In this document: one piece after another, positions 1 to 64,000 of the stretch | Layout: each line of letters starts with the position of its first letter | Numbering within the stretch: the stretch's first letter is position 1 | DNA from: Haliotis asinina | Taxonomy: Eukaryota; Mollusca; Gastropoda; Lepetellida; Haliotidae | Direction: 5' to 3' | Assembly: GCF_037392515.1 (NCBI RefSeq) | Contig: NC_090291.1 | Span: 17,263,501-17,327,500, forward strand | DNA: 64,000 nucleotides | Program-made: the position numbers and the translations under genes | Notes under the pieces: generated by a model | Told to the model about the DNA's origin: nothing | Database searches by the model: none | What the model saw: only the letters and a program-made list of their open reading frames with translations

Positions 1-444
1 ACAAAACAGAACAACCTTCACAAACACTAAACCTGTCACTATCTGAAACAACAGCCCAAGCGCCGCATAAGAACTGTATGCTATAACATACGGTTCTCGG
101 CCTATGAAGTAAAAGTTTGTAAAGTAACTGATATGGCATAGTACTAAGTAGGTTAGAAGAAAAATCCTCCATACTGTCCACTTCTTGAGATCACATTGGG
201 CAACGTCCATCTGATGAAGATCTTTATCTGAATATTTGACATGTCTAAGTCCTTCCTTCCGTGGCGGTTTATCGAACATGATCGAGAAGTTATTCCAAGC
301 AAACTTGGAGAGAAGAATCAAGAATACTTGTGCAAAAATGACAAACTGCAACCTTGACATTTTTGCCTGGAGAGACAAAACATACATCCCACCCAGAATG
401 ACGGCAAGCAGAACTGCAACCTTAATAACGAAAGCGACAGCCAT
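1..444 (-). CDS. Multi-pass membrane protein, 5' part (runs off left edge)
   Basis: On the minus strand an ATG at 444-442 opens a frame that stays open for 148 codons to the window edge, with no stop and no obvious splice donor. The product starts MAVAFVIKVAVLLAVILGG. It has about four hydrophobic stretches (roughly residues 3-25, 33-49, 94-115 and 124-147). They are separated by a short basic turn (MSR) and a charged central loop containing KPPRKEG and HQMDVAQCDLKKW. This suggests a small four-pass (or larger) membrane protein with a hydrophilic loop in the middle. I do not recognise the family and assign no function. The C-terminus is outside the window. Codon use and the long open frame in AT-rich DNA support a real gene. 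An alternative is that the first exon continues into an intron just past the edge. Confidence 0.7.
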   Translation of the reverse strand, partial: MAVAFVIKVAVLLAVILGGMYVLSLQAKMSRLQFVIFAQVFLILLSKFAWNNFSIMFDKPPRKEGLRHVKYSDKDLHQMDVAQCDLKKWTVWRIFLLTYLVLCHISYFTNFYFIGREPYVIAYSSYAALGLLFQIVTGLVFVKVVLFC

Positions 445-984
445 GTTGTTTACATGATATCCCTTGTGAAATACCGAAATAAATATACTGGTTCTTGCAT
501 AATATTTTCACATGCACCAATTGGCAAATAAGCAAATCTACCTATTTTACGACATACATAAGGCATATAGTTATGTTATATTTACAAAATATATACCAGG
601 TACAAAGACTTTGTTGTAAGGGGTAAAAATTAAAGGGAGATAACACAGATCAACGTTGTGGCTAATCACTGAGAAATATGTTAATAATCATACAAACTTC
701 GTTCGAAACAGATGTTTTTTACATGGCCAAACAGTTTTTGTTATAGATCCAAAACGTGCATTACTTTTATTACTCTCAAAAGTATGCCTTGGTTTGTAAT
801 TACATGGATTCATGGCTGTTAGACTTAGCTAGGGAGTTTGAGATTATCTTAACATTAATGATGATCATTTCAGTGAGTGAATGTTCTTTTATGATTTATC
901 ATATTAATCTTCGTCCAGTATATAAAACAAAACAATTAAATTGATGCAATATATATCAAACTATGTGTCCAGAGAAATTTATCT

Positions 985-1100
985 CCGAGATAGCTTCAGT
1001 CTAAGTAAACTTAGTCTCAGTGTATTTTGTAACAATCTCAGTGGAGTGAAACGAAAAGTACTGAGGATAAGTTTAGAGTGAAGGTAGCTTCAACACAGTT
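985..1100. repeat. Relic inverted-repeat element related to the 41.7-kb MITE
   Basis: Contains CAGTCTAAGTAAACTTAGTC (continuing TCAGT) at about 998-1022. The same 25 bases appear exactly, on the opposite strand, at the right end of the 41701-42261 element. A diverged inverted partner (CTCTAAACTTATCCTCAGT read on the minus strand) lies near 1060-1085, so this looks like a short, decayed, internally deleted member of that family. Confidence 0.5.
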
Positions 1101-1633
1101 TTCAAATTTCCAAGAAAACGTTTGTCCTCCTTCATGATAAAATTTTCATAATAATATATCAATCTAGTTGATTAATTCAAGTTAATCACTGAGTGTTATA
1201 CAAACGTAACTGCAATGATGTTCAGGTCATTGAATAATTGTTCTTTTATACAAACTTCGTCCAGGAAAAACCTCTTCATTTGATACTGTATATATTCCTT
1301 GGTATCTAGAGTATTTTATCTCCAGTTCAGCAAGATAAGATACACAATCCATTCCAACAAATCCATTAAAAACATAAATAACATGCTGTTGTCCTCTGAG
1401 TTTCAGGTGAGAGTAAAGAGGAGCTGTGATCCCAAAGCAAGTAATTCTGAGTGAGCTTTTTATGCTTGTTCACTGCCATCATCAGCAGTACTACAACTAT
1501 ATGACAGTGATCTGTCTGTAGATAATGTGCAGACAATCAAGTGATTGGTATTTTCAGTACAACTGGGCTATGACAACACTTGATCAACCTAGTCACTGGG
1601 TCCCAGCAACTGATCAGCTTGTTTGCCCCAAGT

Positions 1634-1780
1634 TTGAGTAAGTATGGTTGTATTCCAGTTTTAGCAAAATTCCAGTAACATCATGGCAAGGGACACCAGA
1701 AATGGGCTTCACACATTGTACCCATTTGGGAAAACCCAGGTCTTCAGCATAATGAGCCAGCGCTTACACCACTAGGCTAC
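1634..1780 (-). repeat. tRNA-derived SINE copy (family S1)
   Basis: Read on the minus strand it starts with a tRNA-like head (GTAGCCTAGTGG...), passes a degenerate B box around the CCTGGGTTTTCCC region, and continues into a body matching GAAGCCCATTTCTGGTGTCC and GCTGGAAT-type tail sequence. The same body recurs at about 10640, 20140, 44329, 55990 and 59569. Old and diverged. Confidence 0.65.
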
Positions 1781-2185
1781 TAATTTCCCTCTCAGGTCAT
1801 GTAGTATTTCCAGTCTTATTTTGAAGTCAGACCAACAAAATGAATGTATGAGCAAATAGCTACCATTACTAACAGCAGTGACTGAGGTGTCATGACTCTT
1901 CAACATGTACAATCATCTTTGTGTGGCAATTTTTGTATGTACGTATGCACAGCTGGAAAAAGACATAAATGTGCAAATAAGTATGTGGATATGTATATAC
2001 ATGTGTGTGTAAGCTGTACAACAAATTTAATCTTTGTCTTCTAAATCCTCCATTGCAACCTTCAAGGATATGTTGCCAGCATAAAAAGCCAGCTAAACGA
2101 ATCTGCAAAAATGGCTCCCATCACTTGCAGCATGGATTGATGAGTCTTGACATTTTAACATGTGAAACACTGTATCATCTCTGTA

Positions 2186-3486
2186 TATAGTCTGGTTCAT
2201 AATTATTGAGAATGTTTCTTCTTACTTTGAGCTATCCTAACACCTCAACTGATTCACTGATACTGAAAACTAAGTAATGGTATAAGGGAGGTAACTCATC
2301 TTGGCCTACTGAGTATAGTACAATTAGAGTTACCTCCCCTGAATTTGTAGCAGACGTCATTTTCCTCAGCACTGTCAACAATGTCTGCTGAAGATAAAAG
2401 AAGGTTGATTTTTGAGTTGTGTAATCAAGGAATTGATGATGTAAATACATTGGCAGAGAGAACAGGAACTCCTCTTTCTACTGTGTATAGGATTAGGAAG
2501 AATTTTAGAGAGGGAAAGGATTTGGGGCACCAGAAAGGAGCAGGGAGACCCAGAAAATTGGACTTCTCAGATCGCGTCCGGCTGGGAATTTTAGCGTCTA
2601 AAAAGCAAAGGGCAAGCATCTCCAACATCAGGTATGAAATAATAGAAAGGGGATCAACAGTGGTATCAAAATCTACAGTTAGAAGAAATTTGATTGATCT
2701 TGGATGGGAGAAAAAGACTGGAATTCCTTCTCCTCTCATGAAACAAGAACATAAAGACAGGCGTGTTGAGTGGTGTTTGGCACATGAAAACTTTGACTGG
2801 GAAAATGGGATTTTTACTGATGAAAGCTCAATATGGGTATATCCCAATAATGTGAAAATATGGACAAAGTCTGCGTCAGCACCGTTGAATCGACGACCTA
2901 AATACAGCCCAAAGTTTCATGTATGGGGAGGGATATCCTTATCAGGAACGACCCCGCTGTGTGTGTTTGAGGGAAATCTGACAAGTCAACGCTACACTAA
3001 CATATTAGATAATTTTCTCCTTCCAAGTGCACATGTGTTTTATGGAAATGACTGAATTTTGCAGCAAGATAATGATCCTAAACCCACCGCAAAATATGCC
3101 GAGCAGTGGTTTCAGGAGAAAAATGTGACTGCATTACCATTTCCTGCATATAGTCCTGACTTAAATCCCATTGAGAACATTTGGGGGATGATGAAGGAAT
3201 GTGTGAATCAAAAGGGGTTGACAAAAATTGAAGACAAGAAGAGAGAAGTGGTCCGATACTGGGACAGCATAACTCACGAGACACTAACCTCTCTGATAGG
3301 AAGTATGCCTACCCGTCTTAGACTGTGCCGTGAAGCTCAAGGAGACTTGATAAAATATTAAATTGTTACCTACACAACATGAAAAGGTCAGTTCATTTTC
3401 ACAATACATTCAATTTTATCTGATTTGTTCTCGTTTAATAATATGAAATGCTTTAGCTATTCTCAATAATTTTGAACCATACTGTA
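2186..3486 (+). mobile_element. Tc1-type DNA transposon (Tc1/mariner, DD34E)
   Basis: About 1.3 kb bounded by TA dinucleotides (2186-2187 and 3485-3486). The terminal inverted repeats are about 28 bp: left TATAGTCTGGTTCATAATTA, right (reversed) TACAGTATGGTTCAAAATTA, both then reading TTGAGAAT. A single transposase frame fills the middle. Upstream of it is a hairpin with 12-bp perfect arms, GGGAGGTAACTC at 2286-2297 and GAGTTACCTCCC at 2327-2338. The few differences between the end repeats and the almost intact frame suggest fairly recent insertion. Confidence 0.93.
2381..3361 (+). pseudogene. Tc1-type transposase, interrupted by one in-frame stop
   Basis: One frame of 325 amino-acid positions plus the final stop, normal for Tc1 transposases (about 340), with a TGA at 3053-3055. 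N-terminal helix-turn-helix DNA-binding region (about residues 5-45, with LAERTGTPLSTVYRIRKNF), GRPRK linker at about 54-58 and a second HTH to about residue 110. The catalytic triad is visible: D in FTDES, D in QQDNDPK, and E in DLNPIEN with 34 residues between the last two, hence DD34E. The stop sits where the family usually has Trp (GND-W-ILQQDNDPK), so it is probably a simple TGG to TGA change. The normally conserved PKHT motif reads PKPT, a second sign that the copy is inactive. Start ATG at 2381 follows AACA, a good animal initiation context. Confidence 0.9.
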
Positions 3487-5504
3487 GTACTATATAAATG
3501 TACCTACTCATGTTAATGAACGGAAGGAAAAAAATTTCTTGAAGTCAGGATAATGGGTGCCTGCGTTTCCTTTCAAGCTGAATGAGATGGTTTGACTTAT
3601 AGATACCAATCTTCAAGAGAAAGTCATTTTCACAATAACCTTCACAGTTCATGTTACTAGTATCCTCACAATTCACTTTTTGTGTTCAGTGAATGAAATG
3701 AAACCCCTTCCTTAATTCAATTAATTACTCATGGTCACTGGTATGGAATATTTACAAATGTATTTCAGAGTATTTTCACTCACTAGTTTTTACTGTTGTA
3801 CCTAACAAACTAATTTGTTGTTAAAGTGAATGCAATGCAAATTGAAAATACCCAAGCCACAATAAAACATTTTAACTTGCAATTATTTCAAGAGGGTAGC
3901 TTGAGGCTATATATTCCGTTTTATATATACATGTTCAGGTTAAGTCACTGTATTAGCGCCACTGAGCACCTGAAAAGGTAAACAACAGATGCTTTTCAAA
4001 TGTATTATTATTAAAAGTGTATTATAATTGTAAACATATCATACTTATCATAGTCTTTTGATGAGCCCTACATATTACCTTTGTGGTAGAATACGCTTGT
4101 CAATATCAGTGACAGCAACAAAAACAGACAATTTCAGTTAAAACACAGTTTATTTTTCATGAAGGTATTGATGTTTAAAGACATGTGACACATTAGAAAA
4201 ACCAACACAGTAGTTATGAAAATGTTTGGGGAAAATGCCCAATGATGCAAGCTATACATTTAGCTGATAAGGCCACTCTCTGGTAGAACTGTGGAACAAA
4301 TTCCTATTTTAGTTAACAAGATGTCCAGTGAAAGCTTCCACTTAAGCTGATCAACTTGCCTGCTTACCAGGACATGTCCTGGATCGTCCCACTCACACAA
4401 GCAAGGTGACGACATGAACACTTCTATGAAAGTGTTACACAATGAGACATGAACAAAAAGCTGCTGGCTATCAGTTTTCATGTATGAGCATAAGGGATAA
4501 CACACAAGTAAACATTGTAGAAAGGAATAAAAAATATCTTTGGAAGGAGAAGAATCACAGGATAAATTTAAAATACACTTGGCTCTGTCATCTCTGGTCT
4601 CTGGGACACATGTCAGAACAGCTTGTTCCCTGTCCAATCTAAGTTGAAAATGTTTTTCTCTGATACGTAAATCTCTGGGGACATCTCTGTATCTCTTTTT
4701 TTCTCATCAGTGAACTAGCCCATCAGCATCAAAATCATGAATTCAAGTGAGAGAAGAATTTAGACCAGCAAATCTTATCAAACAAAAGTCAGGCAGTTTC
4801 AAATGCTGTAACAAAGTGTGGATATGTAATACATTCTGTCACTCAAAAATGCCACGTCATTTATAAAAATAGAGCTAACAAATAAATTTGTACGACAACA
4901 AAGAAAGGACATGTTTGACAGTACTTTTTCACACCATTTCCCAATGCGCTCTCTTTTTATGGAGTTATTTTTAATAGCAGTCATGATGAGTTAAGATGGT
5001 TAACACCAATCAGTGTCAGTGAAGTGATGGAATACCTAAAATGTTTCAGTAAATTTATCAGATATTTCATGTTTACACAAACCATCAATTTACCTACATT
5101 AAATGACCAAAGGAATTCAACTTCTTTTTCTTCTGCTAAATCAATTCTGTTATTTAAAGATAATAAATAAAAGATAAAGTCTATGAGCAAAAGCATCTAT
5201 TTATCTGTTTTTGTTATCTGTTTTATTTAGGTGTTCTACCTTACAAGATTAAAATGTAGATGTAAAACATCTGATGCAGATGGGCTGTAAATATCAAATT
5301 TTCAAAGTGAGGACAATCATTTTCAAAGATTGAATAAATAAAATTTAGTAAACACATTTGGGCTGTTGCTAACTAATAACTAGTTGATGTCATTCTGTCA
5401 CAGAACTTCAAGGCAGTTCTTGTGTTTCGGTGCATTATGTCTCATATTATCACCTTGATGTCTTTTTTTTTTTATTCACATTCACCAGCAATCTGAGGAG
5501 TCCT

Positions 5505-5612
5505 GGCCCCACTTGCACAAAGCAATCTTAGTGCTACAACTATCTTAAGCTGTTGGAGAATGGGAGTTTTAATCATCATTGTGGCGCTAAGATTGCTTTG
5601 TGGAAGTGAGCT
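5505..5612. repeat. Snap-back hairpin element (copy 1)
   Basis: Inverted arms GCACAAAGCAATCTTAGTGC (within 5505-5537) and GCGCTAAGATTGCTTTGTGG (within 5581-5612), separated by a short centre containing AATGGGAGTTTTAATCATCA. The same arm and centre wording recurs at 9786, 10573, 33421, 40678 and 55429, so this is a dispersed family and not a chance hairpin. No coding capacity. Confidence 0.75.
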
Positions 5613-8600
5613 CTGATCTTGACATGCACCAAATATGTGGAAAATGGAACAACACTTTCTTCATAAAATGAGACTCATGAGAGACTCAAGTTTGTATACA
5701 ACTCTTATAGAAGATACTGAACAAGATATTCTGTAGATCTTGTGATGATAGACCTGTATTTTGCTATTCATTTAAGCACTATGCGAAGCCCCAAAGACAT
5801 CTACAGAACACAATGCCTTGTAGTATGGAATGCCATCAGTTCACACAGACATAGAACTATATCCAACATCCAGTCATGCAGTATCTAATAGCATGACAGT
5901 CATGGCAAATCACACATACAATATCCATGGCAACAAATAAGTACCCAAGTACTCAATACATTGAAACATTGTTCCAAGTTCACACAATGACATTGTACAT
6001 TTTGAACACAATGCGAAGCATTTAGGCATTTATCTCTTGCTTAAGTTGGGCAGTTATGGAAACAGATCTTTAATTAACTTACATCACTCATACTTAAATA
6101 ACAATTTAATAATATTTTCAAAATAAAATATTGTGGGAAAGATGTCGGCGTAACACTGAGAAAACAGCCTTTCTTCTTCATTTCTTTCTTCTTTCATTTC
6201 AAATATAGGCAGATTGGTAATTTTCTGTGTGGCATAACCCTATTTGTGTTACAGTTTGCTGCAGCTCAATCTATATGAATACATAGGAATCTCCAGTTAG
6301 TATTTATCTCCTGAAAGTTTATTGTGATTCAGGTGAGACATAACAAAGTACACCTGTCTGAAATTTAATTCGCCCACCACTCAATATATGACAAGGAACA
6401 GTTGTCTTGATAAACCAATCACACACCTACAGAATTAGTTAACATTGGTTTCTATCCTAACCAATGTGGAAGATGGAGAGAATATATCACAGCTAATTGA
6501 CAGAATGTAGTTAGTACATTGATGATAAAGATATATAAACACATGCTTGGTTAGAGTAGTGGTATGCATCAGTAAAGGATATTAAATGACTTAATAACAC
6601 CACAATGGCTTTAAGTAGTAGATAACAATATAAATAACAACTATAATTTAGGCCTACAAGTATGTTAGAGTAAAAAATATCTTACTGGTAAATGTATCTT
6701 CAAAAGCTAACAAAAATAAAGCTTTTGCTTTATTTACGTTTTAAATAATAAAAACATGACACTAGATAAGACAAAAAAAAATAACCCAGTGAGATTCATG
6801 TCAAGGGAGGTATATTAGTTTAAAAGCTGTTGATGTCACAGACCATTTTTCGATACTTGGTTTACCAATCTGATGACCCAAAATGTAAAGAACGTGAAAA
6901 ATAATAAAAGAATTGTTTATACAGATGATTAGTCTGACATATTCACTTTCACATGTGGTATGGAAAGAAAGGTAATGCCACAGGCTGCTCACCTGGCATT
7001 CTGCATCTGACGTATATTATGATATACCCATGTGTGCAACCATCCCCTACCTCCCACCCTACCCTCATCCGACATAGTATTTTCTTTAATAATCTGTAAA
7101 CCGAGTAATTAAAAAAGAGAGGCCAATATTAATTACTTCATCATAAAGGCTGCTCCTTCCAGTTTCACGAGCACCAAACACATTATGTTAGTCTGGAAAC
7201 ACTGCCTTTAGGATGATGCCTGTCAAGAACCTTTATGAACAATTCAAGGGCCATTAGTTCACTGCAGTTTGCATATTTATCCTAAACTGGTAAACTGGGG
7301 GTATTTTGGTCACAATTCAGTGTAAAGGCAAAGGTTTAACTATTGAGTACAAGTGTGACAGAACCAGTTCGAGACTTCAACTAGCAGTCAGTTGACGGGT
7401 TCAGTTCAAATGTCATCATGTCTGACACACTAGTTAAATATAGTCCCCATTCCCTACATTTAAATCTGCTGAACCTAATGCTGAGACAAATTTTGGGTAC
7501 TAAATACAGACATTTTGGAAAGAAACTGCAAAGATTGAGCTGATGTTTGAAGAATGGATAACCACTTCCAAAATGTGACCCCCACCAAAAGATACAATGA
7601 ATTTACAGCATTTTACTCTACCAAGAATCTACCATATCACGTTCTACAAATGCAGACTGTTAGCTTGATTCTGACCTCAGGTTGTGTGTCACATTGCAAG
7701 ACAAGCGGTTCCTATGGTTACCAAAATGAACTTTTGCTAAAGATCACAGTTAACTGCAAAAAATGATTTCTTTAATTTAGCGATGCGCCAAACATCTACA
7801 AATTTTCTTAACGTGTTAACACAAATTAAAGGGTTCACCTATTATGCATACATGTAAGTTGTTATTTGTTTTTTTAACCTTTTGTTGTTTTATCAATATC
7901 AGGGTGCCAGAACACTCATATAGCAGTATTCAGAATAGTTTGCATGTCTGCATTTCTTACAACTTGTCATGAAATTTTTATGCATCACTTTCAACCTAAC
8001 ACTAAGAGTACAAGATAGTAACTTTGTTGATATCTGCAATAAAACATCAAGTTCAAACTATTGGTATTTATGTATGACTCTCAAACAAAAACTGAGAGAA
8101 CAAGACAGGGATTTTGTTGCTATTTTAAAATGAATCAGTTGATTGAGAATGTTTAAGACAATCCCTAAGACCTTTAATGAAGCCGTATCAGTGTATTAAA
8201 TTGAAAGTTAATACTCTGAAATAGAAAAATAGTACTGACCTCTGCATCTCCATTGATAAGGGATGATAACATACAAATATAGAGAAAATTGTTAAAATAT
8301 CTAAATAGTACTTTCTGTGACAGAAACTACAAAACAAGTATTAAAAGATAATTTGTCCTCTATCTTATTAAAAGTATTATTTTACACAAATACTTACAGA
8401 ACAAACATAGAATGCTTTCAAGACCATGTGAATGGGTATTAAAAATTGTAATAAATATCAATGATTCAATCATTGGACTATTTTTATGCAAATATTTTTA
8501 AAGAACCTTTGGATATTTAAGAAGAAAAATACTGCACAAAATGTGTCCTGCAAAGACTGCAAAAACATATAGTAGTCTCCAAAATGAATTCCTGCATTTT

Positions 8601-9785
8601 GAAGCAAAATATTGATTGCTTAATGAACAACTTCCCAACCTAGTGCACTACTTATTAAATGCCTTGAATCACTTCCTTAGCATCACCTATTTGCAACAAC
8701 TATTTGCCAATGTTACATTTGATATTATATGTTAACATTCATAGAACCTTTTTGAATCTCACAAGAAAATATATCATGGAAATAGGGATGTATCAACAAT
8801 TATATATCACATCAAAAAAATAAATCTTAAAAAAATAGAGCCACAAGGCTCTGCAGCTCAACTGTAAATCTTAGGTAAACACAAAATATATCAACACAAT
8901 TCAAGCAAAGGGTGAAAATAAGCCAAAACTCAAACTTAACATAAACCCTATCACAAATCAAAAGGGAATGGGGTGTGGGAGCACTTAGTTTCAAGGAATT
9001 AACCCTGGGGTATAGCCCCATAACTTTAAATTTATACTGTATATGTATGTCACCACAGTTCAACCATTTTGCAAAGAAGAAAAAATATGAAATTTTAAAT
9101 TAAATAATGTAGATCAAAGAAGATGGGAGACTTTTAGATTTGTGTCTACATGCATCACACACCCAGTACAGACTCTAAATTGTAATCAAATTAACTATTT
9201 TGAGCACATCCTGGTGAAACCATTGGTGGTATTGAGCAGCTTAATACCAATGGTACAGAGGAATGTTGAAAGTGTAAACTTTAATGACGAACGATATTCC
9301 ACAACAAGCACACTTGGACTTTGTACCAGGTGAGCAGATAATTCCATACACGTTTGGTAGGGCACTGAAGAAAAAAGAAGAAATTAACATAAATTTTATC
9401 AAACACTGCCTGCTGATACAATCAACAATTTTAGGACCAGCCACCTGTGCATTATAACCAGAGAAGCAGACCAGCTGTTAAGTGGGGCCATTACTAACTT
9501 GGTAGCATCGACCTCTGAAATTGATGTAGAACAAACTATATCTTAAAATAACAAATGGTGCACACATATTTGGAATAAAACCTCACCCAAATGAGAACAT
9601 TTTGAAATCCGTTTTAAAATACTTGATCATGATGGTCCAAAACACTGAAGGTAATATCCTGATGAACTGTGAACTCTTCTGGCCACTAAGATAAAAGTAT
9701 GGCAACTATAAATTATTAATGAGCACATATTATGCATACCACTAAGATTTTTAAGACATTTTTCTGTAGAAGGTATGGATAGAAA

Positions 9786-9900
9786 CCTGGGCCGCATTTC
9801 ATAAAGCAATCGTAGCACTAAGACGCTCCATCTCGTTTACCTTAACACAGAGTTACAACAATCATAGAGCTAAGATCGCTTCGTGAAACAGGTTCCCAGG
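9786..9900. repeat. Snap-back hairpin element (copy 2)
   Basis: Left arm CCTGGGCCGCATTTCATAAA followed by GCAATCGTAGCACTAAGA. Right arm, read in reverse complement, CCTGGGAACCTGTTTCACGA followed by AGCGATCTTAGCTCTATGA. The centre has AGTTACAACAATCAT, matching other copies. About 115 bp. Confidence 0.75.
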
Positions 9901-10460
9901 CATATCTCTGTAAACTAACACCTACACAAACTAAACACAATAGAGGATCTTCCAGTATTTCTTTCTAATGCACATGTACTCAACATACAGTCTTTTCTGA
10001 TTTTGTTGTGAGCTTACAGCCTTGTCTAAAAGAACTACGCACCACTTGATAAAATGTATCTGAGTTGAGGCTAACTGTCTTGTGTGGCATCCGATATTGT
10101 TGAATCAATAGCCTGAAATAAAGGGGAGAGAATTCCTGTTGTAGTTCTCAGTTCCAATCCACTATGAATGTCACATGTTTAGTATTCTGACTATCTTAAA
10201 CCCCATTTTATTTCAGGGACTTTTCTATTATTGCATTAGTGAAAACATCAAAAAATTGAGCAAAAGAAAAAAAATACATGCAGAGTATTCAGCCACTGCA
10301 ATGATGAAACAACCATGTAGCAACTCAACACAAGGGAGATTCAGAAATGACTGATAAAATTCAATCAACTGTTTTTCTTTTGGGTGCTACAGCAAAAGAG
10401 GGGGTACTTGTAATGGCAGGACAATGACTTTGTGCTGAGTTCCATCCCAAAGCAAACATC

Positions 10461-10463
<3 letters not shown>

Positions 10464-10538
<75 letters not shown>
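10464..10538. repeat. (TAG)n microsatellite, about 25 units
   Basis: Uninterrupted trinucleotide run GAGTAGTAGTAG... of about 75 bp. On the minus strand one frame reads poly-tyrosine, which is not a real protein. Confidence 0.95.
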
Positions 10539-10572
10539 AACTAAGATACAATCATTAGTAATGTTGACTATG

Positions 10573-10848
10573 ACCCTGTTCCACAAAGATATTTCATTGC
10601 TTCAAATGTCATAAGTCTTTGTTAAAGAATGGACCTTACAGTGAGTGACGGAGTGAGTATGGTTTTATGTTGCTCTTATCAATATTTCAGCAATATCATG
10701 GCAGGGACACCAGAAATGGGGTTCAAGCATTATATCCATGTGGGGAATTGAACACTGGTCTTCAGCATGACGAGCGGAAGCTTTAACCACTATGCTGTAA
10801 GTGTTGTAACTGTCTTAGTGCTGTGTTAGCTTTGTGGAACAGGACCTG
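10573..10848. repeat. Snap-back hairpin element (copy 3), split by a SINE
   Basis: Outer arms CCCTGTTCCACAAAG (10573-10587) and CTTTGTGGAACAGG (about 10829-10842) are inverted. The right half also has CTGTCTTAGTGCTGTGTTAGC, as in other copies. A S1 SINE occupies the middle (about 10637-10800), so the hairpin element is older than the SINE insertion. Confidence 0.65.
10637..10800 (-). repeat. tRNA-derived SINE copy (family S1), nested in a hairpin element
   Basis: On the plus strand: GTGAGTGACGGAGTGAGTAT tail, then TTCAGCAATATCATGGCAGG, GACACCAGAAATGGGGTTC, then ATGTGGGGAATTGAACACTG (the B box in reverse), ending at the tRNA-like head TTTAACCACTATGCTGTAAG. Orientation is minus (head at the right). 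Confidence 0.75.
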
Positions 10849-13219
10849 GTACATGTCTTGAAACAAACATTAACCATTAATTCTTTAAAAGAAAAATAGC
10901 ATGTGAAAATGTAATACACTTGTGCAGGGTGAGTGACTGGACCAGGGTAAGGTCTGACTAGAGTCTAAGTAATAAATACCAACTTCAATCTGTCCCATGC
11001 TAAACACAGCTTTCAGGCCAAAAATAACATAAAATACAAATGTAGAGTATTAATGTTCAGGTACAGAAAAAGCTGTATGTACATTTAACCCCAAAAGTTC
11101 AGCTGAAACAAAATATTTTTTGGGTTGATGGGCTACAGCAAGATTGAAAATGGTCTTTTTTCAAAATAACAAAAAAGTAAAATAGGAACAGTTTGATATA
11201 TCAGTAGAGCAGAAATTATTGTCAAAAATAAACAAAGCAACACAGTTGAAGCTAATAAGCAAATGAATAAATGCAAGTGGACAAAAGATCACAAACTAGC
11301 TTGAAGTGGTTCAACATGTTCAGCTTGAACTGAAACATATGTTTCGTTCAACAGTTCAAATATCAAGGAGAAAACTACAAATCTTTCCTCAATCATAATA
11401 AGACTCTGAAACCTGTATTTATAACACTGTGAAAGGTTAGTTAGTACAATTCAAAATGCTTCCCTGAAGGACAGCCCACAAGAATATGTACAGGTTACAA
11501 CTAATGTTTCAGATCATTATCAATGTTCAAAATAACCAGTCAAAGGATCCTTGCAATATCCTGAAAGTTCTCTGAGTGAGGGGTGCCTAGATTCTGATAC
11601 TTTATAAGCAAGCCTAAAGGACCTCCATAATTCTGGACACTGACAATCGCTTGGTTAATCTCCTGGAAGAAATTTGCAGAAACTGTTTACTAGGCAAGCA
11701 CTGGGTACATGAATATAAGGAAAAGGTGGGAGACTTGAGTCGTAGAGGTAGTTTTTTTGTGCTTGCAAAGCTCAGTTATGTTATATGGTATATCAATAAT
11801 TTTCAAAATTACCCCAAACACTTATCTGTATATGCAGAATTCAAAATTTCTCGCATACATGATCATCAGATTATTGTGTTACAACTTAAGCTATAATATA
11901 CACCCCTCTTAAATTTAATCCAAATTGATTTGATTTTAGTCATTTTAAATATTCAACCTTGTAAATGAAACATGTAAAAATGAAGAACACAAAGAATATT
12001 CAAACAAAAGTATAATATGGCACAAACATAACCAATTAACCAAATGTAAAGAAACCAAAACAAACAACTGTAGGGTATTTCAGAATTATTCTCCTTCAAA
12101 ATCTTTGAAAAAATCCAGCACAGACTTGTAATTTAAGGTAGAAGAACTATTCAAAGCGATAATAATAATCAATTTACAAGAACAAAATCAATATGGAATA
12201 CATTCAACAAACATTCAACACAAAAACCCTTTTAATCTGTGAGCAGTGACGTACAGTGTATCAAACCTCAATTTTAATATAATGCTGTTTATATATGTTC
12301 ATAAATAGAATCATCTGATCTTCAGATCTCTATGCACCCATAACTACAAATATGAGTTGCCCATAAACCTGTTAATAAATCCTTGTGATACAAGTTCACT
12401 ATTCCATTCATAATGTCCCTTACTAATTTCAAGTAGACCATTACCACTGACAAAATATTTTGCAGTCAAGGACAATTTTTGCCTTGACTACCGTTAGACC
12501 CCTGCTGGAGTTATCATGAGATATTGTGACACCATGGTTGTTGTGTATAAACAAAACGTTACAAAGAGACCACATCCATCTCTGCCCTTCTGCCTTCAGC
12601 CATTCCAGAGGTAGGAATGTTGTATCAGGTCTGGTGTAAGGCCAGACCGTCATATAGCCAGGACGGCCCCCATCAGGGTCACTCACTTTCCTCCGGAATA
12701 GGCCCACAGTTACTGACAATTGTGACCACAGCTAACGGTACAACCCTTCTCAGCTATCATGCTGTTCATATCTTTGCATTGGATCCAGATCTTACAGAAA
12801 GACTGGTAACTAACGATTTTCAACATTTCATCTCAACAAACATAGCCTCTTCCTGACAATGGCTGTAGTAATCATGAGTTCCAAATGGCTTTACAGTTCA
12901 TGAAACAAACTCATTTCTATGATATAACATCTGTGATAAAACCATTTTGGTGCTCATGATTCCCATATTTGATCTGGTCCACAATGTTTGTTCTGTTCAA
13001 GGCATCAGGTGATAGGCAGAGAGAGGTGTGTGGACAAATTGCAAACAAAATATCATCAAGTGAAGCATGCAGATCTTGGGTCAAACTTAAAAAGGTGTAT
13101 TGCTGATTAGATAAAAACACGCATAAGCAGATCTGTTGATCCCGCTGGAGTGTGGAGTTAGTAGAATCACTCCCACAGTCGACAGACTCACGAACACATG
13201 GAGGGGAGGTGTATACCCA

Positions 13220-13347
13220 TCAATCAAACTTTGCCTTAAGTGGCGTTCCATTGTTCTCCACATGGCCGTTGCCTTGTACCAGCTCATGATATGTCTTGAA
13301 CAACTTTGCATACTCAGGTTTTTCTTCTGCATAGGCTTTGAATTCAT
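13220..13347 (-). CDS. LPCAT2: LPCAT coding exon 13 (C-terminus, stop)
   Basis: Acceptor CTATTTGCAG. Encodes DEFKAYAEEKPEYAKLFKTY (first codon shared with exon 12), then a short tail ending PLKAKFD and a TGA at 13222-13220. PEYAKLF-TY matches LPCAT2. The KAKFD end fits a KxKxx dilysine ER-retrieval signal, in line with KKxx-type ends on human LPCAT1 and LPCAT2. Confidence 0.94.
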
Positions 13348-16300
13348 CTGCAAATAGTTTTACCAACATAAGAAATAAATATAAATATTCTTATTGATCT
13401 GAGCATTTATTTACTGATAGTCTAGACAAAACCTATAATGTACACGATGCACACATCAATATTTGGGCTGAGTTATGGTGGCCTGTTGAAAATCTTTCCA
13501 AACCATACAAGACAATGATTAATAATCATACTGTGTTATTATGGATTAGACATACAAACAAATCTTCTCATTCTGTATACATAAAACTAGTGAACAAACA
13601 CAGATTTTAAAGCTGTTGTGACAACCAAATCATATGGAAATAATTCTTGCCAATCAACAAGTTTATTACTTCTCTGATAAAAAGTTCTTTCAGACATATC
13701 TGTAATAATTTTCAGTCCCCAATTCTCCCAAAGAATTTAATGTTATTATGCCTTCAACATTTGAGTAAAACCATAAACCAGATATTCATACAAAGTTTTC
13801 TGAAGTCTGGTGATTCCTAGCAAAAGATCTCTGAACAATCATTTTGTTTGATCATCCAGTATATGTCCTGAGCAAAGTCAATCCATGTTATCATCATAAA
13901 AGCAAATCATCTTAACATATTTTTTGTATGCACACTGTCCGCAAAATCCAACATGTGAAACAGGTCACAGCAAAAATAGATCACCAAAACCTTTCAAGAA
14001 TATTGAGCTATATCTAGACATCTGAACATACTGTTACTTACCAAATGAAATCTTGTCATCTTTGTCACTGTCCACTTTGTCAAACAGCACCTGCACATCC
14101 TGTGTGTTCATCTTAAAGGCATTACACAGGATCTGCGTGAACCCCTCTTTGCTGATGTAACCCTGATTTTCTGTGTCAAATAACTGAAAGCACACAAGAA
14201 TCTTTTCCCTATAATTCATCATTTCCATAGATGATTTAATAGAATAATTTAAATGAAAGACTAACAAACGAACAAAAGACAGGTATTTAGTTGAAAACAG
14301 TTGGAGCCATAGGTTTTCACCAGTTTTCACTTAAGTGAAAAAAAAACAACACCATTGCAAATACCAATCTGAGTCAAATAATTATGAGTGAGCTAGTCTG
14401 ATCTTGTATTCTGGCCCTCTTTTCAGGTGGCTTTTAGACTTGGCACACAGACAGAATAAGCAGATCTTAATTGTCCAGAAGAAATTTTACATCAGTTAGG
14501 ACTTTGGGTTAGTTAGCAGACTGAAATGAGTCAGTTCTTGGATTTATTCTCCCATGAACGACATGGACAACAACAAAAAAAAACCCAAACAAATTACCAA
14601 TATTTACCTGGAATGCAAACTGTATTGTGTCATTTGAGTTTGCCGGTCCAGACACCAACGACAAACCTATCACATACTCCCTGAAATCTATTGTGCCAGA
14701 ATTATCCTGAACAAAAAAAGAAAATACTTGGTTTCAGTACTAACCAAAGGCAAAATGTACATGTTGAACACAAATACAATGTTGAACTAACAATAAAATG
14801 ACTTGAGTTGCCCCAGTACAGGCAACAGTTTGATGACAGGAATGCAATATCACTCACAAGCCTTTTTGTCTTGAACTCATATGAACTCGATTTAGTCAGT
14901 ATAATGAGTGAGTGAGTGATTTTACTCAGCAATATCCTAGCTATTCTAGCAATCTCTAAATAGTTTAATCTGGACCAGACAATCCAGTGATCAACAGCAG
15001 TGGCATCAGTCTACGCAATGTGATAAAATGACGTCAACCAAGTAAGCGAGCCTGATCCTCCGATCTCATTAGTAGCCTCTTACGACAAAGATGAGTTACT
15101 GGAGATCCGTTCTAACCCGGATCTTCATGGTTCTTACCATTCAGTTTGGATTTACAGATCCATTTACATGTGCATTTTGTACTATTCACATATTTATCAT
15201 CAGAAGCCATTTGTAATGATATTAACTATTCAAAACAGGAACAATACTAAAGTCCAATGCCATCATTTCCTGTTTCTTACAAACTGCATATACAATACCA
15301 ATACACTTGACTCATTTAACTCAGGGTTATCCCCCAACTGACAGATACCCATTTGACAGACAGACGATTGACCGACACTGAACAGGAAGGTTAATTTTGA
15401 GTAACACCTCTGTCTAGCGAGTGGAGTAGGATGAACCTGATACGGGTTCGTTACTTAGTAGTAACTTCTTCTCTTCTCAAAATTGTTTTACTATCAAATA
15501 CTATTGAATATAAAAACAGGTTTGCCACTCTGTGGTTTCATTGTCTTTTGACTAAAACATATTTTATTCATTCAAGAAAAGGGTTGGGCACTCTCCCGTT
15601 CATGGAAGTAATGAAAAACCTTCTCACATCCAGAGCTACACTGACATGATGCAGCATTTCTTTTCATATTTATTCAAAACAAATCACATTTAAGTGTGCT
15701 CATCATATATCTTATTCTTGAATGGAAAAAATTTAAATTCCTTGTTCCATATGAATAATTTTTAGTTTCAATATTTTCTTTCATGTAGATATAAGATTTA
15801 AGTAATGCAACAGCAATTTCTAACAACTTATGGAAAATTATTCCACACGTAAACTGTTGGTTGAATAAACCATGATGTTCAGTCTTCAACATGGCTGCCT
15901 AACTTTATTGGAGTTTCTAAACTCATAGCTTGTCTGGTTGCCTATTACAGGTGGGGGTAAATCCTGAAGAAAAACTGGTGTTGTTTGTTTAGTGCCCAAT
16001 CAATTTAGATGTCTTTTTTACAAGAGGGATAAACCCAAACGCTTATGAAAATCAACTGTCTTAAAATTGCAGCAATATCTTTCAAAGTAAATAACATAGC
16101 TTCAGTTTCTTCCTTGTGTTATTATTTGGACTATGCCATTATAATGTGTAGGTAACAGGTAGCAGCTTATCATTTCATTGAACCGTAAATGTTTTTGTTC
16201 TAAGGCGTCAGCGAACTACCTGTCTGCACAATGGTAGGACATTTTATACAGTTCTTGCAACAACCATGGTGTACTGGATACCTATTCTGCCCCTAAATCC

Positions 16301-19300
16301 TTACGGTGTTCTTCCATAGCAGAATCCTTTTTGAAATACTAGGCACAAATAAAACCAACCCTTTGCATAATGTACTTTCACTTACCCTTCTTTTGTGGTT
16401 AAAAAAACACTAGTATAGAAAACAGTGAGAAACAGTATGCAGACTTACCCGATCATACAAAGCAAATACTTCCTCTAAAGCTTGGGACTTGGGCAGGTGT
16501 AAATAACTGGCAAACTCCTCCAAGTTTATCTGACCAGATTTTGCTATTTTGCAGAACTTGTCTAAATATACCTGCATCTGCTTAGAGCTAACTCTGCAAA
16601 AGATCCATTCATGAAATAACAAAGTATACCATAGCTGGTGCAGACTGACACCTCTATTTGGAAGAACAGAACTAAAATCAATTTAAGAAACAAATTTGAC
16701 ATCTTCAGTCTATTTAACAATGAACGACCTGCTTGAATAATGCTTTGACTCTATTAACTAAAATCAGTTTTCAAAAGAGAAATTTCATCTATCACTGCAA
16801 TTGACATGCCCCACTATCAACACAATAAAAGACACTTGAAGGTCACATGCAAATAAAAAACATACATAATTAAAACACAATTATCTCTTATTCATGACAT
16901 ATAATATACATTGCTGATTATGAAAAAAAACCCAAATAAACAAAAGTATAAGCATACACTTGCCAATCAAAAGTGCAATATTTTGTACTTGGGTTTACTT
17001 CCCTTGAAATGAAGCACCCGGGAGACTAAACCCAGTCAGAGCAGTAGGTGTGCATTCAAGTGTAACAAAGAGTTTTCACTGGCTGGTTCATTTGCCGATA
17101 TGCAGAGTGCTCATAGTGTGTATATAGAGATGATCTGTTTGACTGGTATTTTAGAAGTAGGGTGAGTAATAAGAAAGAAAGGTTTTTGATGGATAAAGAT
17201 TTCTTTTCATATATATATGATGCAACATTTCGGTATGGATTTATGGTACCACTTTCATATACCGTTGTCAAGCAAGAGTGATAACAATGTAAGAATCCAT
17301 ACCAAAATGTCGCATCAAATACAATAGAAGACGTTATCCATAAATAGAGTATATAGAAATGTTTGGTTTTGTAAATACAAGGTCTCTGCATTTGCGTTTG
17401 ATCCAATCAACAAATTTGCAAGTTCGCACCAGTTTCCATCCGATCAAGTCATCCAGGGAAAATGGATACATTTTTTTCGCAACCCACAGATACAGAACCC
17501 AGGTGCATGAGCCATAAATCAATGTATTCTATTCTTGGTGTATAGTCTGATAAGAGTTGAAAGTTAAAACTGCAAGAGGTCAATGATTGCATTATTATCA
17601 TCAGCAGAGAGGCAGACACATAGGTGTCAATAAAACAAAAAAAGTATTGAGTTTTGTCTGTGACATATGCTACTAATTAACATCAATATGTTTTTCTTTG
17701 TTTCCATAAACATGAATTAAAACATTTCAGTTTTCAACCTGAGCAATTTTTAACGATGAAATTAATATTTCTCAAGCTACACTTTCTTGAAAACTTGGTT
17801 TGCACATCTGCAAGTATGGGACCAGTGTATTTTTATTATTACAGAACAAGATGCTTGTAATCACAAGAAACATCTTTTGTTTTCCAACTTCGACCACAGC
17901 GATAACACTTGCACCCATAACTTGCTGTTTTTTTCACGAGTTGCTTTCCCCAGTTCAAGCCGTGAGAACCTAATAACTGTGCATGTGCTGTGGGCACAAT
18001 GCAGCACTGCTGTTGAAACCACTTTTTTTCGAGTGGAATCATTGGAACTCAGATTTTGCAGGCTTTTTTTCATCGTGTTATTTTTCACCTTTATATGTTG
18101 AATTTGCATTTCAGATAATTTCTTTCTGTAAGTCCACACCAAAGATATCAGAATCTGCGAAGTTATGTTTTGTGTTGCATGTGACCTTTAATCTAATAAT
18201 CTCATTGCCCAAAGAGGAAACAAGCCAATGTAATATTAAATGAATATATTTAATTCATAGAAATTTCAAGGAAGGTACAAACCCTAGTTTCTGATGAAGT
18301 TTCTGAAATTCTACTAATCCAGCCTCCATGGGCAATTTCAGCCTTGCTGCCCGAACCATCAGACGACAATCATCATATGTGTGGTCTGTTACAGGACAAT
18401 TGAGGTGTCTGAAAAATAAATATAACAAGATTACAAAACAAACATATGTGGAAGGACAAAAAAATTACCTTTCAGTATTCACTGTCAGACATAATAATTT
18501 ATTGCATGCCTAATAAAAAAGAAATAAGAAAATATTCCATATCTCAAACTTCACCCATGCAACGATATTATGTTATGGAAAAATGTCAAGATCCATTATA
18601 GTATGTTGGTCACTTCTCTTTTCACACTGCAATGTGTATATGATGTTATGGTCATGAGAGTACAAATTGTTTGTTTACGTGTTTGCTTACATGTTTTCTT
18701 GCCAATTTGGTCATTTAATATGAGGAGTTTGAGACATAACATCACCAAAAACATTACGACTTACAAATTCAAAGGCATTTTGTATCCTTCAGGACATACA
18801 ATGATGTCTGAGATTAAGGTGTTTATTGAATTTTTGTAATATGCTTGACATAGCATTAACGTGTTCATACAGTTCCTCCCCCTTAAGTAGGTGCTGTAGT
18901 TTCAAAAATACTTAATATCATGGCAAATATCATCAAATATTTTGAAAAAAAATATATACCAACATAGGAAACTGTGTATGTTCAATAAGAAAGCAATGTA
19001 ATGAGAACTGAATATCAGAAATAAAATGAATTGTAAATATGAGTCTAAGATATATATTTTTACATCTAGACACAAGGCACGCCCACATATGCACACATGT
19101 ACAGTCACAACACACCTTAGGATTTTACTGAACTTTACATTTCAAAAGCATTGAGATGTTAAGTTAATCAGGAATCATATAATGCAGTAATCATGTTATG
19201 TCGAGATAAAAATAAGATATGTCCAGTAACTTGTGTAACTGAATGTAATTGAGATTTATGAGTAAGACACTTACTTGGCCATGACTGCTCGAACATTGTT

Positions 19301-22300
19301 GGCAAAGAGTCGAGCATCATTCTTTTCCTCCTCACTAGGATTATATACAGGGAGGAACTGAAACAAAACCAGCAAATTTGGGTACATCTTCCATGAAGAT
19401 GGCACTGTGTTGTGTATGATACATGTCTGTGGATAATAACAACTGATAGATAATTTGTTGTTAATTTGTTATAATAATGAAAGTCATTTGTACTTGATTA
19501 TTATTGATAAAAGACTTGTGTCAATAATAACAATACAACACATTGAAGTGACAGAATCTGAAAAAGTAGTCAGGTGTTAAGCATGTTCTTCCTCTTTGTA
19601 CACAGTTCACAGTAAGACCATACAAATTTGTACATGTTTTTAATCATTCTTAATGAATCAGCACATCTTTAATCTAAAATATGGATATGTGTGTTAGAGG
19701 ATTGAATGTGATTCTTTAAAAGCTAAAGAAATAAATCACAACAATGAATAAGAAAATCAGATCAAAATATGATTAGAAAATTTGATAGATTTTCTATCTT
19801 GTATAGTTAAGCACAAACATATGTTGACAGAAGAATGGCTACTACAAATATCATGGTGCATCTTCAGTACTTACCTCTATTTCTATCTGGTTGTTAAACT
19901 GACAGAATGTGTACCATAGACAAGCAAACCTGAAACATTCAAGAACAACAGAACATAAGAATGACATCAAACATATTTAAGCTATATCTAAGCAACCAAT
20001 TCTTTGTTGTCAATGAACAGTATTCAGTATCAGAGTGTGTCTAATTGATCTTCACTACAAATAGCTGCAAATTTGCTGATGCCGTATAAAGCAACTTAAA
20101 CTCACTGACAATAGCAGGATAAAAGAGTTAAGTTAATTGATGAGTGAGTAAGTTTATTTTAATAACGCGTTAAGCAATATTCCAGCAGTAACAGGGCAGG
20201 GGACACAAGAAAAGGGCTAAACACATAGTACCCATGTGGAGAATCTAACGTAGGTCATTGGCGTGATAAGCAAACACTTGAACCACTAGGCTACCCTTGA
20301 TACAACCCACAAGCACTGGTATAGTGCCGACAAACCTAACAACATATCATGGGATCTTAGGATTCTGGCACAGCAAAGGGAAGGAACTAAACTGTGACCT
20401 TGCCCCTCACATTTTCCTAGTGAAGGGTTGTTCAGTTTGGCATGCTTACAGATGGCTAGGTGAACGTGATAGAGTTGAGAAACACAAACTGATGTCAGGG
20501 TAAACCAAAAAATAGAAGAATAAGTTCTTCCTTTTTAAAACAAATATCCAGCAAACTCATGTACTCACGCTTTTGGACCATCCCATGTCCATGTAAATGT
20601 ATCCTACAGAAAAAGAGAAACATTCTTAGAATAAGGTATGATAACAGCAGATGTTATTGAATTACGGAAAATACCAAACATTCAGCAATGGTGCACTAAT
20701 CATTAATTTATTGGCAGACTAATTATTCACAGTTAAACTGAAAATATTATCCTGTACCATAGCAGGTGTAACTGAACAAATACAGTTGAGTTAGGTGCCT
20801 TACTATCTCAGGAGGTAGATCTGGTCACTAGCTGTGGAGAAGTTGGGCTCTGTCCCATCACCTAACACAAACAATCTGAACAAACAGCAGTGTTTGCTGA
20901 GAGGTTCATAAACCAACACACTTACCAGTTTGTTGAAGTAGCGTAAACATACAGGCTGAACTGGCACACCAGGGTAGAAAGCACCTAAAATATTAAAAAA
21001 TACATGTTTAAAACAAAACAAAAGCTCAATTCATCTAGGAAGTTGGAAATATTTTGAGATTAAATCCTCTTACACCAGATGAGTGACAATGACTAGAAAA
21101 GGTAACAAATGTACAATAGCATTCTACAAGTTCAAGATTGTGCTTTAAGAAATGTCTTGGGGCTTAAAAATTATTGATTGATCTGGTAAAAGAATAAATT
21201 TGAAGGCTTAAATAAGATTTTAATTTTCCATTATTTCCATAAAAATATGCCCTGCCCATTGTGTAGTTGAAGACACATATTTTTCAACTTCCAAATTAAT
21301 AATTGAAGCAAGTTCCAAATTAAGTTTTCAATAACAATTAACAAATTGTAAAAAATGTGTTTTGTTTTGACATTTTTAATATATTCTGTTATCTTTGTAC
21401 CTTTACATCTAAACATATTTGTAGCAAAAGTAAGGAATAACTCTGGAGAGCAATAATTGTGAAAAGGGTTGTGATTTTATCAAATCCAAGTTGTGAAACA
21501 GGACTTATCTCAGCACTTACTATCTAATTTGAGTTTCACCCTTGCAGTCAGTTTTGTGCATCCAGGAATTGGTATGAAGACAAAAAAACTAATATATACT
21601 AGGTCTTTTTCTTTGAATTCAAGGAAACATAACTTAGCCATAATACTGAACAAGTGCAACTGATATTGCAAAATGCAACCTGATAGTATTTTTGCAATCA
21701 CCTTTTCACAAATCTGTTAATGAGTTACATTACAAGGTTTTCTACATCATATTGACCTTTAAACTCAACACACACAACATTTACTGTGCCAGTCACTGTC
21801 AAAAGAGCTATATGGATTGTCTGGATTTTGTCAATGGGGTTGAGATCATTAAAGTGGGGATGCTTGATGATTATGTGTAGATAAACTTGTTTTATAGCAA
21901 TATACCATTATGTCCCATGAAAAGAGACCAGCAGGCTAGGTACTGTAAAGGAGCGTTTTGGTTGAGAGCAGTTTAACACTGCAAGGTTTACCCATATGTA
22001 CTTTTAATCAAGCCTATTTCAGTCAATGGATTTAAAGGAACTTTACTGCTCTTTACCCATGTTAGCTGCCAAATTGAAAAAAAAAGACCTATCTTAATAA
22101 ACTCACTTTCAAATTTGAAAGACTTGACATAACATTGTGCATAAACCTCCACTTTTAATCACACTAAATGTACTGTTACAATCCTGCACTATTAATCATA
22201 TTATGTGTCCTGTTGCAATCAACCAAATGAATTAGCCCTTCTCATAGTATGATGCTGATGACCTTTAACAGGCTCAAAATGTAACAATATTCACTTCGTC

Positions 22301-25300
22301 TAATACCCTCTGCCAACTGAAATTTATTACTACTTGGCCTTCAAAGTTGACAAACAACATCAGCATGTGTTCGTTTTGAATACAGGCATAAAATTCTTTG
22401 TGTTGGTTATATCAACCTTTGTCTAGATACCTCATGAAAACTGATGAGTTAGTCCTTTAAAAATTATTCAGTGGTATTCAACAACAGTTAGGAAATGTTT
22501 TGTGCATGTTGACACGTGTTACAAAAAAAATTATCACTTCAGTTTTACACGTTACAATGATATTTTCTCAGAGAAACATTTTAATTTGACTTCCTGAGTC
22601 TTCTGGTTGCCTACCATTAACTTTCAGCTAACATATGACCAGAGGAATTAGTAATGTTTGGTTTTGGTTTATACCTATGTTCAGCAACTTTAAAGTAACA
22701 TAATCAAATCTGAATTAGACAAGCTTATGACTCACATAATGAATAACAGTTCCATCAGGGATTTATGGCAGGCTATCAACCAAGTCACTTGAAAATAGCA
22801 CAGGTTGATAGGGACCAGTTCCGATCCAGATTCCCCGAGAACCACTTGAGATGTGACAAGTGGTGCCACATTAGATACTGAGGATATCTTTACAAGCCAT
22901 CTGACTGACTCATACAAGGTTATGATAGGCACAGATTTTCTAAGAATAACCAACATCAGCCTTATGAATTTTCACAATCTTCATTAAACCAAGACACCAC
23001 TGACACACTGACACTTACTTGGCTTTGGTGGACGTAGCATAAGATTCAGGTAAAACATACAAATTGTGACAATCATGCCCTGTTACTGTACATGTGAAAT
23101 ACTATGTGCAATCAAGTGTTTAAATATTATCTACTGACACAACAGCACTCAAGCTATTAATCTAGGCCAAGCCTATCATACGATACCCACCATCTACACA
23201 ACTTAAGTATATGCATAATGCGATATAACATAGGCATAATTATATATAATGATGAAGAAGGCCAAAATTGATGTAACAGTCTGTTTCTCATTCAAATGTA
23301 AGAAGGGCCCCAAGGCATATAAACTGCTTTTTCTTCAAAACTGTCCACAAGAAAAAAGGAAAAAGCTTGCCAGTACAGGGACTGGGAAAGAGAACTTTGA
23401 CAATGGTCCATTTTCAGGATTATTAGTAATTTTCTGAATTCAGAATGGGCCACTGTCCTTGAATCAATAGTTAACTTGAAATTTTTAATAGGCTATTTTT
23501 CATTCTAATGTGCAAAATGACCCATGACCCCTTCCTTTCCCAATCCTTCAATGTTGGTAATTGAATCCTGTTAAATGTGCATAGATGTATAATCTACAGA
23601 GTCTACAGTATTCTCACTGTATGAATACCCATCTGACCAATAGGTGGAATGATGTTTTATTATGCAGTCTTTGACATCAACCACTTGCCTGAAGGCCCAG
23701 TCTAGTAAACTTACCTAACAAAACAGACCATACAATAACAGTACAATGTAAAAACTGGGCGAACAGACTCACATCCAATCCTCACCACCTCATGTGTGGT
23801 GTTGTCCCTTAAATTCTAACATTCCAATGCATTTCAACAATCAGTTATGTTTAGGAAGACACTTGATGTTTGTTTAGTAAAGTATCAGTGAAAAAACAAA
23901 GAACAGTTCTAAAAGTAATAGGTAAGTACAAAGGAAGCTGTGTTCACAACTTGCCGAATTGGACAGATACTGGTTTTGACAGCTTCCACTATACAGTAAA
24001 CTGTGAGGATATCAAACTCAAGTCCAATATCAAAGTAATAGTCCAATAAACAGATTTCAACTAAAATATACAACATGCATCAATTTCTTTTGACAATACC
24101 AGTTCATCATATCAGTTTGTTTAATCAGTCTGTTCTTACCTGGTTTAAATGTGATGAGACAAGACCTGTTAGTACAGGTGCCCTCTGGAAAGATAAGGAC
24201 TTGAGGCCATGTTCCCCCGGACTGTCCCCTCTCCCGTATCTGCTGGATGGTAACAGCACGAGAGTTTGGATCCTCTCGTCTCACAAATACAGGCTGCGTG
24301 AACTGAATTAATGCTGACAAAAATAGCATAAAACAAGATTAATTCATGACGACGCACAAAATAAGCAGAATTGTTTCACAAATTATCGGCATTCAAATTT
24401 CATTTCTGGATAATAAACATGGTGATATATCTTGGTAATGAAAAATAAAAAAACAAAAACAAGAAAAGGTGAAAAAGATTCTAATGCTGCTAAGCATAAT
24501 ATACACCAGGATTTCTGTCTAGACCTTGATTGTTTGTGATAATATGACACTAACAACATCACTGGTAATCAGTTAATGCTGCAACATGAAAACTTATTCA
24601 TTATCTTCGGACATATTGTTATGTGTAAATTGAACTGGAATGCAAACTGAGGAATACAACCACTCATCAACATTTCACACATTCATCAACTTCAACACAG
24701 GAAGCACTGCAGAAAGTTAATATGAGTCAGCAAGCCATGAGTCTCCCATGTATTAAAGTGTTTACCCTGATGCAGAAAACCTGTGTATTTGATGCACAAA
24801 TTATCTCAAATATACAGTGAATTTAAAAGTTTGTGTCATTGTTGATGCAATGCTACTGAGCCCTAAGTTCAGATAATCTAAGGTTCAAATTTGCTGTTGT
24901 TTATATCTACTTAGTTTATTGTTACTAAGGTAACTGCTCTGTGCTTATTAAATACCTGACCTGCCTTACGTTTGTTTTTCATCAGTACTAAACAATCACA
25001 GTTAATGTCTTGATGAAAGTTCCATACAAGTAGATGACTCCAGAGAAGCATGACCATGACACCAGGGAGTCCTGACGACCCTAAATTTTCAAGTCTAGGG
25101 CAAACACTGGTAGTATGAAGTCTACTACATCTATCATATATTTCTCTTGACTCTTAAGGCCATGGGCTGAGTTTGTTAAAGAGATCTCTGCTTTACATTT
25201 AAATAAACAATGCGTTTCAGACACTACTAGCAGTCCTTACCATCACATTAATACCAAACTGAATTCTGACTAATATAATTGACATATGGATGCTTTTTGT

Positions 25301-28300
25301 CTCTATCACTTAAGTTGCCCATTTCTTCTTGTAAAGGGAACTATGTATGTACACACATTGAGTACACTACTGAAGCAGATTTTTATATTTATCTTCACAA
25401 CATTTTTATGAAGTCAAATTCAACACTATTCTGTCATAAGGTTTGCAACTACAGTTAGCCTGCTCATCCAAGATACATAAAATTCAGTGAGTGCAGCTGA
25501 TACATACTTAGACCATCACTTTCACTGGTGTAAGAGTTTTGTCACTAGATTTCCAGGGACACATCTGGGTGAGACTTGCAAGGTTTCATCACAGGTTGTT
25601 GAGTCTAGTTTGGTTGACCTCCATGGCCCTTCAGCAATGCCATTACAACTATTTAAGCATAACATTAAGGTCATATGTAATTGAACCCCATTGAACTATG
25701 ATTCTTGTCAGTGAAGCTGACTGGTTAGTAGGAAGTAACATTCTTCAGTATTTAGCCTTATCTCCACTATCTTTCAGTGTTTATAATCAAACTTCATAAC
25801 CAATAACAATGCAAGAGTCCTTATGCATGTTTAGATGTACAGACATGGATAATAACTTTGGCAATTACTAATTATTAATCACAAGTTGGAACATTACATA
25901 ACACAATGGCAAGATAGTGAACAAGTAACATGAACACTGAAGAATGGTACAATCAAGAAAGTTGAGCAACAAGGCAACATGTAACACAACACCACAGCAT
26001 GTAAATACTAACCTGATGGATTTATCACATTTTCTCACACACTTTGTCACTAATCTTTAGAGACCCGTAAAGGTCCCGGGGCCTTCAGCAACCCATGCTT
26101 GCCATAAAAGGCAACTATGCTTGTCGTAAGAGGCGACTAATGGGATTGGGTGGTCAGGCTCACTGACTTGGTTGATACATGTCATCAGTTCCCAATTGCG
26201 CAGATCGATGCTCATGTTGTTGATCGCTGGATTGTCTGGTACAGACTTGATTATTTACAGACCGCCGCCATATAGCTGGAATACTGCTGAGTGTGGCGTA
26301 AAACTGAAGTCATTCACTAATCTTTAGAAATAAATATCACTTGTGCGACCTGACAAAATTGATACTGGGTATTGAAAATGGACATTTTGTTTGAGTTCTA
26401 TTTCTAGAAGAATTATCTGTTGGAGGGGACAACTGAAAAAGAAGATATTAAGGACTCAGAAGAATTTTCAGAATCCTTCTATCTTTTATTATGACTAAAA
26501 TGTGTCAACAGAGACAGCAGGGCAAAAAAAAAAAAAGCCCAAATGTCGTGTAAAAAATAATAAAGCAATACCATGAATGACATCCCTGCTCAGGCCAACA
26601 AACTAAGACTGACATCATTGTTTACTTATCATCCATCGTCTCTGCTCTTAATACTGAAACCATTTCTTTCCCCATATGTTTGTTGGTACATGCCCACAGA
26701 ATGTAGCTTGGGAATGGTAACAGATGTTCTTTAAGTGTGTTGTACTGAGAAACCATTGATTTCAGTCACCATACATCTTCTGACATAAATCAATGAGTCA
26801 AAGGTGAAAATATAAATCCATTCAAGCAGTTTCTACCAAAGATGTGGTGAAGCAAACACACTGTACACAGTGGCATACAAGCAACTACTGCAACATTCAA
26901 GCACATAAAAACAACAGTGGAAAGGCTACGGCATTTTCCCGATCAGGCTTCCCATTGGTTTAGCAAAATCATTGTTCGATCATTGTCTCCTACATGAAGC
27001 AAAGAAATTCCCCAAATCAGTACTGAAAATCAGAGAAATCACTTAGAATTTTGAGATAAAAATTGAGGGCCTTTCATTATTAATGGCTAAAATAATAGGA
27101 AAAATGATTTGGAAAATGCTGAGCCTGTTAATACCTACTTCCCAAAAAAGGTATTGAGCTGCTTTCTATCTTTGCGACTGGACTTTTTAGTTCTTGCCCC
27201 ATAAAACATACAATGGTATCAAAAAATGTTGAATGGGGTGCAGCACAAAGGACAGGTGCGTCCTGGGCACAAGCAGGGTTCCCTCTGAGCTTGATTTTGT
27301 GAAATCCTGCTATAAAGATTACACACCTCCCAAGCCATAGGAGAAGTCCACTGAAAGCCCTATCAAAGGAATAAAACATGCAGTTAACAGCTGTAGCACA
27401 ACTGGGCAGGGTTGCTGTTGCTCCATACATGCTATGAGGATTGGGAAGAAGAGAAGATGGATGATGGGAAATTGGGGAGGACGAAGCAGAGGAATGGTGG
27501 AGGAGCAAGGGAGGGGAAGAAGGGGTGGCACTGGAAGCAGTGTAAGTCAAAGAAGAGAATGTTGGGGATGGGGAAGAGGTTGAGGAGAAGTAGGGGTTGG
27601 CATTGGAGGAGATATATAAGCAGGGATTGGTGGGAAAGGGGAGTGGAAAGGGGAGTGGAAAGGGCAGGAGGAGGAGGCGGCGGTATAGGACACAGAAGGG
27701 ATTGAGAGAAAGGGGTAGTAAAAAGGACAACAGGAGGAGGAGGCTTTGGAGACGTAGAACATGGAAGAGATTGAGGGAAGGGGTAGTGGGAATGGCAGGA
27801 GGAGGAGGATAATGGGGGAAATGGTTAAAGAGCAGGAAGAAAGGCAACTGAAATAAAGAGAAACCAGGGATAGATGCTTGTGCACAATTGTATCAGTAAT
27901 CTTTGACAGTACGCATTGTCCACAGCAAAGGTGGCACATGAAAGTTTTTAGGAATGTGTGCTACCTGATGGCTTACACAAAGCATTTCATGCTGTAATGA
28001 AACAATGAGTGCCATGGCACTACACCGCATCTAGATATGTATCAAGTGTTCATTATGTCAACAAACAAAGCCACTTAAACAATGCTGATGTCTACACTGA
28101 TATTCATATACTTTCGGCATAAACAGCTGGGGCCAAAATCAAAATTAAATCACGATGATAAATATATCTCACTGCCATGAGATCAAAGCAATATAAGATT
28201 AAGCTTCTGGCAAATTTCACAGTAAACAGTTAAAAAGGCCAATGTGCATTATAAGGGATTTAAGACTTGAATGCTAAAATGGGTAAAAAATTATAACATT

Positions 28301-31300
28301 TCTGCTAATAATAAACATTTGTTGAGTTAAAAAAATAATATAATTACATTTTCAACAGTAATGGCCATAATAGTTTTTTTCCACACAGGTTCAAAGAATG
28401 TGATAATGTCTGAATAGTAATAAATCACTATTCTAGCTTTGCTTGATAAGAAAATTTGCCACATATTTAACAGCCTAATGCAGGCTTGTTTGATTTACAC
28501 TACAGACAAGGACAATGTCCAGGTAATGAGGCCTGACATTTTACAAATTAAAGTTCTGAAGAGCAATACAAAGGGCCACATATCACTCCATCTCTGAAAT
28601 GATATATCTGACATTTTTATCATCTGGCAAAGACCAAAGTATCCACTGGATATGAGAGGTCATTCAATTTTTCTGATTTAACTGATAATGATCATAAACA
28701 ACATGAAAACATATTCATGGATAGTGCCTACATCAAGCGCCATGAAATAGCAAAACGCCATGTGTTAAGAACATTAACTATGATGTGTAAAATCTACCCT
28801 TCCAAAACAATTCTTATTATTAATTTTATTCAAGCAATCGGAGTTTCCTGACTTATTCGACAAACACAAACATGATTAAAACTGCACTACTAACAGGGAA
28901 CTTTATAGTCACTCGTACAAATAGCAGGCTTTTGCTTTTCAACAATAACTTCAGTGTGCTATACAAATGTCAGTATGTGTAGCTAGTTGTGGTGTACACA
29001 ATGACATGTTGATATGATTGTATACGGATATGTTGCCACAACAGAAACAGCCTTTGTAATGTGCTTGGTTAGTACACAACACATTGTGTGTTTGTTCAAG
29101 TATAGTATAACAACTTCCTTGGCTGAACACAAAACAGTTGCTTAGACTGTTAAATAAACAGGTTCAGAACATATTCATGACTATGTAAAGTTGCTACTGG
29201 GAAGAAAGCATTTGAGAAGACAAAATACCACAACAATGGCTAATCATGTCATACTTGATCATTTCAGTAGACATGTTGTGACACTAGTAGTTTGATGACA
29301 CTAAGATCACATCATAGATACAATGTGATACTTGGTGTGTCATGACGTAAAGATCACATCATAGATACAATCTGACACTTGGTGTGTGATGACACAAAGA
29401 TCACATCAGAGATGCAATGTGACAGTAGGAATGTGATGACACGAAGATCACATCACAGATGCAATGTGATACTGGGAGCGTGATGACACAAAGGTCACAT
29501 CATAGATACAGTGTGATACTGGCAGTGTAATCCCAAATATAACAATGTTAAAAACATACTTTGATACCAATTTCAATGCTAAAAGGAAGTCCTTTTCAAC
29601 AATAAGACTAGGATGTATCTATAATGATGATAAAGAGAAATTACATGTGGATGATAAGGGAAGCAGATAATCCTATTAATAGGCCAGCCAGAAAATCAAA
29701 CACGCTCCATAATTCTGGTCTCACCAGCTATTCTATATCCACAATCCCATGAGAAGATCAATTAACAAATTACACCAAGTGCCATTGGGGAGATGAAGAG
29801 ATCTCCATCGATCTCATCACACGTGAAATGCTTGGGTTGAACACCAGTCACTGCAGTATTACTGGAAAGCAATCATCCAATGAACATCATTTCCTGTCAT
29901 ATTTAACTTGTATCTAACTGAATTCCACCAAATTACATGTTTATCTACTTACATTATTCTGTCAAATCTGTAAGGCAACATGATTTTGAAGTGAGTGAAG
30001 AAAAATATTTCCATTGCTATGTAGCCGCATTTAATCATCTTTGTGAAGCAAATAACAAGAGGCATCATTTCATTGTGAGTTTCCAAACCATTCAGCTGTG
30101 ATGTGGGAGGGTATATAAATTCCACTGTGAATACAGGGAGGTTCATTGTTGACCCGTGTGTCTGTGCCACATTTTGATAGCTGTCCTTTGGAATCAGAGA
30201 TACATCAAGTCACAAGTTGAGAGTCGTTTCCGATTCAGTTGATTTTGCTTCCTTGTGTCCTTTCCCATCAACATATGCAGGGGCGATTTCATGTCAAACC
30301 ATTGCTAGGAACACTATCTTACTGTCCTTGGAACAGCCAATTTATTTCCATTTTGAATACTGGATAAAAACATTAAATATTTTTTTACACCTTATTGAAA
30401 CCACACTTGCAATCTGATGTCTTCCTTATAGATAAAACAGACAGTCTCACACATCAAAATATTTTGAAAGTATCCATAGGTTCTTTTTGTAGTCAAGCTT
30501 CAAATGAACTGTCAGTAGGATTATTATTATTCTAATGGCTGAAATGTTTAAAGTTGAAATTAAAATTTATTGATCTACTAACATGGATGTAATTATGGAT
30601 AGACGCCTTAAAGTTGATTCTAAATAACAATAGATAATACTTCTAAAATAAATCACATGGAAATATGAGTATTCACATTACTGGGGAAACATACACCAAC
30701 ATGATCAATGTACCTAAAACAAAGTCTGAACTAGTTTAATAATTAAAACATACAAACTTCCGTTTCAGATTTGTTCTCTTTCTAAACATATCATAGTCAT
30801 TTACTGTATCTATATCCCATTGGTTCTAAATTTGGTGTCATAGAGGAAAACAAGAACTTACATAAAACAAGGGTAAGTGCTTATTATTTCGTCTCCAGCA
30901 AAACGACTGATGTGATTCATGCTGTAAGATCTCAGAAAAGTACATATGCCAAGTAGAGACAAGGAGGGCATGGTAGCAGGGAAAATGGGAAGGGGAAACA
31001 GTTCTGGGAGGTGGAATTGGATTCAGTAGAATGGAGGGGATGAGGCAGGTGTGAGGGACACTAGTACCCAGAGTGAGTAAGGGGTATTTGGGAAGCAACA
31101 ACACACTAGCCCATACATCAATACATATAAACAATACATCACAATGTCTTCTTTAGACAAGTCACGTTAAAAATGTATAAATGTTTCTTTGAAACCTTGA
31201 TTCTATGGCATAAAAAACACACATCGTCAAACATTTTGTAAATATATGTCTTTACTGCTAAATAGACAAGGTTATTCATGCATTAATATATACCTGAATT

Positions 31301-34300
31301 AAACCATTAAGTCATGACAATAAAGGCTACAAATACAAAAATAAGAGCTTAAGATAAGTTGTTAATCATCTGGGGCCTACCTTGAGGCAGGAAAAACATA
31401 TTAAAAAAATCACGTAACTGATGAGAAATCATTTTGAACATGTTTAACCACGTCCAAAAATCCAGTACATGAAAATGTGTACATTCAAGGAAGTTGCCAC
31501 CACCATCAGTGAATAGAACAGAAACTACAGTACAAACAAGACCATGCAAAGCTTGGAAGCTAAAAGTGATAAGGACATAATTATGATCATAGCGTCCACT
31601 ATAACTGACCAGCTGTACCTTCAGTTGGTCAAGAGTTTCACAAGTAGAAGTGATCCAAATATAAATCATGTAGGGATAGAATTTAACCAAGGAAGCCTTC
31701 TTGCTTGAACAGAGATAACATGCAGAAATATCCAGAGAATGTTCAAAATTCAACCCACCCTTGGAATACATGATTACTGAAACTGAGTCTGGCATGTGGG
31801 CTGGAGCTAATTTCTATCCCTGGAAATTATCACAAGCCCTTGAACCATCCCTTTCAGATTATATGAATAGGACCTGTAGAAATAGATGAAAGTTTACTGA
31901 AGGTATTTCAAGGAAAAGGCTGTGAACTTATATAAATGCAGTCAAACTTGTATCAACAAGTATGAGTCATGTCTTGTGTACAACAGTGAATAAATGATCA
32001 AACAGGAGTCACAGCCCATGTTATAAAGGTGGATGACAATTTTGGGTTAAACATGGATCTTGATTTTCCTCTACGGTTAAAATAACACTACAAAATCAGT
32101 TTTTCCCATTCATGACTTCATACATGTGCAGTCCTGACTTATTTACCCCCACAAAGCACAATACTTAACTTGTGATGGAGAATCAGACACTGAAAACACT
32201 AAGATGACTATCACACAAATCACAGCAAGGGATAAAAATCTTCATGTGATGTGATGTGATGTGATGTGATGTGATGTGATGTGAGTTTACAATTATGTCT
32301 ATCAGTACCATGCTAGGTCTGTCACAACATAAAATAAATTTCTTTACAGGATACACTATACTGAATGATATACATTCACTGTTCACCTTAAAAAACATTA
32401 TCAGTTTGTTTTGCGTATTTTATTTTCTAACTATAAGAGAATCTGAATCAACATGTGTGGGGCCCAGTTGATTTCATAACGACATACTTGTATTGTCATT
32501 ATCTTCATGTCTTCAGCTAGTCATCTTGAGTGAGAGACTTGCTCAGATATTTGTATTACAATTCAAGGTAACCTCCCAAACTCAATTCTTTAGCCATACC
32601 TTGACAGTAGGTGTTGCATAAGGACACAGTTGTTGCATTAGGTCTAAACATTGTTGCAATAACCAATTTATAAATCTTATTCAGTTGAACATGGCTGGTT
32701 ACATATAACTATGAAAACATTTTTCTCATTACTTAAATTATGCACTGAACAATTTTTGTTTTTTGGCACACAATTTTTTTTCACATAAAAATTATTTTTT
32801 ACAAAATGTTTACAAAAGCTACATGATTTGTAACAAGACGCTCTATGATATCATTTGATATACATGTTCTGGTATTAATAATGCACAAACGTAGTGGTCA
32901 ACCTACTGCAGGCAACCTCTATCATGATTATATTATAATAATGACTGGTGATCAGTATCAGTTTGGAACAGTAGATTCCAACATTAAGCACAAGATCACT
33001 TTGCACCACATAACATATTAATACAATCATTATCTCCAAGACAATACCATTTGATTTAGTACAGAAGGTAAGTTCATAAAGTAACAGCTGTTGGTAAATG
33101 TAATCAAATCCTCTTAGATGAGAGGAAACAACTCTTAGAACTAGAGTAATGCCATCGACTGAATGTAGACTGAATGTAAAATATGTGAGAGTTTCTTTGA
33201 TCCAAGTAACAGGGACTTATTGGGGTTTTTTTTTAAGTAATCGTAGTCATATTCTTCTGGGACCATGGAATCACCATGGGAGACAAGGTTAGCAGTATGC
33301 ATGGGGCACACTTTTGTTGATTTGTAAGAACTGTACTGACATACCTTTAGGTAGGCTCATAAGACTTATCAAAAAGGGGATTTCCATAACAGACTCTGAA
33401 GAAACCCAACTAATACCACATAGGGTTCCTCAAAAGCTACAACAGTCGCAAGACTATGTTAAACGATGGAAGTTACAATCATCTTAATGCTACAACCCCT
33501 TTGAGGAACGGGACTCTTTTTGTATCTAGGAACATACAGTGTGGATTAGTGTTTGTGATTCAAACAAAAACAGAGGTCGACAGGCCTTACAAGGTATAGA
33601 AGCCGTTCAACTATGTCGTATTGGTAAAGATGAACTCTGTCATTCATTGTGGGGCGTCAAGTATTAATTCCGACATCAAGGTCAGAAATCATTCTTTTAT
33701 GCCTGAAAACATCAGTTGCAGACTTTTTATTGGTATCAGGACAAACTGGCAAACGGTAAAGATGATGAATCTTTCATCTCCTGGTTTTGACCATGAAAGA
33801 CATAGGTCAATAACAGACAAGAAATCCTGGTGTGTGTTCTTTAGGATGTCACGCTAAGAGTTCAATTCACAGATGTAATTCTAAGAGTAAAGAGTCAAAA
33901 GAATTAAATTGCAGACAAATGGAAAAACTATTCCGTTCGTCAAAGCTCATAACAGACCGAAAAGCATCAGTTTCTCAAAACATACACTTTCTGAAATTAA
34001 ACACCAAATGAGTTATGGAACTTAACAGTGCTATTATGACACTGCTAATTGGATTATTTTACCACAATGGAATAGGAACATGACAAGGTGAAAATAATCA
34101 CCTGTAATAAAATAATGGGTATCTTGACTTCACAACACGTTAAGGAGTTGATATTAAGGCTCACTGATCACAGCAAAATGTTATTAGATACAGGACATAT
34201 TTTCTGGCGTAAATCAAGTTGAGCTCAAGGTTTCACTTGTTTCTTCCTAGAAAGTAGTTGTTTACATAAACTGCTAGCCCAGAATGAGCTATGGACAAGT

Positions 34301-37300
34301 AAGATATGACCAATGGTGTACACCCTCAAGTATCCACACATTTCAAGGAGTATTGTAATACAATTTTTTTCTTTTGCATTAAAAGAAAAATAGTGAGATG
34401 TTCCTGAAATTTTCCACCTGAACAATACTGGTATGTCTTAATTTAAATCCAAAAAGTATGTCCCCATTAAAGAAGTTAGGAAAGATTCGTACTTCCAAAT
34501 ATTGGAACTTTTTCTGATTCTGCTTTGGCAACAACAGTTGTGAGGTCGAGGAAAACGTCTGTTAATGCGTCGAAATAAGTGGAATGTGGTGCAAGGGCAA
34601 TGATAGGGGCATCTTTGGCAGTGGCACGTTGCCCCCGCACACGGATCCAGTGGAACCCCCCCATGAAGAACACTCCTCGACACAGCACCACAATCAGGGG
34701 TCGCAGCACGCTACAGAGAAATAGCAGGAGATAGAACAGTGTATATTATATAGGCAGTACATCAGAAACAGACCTGTTTTCAGCTCAGTCAGAATGAATA
34801 ACCATTCATGAATAATAATTTTGTGAACTTACTAGAAAGTAAAGAGGTCATTGTCACAGACCTAATGAGTACAGACTTAGATATCTCCGTGTTCAAAAAC
34901 AATGTCAGCAACTCCCAAAATTTCCAGGGTCTCTTAGTTAGGATTCTTCGCAAAGTAATTATTACAATGACAGTTGTAGATTTCTGATGTCTGATGTGAC
35001 CATATTCAGTGACTGACAGGCAAATTGTGAACAAAATCCAGTTTTCACAAGTTTCTACTTTCTCCAGTTTGAACCTAATTTTGAACGTAGCACATAGTGC
35101 AATAAACGCAAAAGAAAACATTTAAATTTCTTTAACTTTTTTGGATCTGCTGTCAATGATACACATGCAACCTCTACAAACCTGCCATCGTCTGCACCTA
35201 TACTGCTACTATGTTATTAATTCCAGTTTAGGAAATTTTACTGACATATGCTGCAGATTTGAAAAAAAAGAAAGGATTTTAGCTGGTTCAAATAAATTGC
35301 TAATAATAAATCAGCCATTGCACCAAATTTCTCCGAAACAGCCCAGGAAAAAGTTGAACTCAAACGGTTTCTTAGCAGCAACATGGTAATTTCTTCTGGT
35401 CCACAACGTTATTAAAGACAAAACTCTGATTGTTTTGTTAACAATGTAAATCAGGTACAGGGAATGTCTACACTGCCTTGATCTAGTCCCTGATGAACCT
35501 CTTTAGATGGTCAACAGTTGTAAGGTCTGGCAATGACCTTCATGCATCTTGTCACAATTGGTCTGTAAGATTGGTTTATAAAAATCTTCTTATGAATGCG
35601 TATGATAACCATTTGGGTAGGACATCTTTTTTACTGATAGTTCATATTAACTGCATACAAATCCTTCAAACATTTCAACTTCTATCCTGACAACATCATA
35701 AACTCAGGTGTTCGCGTCAACGCAGAAACATGCATTTTTCATGCAAAAAAAATAAAACCATGCAAAAAATATTTTGTGCGCATATTTTTAACGCACAGAT
35801 TCTTAACGACATAATCTTTTAAAAAAAGTACCTCAAAACCGCGACATACAGACAAACAATTTCACACGCAAAAGATTTGGACTGCATATTCCTAATTTTT
35901 TTCTGCATGCACTCGTACAAAACCTACCATGATCACTGAAACTGTGAAACAAACTCTATTCCACTATTCTCCACTAACTATTATCTCAAAAGAGACATTT
36001 CCTGAAAGGAACTCCTGGCAAACTCAGTTCCGTTGACTGACATCTAAGTAGTTACTTAAAGCATTGTGTATTAAGCCTCACATTGACCACTTATATACCT
36101 ACACTCAAATATGGCCATAATGAATGGACATTCTGAACAACAGGTCTGTTTGCTGCATTCTCTCTGCTATTATTGTTAGAATATAAGGAATACTGAAATG
36201 TTAACAGCTTTAGGGTTAAACATGTGTCACATAAATAAGGTGCAAAATATACATCATGTCTTGACATCAGTAACTAAAGTAAAACATGTTATGCTCACTA
36301 TATACAATACCATGAACAGTAAACATAATAAACAATTTAGTTTTCAAGTATGGTGAAAACTGAATGGAATCTGACAACCAATGTATCTGACACTATAATT
36401 CAAACCAAATTACATTTTTGGTGATGATATTCACACATTTGAAGCTATGTCTAGAGTTCATGGGCAGAGACTACTTTCAGATATACAGGACAGAACAAAT
36501 TGTTAGCAATCACTTAACAACATTAATTATGCAAATTGTGTGTTGATGAATCATTATCCATTAATTTGGCACTGAAAGTTGATATGAAATGAAATATTCA
36601 GACTCATTTGGCCATTCATAATATTGTGTTTCTGATCTCCATTCTGAGACTCATGGGAGTATGTACAGGAAACATGAATAAATGAAAACGTTAGTCAGAA
36701 TTGCTCGAAAATACAACTGCAAACTTGTCCATTTTAGTATTTTAGTTTGGCCAATATAAATTCAATTCTTTTTATACTTCAAAAAGTGCATGTTATGGGT
36801 AATGTTTGTGGTGCTGTAGTTTCGCCCCTGTATAAGGCAACAGTGTTTAGCTTGTGACCCCTGGAGTAGAGTTACCATTTCATTTTCTAACATACAGCAC
36901 AGGGTTTAAGATGAGAAGGTAAATTCGTTTCTGTACTTTTCTCACATATTATCAATATTCATGTGGAAGAAATAGGCGGGATTTAATATTTTGGGATGGG
37001 CATTATTTAAGACTTGCAAGAGAAGCACAAAATACACAGAGGTGCAGACTCAAGTTTCAAGATTTTTTTTTTCATTTGACAATATAAATTTCCAAATCAA
37101 TGGCTAGATAAAAACAGACAAACATCTTGATTTATATGTATGTTACATTAACTGTTACGATGTAAAGGTCTAGTTTCCCAACTGGTCTGTATTACACTGA
37201 ACTCAGTTGCCATTTCACTGGAGCTCTTGCTATAATTACAACCATGTCCAACATGATTCAATGTAACATTTACTGCATATGGATTTTAGTGTTTGGAATC

Positions 37301-40300
37301 AGAAACCAAATCCACTATCAGTTGTCAGAAGATGTGTGTTGAACAATTATTGATCATATTCAAAATACATGTATATTGTGATCACCAACTTCAATGTTTT
37401 TTCCTCCAGGGCTTTATTAATTAATGTTGATGATTTTTTTTCTGTTTATTTATACAGCAACTATTCATCAGTGTATCTCATAACATTCACAATAGATGTA
37501 AACTTTATTCATACACAGGTTACAGTAAAATTTTGTATCTTTCATCCTTCTTTTGATCGATTTTCAATCACTATTGGATATCCACATTGCTTGCCTTAAT
37601 TGCAATTGATAACAAACATCTGTTCCTCTTTTCGTTAGCTATTGATTTTCATCTCTTACCACTACATGGCTAACACAAGAATTGATCAGTTGTTAGTTCA
37701 AAGATATTACTGGACTCTAGATCGTGACAATGCTAGTAACATTCTTTGTAGTGGTCAGATTATCATTATATATTTATACTTACTTGATTATTCATTACTT
37801 TTGTGGTTTGTACATTCTCTTCCCACAGAGGTTACTTGTCATATTTTCCTACAAACCACTGTTGAAATATGGGCATATTTCCTGGCTTGCATGTAATCCC
37901 CCAGCGCCAAAAAATCGCAACACAAATTATCGGTCATGTTTTTATCCAATCAGAACATGTGTTACACTGACTTAAATCCAACTTACTGAGTTCTGCCTAG
38001 AGGAAACGTTTGCACATCCCAACCTAGAAGACATTCCAGTTTTCGTGAAGCATATGGAAATTACCAAGGCCATGCGAATGATCACTTTTGAGACAACATC
38101 AATGACTGCACAACTAAATATGACTGCAACCAATCATGAATCCTGAACACTCGCTCCATGAAAGAGTCATATTAGAACAGAGGTTTGTACTTGTAGGAAG
38201 ATATGACAAGAAACCTCTGTGGAAGAGAATGTGGTCTGTGGAAAACATGGATAAACTCCTTGATAAAACTGGCATTTGTCAACATGCACAAACTTCTACC
38301 AAGTTTGAGTCAGTACAATATAGATTTCTCCCAAAATATCTGAACTATTCAAATGTATCCAACACAATTTGTTTACATGAAAACAAAATGCGAATATGAA
38401 CAGAAGGGATTTTTGTTACAAAAAGTTCCATTTGACTTTCTATTTAAACTACCTCCGACTCAAAATGAAGCTACTTAAATATGAGTTAAGTTGGGTGGTT
38501 AATCTTTTCCAAATAAAAGCAGCTGTCCTGGCTAAGTAAAAGATCAGGATTACTAAAGTTTTTGCCATAGTTACGAAACAACAAGTAATAATAAAACCAT
38601 TTTGCATTTAAGACTGTACATTAATACCAACATTTAGAAACATCAATAGAGCCAAATACAAAATCAATGTGAAAACTGTAATCAGCATATCAAAGCGCTG
38701 TGTACCATTTCTCAATGAGATCGTATCCCAAAGTTAAACTGTGGGAGTCAACACTTCAAGTACCTTGATTGTTTCATCAAAAGAGGTCCAGCTCAAGCAG
38801 TGACTTCAAGAAAGTAACTTGTCCTGACTAATTTTCCACTTGCCCTGATTTATGACACAATGTTTGATGTTAATGTTTATTGGATTATTTATCGAAGAGT
38901 GATAAATTTCAAAGAACAATAACTCTAAATTACTATCATTGCTAAATGTAATAGCTACAGATATGAAATGAAGTCCAAGTTTATTTGCAGTTTGAAACCA
39001 TAAGTGGAAATTATCTAGAAGTCCATGGGCAAGAAAGATACCATTATTTGATTGCCCCGAAATGAAAAATGACTTGTCCCGGGTGTCGGGCGATGGGAAT
39101 TTTGCCCCCTGTATAAGCAAACATTAATTTGACAGACCATATTTTCAGTGACTAGGTACAGCACAATTATAATTTTGTCAACACAGCAACTTTAACTTGC
39201 CTGATTTAAATAAACTTTGTAAATTCGCTTGGCTCTTACCACACTAACATAGTAACAATGGTTATTATGGTATACAGTGGAACCCTGTATGTCCAGACCC
39301 AGTCTCGCTATTCTCGAAACATTCGTAGCCTTACAAACTTCTTTAGCCCATTCTTAACACATTGGCTGAGATCAAAGTTACGAAATCTTAGGGCTACGAA
39401 TGTTTCGAGAATAAGGGGCCTGGTGTCAGAACACCCAATATACCACATGATATTAATGTCAAACAAAATGTATACAAATTAAAATACTTAAATGCATGTA
39501 ACTCCACATACTAGATATATAAGACATGATCATATAACTGGACTTCAGTTTGTAATCTCTGTTATTGATATTATTCCAAATTTCTTCAATATTGTTTTCC
39601 TGGGCCACTGTTATTTACAGAGACAAATAACATTTCACCTTCTTAAAGACTTGAAATGAATTTTACTTAATAATGACTAAGTTTACAATTAATTAATATC
39701 ATATCTGTTGAAGTATGACAATTATATATGAAATTTCTTGAAACAAAATTTGAGGGATGTGATGAATTTGAGGGATTTCATTCAATTTAATACACATTAC
39801 TGGAATACATTAATCCTGGTACACAATTAGTTGCACATACAGTTTATTATGGCGATTGTGTCAAATGCCTTATACTACATCATTTGGTATATAAAATTGA
39901 ATCACCAGAAGACTGGGTGAAAATCAGTATCTAGCTGATTGCTTAGTTTTGTCTTAATTTCACAAGAGTTTGTTATGCCGGGAGGGAGGGAGCACTAATG
40001 GTAATTGGCAAGAGATCCAGATATCTGGAAATTCATATATCTGCAGGGGTCCACATAAATGAAGTTAACTGCATGCACATATTACGTTTATTAATATTGT
40101 GAACATTCTACCCATCCACAGATGTGTGTTCACAGAGCAAGCTGCCACTTAACAGGGTTTTGATATTCACAGGAACTAGCTGTGAGCCTTTTTGTTGAAG
40201 GATTAATAGTGTCCACTAATCTACTGTGCAAGCATTACCATTTGTTAGATATCGTGACACATTTCAGTATATGCTTATTGGCTATGTTGGAGGTGAATTT

Positions 40301-43300
40301 ATCTAGCATACATATTATTTGACAGAACATATTTAAAAACACACAAGAACTAACTGAACAACACTATTTGTCTCTGTTGGTAATCTGGTTGTCTAGTTGT
40401 TTTTTGTTTCAGCACCAAATCAAACTAATAACTTGGTTCAGGCATTTATCAGTAATGTCTCTAGTCCCTATTTACTGCACTAGTTATCTGGGTCAGAAGA
40501 AATATAATGGCTATATTATGCTAAGCTATGGCTATCAGTTGTCTAGCTTGCCAGTATCTTTGCTGAAGCCTGTTATTATGGAAATCAGATATTACATGCA
40601 AAATCACATCAGCAGTGTATGAGCTCAAATGTACCAGATCACGCTGACATTAGGTCTATACTGTACTCACAACACTCCCGGGTCCCGTTCCTATAAACAA
40701 ACGTAGCGCTACGATGGTCGTAAGTCTATGTTAGGAATGGGAGTTACAATCATTTTAGTGCTATGACCCTTTGAATGGGGGCCCTGTACTCACATTCTTG
40801 GGTGTAGTTAGCATTTATTAAAAAATTTGTTACCTGACTTGGGTAACACTGTTTTGTGAAAGACAAATTGTTACAGTATTTCGAAACACAATATTCCTTC
40901 ACGTGATAGATGGATAAAACCGACAAAACCCATCTATATGTATATATACTATAATGCCCTGAGCACAGCAGTCTGTGACAACCTCTAGGTTTACTATCCT
41001 TAATTATTCACCATTATCACCATTTTTTATAGATTCTAAAACTGACATGTTGTAAGTTGAACATATCAGGTCAACACAAAATCCTTATGCTTCGAGTAGC
41101 AGCTGCACTGAGGCTGAAATCACGGATTGATCTTATAACATTCTGTTTAGTCAAGAAAATGCACAATACTAACTGTCCATACAATAACTAGAAAATCTTC
41201 TGAAACTAATGTTAAGAGCATAGATCAGTAACGCACTCAAACATTTTTGGCAAAACCTGAAAAAGTGTCCATAACTGGGACTCTTGGATAGAAGTGATCC
41301 AACATTTTGAATTTTGCAAGTGTGAAAGAACTAATTAATTACAGAAAAGTCTGCTGATCAAACCTCAAGCCAAAAAAGTCTATCAGTAACCCTGGCTCAT
41401 TACTCCAATGTGGGTAATGCATTTGTTTCTGAAATCTAAGAAAATGTTGCCATCACAAATAAAAACATTCCTCGGTTGTTGCTGTCGCCCTTACATCAAA
41501 TAAACTACTTAAATTTCTAAATACTGTTTCATCTTGCAGTTATGCCCTACAAGTAAATAAATCTTATGTTAAGACTTTAGTACTTTGTTGTGAAATAATA
41601 ATAGAATAAGAAAAGACCATAATACAATTAAATAACACTTTAGAGTTCTACACTGACAAAGTAAATAAAACCGTAAAATATACTGAAATAACATGACACA
41701 CAGTGTAAAGAAACTTAGTTTCAGTATTATACATTACACTCCTCTACAGAGTCTAATAACCCTAGTAGGATGTTGCGTCAGGTAACCTTTGAGCGATCTG
41801 TCACCGTCCAATCAAACATGAGATGACCAAATGGATTTGATCCATCAGACAACAGATACTGTTTATGGTTTGGCAGGACTTACAAAATTCCCAGAACAAA
41901 CAAAAATCTGCATAAAAAACATATATATATGCTTGGGGCTTTCTGATGACCTAGATATCATAAGGTAATATTTCCACAAGCTGCCATCCTTGAATATTTA
42001 CAAAAACAATATTTCCAGTGACAGTTTACTCACTACTGGCAGAGTTTTAGCATGCTCCATGAGCATCACCTGAAAGCAATCATATGGGAATAGCATTCGG
42101 ATTAATTTGGGTACAAACCCATTCGACATAAAAGTTCAGAAGGTAAGCAGTGTTCTGATCAGTCAATCTCAAAGGTTACCTGACACAACCTCCTACTAGG
42201 GTTTGCTAGACTCAGCAGGGGAATATAACAAATAATACTGAGACTAAGTTTACTTAGACTGCATGACATAAATCAGATCATTCTGTGAAAACTGAAAGAT
42301 TTCGACATATTTCACAATGTTTTAAAAACATCAACCTTGTAAATCAAATCCATATGACATACTTTCTAAAACAAAAAAACCTTCATCAGGTTCATGTAAA
42401 TATTTTCGTAACATGTCGTAACATTTTGTCTGTACATCATGTTTTCCTGGAATTTAATCTTAAAATCACAAACATTAGCACAAATTTAAAATTGGGAAAT
42501 GTGAAGACTCAAAACAAATTATACTCAAGAAGATCCTTCAGTCAAAGCAGAGTCCTAAGTTATTTAAAAACATATAATTTCTATAAAACAAAGAAGACCT
42601 ATACTAGAAGAGGAAACCTTACACATTGCTAAAAATCAGTATATTGTTTGTGTTTTTGCATCACACTGCAATATTCCAGCTATAACATGGTAGCCTGTAA
42701 ATGAAAAGGTCTGGACTAGGCTATTGTTTTTTATTAGATTTCACACAATACAAACTGCACATATTCTAATTAGGAATCCAAATGGGGTGAAATGATAGAT
42801 GCGTGTTCTTTGTGACAGTGTGACTATGCTTTAATAACCCAAGATATGGCCAAACAGTAGAATTAGATTTCAAAAAAAAAGAAAGAAAAATCTCTGAAAA
42901 AAAAAAGGTACAGATGAAACTTTGAACTAACTGAATAAAACAAAAATGTATTCTCTATTTTCAAGATTCCAACTAAACACTATGCATATCATTTCAAGGA
43001 CTGGACTGGCTATAGTTAATGCATTTGATTGTTCCATGTATTGCATCACCAATCTGCAATTCTACATTTCCTGGACCCTTTCACCATTAGTTTTGTCTTG
43101 GAAATGACATCACCATTTCCTAATGTTCTAATAGAAACCTAGATATAGATGATGAAATTTAGAAATCTACTACTGAAGTGTGACACAGATCTACATTTGA
43201 AGATGAAGCCTCTTGATACATTTTGTCAAACTGGAAGACTGGAATAATTAATGCTCAATTAATTGACAACATCAACATAGAGTGAACTCAAAACCAAACC

Positions 43301-46245
43301 TATAATAGCATTTGGGTTTAGAATATCAATTATAATGCAATGGAGATCAGATAGAACACCCTGTAATGATCTATGACGTTATTCTCGTGGTTCTGTTACA
43401 CTCTACAGCATCTTACAGAATATATTTGCTGATGAATTGTGGTACAGAGCTCATGTGTTACACTTCATAGATAGGTTGCTAATCCCCTGAGCTTCTTTAA
43501 CTTGTAACCACAAAATGTCAACAGATAAGCAGTATGCAATGTTATTCCCATATACATGGAGGAATGACGCTATTACTACAATTTGACTGCAGAATGCATA
43601 AATGCTTTGTCACAGATAAAGCTGTTAACAAATGATAGTCATGTTTTTTGTGAATCAGACTACTCAATAAAGCTCTAATCTGTCATCCTCGAGACGTTTT
43701 AGATCTATGCCATGATTTCAGTACTCTGCTTAAAAATACTTTAAGCTTTCAGTTGGACTGAGAAAGAATTTGGACACAAAATACCCTCAATGAGCAATAC
43801 TCCACTACAAAAACAAAGAAGGGTAAATATTTTAAATAACATGAAGAATAAATGTTTCCCATCACGTTTAGAAGAGTACATACTTGCGCCATCCTGTTAG
43901 AGGTTTACGCTTCTCTTCTTCTGTACGAAATGCAAGTGACAGTGCTGCTAATGGCCATGCTAGAACCAAACACATTCCTGCCAGCAGAAGCCGGATAGGG
44001 GCAACTGTCACTGACATAATCACAATCTGAAACAAAATGAAAATAATTAATGTCATGGAACAGACAATCACGATATTTCAGATACCTGTGCAGTGTATCA
44101 ACTAAGTCAGTAGTTTGGAGCTACTGTTTACAAAGTTTTCATAGCAATACATTTTTTGCTACTGTAAGCTTACGATAAAGTATAGGGTTAGGATGGGTTG
44201 TAATGCTATCAGTGCTCGGTGGATCTGGAAACAGATTTAAAAAATTACAATTTTGTTCAAAGTTCTGTAAGCTAGGCTCCTAATCCATAAAATTTAAAAG
44301 AAGAAAAGGACCCCCTAATTTCTCCATATCACTATAACAGTACCATAAGGGGTAACAGCAATATCACACAGAAGGCTACCAGGAATAGGCTTTACACATT
44401 GTATTTATATTTGGAACTGAATAACCGTCCTCAGCATTATGAGCCGGTGCTTTAACCACTAGGCTATCTCGCTGTCCCCAGACCTAAAGAAATTAGAGGT
44501 GGGTCTGGTCTTTGACTAGTGGCTTCACTTACAGCATGCTGTAACAAACATAATGTGTTCAAATGGTTGAAAAATGGGAAAAATGACAAGGTTATCACAG
44601 CCATGGCAATTGAGCTAAAAGGGTACATTACTCAATATACAATAACACAGCCTGCCAGCCATTATAGTTTTGAACACTGCGTTATCTGTGTTGCAGGTAT
44701 TCAACTATGAAGATATGACAACAATGTAAAGTTGCATTAATGGGGTTTTTCCCCCATCTCATTAGAATCAGACTTTTCATGGTGATACCCGTGTGTCAGC
44801 CTCACTAAAGTCAGTCTTTTATGCTGATACGATACCTGTCTGAGAAAAAATCTGACGACAACTCAACGGGAGGTTGTGACATGTTTACTTTCTGGACACC
44901 TAATCAGAGTCAAGACTTTTAAATTCCTTGCATGAGTGACTGTGAGCCAAGCATTCACATGATTCAGACAAGCAACCCCCTTCTCTATTATGTCCACATA
45001 CTGAAAATGAATATAATAGGCAGCTTCCAACTACCAAAGCAGTGAAGCAACAGCAAACAAGAACAGTTGATTTCATCGAGATTATAAGAAGATTTTCCTG
45101 ATTTCCACTAGTTTGGGCACAAAAGGACTAGCTTTTGGCTTGTCTGTTGTATACACTGCATCCAGCTGTATTCTAGCAACATGGCAGCATTCATTAAACA
45201 GTCAGATTTGGACCTGACGATCAACTGATTAACATCATGAGCATGGTCACATTCCAAGAATAGGTTACAATAAAAAAACATGAACATTCTATTTTCCCTG
45301 TCTCTGAACACATTATCACTGACAGAATAAAGATACAGATCTTTAACTCCTCCCCCCCCAAAAAAAGACAAAAAAACCCCAAAACCTGAACTTTTCACAT
45401 GGAAGTGTTCTGTCACTGGGCACTTTCAGCACAGCATATTCATAGACAAAAAATATTATCTTGTTAAACAAGTAAGTTTCAGTTACATACAAAATACATT
45501 CATTACTGGGGAAATGCTGCTGGTTGTATATTAATGAACGCCATTTTCTGCCATACTTGGAAAGCCAAGGACAACAGCATACAACTTAAGAGGATCAGTC
45601 AACAGAGACCTCTGTGACCTGGTGATAGCAAGGAATAATATGGTTAAACAGATAATTGTCATGCCACTATCAAGATGTCCTAAATATAACCATGTCTTTC
45701 AAATAAAACCTCACCTGACAGAGATAAGATGAGAAATAAAGAAAACTTAAAAGAATTATTGAAGGAAAACATTGCTAACAAATATTTCCTTCAATTTAAG
45801 TGCACTCACTAAACAAGTAATATAAAGTATGTTTTTCCAAACACTGTGGTTTGGATGTCTATACAAATTGTGCACTCTTAAACACAAATATTATAGCTTC
45901 AAATTTATTGCGTACGTTTGTATTTAACACTCAAAAGCTTGAAGATGGGCGGTCAATCAAAGTTATGACAACGCCTCTTCCGTAACTACTGTCACAACTG
46001 AAACGACAATGCATGCATATACAGGTACACGTATTCATTTATCACAATCAATACGTAATTAATCAATTACTGCATACATATATTTTCTAAAAACCCAGTG
46101 TTGATCGATCCTTAATGTTATGGTGGGAAGTAAATCAGACCTGAATTTTGTCCAAGATTCCGAAATGCAACCGGTGTACAAACGGGTTCTGAACGTCCGG
46201 TACAACAAGTGATTCTTGTCGCGTAACTGGCACGTTTCTCTTCAT
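13220..46245 (-). CDS. LPCAT2: Lysophosphatidylcholine acyltransferase, LPCAT1/2 type (complete gene)
   Basis: Membrane-bound acyltransferase of the Lands cycle: transfers an acyl chain from acyl-CoA to lysophosphatidylcholine (LPCAT2 also acetylates lyso-PAF). Thirteen coding exon positions on the minus strand, each with GT-AG borders and compatible phases, sum to 1512 nt with exon 3B (503 aa) or 1515 nt with exon 3A (504 aa). Human LPCAT1/2 are about 534-544 aa. Domains: N-terminal NPFVH motif, a membrane segment (about 40-68), acyltransferase motif 1 HSTYFD or HSTFFD (125-130), motif 3 EGTCTNR (199-205), VPVQPV (220-225), then EF-hands with loops at 380-391 (canonical), 417-428 (Gly at position 12, so degenerate) and 452-463 (near canonical). 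It ends KAKFD, a KxKxx ER-retrieval signal. Wording such as PMEAGLVEF is closer to LPCAT2 as I recall it. The gene could equally be the single invertebrate ancestor of LPCAT1 and LPCAT2. Confidence 0.95.
14042..14183 (-). CDS. LPCAT2: LPCAT coding exon 12 (EF-hands 2 and 3)
   Basis: Acceptor TGTGTGCTTTCAG, donor GTAAGT. Encodes residues 415-461 plus one base. EF-hand 2 loop D-T-E-N-Q-G-Y-I-S-K-E-G lacks Glu at position 12 and probably binds calcium poorly. EF-hand 3 loop begins DSDKDDKISF and is finished by Asp462-Glu463 in exon 13. Confidence 0.96.
14608..14706 (-). CDS. LPCAT2: LPCAT coding exon 11 (EF-hand 1)
   Basis: Acceptor TTTTTTTGTTCAG, donor GTAAAT. Exactly 33 codons, DNSGTIDFREYVIGLSLVSG to AFQ (382-414). 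With D380-R381 it completes the loop D-R-D-N-S-G-T-I-D-F-R-E, which has good calcium ligands at positions 1, 3, 5, 9 and 12. Confidence 0.96.
14902..15130 (+). repeat. Dispersed repeat (family S2), diverged copy in an LPCAT intron
   Basis: GAGTGAGTGAGTGATTTTAC, AGCAATATCCTAGCTATTC, TCTGGACCAGACAATCCAGT, then AAGCGAGCCTGATCC and CCTCTTACGACAAAG, ending GGATCTTCATGG. The same order of blocks recurs at 26059, 58210, 58893 and 60678. The front shares the 'agcaatattccagct' tail with S1 SINEs. Confidence 0.75.
16449..16593 (-). CDS. LPCAT2: LPCAT coding exon 10 (start of EF-hand region)
   Basis: Acceptor TCTTTTGCAG, donor GTAAGT. Encodes residues 334-381, with a vestigial EF-like helix (KSGQINLEEFASYL) and EVFALYDR. 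The last D-R starts the first canonical calcium-binding loop, which continues into exon 11. Confidence 0.95.
17218..17317. repeat. Inverted-repeat element with GAAA(A/T)GT-type end
   Basis: 24-bp arms TGATGCAACATTTCGGTATG (17218 on) and, read in reverse complement, TGATGCGACATTTTGGTATG (ending 17317), both followed by GATT. The 50-nt centre itself contains the self-complementary words GGTACC and GTTATCACTC. It lies in LPCAT intron 9 (between exons 9 and 10). The layout, with an outer stem closed next to a GAAA, parallels the hammerhead-like fold at 47586. Confidence 0.6.
18283..18408 (-). CDS. LPCAT2: LPCAT coding exon 9
   Basis: Acceptor TTATTTTTCAG, donor GTTTGT. Encodes HLNCPVTDHTYDDCRLMVRA and LKLPMEAGLVEFQKL, residues 292-332 plus part of Gly333. 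The DHTYDDCRLM and PMEAGLVEF wording is close to LPCAT2. Confidence 0.95.
19275..19357 (-). CDS. LPCAT2: LPCAT coding exon 8
   Basis: Acceptor TTTTGTTTCAG, donor GTAAGT. Encodes FLPVYNPSEEEKNDARLFAN and on to VMA, residues 264-290 plus part of Lys291. The PSEEEKND block is strongly conserved in LPCAT1 and LPCAT2. Confidence 0.95.
19875..19929 (-). CDS. LPCAT2: LPCAT coding exon 7
   Basis: Acceptor GTTTCAG, donor GTAAGT. Encodes FACLWYTFCQFNNQIEIE (246-263) in phase with both neighbours. It matches the family segment between TWTW and FLPV. Confidence 0.94.
20140..20296 (-). repeat. tRNA-derived SINE copy (family S1) in an LPCAT intron
   Basis: GATGAGTGAGTAAGTTTATT tail, AGCAATATTCCAGCAGTA, GGGGACACAAGAAAAGGGCT, ACCCATGTGGAGAATCTAAC, and tRNA-like head GAACCACTAGGCTACCC at the right end. 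Confidence 0.8.
20569..20603 (-). CDS. LPCAT2: LPCAT coding exon 6 (micro-exon, 35 nt)
   Basis: Acceptor TTTTTCTGTAG, donor GTGAGT. Encodes DTFTWTWDGPK plus two bases of Ala245. TWTW is a family hallmark. It is too short to find by frame length and was placed by phase and motif. Confidence 0.94.
20926..20984 (-). CDS. LPCAT2: LPCAT coding exon 5 (motif 4)
   Basis: Acceptor TATTTTAG, donor GTAAGT. Encodes GAFYPGVPVQPVCLRYFNKL (from shared Gly214), containing the conserved VPVQPV block of acyltransferase motif 4. Confidence 0.96.
24140..24313 (-). CDS. LPCAT2: LPCAT coding exon 4 (acyltransferase motifs 2-3)
   Basis: Acceptor TTTTTGTCAG, donor GTAAGA. Completes Thr156, then LIQFTQPVFVRREDPNSR (motif 2 region) and WPQVLIFPEGTCTNRSCLI, where EGTCTNR (199-205) is motif 3 for phosphate or glycerol binding. 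Ends TFKP plus one base of Gly214. Confidence 0.96.
26059..26322 (-). repeat. Dispersed repeat (family S2), well-preserved copy in an LPCAT intron
   Basis: Contains GACCCGTAAAGGTCCCGGGG, TTGCCATAAAAGGCAACTAT, GTCGTAAGAGGCGACTAATG, CCCAATTGCGCAGATCGATG, then GCCATATAGCTGGAATACTG and TGAGTGTGGCGTAAAACTGA. It is the best copy in the window and defines the family. Reverse orientation relative to the 14902, 58210 and 60678 copies. Confidence 0.85.
27139..27359 (-). CDS. LPCAT2: LPCAT exon 3A, alternative catalytic exon (LPCAT2-like)
   Basis: Acceptor TTCCTTTGATAG, donor GTAGGT. 221 nt: one base, 73 codons, one base. Encodes AFSGLLLWLGRCVIFIAGFH, then KIKLRG and motif 1 in APVLCAAPHSTFFDTI, ending SIPFLG plus the first base of Thr. 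Aligned with exon 3B, the first 47 residues match without a gap, with one extra residue later. AAPHSTFFD is the LPCAT2-like wording. The open frame, both splice sites and the catalytic His and Asp are intact, so I read it as functional and not as a decayed exon. The open frame continues upstream only through low-complexity intron sequence. Confidence 0.9.
27434..27872 (-). promoter_or_regulatory. Pyrimidine-rich tract (transcript strand) just upstream of LPCAT exon 3A
   Basis: About 440 nt that are almost pure purine on the plus strand, hence C/U-rich in the LPCAT pre-mRNA. It ends about 75 nt before the exon 3A acceptor. Diverged tandem units of about 62-69 bp are visible (blocks starting near 27663, 27725 and 27794, each with CAGGAGGAGGAGG or similar). 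Such tracts are typical binding platforms for PTB-type splicing repressors. A regulatory role here is inference. The apparent 239-aa frame through it is low-complexity sequence joined to exon 3A and not a protein. Confidence 0.6.
29294..29530. repeat. 47-bp tandem repeat, 5 units
   Basis: Units begin GATGACACTAAGATCACATC at 29294 and restart at 29341, 29388, 29435 and 29482, a constant 47-bp period. Each carries the block AGATCACATCATAGATACAA and ends with a variant of GTGATACTTGGTGTG. Located in the intron between exons 3B and 3A. Confidence 0.9.
30951..31100 (-). other. Second pyrimidine-rich patch (transcript strand) between LPCAT exons 3B and 3A
   Basis: Plus strand is purine-biased (GGGAAAATGGGAAGGGGAAAC, GAATGGAGGGGATGAGGCAG), giving a C/U-rich transcript. 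It is shorter and less pure than the tract at 27434. Function unknown. Confidence 0.4.
32243..32284. repeat. (TGATG)n microsatellite, about 8 units
   Basis: Perfect run of ATGTGATGTGATGTG in the LPCAT intron between exons 3B and 3A. Confidence 0.95.
33421..33514. repeat. Snap-back hairpin element (copy 4), LPCAT intron downstream of exon 3B
   Basis: Arms GGTTCCTCAAAAGCTACAAC (left) and GCTACAACCCCTTTGAGGAAC (right) are inverted at their outer parts (GTTCCTCAAA and TTTGAGGAAC). The centre GATGGAAGTTACAATCATCT matches copies 1 and 6. Confidence 0.7.
34493..34710 (-). CDS. LPCAT2: LPCAT exon 3B, alternative catalytic exon (LPCAT1-like)
   Basis: Acceptor TTTCTCTGTAG, donor GTACGA. 218 nt: one base, 72 codons, one base. 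Encodes hydrophobic VLRPLIVVLCRGVFFMGGFH, then WIRVRG and motif 1 in APIIALAPHSTYFDAL, with His125 and Asp130 as the HxxxxD catalytic pair, ending VPIFG plus the first base of Thr156. The wording LAPHS-Y-FDA and AKAES resembles human LPCAT1 from memory. It shares entry phase, exit phase and almost the same length with exon 3A. Confidence 0.93.
39288..39432. repeat. Snap-back hairpin element (copy 5, diverged subfamily), LPCAT intron upstream of exon 3B
   Basis: Perfect 21-bp arms: ATTCTCGAAACATTCGTAGC plus C (39310-39330) and G plus GCTACGAATGTTTCGAGAAT (39392-39412), with a 61-nt centre. It carries the family word CTTAGGGCTACGA but differs in the rest, so subfamily membership is tentative. 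The perfect arms suggest it is young or conserved. Confidence 0.7.
40678..40795. repeat. Snap-back hairpin element (copy 6), LPCAT intron upstream of exon 3B
   Basis: Left GGTCCCGTTCCTATAAACAA then ACGTAGCGCTACGA. The centre AGGAATGGGAGTTACAATCA is followed by TTTTAGTGCTATGACCCTTT and GGGGGCCC. Outer and inner arms are inverted as in copies 1 and 4. Confidence 0.7.
41701..42261. mobile_element. 561-bp inverted-repeat MITE in an LPCAT intron
   Basis: Long terminal inverted repeats of about 100 bp. Right end read inward: CAGTCTAAGTAAACTTAGTC; left end: CAGTGTAAAGAAACTTAGTT. Both arms then share TCAGTATTAT, GAGTCTA, AACCCTAGTAGGA, and GTCAGGTAACCTTTGAG. The internal block (from 41760 to 42201) begins CCCTAGTAGG, recalling piggyBac-type ends, but a TTAA target duplication is not clear. 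No transposase frame, so non-autonomous. Confidence 0.75.
43884..44026 (-). CDS. LPCAT2: LPCAT coding exon 2 (membrane segment)
   Basis: Acceptor TTTTGTTTCAG, donor GTATGT. Encodes residues 36-82 and two bases of codon 83. The stretch MSVTVAPIRLLLAGMCLVLA (then WPLAALSLAF) is the predicted membrane helix, followed by a charged linker and the family motif LTGWRK. The trailing AA makes Asn with exon 3B or Lys with exon 3A. Confidence 0.93.
44329..44477 (-). repeat. tRNA-derived SINE copy (family S1) in LPCAT intron 1
   Basis: AGCAATATCACACAGAAGGC, ACCAGGAATAGGCTTTACAC, CCTCAGCATTATGAGCCGGT and head GCTTTAACCACTAGGCTATC. Diverged; head at the right, so minus orientation. Confidence 0.7.
46141..46245 (-). 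CDS. LPCAT2: LPCAT coding exon 1
   Basis: ATG at 46245-46243, preceded by AGAGAAA. It encodes 35 residues beginning MKRNVPVTRQESLVV and containing NPFVHRLHFG, a motif kept near the N-terminus of LPCAT1 and LPCAT2. The donor is GTCTGA, weak beyond the GT. It ends in phase 0 with Gln35. An untranslated upstream exon cannot be excluded. Confidence 0.85.
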
Positions 46246-46620
46246 TTTCTCTAGTTTGGTTTATCAGCAGACACTTGTCACATCGGTATCACATAGGAAT
46301 ATACAAGTCGGACATAGCGTTATCTTTTGTGCCGTTTATCACGGCTTCGAGGTGTTGTACGAGTTTATTTTTAGCAGGTACGATTAACCATGCGACATAT
46401 TACGCTTTCAAAATGACAGGAAAGTGCTTCTGTTGTAAGAAAAGCAATCTGATGGAAAATATCAAATCAGTTGTCACATCATATGTTTTAAATACCAATT
46501 AAACAAGCATTTGATTACTGTTTATCGTTAATAATACATATTCAACATAATTACTTCCTGTTGCAACATGACCAAGATTTGTTTTTGAATATGTTCTGGG
46601 AGGAATTTACCTGAAATTAA

Positions 46621-46968
46621 TGCTACATATGTCATATTTGGGATTTCACTTTCTTAGTAAAGTACAAATTCTAGTACTTCTTTCGGTTGAGTCCCATCCG
46701 GGATTCGAACCCGCACCCTCAGAGTCAGGCACCTAATCGCCAGCACAAAAAAGTCAGCCGCCTAGCCCGCTCAGCCACAGCGACTGTGGACTCAAGACTG
46801 TGGAAGTCGCGGTGGCTGAGCGGGCTAGGTGGCTGACTTTGTGTGCTGGCGATTAGGTGCCTGACTCTGAGGGTGCGGGTTCGAATCCCGGATGGGACTC
46901 AACCGAAAAAAGTACTAGAATTTGTACTTTACTAAGAAAGTGAAATCCCAAATATGACACATGTTGCA
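46621..46968. repeat. Head-to-head pair of tRNA-Leu-like SINEs forming a 165-bp-arm palindrome
   Basis: Left arm 46621-46785 and right arm 46805-46968 are near-perfect reverse complements around a 19-nt spacer. In the right arm, plus strand, the head reads GTCGCGGTGGCTGAGCGGGC (A-box like), then GTGCGGGTTCGAATCCCGG (B box), then GATGGGACTCAACCG and a common 3' body (AAGTACTAGAATTTGTACTT). Length, A box and variable-arm spacing fit a class II tRNA such as Leu. The acceptor stem has mismatches, so these are SINE heads and not working tRNA genes. The left arm is the same element on the minus strand. Few differences between the arms mean recent origin or gene conversion. Confidence 0.85.
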
Positions 46969-47585
46969 TTTGACCACTTTCTAAATGGCATCGTGTAATC
47001 ATGAAATTAATGCTGTTAATGGAATGAATTAGTTTATTTTAATGAAAAGCAACAAAATACATTGATAGTTACATGATAAAACATCGTCCACAGAACACAA
47101 ACTCAAGCTCTTTATGAACTAAATATATGTATGTACAAAATATTTTGACCCTCCAACTCCCCAATTATTGAAGTTATAACATGACTGATCTGTAAAAATT
47201 AATTCAGAATTAATATTTTTTAATAAAGAGGTAGAACATCATATTTTGATAATAAAATGAACTGGTTTATAGACAAACATAAAAAAAGAGAAGAGAATCA
47301 CCAAGATTTCATGCTTACTTGTTAAATGATCCTGGAACTGATAATATTCAGCGAAATGCAAACCCACATAGGACACACATGTATAAAAGTTACTTTCCTT
47401 GCTGGAGAATTGGTGAAAACATGTTGTACATGTTTTTCACTGCACTGAAAACCTTAAAACACTTGTGCAGCAAATATATTAAAGCATATGGCCATCATGC
47501 AAACATTTAAACACAAAACATATTTCAAGGCAATCTTTATTTTAATACATGACAAATCTTATGGATAACAACTTCTTGAATTTAT

Positions 47586-47666
47586 TTCTCACGACGTTTC
47601 AGGGCTTGTTTTGGGGGGTTGAACCTGATGATGGGGCTAGATCAAGCCCGTGAAATGTCGTGAGAA
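47586..47666 (+). ncRNA. Hammerhead-ribozyme-like fold (Penelope-like or retrozyme type), probably degenerate
   Basis: In order: stem III strand TTCTCACGACG, then GTTTC, a stem-I region, core CTGATGA (47625-47631), stem II GGGCT/AGCCC with a 6-nt loop, core GAAA (47652-47655), and the second stem III strand TGTCGTGAGAA. The outer stem continues as CTTATGGATA near 47559-47566 against TATCCATAAG near 47669-47678. This is the hammerhead order of elements known from Penelope-like elements and retrozymes. Two unpaired positions at the base of stem II and a poor stem I suggest loss of activity. Confidence 0.55.
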
Positions 47667-47812
47667 ATATCCATAAGATTGTGCATAAGATTTGTCCTGT
47701 ATTGCAACACCAACTTCTAATTGCCTTTGAAGAATCAAAACTTTACACTAGCCCACACAATAATGTAGCCAACATTTATGTCAATAATATATTTATGAAG
47801 GTGTAGCGGCCA

Positions 47813-47945
47813 CAAAATTTCCGAGTCCCGTGCTGGGATTCGAACGACGGACCCTCCGATCCAAAGTCGCCTTGTCCACATGACCAAAGAGGTTAACCCC
47901 GTCAGCAAGCTGACAAGGTAAGGATGTCATCTGTGGGATGACTCC
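47813..47945 (-). repeat. tRNA-derived SINE (different family)
   Basis: On the minus strand: GGTTAACCTCTTTGGTCATG (A-box region), GACAAGGCGACTTTGGATCG, then GTCGTTCGAATCCCAGCAC (B box) and GGGACTCGG. The flanks carry GTAGCGGCCAC. One partial copy seen in this window. Confidence 0.65.
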
Positions 47946-48397
47946 ACGCCCTGCTACATAGGCATAGTGCCATTCAACTTATCCATAGTGCCTCAAGGAA
48001 TCACTTGGCGTTTGGAGACTGAACTCAACAGAAGATTACTTATTATTATTATTTATTATAACGTGTACATAACAGTAAGGTATTAACGACATGTTCCAGT
48101 CATTTGTCTGTCATTGTTAGAAATTCAAGCAGACAAAAGTACACATAAAGGTGAATATATGTGGATATCAGAAGTTCACTTTACAAATGAACATATTCCA
48201 GGTGAGGAGCGGGGGTGTAGACTAAGGCTTAGTCTCTGAATATATATTATTTTGATAGTATAAACTGAAAAGGAGCCCCAGGGTGACTGGAGAATCAGAA
48301 CATGACTTGCTTCATTTAAGGCTTTAAAATTGCAGAGTAGGCTTGGCAGTGGGGAAAATAACTTGGTTCGGGGATTGCGAGACAGACTAGTGGTACG

Positions 48398-48475
48398 GTA
48401 GCTAAATGGTTGAAACGTTAGCTGATCATTCTGAAGCCCAGGTTCGATTCCCCCACATATTACACGTTTATCAGA
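48398..48475 (+). repeat. tRNA-like head fragment (family S1-related)
   Basis: GGTAGCTAAATGGTTGAAAC followed by GCCCAGGTTCGATTCCCCCA gives A and B boxes in tRNA spacing. The body beyond is lost or diverged. Confidence 0.55.
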
Positions 48476-49478
48476 AATGACTCTGAAGGTGGTCTTTGAC
48501 CAAATGTCTACAGTGAATGTATGTTAAAATTACAGATTTTGAATAACCACTTCATAATTTACGTCATGTCAGTTTAGTCAAGTGTGACATTAAGGCTAGA
48601 GAGAAGTGTCTTGTATTTCACTGATGGTATGATGAATGACAACATGAATGCTTTGTTTTGTTGGAAGCTGAATGTTACAATACCTCTTAGTTTATCCAAG
48701 AAGGCCCAAATCTTAGCAACTACATCCAGTTTTGAGTCAGTCATGTTTTGCCTAATTGTTGCATGAGCAATCAGATGAAAGGTGGCTAATGCTATCTCAC
48801 TTCCCAAGCATGAATTTACAGTTAATAAGAAATTATTAAGTACATTTCACTTGTATTTCTTTATAATCTCTATTTTTAAAAGAAAATGACCCTAAGTCCC
48901 CTAAGGATATTTAGAGTTATTCATAATTTGCTTCTATCTATTTATTCATTTTATTTATTTTCCAAGATACTTTCTATCTTGAGATAGAAATTATGTCTTA
49001 TGAGGCATTTTAGGAGTTGTAGGGATGAAGGAAAACCAAATTCTTTGGATAGTCAAATTCTAAAAATTATGTTTGAATAAGCTGTATCATCATTAGTAAT
49101 GTTTACGTACATTTGTGATATGTTGGTAATTGGATGCAAAATGAGGCAGCTGTGAGAGATCATTATGAACAAAATTATATCGAAACATTAAGTGAATTTC
49201 AATAACTTGTTATTTTCCTTGGCAAGAGATATTTGAAATATGGTCCATTAACTTAAGACACTACTAAATTTGCCTGTGACAGTTTTAATAATTATGAATG
49301 TAACTGATTACTGAGAAAAGTGGATGTTGTCAGGACAAGTCAAATATGTGGCTGTTTAGAATATCAAACTGGGCTTGTGCGGTTGTTAGGTGTCTTTCGG
49401 ATACACCGCTTGGGGACTGTTTTCACGTTAAAAATCTAAAATCTGTTGTTAGTCAAATACCATTAGCACCGTGTCGTA

Positions 49479-49579
49479 TTTCCGGCACGCATGCGTACTT
49501 CCTGGTCGCGAAGGATTATGGGCTGGTGCAAAGATCCCTGGGAGCGCCAGGTTTATTACACTGAAACACCCAAGATGGC
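49479..49579 (+). promoter_or_regulatory. TATA-less housekeeping promoter of CK1-alpha
   Basis: A compact group of recognisable sites: TTTCCGG (ETS-type) near 49479-49485, CGCATGCG (NRF-1-like half palindrome) at 49488-49495, CTTCCTGG (ETS) near 49498-49505, and AAGATGGC (YY1-type, often just downstream of a start site) at 49572-49579. It lies 80-180 bp before the ATG at 49658. Locally GC-richer than the surroundings. Motif reading only. Confidence 0.55.
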
Positions 49580-49657
49580 AACCATTCAGATAATCTGAAA
49601 GGTGAAAAATAAGCCTCTTTTCTCTGATTCTAAGGCATTTTTGAACACCTTACCAAC

Positions 49658-50638
49658 ATGTCTTGCGAAGCAGATACGTCTCGTGCTAAAAGTGAATTCA
49701 TAGTAGGCCAGAAATACCGTCTTGTGAGGAAAATCGGTAGTGGAAGTTTTGGCGACATTTATTTGGCGATCAACATACACAGTGGAGAAGAGGTTGCTGT
49801 GAAGTTAGAATCGCTGAAGGCTCGCCACCCTCAACTACTGTATGAAAGTAAGCTTTACAAAATACTACAGGGAGGAGTTGGAATACCTCATATCCGATGG
49901 TTTGGTGATGAAAAGGATTACAATGTCCTGGTCATGGATCTCCTTGGGCCGAGTTTGGAAGATCTGTTCAACTTCTGCTCCAGGCGGTTCACCATGAAAA
50001 CGGTTCTTATGCTTGCTGACCAAATGATCGGACGCATTGAATACACCCACAACAAAAATTTCATACACAGAGACATTAAACCAGATAACTTCCTGATGGG
50101 CATTGGTCGACATTGTAACAAAGTCTTTCTTATTGATTTTGGGTTAGCAAAGAAATTCCGAGACTCAAGAACCAAACAACACATACCATATAGAGAAGAC
50201 AAAAATCTTACTGGCACAGCTCGATATGCCAGCATCAATGCTCATCTGGGTATTGAACAGAGCAGACGAGATGACATGGAGTCCCTTGGTTACGTGTTGA
50301 TGTATTTCAATCGTGGATGCCTCCCTTGGCAAGGATTAAAGGCCAATACAAAGAAACAGAAATATGAGAAAATCAGCGAAAAGAAGATGTCAACTCCTGT
50401 TGAAGTGCTGTGTAAAGGCTTCCCCGCAGAGTTTGCAATGTATTTAAATTACTGCAGGGGTCTGAGATTTGAAGAAGCACCTGATTATATGTATCTGCGA
50501 CAGCTTTTCCGCATCTTGTTCCGCACCCTCAACTATCAGTATGATTACACATTTGACTGGACAATGCTAAAGCAGAAAGCAGCTCAAGTTGCCCAGCATA
50601 CCACTACAGCTGCTGGTCAACAAAGAGAACGTCCATAG
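49658..50638 (+). CDS. CSNK1A1: Casein kinase I alpha, intronless
   Basis: 326-residue Ser/Thr protein kinase. The family primes beta-catenin for degradation in Wnt signalling and acts in Hedgehog, clock and splicing control. Kinase landmarks: glycine loop GSGSFG (27-32), VAVK with Lys49, catalytic loop HRDIKPDN (137-144), DFG (160-162), the CK1-specific SIN motif in place of APE (192-194), and the basic TKKQKYEK stretch (231-238). It is nearly identical to human CK1 alpha as I recall it (337 aa) through [12 protein letters not shown], then a short divergent tail ending QQRERP. The sequence starts [24 protein letters not shown] context. All coding sequence is in one exon, whereas vertebrate CSNK1A1 has many introns. 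This suggests origin by retroposition or massive intron loss. All key residues are intact. Confidence 0.97.
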
Positions 50639-53600
50639 ATACATCCTCATTTGTGAGAACTCAGTACATGACCAAATGTACGACAAACAGATTTCGCTTC
50701 TTGTAAGCATTGTTTGGTTACAAGCTACCTTCTTCCCCAGAAATGCATGAGGGTCCCAACTCTATGAACATGTATGGTAAAGTGGAGTCCTTTATCGAAA
50801 TGTGACCAGAATGCAAAGTGAAAGAAGATTCCTACAGTGTGTAGTGAAGTAGACTTTCTGTTTCTGTGGACTGACATTACAATCCAGCAATTTGAGACCA
50901 GAAGCTCTTGATAATTTAGTCATTCTGCTTCTGTACTGTTTTAAGTATATTTATTCTGGGAATTTATCATTTTATCAGGCCTCCTAAAGACACCTTCTGG
51001 ATTTATGAATATGTAATTGATGAGAATAGTCAAAAGAAAATCAGAATTTTCATAGTGTAACAGCCCAGTTATAGTTGACAGACATAGATTTAATCTGTGG
51101 ACTTGACAAGTGTCAAAAAGTTTTAAGCTGAGCCTTTCAGAACCTTCATGCAAAAAACGTGTCCATATGTTGTGAAGCAAAATAAACAAATCCCTATGTC
51201 ATGATATGTAAACCCAAATCCTGAATTGTCACAACTAAGCTTGTGTAAATGAGTAAAAATTTCAAGTAACTCGTCTATCATCAATCCTGATTTGGGGAGA
51301 AAATTGCACATGATTATTCCTTGCAGCTCAAAGCATGATGAACAGTGCTAAGCTTATGATGTTTCCCAGTGAAACATTTAAATTTGAAGTCTGAAGGAGA
51401 TGTTCAAATTGATGATCCATGCTAATTCAGCCATTATATTACTGCTTCATCTTCATTTTAATGTGAAGAATGACAAGCTTAGTATGTGCATGATATTAAC
51501 ATTATCCACTTCAAAAGATAACATTTTCTTTCCCACACCCAGTTAGTAGAAACTCATGTCTATTATCTTCTGAAATGGGAGGAATAAAAGAGCTCATGTA
51601 ATGTTCATTTCGCATCAAGTTTGCTAGTATTGTAAACATAATCTTATATGTGATTACAAGTAAATGATAGACAGATATTCAGATTTATGGAACTCAGAAG
51701 CTGTGTTGCTTCTAAATCTTAGTGAAAGAGTACACAAGCAATAGTTTGTTGTGCTGATAAATATTGGTATTACCAGTTGTTAACAGACCAATGTTTTCAA
51801 ACTTAAGATATGGGTGTCCTACATTGTACATGGCAGTTGCCTCCCTCCTAAATTGTGATGTAAATTGTATGGTCCCAGCTTGACGTGCTGGATTCTGATT
51901 GAGCCTTGAACATAGTTAACCCTTTGTATGTGCTGATGTATGAACTTGAATGACATCAGGTTCGTGTGAGATAAATCTTGCATGTTAAGGGTTAAACTGT
52001 GTGTGAGTTGAAGGCAGAGCAAATTGTGATCAATTGTTATCTTATTGTATGTCAGGGATTTCTTTGGTATTGTCAAAATCTTCTTAATTTAGTTTTTGAG
52101 TTTGGCTTAATATTTAGGTTTTAAAGTTTAAACTCATTTCGATTATACATACATTTTAAACATGTATTTACATGCCAAGTGATTGTAGATTTGATATTGA
52201 TACTAGTGTGAAATACTTACATATTTACTCAAAGGTAATGTAGAATCTGTATACTTGTATATAAATATATATATAATGAAGGTAAATAGTTAACAGTATG
52301 TTAATGTGTAACTTGTTGGAGTCTAAAGAAAAAGACTAGAAATATTTATTGTGGTTCACTGTCTTGTAACTGTGGTCACTTAAGAAAGACCTGTCATTAT
52401 GTTCTGTACTCTTTCTTCACTTTCATTTCGACAATTCCCGTTATGTTAACATCTTCTATGGGATGCCATTCATGGCTGATGCTCTTAAATGGCAGTAACA
52501 TATAAGAGTGACATGCACTTGTGTGGATATTGGTCTTTGTCTCAGATGCCATTTATGCACATACTCTGTTTGAAATTAAAGTCAAGGAGTCCTTGTGATA
52601 ACACTAAAGTTTGAAGGTAAAGTTTTGCAGTTGCCAATGATTCAAATACTATCCCAATGCCCACCCAAAGGACCCCAGTACATCCTGTGTACACATACAC
52701 ATAAGCTAAATGACTTTTCTGAAAATATCTCTGAAATATGTAGCCATGAAATACATACCATTTTTTTCTGTTGCTTTCTCGTTTCCATTGTGATAGATGG
52801 ACTTCTTTTCTTTCTGCAGTTAATATTGTCTTCTATAGATACATACCGGTAACTTATACTGTAAATCACAGCGAAAGTGTCAACACTTGTCTGTCCAGAT
52901 GAGAGGAATAATGTGTCTGACTTATTTTCCGTTAGCACTGCATTCAGTTGAAACGGTTACAAATATTGTGATTTGCTTGATGTTTGTTATACTAAATATT
53001 GTTTCCAGTTGTCATATACACATCGTTTCAGTTGAAGACTGTATGTATGAATTTTGATAGCGTCTGAAATTTCTTCATTCATACCTTGTGATGCTGTTAC
53101 GACTTTGTGTAGTCGATACTGTTGCCATATGTCTGATTAATGTTGTAAGGCTCCGAGTTGATGCTATGTGCTGCCAGAATTACCTGTCTGCCTGCCTTCA
53201 TGCCATTCATGCAAGCAGTAATACTATGGAAATCAAAATGCCTGAATTCAAGCATCCCCTGTTGAAGTTACACGAAGTGCTTATTGTACAAGGGGAATTA
53301 TGTCAACACATGAAATATTTGCACTTGTATGAACTGTATGATACATTGACACATTTTGTGTACACTCTTGTCTAGTGGATCCTCAACATCTGTGCTAATT
53401 ATATGCCAAATAAGTGTGCTGTTTTTTATCATGGCCAAACCATTAATTGTACTGTATGTGTAGTGTCCATATGTGTTGGTTTCCAGGTGAAAAGTGTTAT
53501 GGCTCTACTGAATGAATGATGCCCCAACTATTACCTGGGGTAGTTATATTTTCATGATGTCCTGAGAGTTATGACTTTGTATGTGTACAAGATCCAATTT

Positions 53601-54190
53601 TAAATTATCTGCCTCTGTGAACTCTATCCCTTGCGTGGAGATACTGGCTTCCACACTGTCATGTGAGTAGTCTGTATATTAATGTCAGGTTTGTACATAT
53701 GTTGTCCTGGGTACTGGCAGTGTAGACATGATTTTAGTTGTTTATTAAAAATCATACAACACTTGTCTCTCGTCTTTTATGCTCAGTCGCATCTGTGTAT
53801 ATGTTGATTGAACAGTTGAGGAAAGCTGCTGAACTCGGGCTTGTTCTTGCACAGTTTGTCACTCTCCACTTTTGCAAGTTCTGCAGATAATGTAAACATA
53901 GAGAGTTGGTTATTTACGAACCAACAGCGGTATTCTATGTCTTTAGCAACTAGTCCAAAGCCTGTGGCAAGGTTCCTTTGTCTGATAAGCTTTGAACATT
54001 ATGCTCTGTATATTCACACTGAAAACTAAGTAAAGTGTTGCAGATAGATGGGATAGTACATATATATGTTCAAAGTGTTTGGAACAGACTGTCAGTGTGA
54101 TCATTGAGTGAAATACTTACAAAAGAACATGTAGTGGGAACATTCTGTCATTTGTTTTCATGCTAGTTAATTAAAGAAGAAGAAAATAAA
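50639..54190 (+). other. Probable long 3' UTR of CK1-alpha and flank
   Basis: AT-rich, nearly repeat-free sequence after the TAG stop. Candidate poly(A) signals (AATAAA) lie near 51180, 51585 and 54185, so short and very long 3' UTRs are possible. Two Pumilio-type sites, TGTATATA (52256-52263) and TGTACATA (53692-53699), would suit a regulated maternal mRNA. The extent of transcription cannot be decided from sequence. Confidence 0.4.
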
Positions 54191-54375
54191 TATCAGATCA
54201 GTTGTAATGAACAGTGTGCTGACTGATGCGTCACTCGCTGGAGCTAAATAGCTTTTTCATGTTTGATATTTGTATTATTTCTGTGGCGGTGACTGATGTC
54301 ACAGCATGATGTTAGAGCAGATTTTTAAAGCTTTTGTTAAGTATTGGTTAGTTTCAAAAGTGACAGTCAATCCTC

Positions 54376-54821
54376 GATATCACCAGGGTATACGCTCTGA
54401 TAAATGTCAACTCTACCCTAGATGTATCTGTGGCCTAGCCCAATAATTTATTACCTCCCTTTGTTGGCTCTGCATTCTCACAGTAGCCAATCAGCTAAGG
54501 TGCCAATCCAACCAAGCTTGTTGCTGTCAACAAAGACACTGCTGGCAGTTGTGAAGGTTTGTTCGAGTGTGACTCAGATTTGGGGGAAATCATACTGATA
54601 AGTCCGAAACTTTGAAAAAAATATATGCAAGAATTCTTCCGACCTCTTTCACAGTTCCTCTGCATGATTTGTGTTGACAAGTTTTATTGGTAAGAAAATT
54701 TAAAAAGTATAAGTGAGTTGTAAATTCCCACTGTAGATACCTGGTTGGATGAAAAGCCAGCCAAGGGAGGTAATACATTTATTGGGCACAGAAGCAGATG
54801 CATGGATACCCTGGAGATACC
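54376..54821. mobile_element. 446-bp inverted-repeat (MITE-like) element
   Basis: Ends GATATCACCAGGGTAT and, reversed, GGTATCTCCAGGGTAT. Further inside the two arms share CTGTG, CCCAATAA, TATTACCTCCCTT, GGCT and ATCCAACCA in the same inverted order (left arm to about 54516, right arm from about 54738). No transposase frame. The arms are diverged and the left arm has about 30 extra bases. Confidence 0.6.
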
Positions 54822-55428
54822 TTTGATGCGTACAGTCTTGAGAAAATCATACTGGTTCAGGATGCTGATAATTTTTGTCTTTTACATTTCGTCCATTCTT
54901 TAAGGTAGGTAGCATTACTCTTTGCCTTACTCTTGTCAAGGGTGGTCTGTACAGCATTATTTACAGTATGTCTTTGCTCAGGTGGTCAGGCTATGCATAA
55001 GTGTTAGCTTGACCATTTATTTATTGGTTGTCTTTGTTATGTTTGAGGAGCACAGCATGTTGGAGTTTGCGATTGCGAGTAATGGTGTATATAATTGTTA
55101 AACTATCTAACAGTGTTCTTTGATTTTTTCCTTCAACAGTCCTCATTAACATCTGGTAGTTGTCAAGGTGTCTGCTTCGATGTCATAATTTTTGCATCTT
55201 CCTGTGTTGACAGTGGTACCTTGTTAGTTCCTAGGTGTGAGATCAAATTTTTGTTTTGTTGGTTGGTCAACACTGCATTCAGCAGTGTTCCACTTATATG
55301 GAGACTGTCTCTAAATAATCAAGTCTAAACGATACAGTTCAGTGATCTGACATTGATTCTACATATTGGGAAACATGTTTCAACTGATTCAGTTGTCATC
55401 ATAATTTTAGGCCTTGTATAAAGTACTT

Positions 55429-55533
55429 GGCCTAGATTTTTGAAGCTGAGTGCTAAGATAGTCGTAAGTGCCATGCAATAACATTAGCTTAAAACTATCT
55501 CAGCACTAACAGAACTTTGAAAATCTAGGCCCC
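55429..55533. repeat. Snap-back hairpin element (copy 7)
   Basis: Left arm GGCCTAGATTTTTGAAGCTG then AGTGCTAAGATAGTCGTAAG. Right arm AACTATCTCAGCACTAACAG then AACTTTGAAAATCTAGGCC. The arms pair over about 38 bp with few mismatches around a 25-nt centre. Confidence 0.75.
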
Positions 55534-55989
55534 TGTATGCAGGTTCATAGAAAATATTTATTATTTAAACTGCAGATGGTTTTGGTAACCACCAGTTAAC
55601 CCACTTAATGGACTTGCCTTGATCTCTGAATAATACGATACCCTTACAGATGTATTCACAGAGGCAATTGGATTTTTACATTTGTTGGACATGTACCAGT
55701 TCCCAGTGCTTTCTGAATATGCATAGAGTGGTGAGACTCTCCAAACTGTTCCTTTGTCACTGCATGCAGATGTTATGAATGTTGCTCATCACACTGCTGT
55801 GCCAGACTCCATTTTAGATACAGTCATAAATAATAAATAATAATAATGGATAGCATTTATACAATGCTAATCTCCAAAAAGGACTGTCTGCGGTTTTGTC
55901 TCGCAAAAATTGGATGGAAAAGTACACATTAAGGGAAAGCTTGTTTTAAAAGTAATGTTTTTAAACCAGTCTTGAATGAACACTTTTGA

Positions 55990-56127
55990 AAGTGTTGGCT
56001 CATCATGTCAGAAACCCAGGTTCAATTTTGTACATGGGTACAATGTATGAAACCCATTTCTGATTTCGTCTGCCATGATATTGCTGTTATATTGCCAAAA
56101 GTGGCACATATAATACTCACTCTTCCA
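55990..56127 (+). repeat. tRNA-derived SINE copy (family S1)
   Basis: GTTGGCTCATCATGTCAGAA, ACCCAGGTTCAATTTTGTAC (B box), CATGGGTACAATGTATGAAA, CCCATTTCTGATTTCGTCTG, CATGATATTGCTGTTATATT and tail ATACTCACTC. The left part of the head is missing. Confidence 0.75.
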
Positions 56128-57929
56128 AATCATTCATTGGAATTTAAACTTTCTGGTGTTAGAGGTTAACAAGGTTTCACTGTTGTCTGCTTTGTTGTTG
56201 CTTTCTTTGTGAGAAGGGGGATGCAAGTTACATTGGTATATTTGATATTAGATTCAAGTTTAATCTGTTTTTGTTTCTTGTCAGATAGATGGTAGGTAGT
56301 TACATGGTTTAGTTATGATATCCTGAAAAATTTAAATGGGGAAAGTGGGAGATGAACTGTTGATGGTAGTGGAGATTTTAAAGTAAGAAAACTAATTTTT
56401 ACCACCAATACTTCATGGGTTTGTTATTCACAAGTTCCTTTATCAGGTGTGTGTGTCATATGTGCTTTCACGTGCACATACGTTTTGTCAAGTCAAGTCA
56501 TGGAATAGAGGATTGTAATTTAAGGGACTTAAGACCATGGCTTGATTTTTTCAGTTAAAAAATATTGATTTCAAAGGCAACGTTGTCACATCTGTTTGTG
56601 TAAGATGGAGGAACAGTGTGCCCAAGCATGAAATATTGGTGATGTTATGACACAGGAGGACTTTGAACAGACTGTGACAGTGGTATTCATAAATCATGGA
56701 AACGACTGGGAAGTTAGAATGAATGGATACAAAGATTGATGCAGTGATTATGAGGGTCACACATGCCAGATTATCAAACCTTTTACGTTATCTCCAGGAT
56801 CTTGCCAAAGAGAACACTGTTAATACATTATGTATGTGTAGATACTTTGAACTTATTTTCCCGTTTGAACTCAGGACGCTGGATGAGAACTCTTCTATTG
56901 TGTTACCTCAGTGACAGACCAGTTTTATTTGTTTTTTTTATGACCGTAGCATGTGAAGGATCAAGGTACATGTGACAAAAATGGTCTACAACCAAAGTTG
57001 AATTTATGACCAAATGTAGATGTAATATTTCAGTATTTTATAATCTGTTCAGGAACGTGTCTTGAGAATGCTTTTGATTTTATTCTTGAAAATAACTTGA
57101 TTTCACAGATAGCTTGAAATACAAGCTGAGGTTTGAAAATGTCTGTTTTTACTTATTTGTTCAGGATAAACATGTCTAGATGATGAGGAAGGAAGAAAGT
57201 AAAGTTCAGGAACACTGTAATTGTTTGTGACAAGATGTGATCAGCATGTGGAACTTGCATATCAATCCAACCAGAATTATAACTCTATAAAACTGTACGC
57301 ATTTTGTTTTAGTGTGTAAGATGTGATATATATATATTTTTTTTGAGACTGCATGTACTGTATGTTTCTGTTCATAACCAGTTGCAGCTGGACTGGTCCG
57401 TTCTTGTTGTCCTTGACCTGTAGAATGCACGTCTCATGGCCAACTGTAGTCTGCTTGTTTGGAGGAGTCCAATTGTATGTACAGGAATTCTGTGTGCTTT
57501 TATGGTGGAATAAATTTGTAGATATTTCAAATGAAAGATTTTTGTCTATTAATTTATTTTTTTGTCTCTTATGTCTGCATGCAAACTTTTATAATCCCAT
57601 TTTCCACTGTTGAGGACTGTAGTGTGTATTGCTATGGCTGTTACAATGATCCAGTTCAGAAAATATCTTGTGCTTGTCATTATGGTGATTTGTGACAGAC
57701 TACAGAGACCAAGACTGAGGTCAAGTTGGAGTTCTTTGAATTAACGTGGATATTTTTTGTTTTTATTTGGAACTTTCAATAATGAAAGTAATGGACATAG
57801 AAGTCATTAGATTGCTATGACTTGTGTCATGAACCTAAAATCAAGCTAGATGTTGTGGCAAGCAAAAAGTGTTGAATGAACTGCCTTTGGTTTGGTGATT
57901 ATATCCGTGAGTGGACCTAGTTTACAACA

Positions 57930-58085
57930 GGAGATGAAAGCACGAGAGATTATTTCACCCAGCAGATGTGAATACGAGAGTATTATATGAGGGAGTGTTT
58001 GCCCTTGGAACTAGAGCTAGAGTGTATTTGCGGCAGGTGATGAGGTTAAGAGTATATCTACCCTTGGGAGATGAGACATTCTGGT
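57930..58085 (+). repeat. Decayed outlier units of the 30-bp minisatellite
   Basis: Loose units such as GGAGATGAAAGCACGAGAGA, TTATTTCACCCAGCAGATGT and CTACCCTTGGGAGATGAGAC have the same words as the array at 58437-58790, separated from it by a S2 repeat at 58210-58415. Confidence 0.5.
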
Positions 58086-58209
58086 TTTAGCAATTTTCCT
58101 GCCATAACACAGAATGGGTGACTCCATAGTATTCATGTGTGCAGTCATACTTCGGTCAGTGGCTTCCTGGGGGATGAAACCTAAGGAATGTTTTAACCCT
58201 CTGAGGTGA

Positions 58210-58415
58210 GCGAGTTGAGTTTTTACAAGTCTGAACCAGACAATCCAGGGATTAACAGTATGAGCATCTCTGCGCAATTGGGAACCGATGACGTGTCAAG
58301 TCGGCGAGCCTGACCACCCGATCCCATTAGTTGCTTCTTACTACAAGCATTGTCGCCTTATATGGCAAGCATGGGTTACTGAAGGCCTATTCTACTCCAG
58401 ACCTTCATGGGTCTC
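58210..58415 (+). repeat. Dispersed repeat (family S2) inserted in a minisatellite
   Basis: TCTGAACCAGACAATCCAGG, TGCGCAATTGGGAACCGATG, GGCGAGCCTGACCACCCGAT, CCCATTAGTTGCTTCTTACT, TGGCAAGCATGGGTTACTGA, CCTTCATGGGTC. Same order as the copy at 26059. Confidence 0.85.
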
Positions 58416-58436
58416 TGAGATAAAATTTAGGGAAAG

Positions 58437-58790
58437 TACTGACCCTGGAGAAAGTATTCACCCTGGTAGATGAGAATTGAGAAGGTATTCATCAAGGGAG
58501 ATGAGACTTGAGAACGTATTCACCCTGGGAGATGAGACTTGGGTGGGTATTCACCTTTGGAGATGAGACTTAAGCAGGTATTCACCTGGGCGATGAGACT
58601 TGAGAAGATGTTCACCCTGGGAGATGAGACTTGAGCAGGTATTCACCTGGGAGATGAGACTTGAGAAGGTGTTCACCCTGGGAGATGAGACTTGAGCAGG
58701 TATTCACCTGGGAGATGAGACTTGAGAAGGTGTTCACCCTGGGAGATGAAACTTATGGAAAGTTAACAATAAAAGATGAGACTTGGACAG
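58437..58790 (+). repeat. 30-bp minisatellite, about 11-12 units, with dimer higher-order pattern
   Basis: Units of 29-31 bp contain CTGGGAGATGAGACTTGAG followed by either CAGGTATTCAC or AAGGTGTTCACC. In the central part (about 58560-58745) the two unit types alternate, making a 60-bp dimer repeat. The edges are more diverged than the centre, as expected for an array growing by unequal exchange. Confidence 0.92.
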
Positions 58791-58892
58791 GATTAACTGT
58801 TAGATGTTTACCATATAGTTGGCTTGGTGAATACTGTTGTCTGATATTATATTTTCACTGTCCTGCCAAGTAGGTTACAAGTATCAGAAATG

Positions 58893-59095
58893 GGTTAGTA
58901 AATGCTCGTTGTAAGAGAAGACTAACAGGATAGGGGGTGTCAGGCTTGCTGACTTGGTTGACACGTCATCATCTCCCTGTTGTGTAGCTCAGTGTTTGTG
59001 ATGTTGATCACTTGACTGTCTGGCCCAGACTCTGTTATTTAGAGACAGCTGCCATAAAGCTGCAATATTGCTGAGTGCGGCATAAAACTAAACTC
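58893..59095 (-). repeat. Dispersed repeat (family S2), diverged
   Basis: Reverse orientation: TGCTCGTTGTAAGAGAAGAC, TCAGGCTTGCTGACTTGGTT, GATCACTTGACTGTCTGGCC, CTGCCATAAAGCTGCAATAT, TGCTGAGTGCGGCATAAAAC, TAAACTCACTAC. Confidence 0.75.
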
Positions 59096-59225
59096 ACTAC
59101 AAGGTATCTGAGTGTGGCAAAAAACTAAACTAACTCACTACAAGGTATCTGAGTGTGGCAAAAAACTAAACTAACTCATTACAAGGTATCTGAGTTTGGG
59201 GTAAAGCTGAACACACTCACTATAA
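59070..59225. repeat. 41-bp tandem repeat derived from the S2/SINE tail
   Basis: Units read GGCAAAAAACTAAACTAACT then CACTACAAGGTATCTGAGTG plus T (41 bp), with two nearly identical units, a flanking first unit (GGCATAAAACTAAACTCACT) that is the end of the S2 repeat at 58893-59095, and a fourth diverged unit. The tandem was seeded by the repeat's own end. Confidence 0.88.
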
Positions 59226-59568
59226 GAGATGGCAAGAGGAAAATCTATTGTCAGATGTCACTGAATGAGTTCAGAATGATCAATTTGAAAAAAAATCTGT
59301 GGATCAGTGGAAAACTGCCATCCCTGAAAAAATATTCCAAAGCTTTGTTCTGTTAGCATGAAATTTTATTTGCCTTTGAAGAAGGATACTAAAATACATT
59401 TCCCATGATGATACACATTAAAAACCCATTACAGACATGAATAATAACCCTATGTACATATTCGGGAAAAACAAACATTGTTCCTGTACCTTGTCGTTTT
59501 CGTTTTGTGTCAGGGGCATCTTAGATTTTACAGATATTTCCCCATACATGGTTTCTATGTACATTATG

Positions 59569-59702
59569 GGGTAGCCAGGTGGTTTAAGTGTTCGCTCGTC
59601 TGGTCGAAGACTTGGGTTCAGTTCTCCACATGGGTACAATGTGTGAATCCCTGCTGTGATATAGCTGGAATAATATTCAAAGCTGTGTGAAACTCACTAA
59701 CT
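59569..59702 (+). repeat. tRNA-derived SINE copy (family S1)
   Basis: Head GGGGTAGCCAGGTGGTTTAA (A-box region), GACTTGGGTTCAGTTCTCCA (B-box region), CATGGGTACAATGTGTGAAT, CCCTGCTGTGATATAGCTGG, AATAATATTCAAAGC and tail AACTCACTAACTC. Most complete S1 copy in sense orientation. Confidence 0.8.
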
Positions 59703-60677
59703 CTTTCACTGTACATTTTGTTCCTTCTTGCCAGCACTTCACTAGTATCAGATCGAACCTTTGTACATGGTCATCAACTATGTCTGATTCGTTACATTCA
59801 GAATCCGTACATATGATGCTCATTCCCATCCGAGCAGATGCTAACACTGATAACAGAATATACACGAGTACGAAATACATAGAAAGACAACCTGGAAAAA
59901 TAGGTCATTAATATCAGCAGTGTACCACATTAAATAGCATCTTGGTCCAGGTAGAGATCAATCCCCTTGAAAACAGATGTTACACTCTTCTTGGTATGAA
60001 TATCTGAAAACAATCCACAGAAGGTCACATTGGGTGAAACCTGTGCAAAATTCAACTGACTAATCATAATATTGGGTGTTTGGATTCTTAAGCCAGTCAC
60101 GTTTCTGCTTTCTGAAACAAGTAGGATTCATTTTTCTCCTTCCCAATTTAGGAAATTTTGTTCTTAGCAAATGAAGACCACCAAAGCACTAAATATTGGG
60201 GCTGTGCAATTTAACTGGAATTTACTGGTTCAGACATGAAAATGATAATATTGCATTATGCTGATTGAAAACTGGTATTTTTAAAACTCTCGGAAAATTT
60301 TAAATATTTTTTACACTGGACGTTATGTATTTGTTGTCAAATGGCAACCTCAACAACAACCAATTTAATGTGGTGTCCATCAATACTATCGCAAAGGCTT
60401 CAGAATGACAGAGTTGAAAAAGTCCATGTTTTTTTTTATCTTGTCATGATTAAAAGATTTTTAGATTAAAGTTTACTCAAGCATTATGATTTTGTTGAGA
60501 TTTTTACTTTATTGATAAAGCATTAATTCGGTTTTGAGTATTTATTGTTTAAACAACACTTCTTGCAATTTTTGCAAGACATATTGCAATATATGCTTTC
60601 ACATCACAATTTATTGCAATATGAAAACTCTCTGCAATACCCATCCCTACTAAATATACCTGCCATGGTACATGATT

Positions 60678-60884
60678 TTGGAGGAATTGAGTCTGGACCA
60701 GACAATCCCGTGAGCAACAGCATGAACATCGAACTGCGCAATTCAGAACTGATGCTGTGTGTCAACCAAGTCAGCAAATCTGACCACCGGATCCTGTTAA
60801 TTGCCTCTTATGACAAGCATAGTCGCCTTTAATGGCAAGCAATAGTTGCTGAAGGCCTGGTCTACCCTAGACCTTCACAGGTCT
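60678..60884 (+). repeat. Dispersed repeat (family S2)
   Basis: GAGTCTGGACCAGACAATCC, GTGTCAACCAAGTCAGCAAA, CTTATGACAAGCATAGTCGC, GAAGGCCTGGTCTACCCTAG, ACCTTCACAGGTC. In the same order as the other copies. Confidence 0.85.
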
Positions 60885-61183
60885 GAATCATATGAAATCA
60901 GGATGAATAGTTGAGCTTTTCATACATAATTTTCTGACTGAACCCGGTTAGAAGTTTGTGGCTTATTGCATCATCACCTCTGACGATAATGAGTTGTGAC
61001 CCTTTCATAACCGTAATATTAACAAATCAGATTCCAGAGGTGTGAACTTGACTTTCAAAGTCAGTTATCTCCCTTACCACAAGGCGCAACATATTGGTGT
61101 AAAAGATCTGGGTTCTGATTGCTCACATGAAAGATCCACATGTCCACTCAATGCATTCTCTCCCTGTTCACTAAGCAGTGTTT

Positions 61184-61184
<1 letters not shown>

Positions 61185-61216
<32 letters not shown>
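61185..61216. repeat. (GA)n microsatellite
   Basis: Uninterrupted GAGAGA run of about 32 bp, followed by GACGCACGCAC. Confidence 0.95.
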
Positions 61217-61218
<2 letters not shown>

Positions 61219-62224
61219 GCACGCACAACAGCACTCACACACTGCATTAAGGAAGATCATGAGATCATGAAAGAAACACATGCATTCGAATCACATACCA
61301 TCATATCTTAGGGCAATGATCACTTGCACATTCATGGATTAAACATCTACCCTATAACACCTACAACAATGGACACATACATAAGACATGTTATAAAACA
61401 CATATAAAAGTCCAAACCATACAGGGTTTGAGCATAAAACATAACTTCATATTTGTGAATAAAATATAATATACATGTAATGGATGGTGGTGCCCAGTGT
61501 ATAAAATTGAAATGACTATAAACCCACAACTCAATTATCATGCTACAATTTGGTGTTTCAATAAATATACATGAGTTTATTTACATTATGCACAAACCTA
61601 TCCTAATACAGCATGTTGCAATCCTCTCATCTGTGTCATTATACTAAACTTACAATGTGCCTCTCTGCCAGGGCCGGCTATGCAGAGAGATGAGAGTAAC
61701 TTCCCCTTGAACAGTTCTCTGTTATCCTAAACTTCCACAAACAAGTGACTGAGCACATTAGCGGACAACACTATCAGTGAAAAGAGAAGGTAACTCATAC
61801 TGAGATGTCAAATACTGGATGACAATATTCAATTTGTTGCTTTGACTGCTGAGAAGACCTCAAAGGCACTAAAACAGATGTTGAGGGTGTCCTATCTCTG
61901 AAGCAATAAGTTGTTTTCATGGCACGCACACAGTCCCACTTCAAGGAGAGTTAACTCTGATAGCTGATACGGGACTGAAAGGAGAGGGACTTTGCCACAT
62001 GTTACATCTGGATACACATTCTGAAGGTTTGCCTTTCAGCTGACAGAATGACAAAAGAATACTATTACGTCTGAATGGCATGAATATGCAAAACAAAACA
62101 CATGCTATCTCTCTTCTGGTGTCTTTGTTGAGTCTATTTCAGGTGAATCTGATTTCTCAAAGTCTCCCTGTCCAACTGTTCCTGAACCTGTTTCTTCAGA
62201 AGTATGATCAGTGTTGGCCTTTCT

Positions 62225-62387
62225 TTAAACAGAGTCGTCATTGTTAGTTTGACTGTTGAACTGTGCCCATTTCCTATGCATGGTCTCCTTTTCATGCTTC
62301 GCTTCCTCAAGGCGACCATCATCTTCACCCAAGGTTATCATGCATGCAATGGCAGCTCCTTGTTCAGCTAGTGGCTTGGACTTTTCC
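62225..62387 (-). CDS. DUS2: DUS2 last coding exon (end of dsRNA-binding domain)
   Basis: Acceptor TGTTTTCCTAG. One base completes a Trp codon, then 53 codons and a TAA at 62227-62225. It encodes EKSKPLAEQGAAIACMITLG, the second helix of a double-stranded-RNA-binding domain, then a charged tail (EDDGRLEEAKHEKETMHRKW) ending NNDDSV. The joined junction wording TPFW-EKSKPLAEQGAA matches DUS2, whose C-terminal dsRBD grips tRNA so that the flavin domain can reduce U20 to dihydrouridine. A longer reading from an acceptor further upstream is possible in frame but would break the domain. Confidence 0.82.
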
Positions 62388-63078
62388 CTAGGAAAACATT
62401 TATCAGAGTAAATCATCCTTCCATTAGACGTTTCTTTGGCACAGCCATCCTTGAGCAGGAAGGAATGAGTAAGTAAGGTTATTTGTTTTAACCATTAGGA
62501 GATCAACATAATGTGTTGGCCAATTTCTGGGTGTTATTGAGTATTTGAAGCACAGGAACACATTTGGAACCGACGAAATATTCCTGTGCAAACAATTGTT
62601 TGCGATGTTTCAATGTGTCAATATGCAGAGCATAGTCTTGCAGTTTCCGGGAATCAAATACCATTTGATCATGTTTTCAACCAATCAGATTACAGAACAC
62701 AGTGACTTTTGGTTCTTAACGCCACTGCAGTTCTTTCGGGGCATGTCAGCAATTTAATGTACACACATCCAGTAATTACTTGAATACATATGAGCGAGTC
62801 AGAGAAGGTTTTACTGCCAGTTTGCACAGTGCCCATAAAGTGCACTGTAGGATGTCAAAGTTATAGTATTGGGAATCTTAGCAGAGACTGGTCAGTGAAA
62901 TAGGGCCCTAAACTACAACTTATAAATACACCACTCCTAAACTTGACATCATCTTCAGGATTACCAAAGGTCAAGGTCATAGTATAGTGTGTTCACTGAA
63001 ACTGTGTTATGAGCATTGCAAAGAGTGCCAAACATAATAAAACCTGCAGGTATCATATGAAAGTGTGAGTCAACTTAC

Positions 63079-63249
63079 CAGAAAGGCGTTGTGTACTTGA
63101 CTCCCTGAACAGTCACGATACTGTTGAAACATCGGTCTTCCACTCGGTCCACCTGAACACGAAACATCTGGTCAAAATGACTTTCATGAAGGAGAGGGAC
63201 AATGTCAGTTGGAAAAAGTGTCTGATACTCCCCCCACTGATCCAGGTCT
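63079..63249 (-). CDS. DUS2: DUS2 penultimate exon (start of dsRNA-binding domain); gene continues past right edge
   Basis: Donor CTGGTAAGT ends the exon two bases into a Trp codon, in phase with the last exon. It encodes LFPTDIVPLLHESHFDQMFR, then DRCFNSIVTVQGVKYTTPF, the first helix and beta strands of the dsRBD. The 5' edge is uncertain: I placed it at an AG (GGTAG before AGACC) that follows a pyrimidine run, but the frame stays open to about 63302 and an acceptor further up is possible. The catalytic TIM-barrel exons are not in the window. Alternative: another dsRBD protein, though the (W)EKSK-LAEQ-AAI-C wording favours DUS2. Confidence 0.75.
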
Positions 63250-63568
63250 CTACCATTTTTATAACAGGAAAAGTAAACAGTCACAGGACATCTAATCTGC
63301 ATAACAACTTGCTGTGCCTTACATCACTGGGCTACCCCTGTCATCTAGTGTTGTAGTGATGTGATATTATAAGTTGTTCAGTGGTCACTGTGTTTGTTTA
63401 TGTTCTCCTTTGGGCTCAACGAACACTGTACAGATGTAAAATTCACACTCACCCATGTATTACCTCCCTACCTCAACTGATTGGCAATGATACTCTCTGC
63501 TATAATCGCCTGACATGAGAATACGAGAATTCAGCGTGTCTTTGAGGGGTGGCTGGGAGGGTTTCCGT

Positions 63569-63640
63569 CATGAGTCAGGATAAGTATAAAATATCAGTTT
63601 TATTCAGAAAATTACATATTTTTCCTTATCCTGACTCATG
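63569..63640. repeat. Perfect 16-bp inverted repeat (hairpin) in DUS2 intron
   Basis: CATGAGTCAGGATAAG at 63569-63584 and its exact reverse complement CTTATCCTGACTCATG at 63625-63640, with a 40-nt AT-rich loop. It could be a tiny snap-back element. No second copy seen. Confidence 0.75.
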
Positions 63641-64000
63641 CTTATTGCTTACAGAATGCAATGGAAATGGCGGTGTGTCAGACCATGATGCACTATTCCA
63701 AATTACATCCTATAATTACCGGGAACTTGTAACAGAGATAATTCAGTCCTAATCTTCTCATATTCATCGTAGATTTTGGAGGGAATCACATCCAGTCAAA
63801 CTTGTTTTCATAGAAGACTTCGTTGACTCACAAGTGATGACATCAAAGGTAACTAGCTTCCTACTACTTTCTGATGCAACTAAATGTCAAGATATAACAA
63901 TTGGACTAGTTGCATAGTTTCGTCATGTATAAATATCTTCATAATGAATACAAGGTCCTATTCACATATGCTAGTCTGTGCAAAACGTGCAAATGGACTT

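What the first reader, a model, noticed from the sequence alone, without database searches (positions are those of the whole stretch)
27139..34710. LPCAT has two interchangeable catalytic exons, one LPCAT1-like and one LPCAT2-like
Exons 3A (27139-27359) and 3B (34493-34710) both encode the segment from the second hydrophobic stretch through the catalytic HxxxxD motif. Both have complete splice sites, open frames and the catalytic His and Asp. Their first 47 residues align without a gap. Exon 3B reads LAPHSTYFDA, as in human LPCAT1; 3A reads AAPHSTFFD, as in human LPCAT2 (human wording from memory). One mollusc gene may therefore make two enzymes differing only in the active-site wall, perhaps splitting lysophosphatidylcholine acylation from lyso-PAF acetylation. 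I do not know of a description of this. Whether other invertebrates share it is unknown to me.
Basis: partly seen in the sequence, partly recalled or inferred. Interest (0 to 1): 0.85.

Follow-up and report, generated by a model that had tools for sequence, protein, structure and literature searches.

The report
Two alternative catalytic exons in LPCAT
One animal gene for a membrane-lipid remodelling enzyme carries two intact, interchangeable versions of the exon that holds its catalytic histidine and aspartate, so it can probably make two enzymes with different active-site neighbourhoods; no RNA evidence was available, and what the difference does is still a guess.

Summary
The minus strand carries a complete LPCAT gene of 13 coding positions (503 or 504 aa; acyltransferase plus EF-hands). 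Position 3 exists twice, 7.1 kb apart: 3B (34710-34493) and 3A (27359-27139). The exons share phase, keep the catalytic His and Asp, and align over 70 columns at 46%. Codon-position identities (38/51/23 of 72) show coding constraint; 0 of 4000 neutral simulations gave that pattern. Using both exons or neither breaks the frame. Searches of the 1.14-Gb assembly found the exon only in these two places, and exons 4 and 9 once each: one gene, one exon pair. Best reading: mutually exclusive exons. The proposed split of LPC acylation from lyso-PAF acetylation is not supported, because mammalian LPCAT1 and LPCAT2 both acetylate lyso-PAF. Expression and conservation in other animals could not be tested.

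The parts
46141..46245 (-). LPCAT exon 1 (coding part, ATG)
   Evidence: in-frame stop beginning 18 nt upstream of the ATG; matches recalled human LPCAT1 NPFVH segment
43884..44026 (-). LPCAT exon 2, first hydrophobic stretch, ends ...TGWR + 2 bases
34493..34710 (-). Exon 3B: second hydrophobic stretch, motif I HSTYFD, KAES
   Evidence: weakest donor of the 13 scored (3.28)
27139..27359 (-). Exon 3A: alternative to 3B, motif I HSTFFD, KIES
27443..27842 (-). 400-nt pyrimidine-rich tract (82% C+T) ending 84 nt upstream of exon 3A; candidate splicing control element
   Evidence: most pyrimidine-rich 400-mer of the window on either strand; 0 of 192,020 400-mers in 200 kb of the same genome reach 80% on either strand
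24140..24313 (-). Exon 4, shared: motif II region and motif III FPEGTC
   Evidence: one place found in the genome
20926..20984 (-). Exon 5, motif IV region
20569..20603 (-). Exon 6
19875..19929 (-). Exon 7
19275..19357 (-). Exon 8
18283..18408 (-). Exon 9
   Evidence: one place found in the genome
16449..16593 (-). Exon 10, start of the EF-hand part
14608..14706 (-). Exon 11, EF-hand
14042..14183 (-). Exon 12, EF-hand
13220..13347 (-). Exon 13, C terminus ...LKAKFD and stop
35546..35911 (-). Five TGCATG (Rbfox-type) hexamers in about 370 nt upstream of exon 3B; weak lead
   Evidence: 1 of 500 Markov simulations reaches 5 in 400 nt, but 1 of 40 background strands holds 9

Best explanation
A single LPCAT1/2/4-type gene carries an old tandem duplication of its third coding exon. 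[quoted passage not shown] They are identical except inside a stretch of about 73 residues: the second membrane-associated helix, the first core strand, motif I with its catalytic His and Asp, and the segment just past the lysine thought to line the acceptor site. Shown from sequence: both exons are intact, phase-matched and constrained at the protein level, and no further copy was found; using both or neither breaks the frame. Inferred: each exon is used in some cell type; exclusivity comes from regulated exon choice backed by frameshift and nonsense-mediated decay; the pyrimidine tract upstream of 3A, acting through a PTB- or PCBP-like protein, helps decide when 3A is used. Most likely effect, inferred: a shift in acyl-CoA and lysophospholipid preference or rate, because this segment surrounds the acyl pocket, rather than a clean switch between LPC acylation and PAF synthesis.
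For: Complete gene model with GT-AG introns and open frames for both versions. Both isoforms score above the Pfam acyltransferase cut-off: 65.9 bits (3B) and 59.4 bits (3A) against 23; exon 4 alone already scores 38.4, so exon 3 adds to it in both. Both exons keep 14 of 15 columns invariant in recalled human LPCAT1/2/4, counted where the LPCAT2 fragment overlaps exon 3. Codon-position identity is 38/51/23 of 72, with 0 of 4000 neutral simulations matching. Only two copies of the exon found in the genome; exons 4 and 9 found once each. Both exons included gives a stop 38 nt into 3A; both skipped gives a stop in exon 4. Motif I lines the pocket in PlsC-based models (PMC8753187 passages), and PlsC 5KYM is the only solved relative found.
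Against: No RNA evidence of any kind. No second animal genome to show conservation. No convincing competing-RNA-structure signature: of 8 inverted repeats listed, four straddle 3B and one of these also 3A; in my own stricter count 1 of 5 brackets both exons, which 2 of 100 Markov simulations also gave. The introns are long, so steric exclusion cannot enforce the choice. The donor of 3B is weak (3.28), though exons 1 (3.99) and 9 (3.35) of the same gene are nearly as weak. The functional claim rests on position alone.
Confidence: 0.72

Rival explanations
1. Both exons are used, but the difference is regulatory or positional (tissue-specific control, membrane or lipid-droplet binding, stability) and not a change of substrate preference.
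For: The swapped part includes the second hydrophobic helix; the N-terminal two-helix motif of PlsC anchors that enzyme in one leaflet (PMC8753187 passage). The catalytic residues are the same and each exon keeps 14 of 15 invariant columns.
Against: Residues near the catalytic His (L/A three before it, Y/F three after it) and most of the loop after the Asp also change, which would be odd if only anchoring mattered.
Confidence: 0.25
2. One reading: 3B makes an LPC acylating enzyme and 3A a lyso-PAF acetylating enzyme.
For: 3A shares AAPHSTFFD and APV with recalled LPCAT2. PAF synthesis is reported in marine invertebrates (PMC5741692 passage).
Against: LPCAT1 and LPCAT2 both acetylate lyso-PAF (PMC4076079 abstract; PMC4280512 passage). 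Recalled LPCAT4 has the same AAPHSTFFD, and the PMC8753187 passage on LPCAT4 lists long-chain acyl-CoA donors only. The proposed lyso-PAF phosphate reader, Arg166, is Lys in both exons.
Confidence: 0.08
3. Only one exon is used; the other is a relic or a rarely used poison exon.
For: No RNA data exist here. The 3B donor is weak. Tandem exon copies can decay.
Against: Both copies kept frame, splice sites and catalytic residues through divergence to 46% identity. Neutral point-mutation decay from 3B to that level keeps an open frame in 676 of 4000 simulations and in none gives the observed codon-position pattern.
Confidence: 0.1
4. 3A is an alternative first exon: a promoter in the 3B-3A intron makes an enzyme lacking exons 1 and 2.
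For: A 254-codon open frame with in-frame ATGs runs through the pyrimidine tract into 3A.
Against: The open frame is expected from the pyrimidine-rich make-up, since stop codons need purines. The 3A acceptor and its phase with exon 2 are intact.
Confidence: 0.05
5. Two genes or an assembly artefact: one exon belongs to a second, partly collapsed LPCAT gene.
For: None found; 46% identity would suit paralogues.
Against: Exons 4 and 9 were each found once in the assembly. tblastn with recalled human LPCAT1/2/4 shows no credible second copy of any other exon in the window (a few chance hits at E 0.45 and above lie outside the gene model's exons).
Confidence: 0.02

Closest known systems
LPCAT1 / LPCAT2 / LPCAT4 (LPLAT8-10), EF-hand AGPAT-family lysophospholipid acyltransferases of mammals
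   Same: Same domain order (helices, PlsC-type acyltransferase with HX4D and FPEGTC, EF-hands); exon 4 is 66%, 67% and 52% identical to recalled human LPCAT1, LPCAT2 and LPCAT4.
   Different: Mammals use separate genes for their variants. Here one gene has two alternative exons for the catalytic segment. Of three mouse LPCAT2 splice variants, two lack motif III; no swap of motif I is mentioned in the passage seen (PMC4280512).
Mutually exclusive tandem-duplicated exons in enzymes (OGDH exons 4a/4b; KHK, PKM and CYP4F3 from memory)
   Same: Alternative exons replacing one segment of an otherwise identical enzyme. For OGDH only the start of the abstract of PMC7969005 was seen, in a listing.
   Different: None of these is a glycerolipid acyltransferase. 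In OGDH, distant branch points enforce the choice (same listing); here the 3A and 3B acceptors have ordinary AG-free stretches of 29 and 61 nt.
Thermotoga maritima PlsC (5KYM)
   Same: Only solved relative found with the catalytic region of the 3B isoform at E up to 10; alignment runs from before motif I past motif IV (E 1.7e-8). The organism name is from PMC8753187.
   Different: Bacterial, 247 residues in the solved chain, so no EF-hand half; no alternative exon.

Membership tests
LPCAT1/2/4-type (EF-hand AGPAT family) | Acyltransferase domain with HX4D and EGTC motifs | tested here: met
   PF01553 65.9 and 59.4 bits, cut-off 23; PHSTYFD or PHSTFFD and FPEGTC present
LPCAT1/2/4-type (EF-hand AGPAT family) | C-terminal EF-hands | tested here: met
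   EF-hand_7 73.2 bits, EF-hand_1 64.1 bits with three stretches
LPCAT1/2/4-type (EF-hand AGPAT family) | Acyl or acetyl transfer to lysophosphatidylcholine or lyso-PAF | not testable with these tools
   needs an enzyme assay
Mutually exclusive tandem-duplicated exons | Neighbouring homologous exons of equal phase with intact splice sites | tested here: met
Mutually exclusive tandem-duplicated exons | Both-in and both-out products out of frame | tested here: met
   stop 38 nt into 3A, or stop in exon 4
Mutually exclusive tandem-duplicated exons | Transcripts containing one and only one of the pair | not testable with these tools
   no RNA data on hand
Mutually exclusive tandem-duplicated exons | Competing RNA structures or steric hindrance (common mechanisms) | tested here: inconclusive
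   8 inverted repeats in 24.1-43.9 kb, four straddling 3B and one of these also 3A; a stricter count gives 1 of 5 bracketing both exons, reached by 2 of 100 simulations; 3B-3A intron of 7133 nt speaks against steric hindrance; no second genome for conservation
3A as LPCAT2 type, 3B as LPCAT1 type | Exon groups with the named human paralogue in a tree | tested here: inconclusive
   74 columns, 11 rows (3 human rows recalled, 6 of the 12 bacterial loci used): 3A+LPCAT2+LPCAT4 p-AU 0.51, 3A+3B p-AU 0.32, 3B+LPCAT1 46/81
3A as LPCAT2 type, 3B as LPCAT1 type | 3A has LPCAT2's Arg166 (proposed lyso-PAF phosphate contact) | tested here: not met
   Lys in 3A and 3B, Lys in LPCAT1, Arg in LPCAT2 and LPCAT4 (role from PMC8753187; human letters recalled)

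The most novel reading that the evidence does not exclude
The exon pair is ancestral to bilaterians: one early animal LPCAT gene made both catalytic types by alternative splicing, and vertebrate gene duplication later gave each type its own gene (3B-like to LPCAT1, 3A-like to LPCAT2 and LPCAT4), each losing the other exon. The evidence does not exclude this: 3A and 3B are as far from each other (46%) as each is from the recalled human paralogues (37-47%); three columns beside the catalytic His (I/V, L/A, Y/F) split both sets the same way, one splits the other way; the tree does not reject it (p-AU 0.51).
Probability: 0.12. Interest if true: 0.8.

Novelty: new variant of a known kind. Interest (0 to 1): 0.5.

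Why it matters
Swapping the exon that holds the catalytic motif of an otherwise constant enzyme is a natural domain-swap experiment. Two isoforms differing in about 40 residues would show which residues around HX4D set the acyl-donor and acceptor choice in LPCATs, a question so far approached by mutagenesis and PlsC-based modelling (as cited in PMC8753187). If other animals share the pair, it would also show alternative splicing doing the job that vertebrates gave to separate genes.

Tried and rejected
Search for relatives outside this genome: genome contigs with a two-isoform alignment gave none (36 stretches; the tool picked poorly conserved peptides); with an alignment that included recalled human rows, 12 of 60 stretches encode relatives, all 12 in records titled as bacteria and read here as ordinary PlsC-type proteins; six of the 12 served as outgroup. 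Viral contigs gave none twice (42 and 4 stretches). No animal genome other than the window's own was available, so conservation is untested.

Rejected: chance; second LPCAT gene; decayed exon; steric exclusion (intron of 7133 nt); exclusivity by a distant branch point (ordinary AG-free stretches of 29 and 61 nt). Competing RNA structures: not shown and not excluded; one search was run while checking this report and replaced a flatter denial in my draft. In one search the region as a whole holds more inverted repeats than simulations (5, against a mean of 0.29, 0 of 100 reaching it); four of the 5 do not straddle either exon. Rfam found nothing at its gathering scores. A PDB search with exon 3B alone found nothing. 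The TGCATG cluster is kept only as a weak lead, because one of 40 background strands has a denser one and 28 of 3662 hexamers cluster this much in the gene. The tree on exon 3 is too short to resolve.

Literature: ten full-text searches. In their listings, five of which showed only part of the hits (20 of 23, 15 of 34, 15 of 43, 8 of 39, 15 of 391), I saw no paper on duplicated or mutually exclusive exons in an LPCAT gene; titles and starts of abstracts only were seen there. Passages were seen in PMC8753187, PMC4280512, PMC9741552, PMC4013061, PMC5741692 and PMC9013439, and the abstract, start of the introduction and outline of PMC4076079. The library lacks most subscription journals, so absence is weak evidence.
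Full report
What is there. The minus strand of the window holds a complete gene of the LPCAT1/2/4 type. I rebuilt it exon by exon: 13 coding positions from 46245 (ATG, in-frame stop beginning 18 nt upstream) to 13220 (end of the stop codon), with GT donors and AG acceptors at every intron. The product has 503 aa with exon 3B and 504 aa with exon 3A. Pfam finds the acyltransferase domain (65.9 and 59.4 bits, cut-off 23) and EF-hands. Recalled human LPCAT1, LPCAT2 and LPCAT4 match along the gene, exon 4 at 66%, 67% and 52%. The recalled sequences agree with published motif positions, and with the published LPCAT1 length, but remain recalled.

The two exons. 3B is 34710-34493 (218 nt) and 3A is 27359-27139 (221 nt). 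Both follow a proper acceptor, end in GAA|gta, start in the same phase and end in the same phase. Exon 2 to either, and either to exon 4, stays in frame. With both, a stop appears 38 nt into 3A; with neither, in exon 4. That is the usual arithmetic of mutually exclusive exons, though equal-phase duplicates give it for free whenever the length is not a multiple of three.

Not chance, not a relic, not a second gene. The exons are 46% identical (32 of 70 columns, E 2e-20), and each finds only the other in the 1.14-Gb assembly at E up to 1 (the tool scores only its best first-look candidates). Identity by codon position is 38, 51 and 23 of 72: second positions conserved, third positions near chance. 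Of 4000 neutral point-mutation simulations from 3B to the same protein identity, 676 kept an open frame and none gave that pattern. Both exons keep 14 of the 15 columns invariant in recalled human LPCAT1/2/4, counted where the LPCAT2 fragment overlaps exon 3, including the catalytic His and Asp. Exons 4 and 9 were each found once in the genome, so there is no sign of a sister gene that could own one of the exons. 3A and 3B are about as far from each other as either is from the human paralogues (46% against 37-47%), so the duplication is old or both copies evolve fast.

LPCAT1-like and LPCAT2-like? Only in part. Of 15 columns where recalled LPCAT2 and LPCAT4 agree against LPCAT1, 3A matches LPCAT2/4 at 6 and LPCAT1 at 3; 3B matches LPCAT2/4 at 4 and LPCAT1 at 5. 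Both exons have K.ES, as in LPCAT1, where LPCAT2 and LPCAT4 have R.EN. The tree on 74 columns resolves nothing. By BLAST, recalled LPCAT2 scores 3A at 44.7 and 3B at 43.5 bits; LPCAT1 and LPCAT4 both prefer 3B (66.2 against 51.2, and 65.5 against 58.2).

What it does. Published models built on bacterial PlsC put motifs 1 to 3 around a cavity for acyl-CoA and lysophospholipid, with N-terminal helices in one membrane leaflet (PMC8753187 passages). Exon 3 supplies the second hydrophobic helix, motif I and the segment just past the lysine that takes the place of LPCAT2 Arg166, proposed to read the lyso-PAF phosphate. Motifs II and III and Arg195 sit in shared exon 4. Swapping exon 3 therefore changes the wall of the cavity and one likely anchoring helix but not the catalytic pair. 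I infer tuned donor or acceptor preference as most likely, a regulatory or membrane effect as second. A clean LPC-versus-PAF split is unlikely: both LPCAT1 and LPCAT2 acetylate lyso-PAF (PMC4076079 abstract; PMC4280512 passage), and the Arg166 position does not differ between the exons.

How the choice may be made. The introns are 9173 nt (2-3B), 7133 nt (3B-3A) and 2825 nt (3A-4), too long for steric exclusion. Acceptors of 3B and 3A have ordinary AG-free stretches of 61 and 29 nt. Donors score 3.28 (3B) and 5.68 (3A) against 8.8-11.6 for seven of the other exons, while exons 1 (3.99), 9 (3.35), 6 (5.89) and 2 (6.3) are also low (recalled frequencies). Inverted repeats give no clear answer: four of the 8 listed straddle 3B and one of these also 3A; one pair of 20 nt bracketing both exons is reached by chance in 2 of 100 simulations, and it is not the one-site-many-selectors design of known cases (recalled). 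The strongest lead is a 400-nt tract of 82% pyrimidine at 27443-27842, ending 84 nt upstream of 3A. It is the most pyrimidine-rich 400-mer of the window on either strand (next best 62%), and none of 192,020 400-mers in 20 stretches of 10 kb from the same genome reaches 80% (highest 72%). It holds 10 TCTT and 12 CCCC, which suits PTB- or PCBP-type regulators but follows from its composition. That is a lead, not a demonstration. A cluster of five TGCATG upstream of 3B is weaker.

Novelty. Mutually exclusive duplicated exons are a known and mostly ancient kind of event; a study of 236 human tandem-duplicated exon substitutions has no occurrence of acyltransferase, LPCAT or AGPAT in its main text (PMC9741552, term search). 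My ten literature searches listed no report of such exons in an LPCAT gene; listings were partly cut and the library is incomplete. I rate it a new variant of a known kind. What is missing is RNA evidence and a second animal genome; neither was available here.

Noticed in passing
27443-27842 (-): 400-nt, 82% pyrimidine tract directly upstream of exon 3A, unmatched in 200 kb of sampled genome; possible splicing control element.
   Followed up: partly
35546-35911 (-): Five TGCATG hexamers in about 370 nt in the intron before exon 3B, and one TGCATG at 27382, just upstream of 3A.
   Followed up: partly
26766-26785 and 37323-37342: A 20-nt, 90% complementary inverted repeat that brackets both alternative exons; 2 of 100 simulations give one as well.
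   Followed up: partly
about 46640-46960: tRNA-like element in intron 1 with an inverted second copy next to it, by eye; ARAGORN calls one arm (46806-46900, +) a tRNA-Thr. Probably a tRNA-derived mobile element.
   Followed up: no
49634-50638 (+): Single-exon protein kinase open frame of 334 codons that looks like casein kinase 1 (by recall; Pfam gives a protein kinase domain), head to head with the LPCAT gene; perhaps a retrogene.
   Followed up: partly
29277-29528: 47-bp tandem repeat, 5.4 copies, inside the 3B-3A intron.
   Followed up: no
27128-27892 (-): 254-codon open frame running from the pyrimidine tract in frame into exon 3A; its openness is expected from the base make-up.
   Followed up: partly
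13223-13240 (-): The protein ends LKAKFD, which fits a KxKxx ER-retrieval signal (motif recalled).
   Followed up: no
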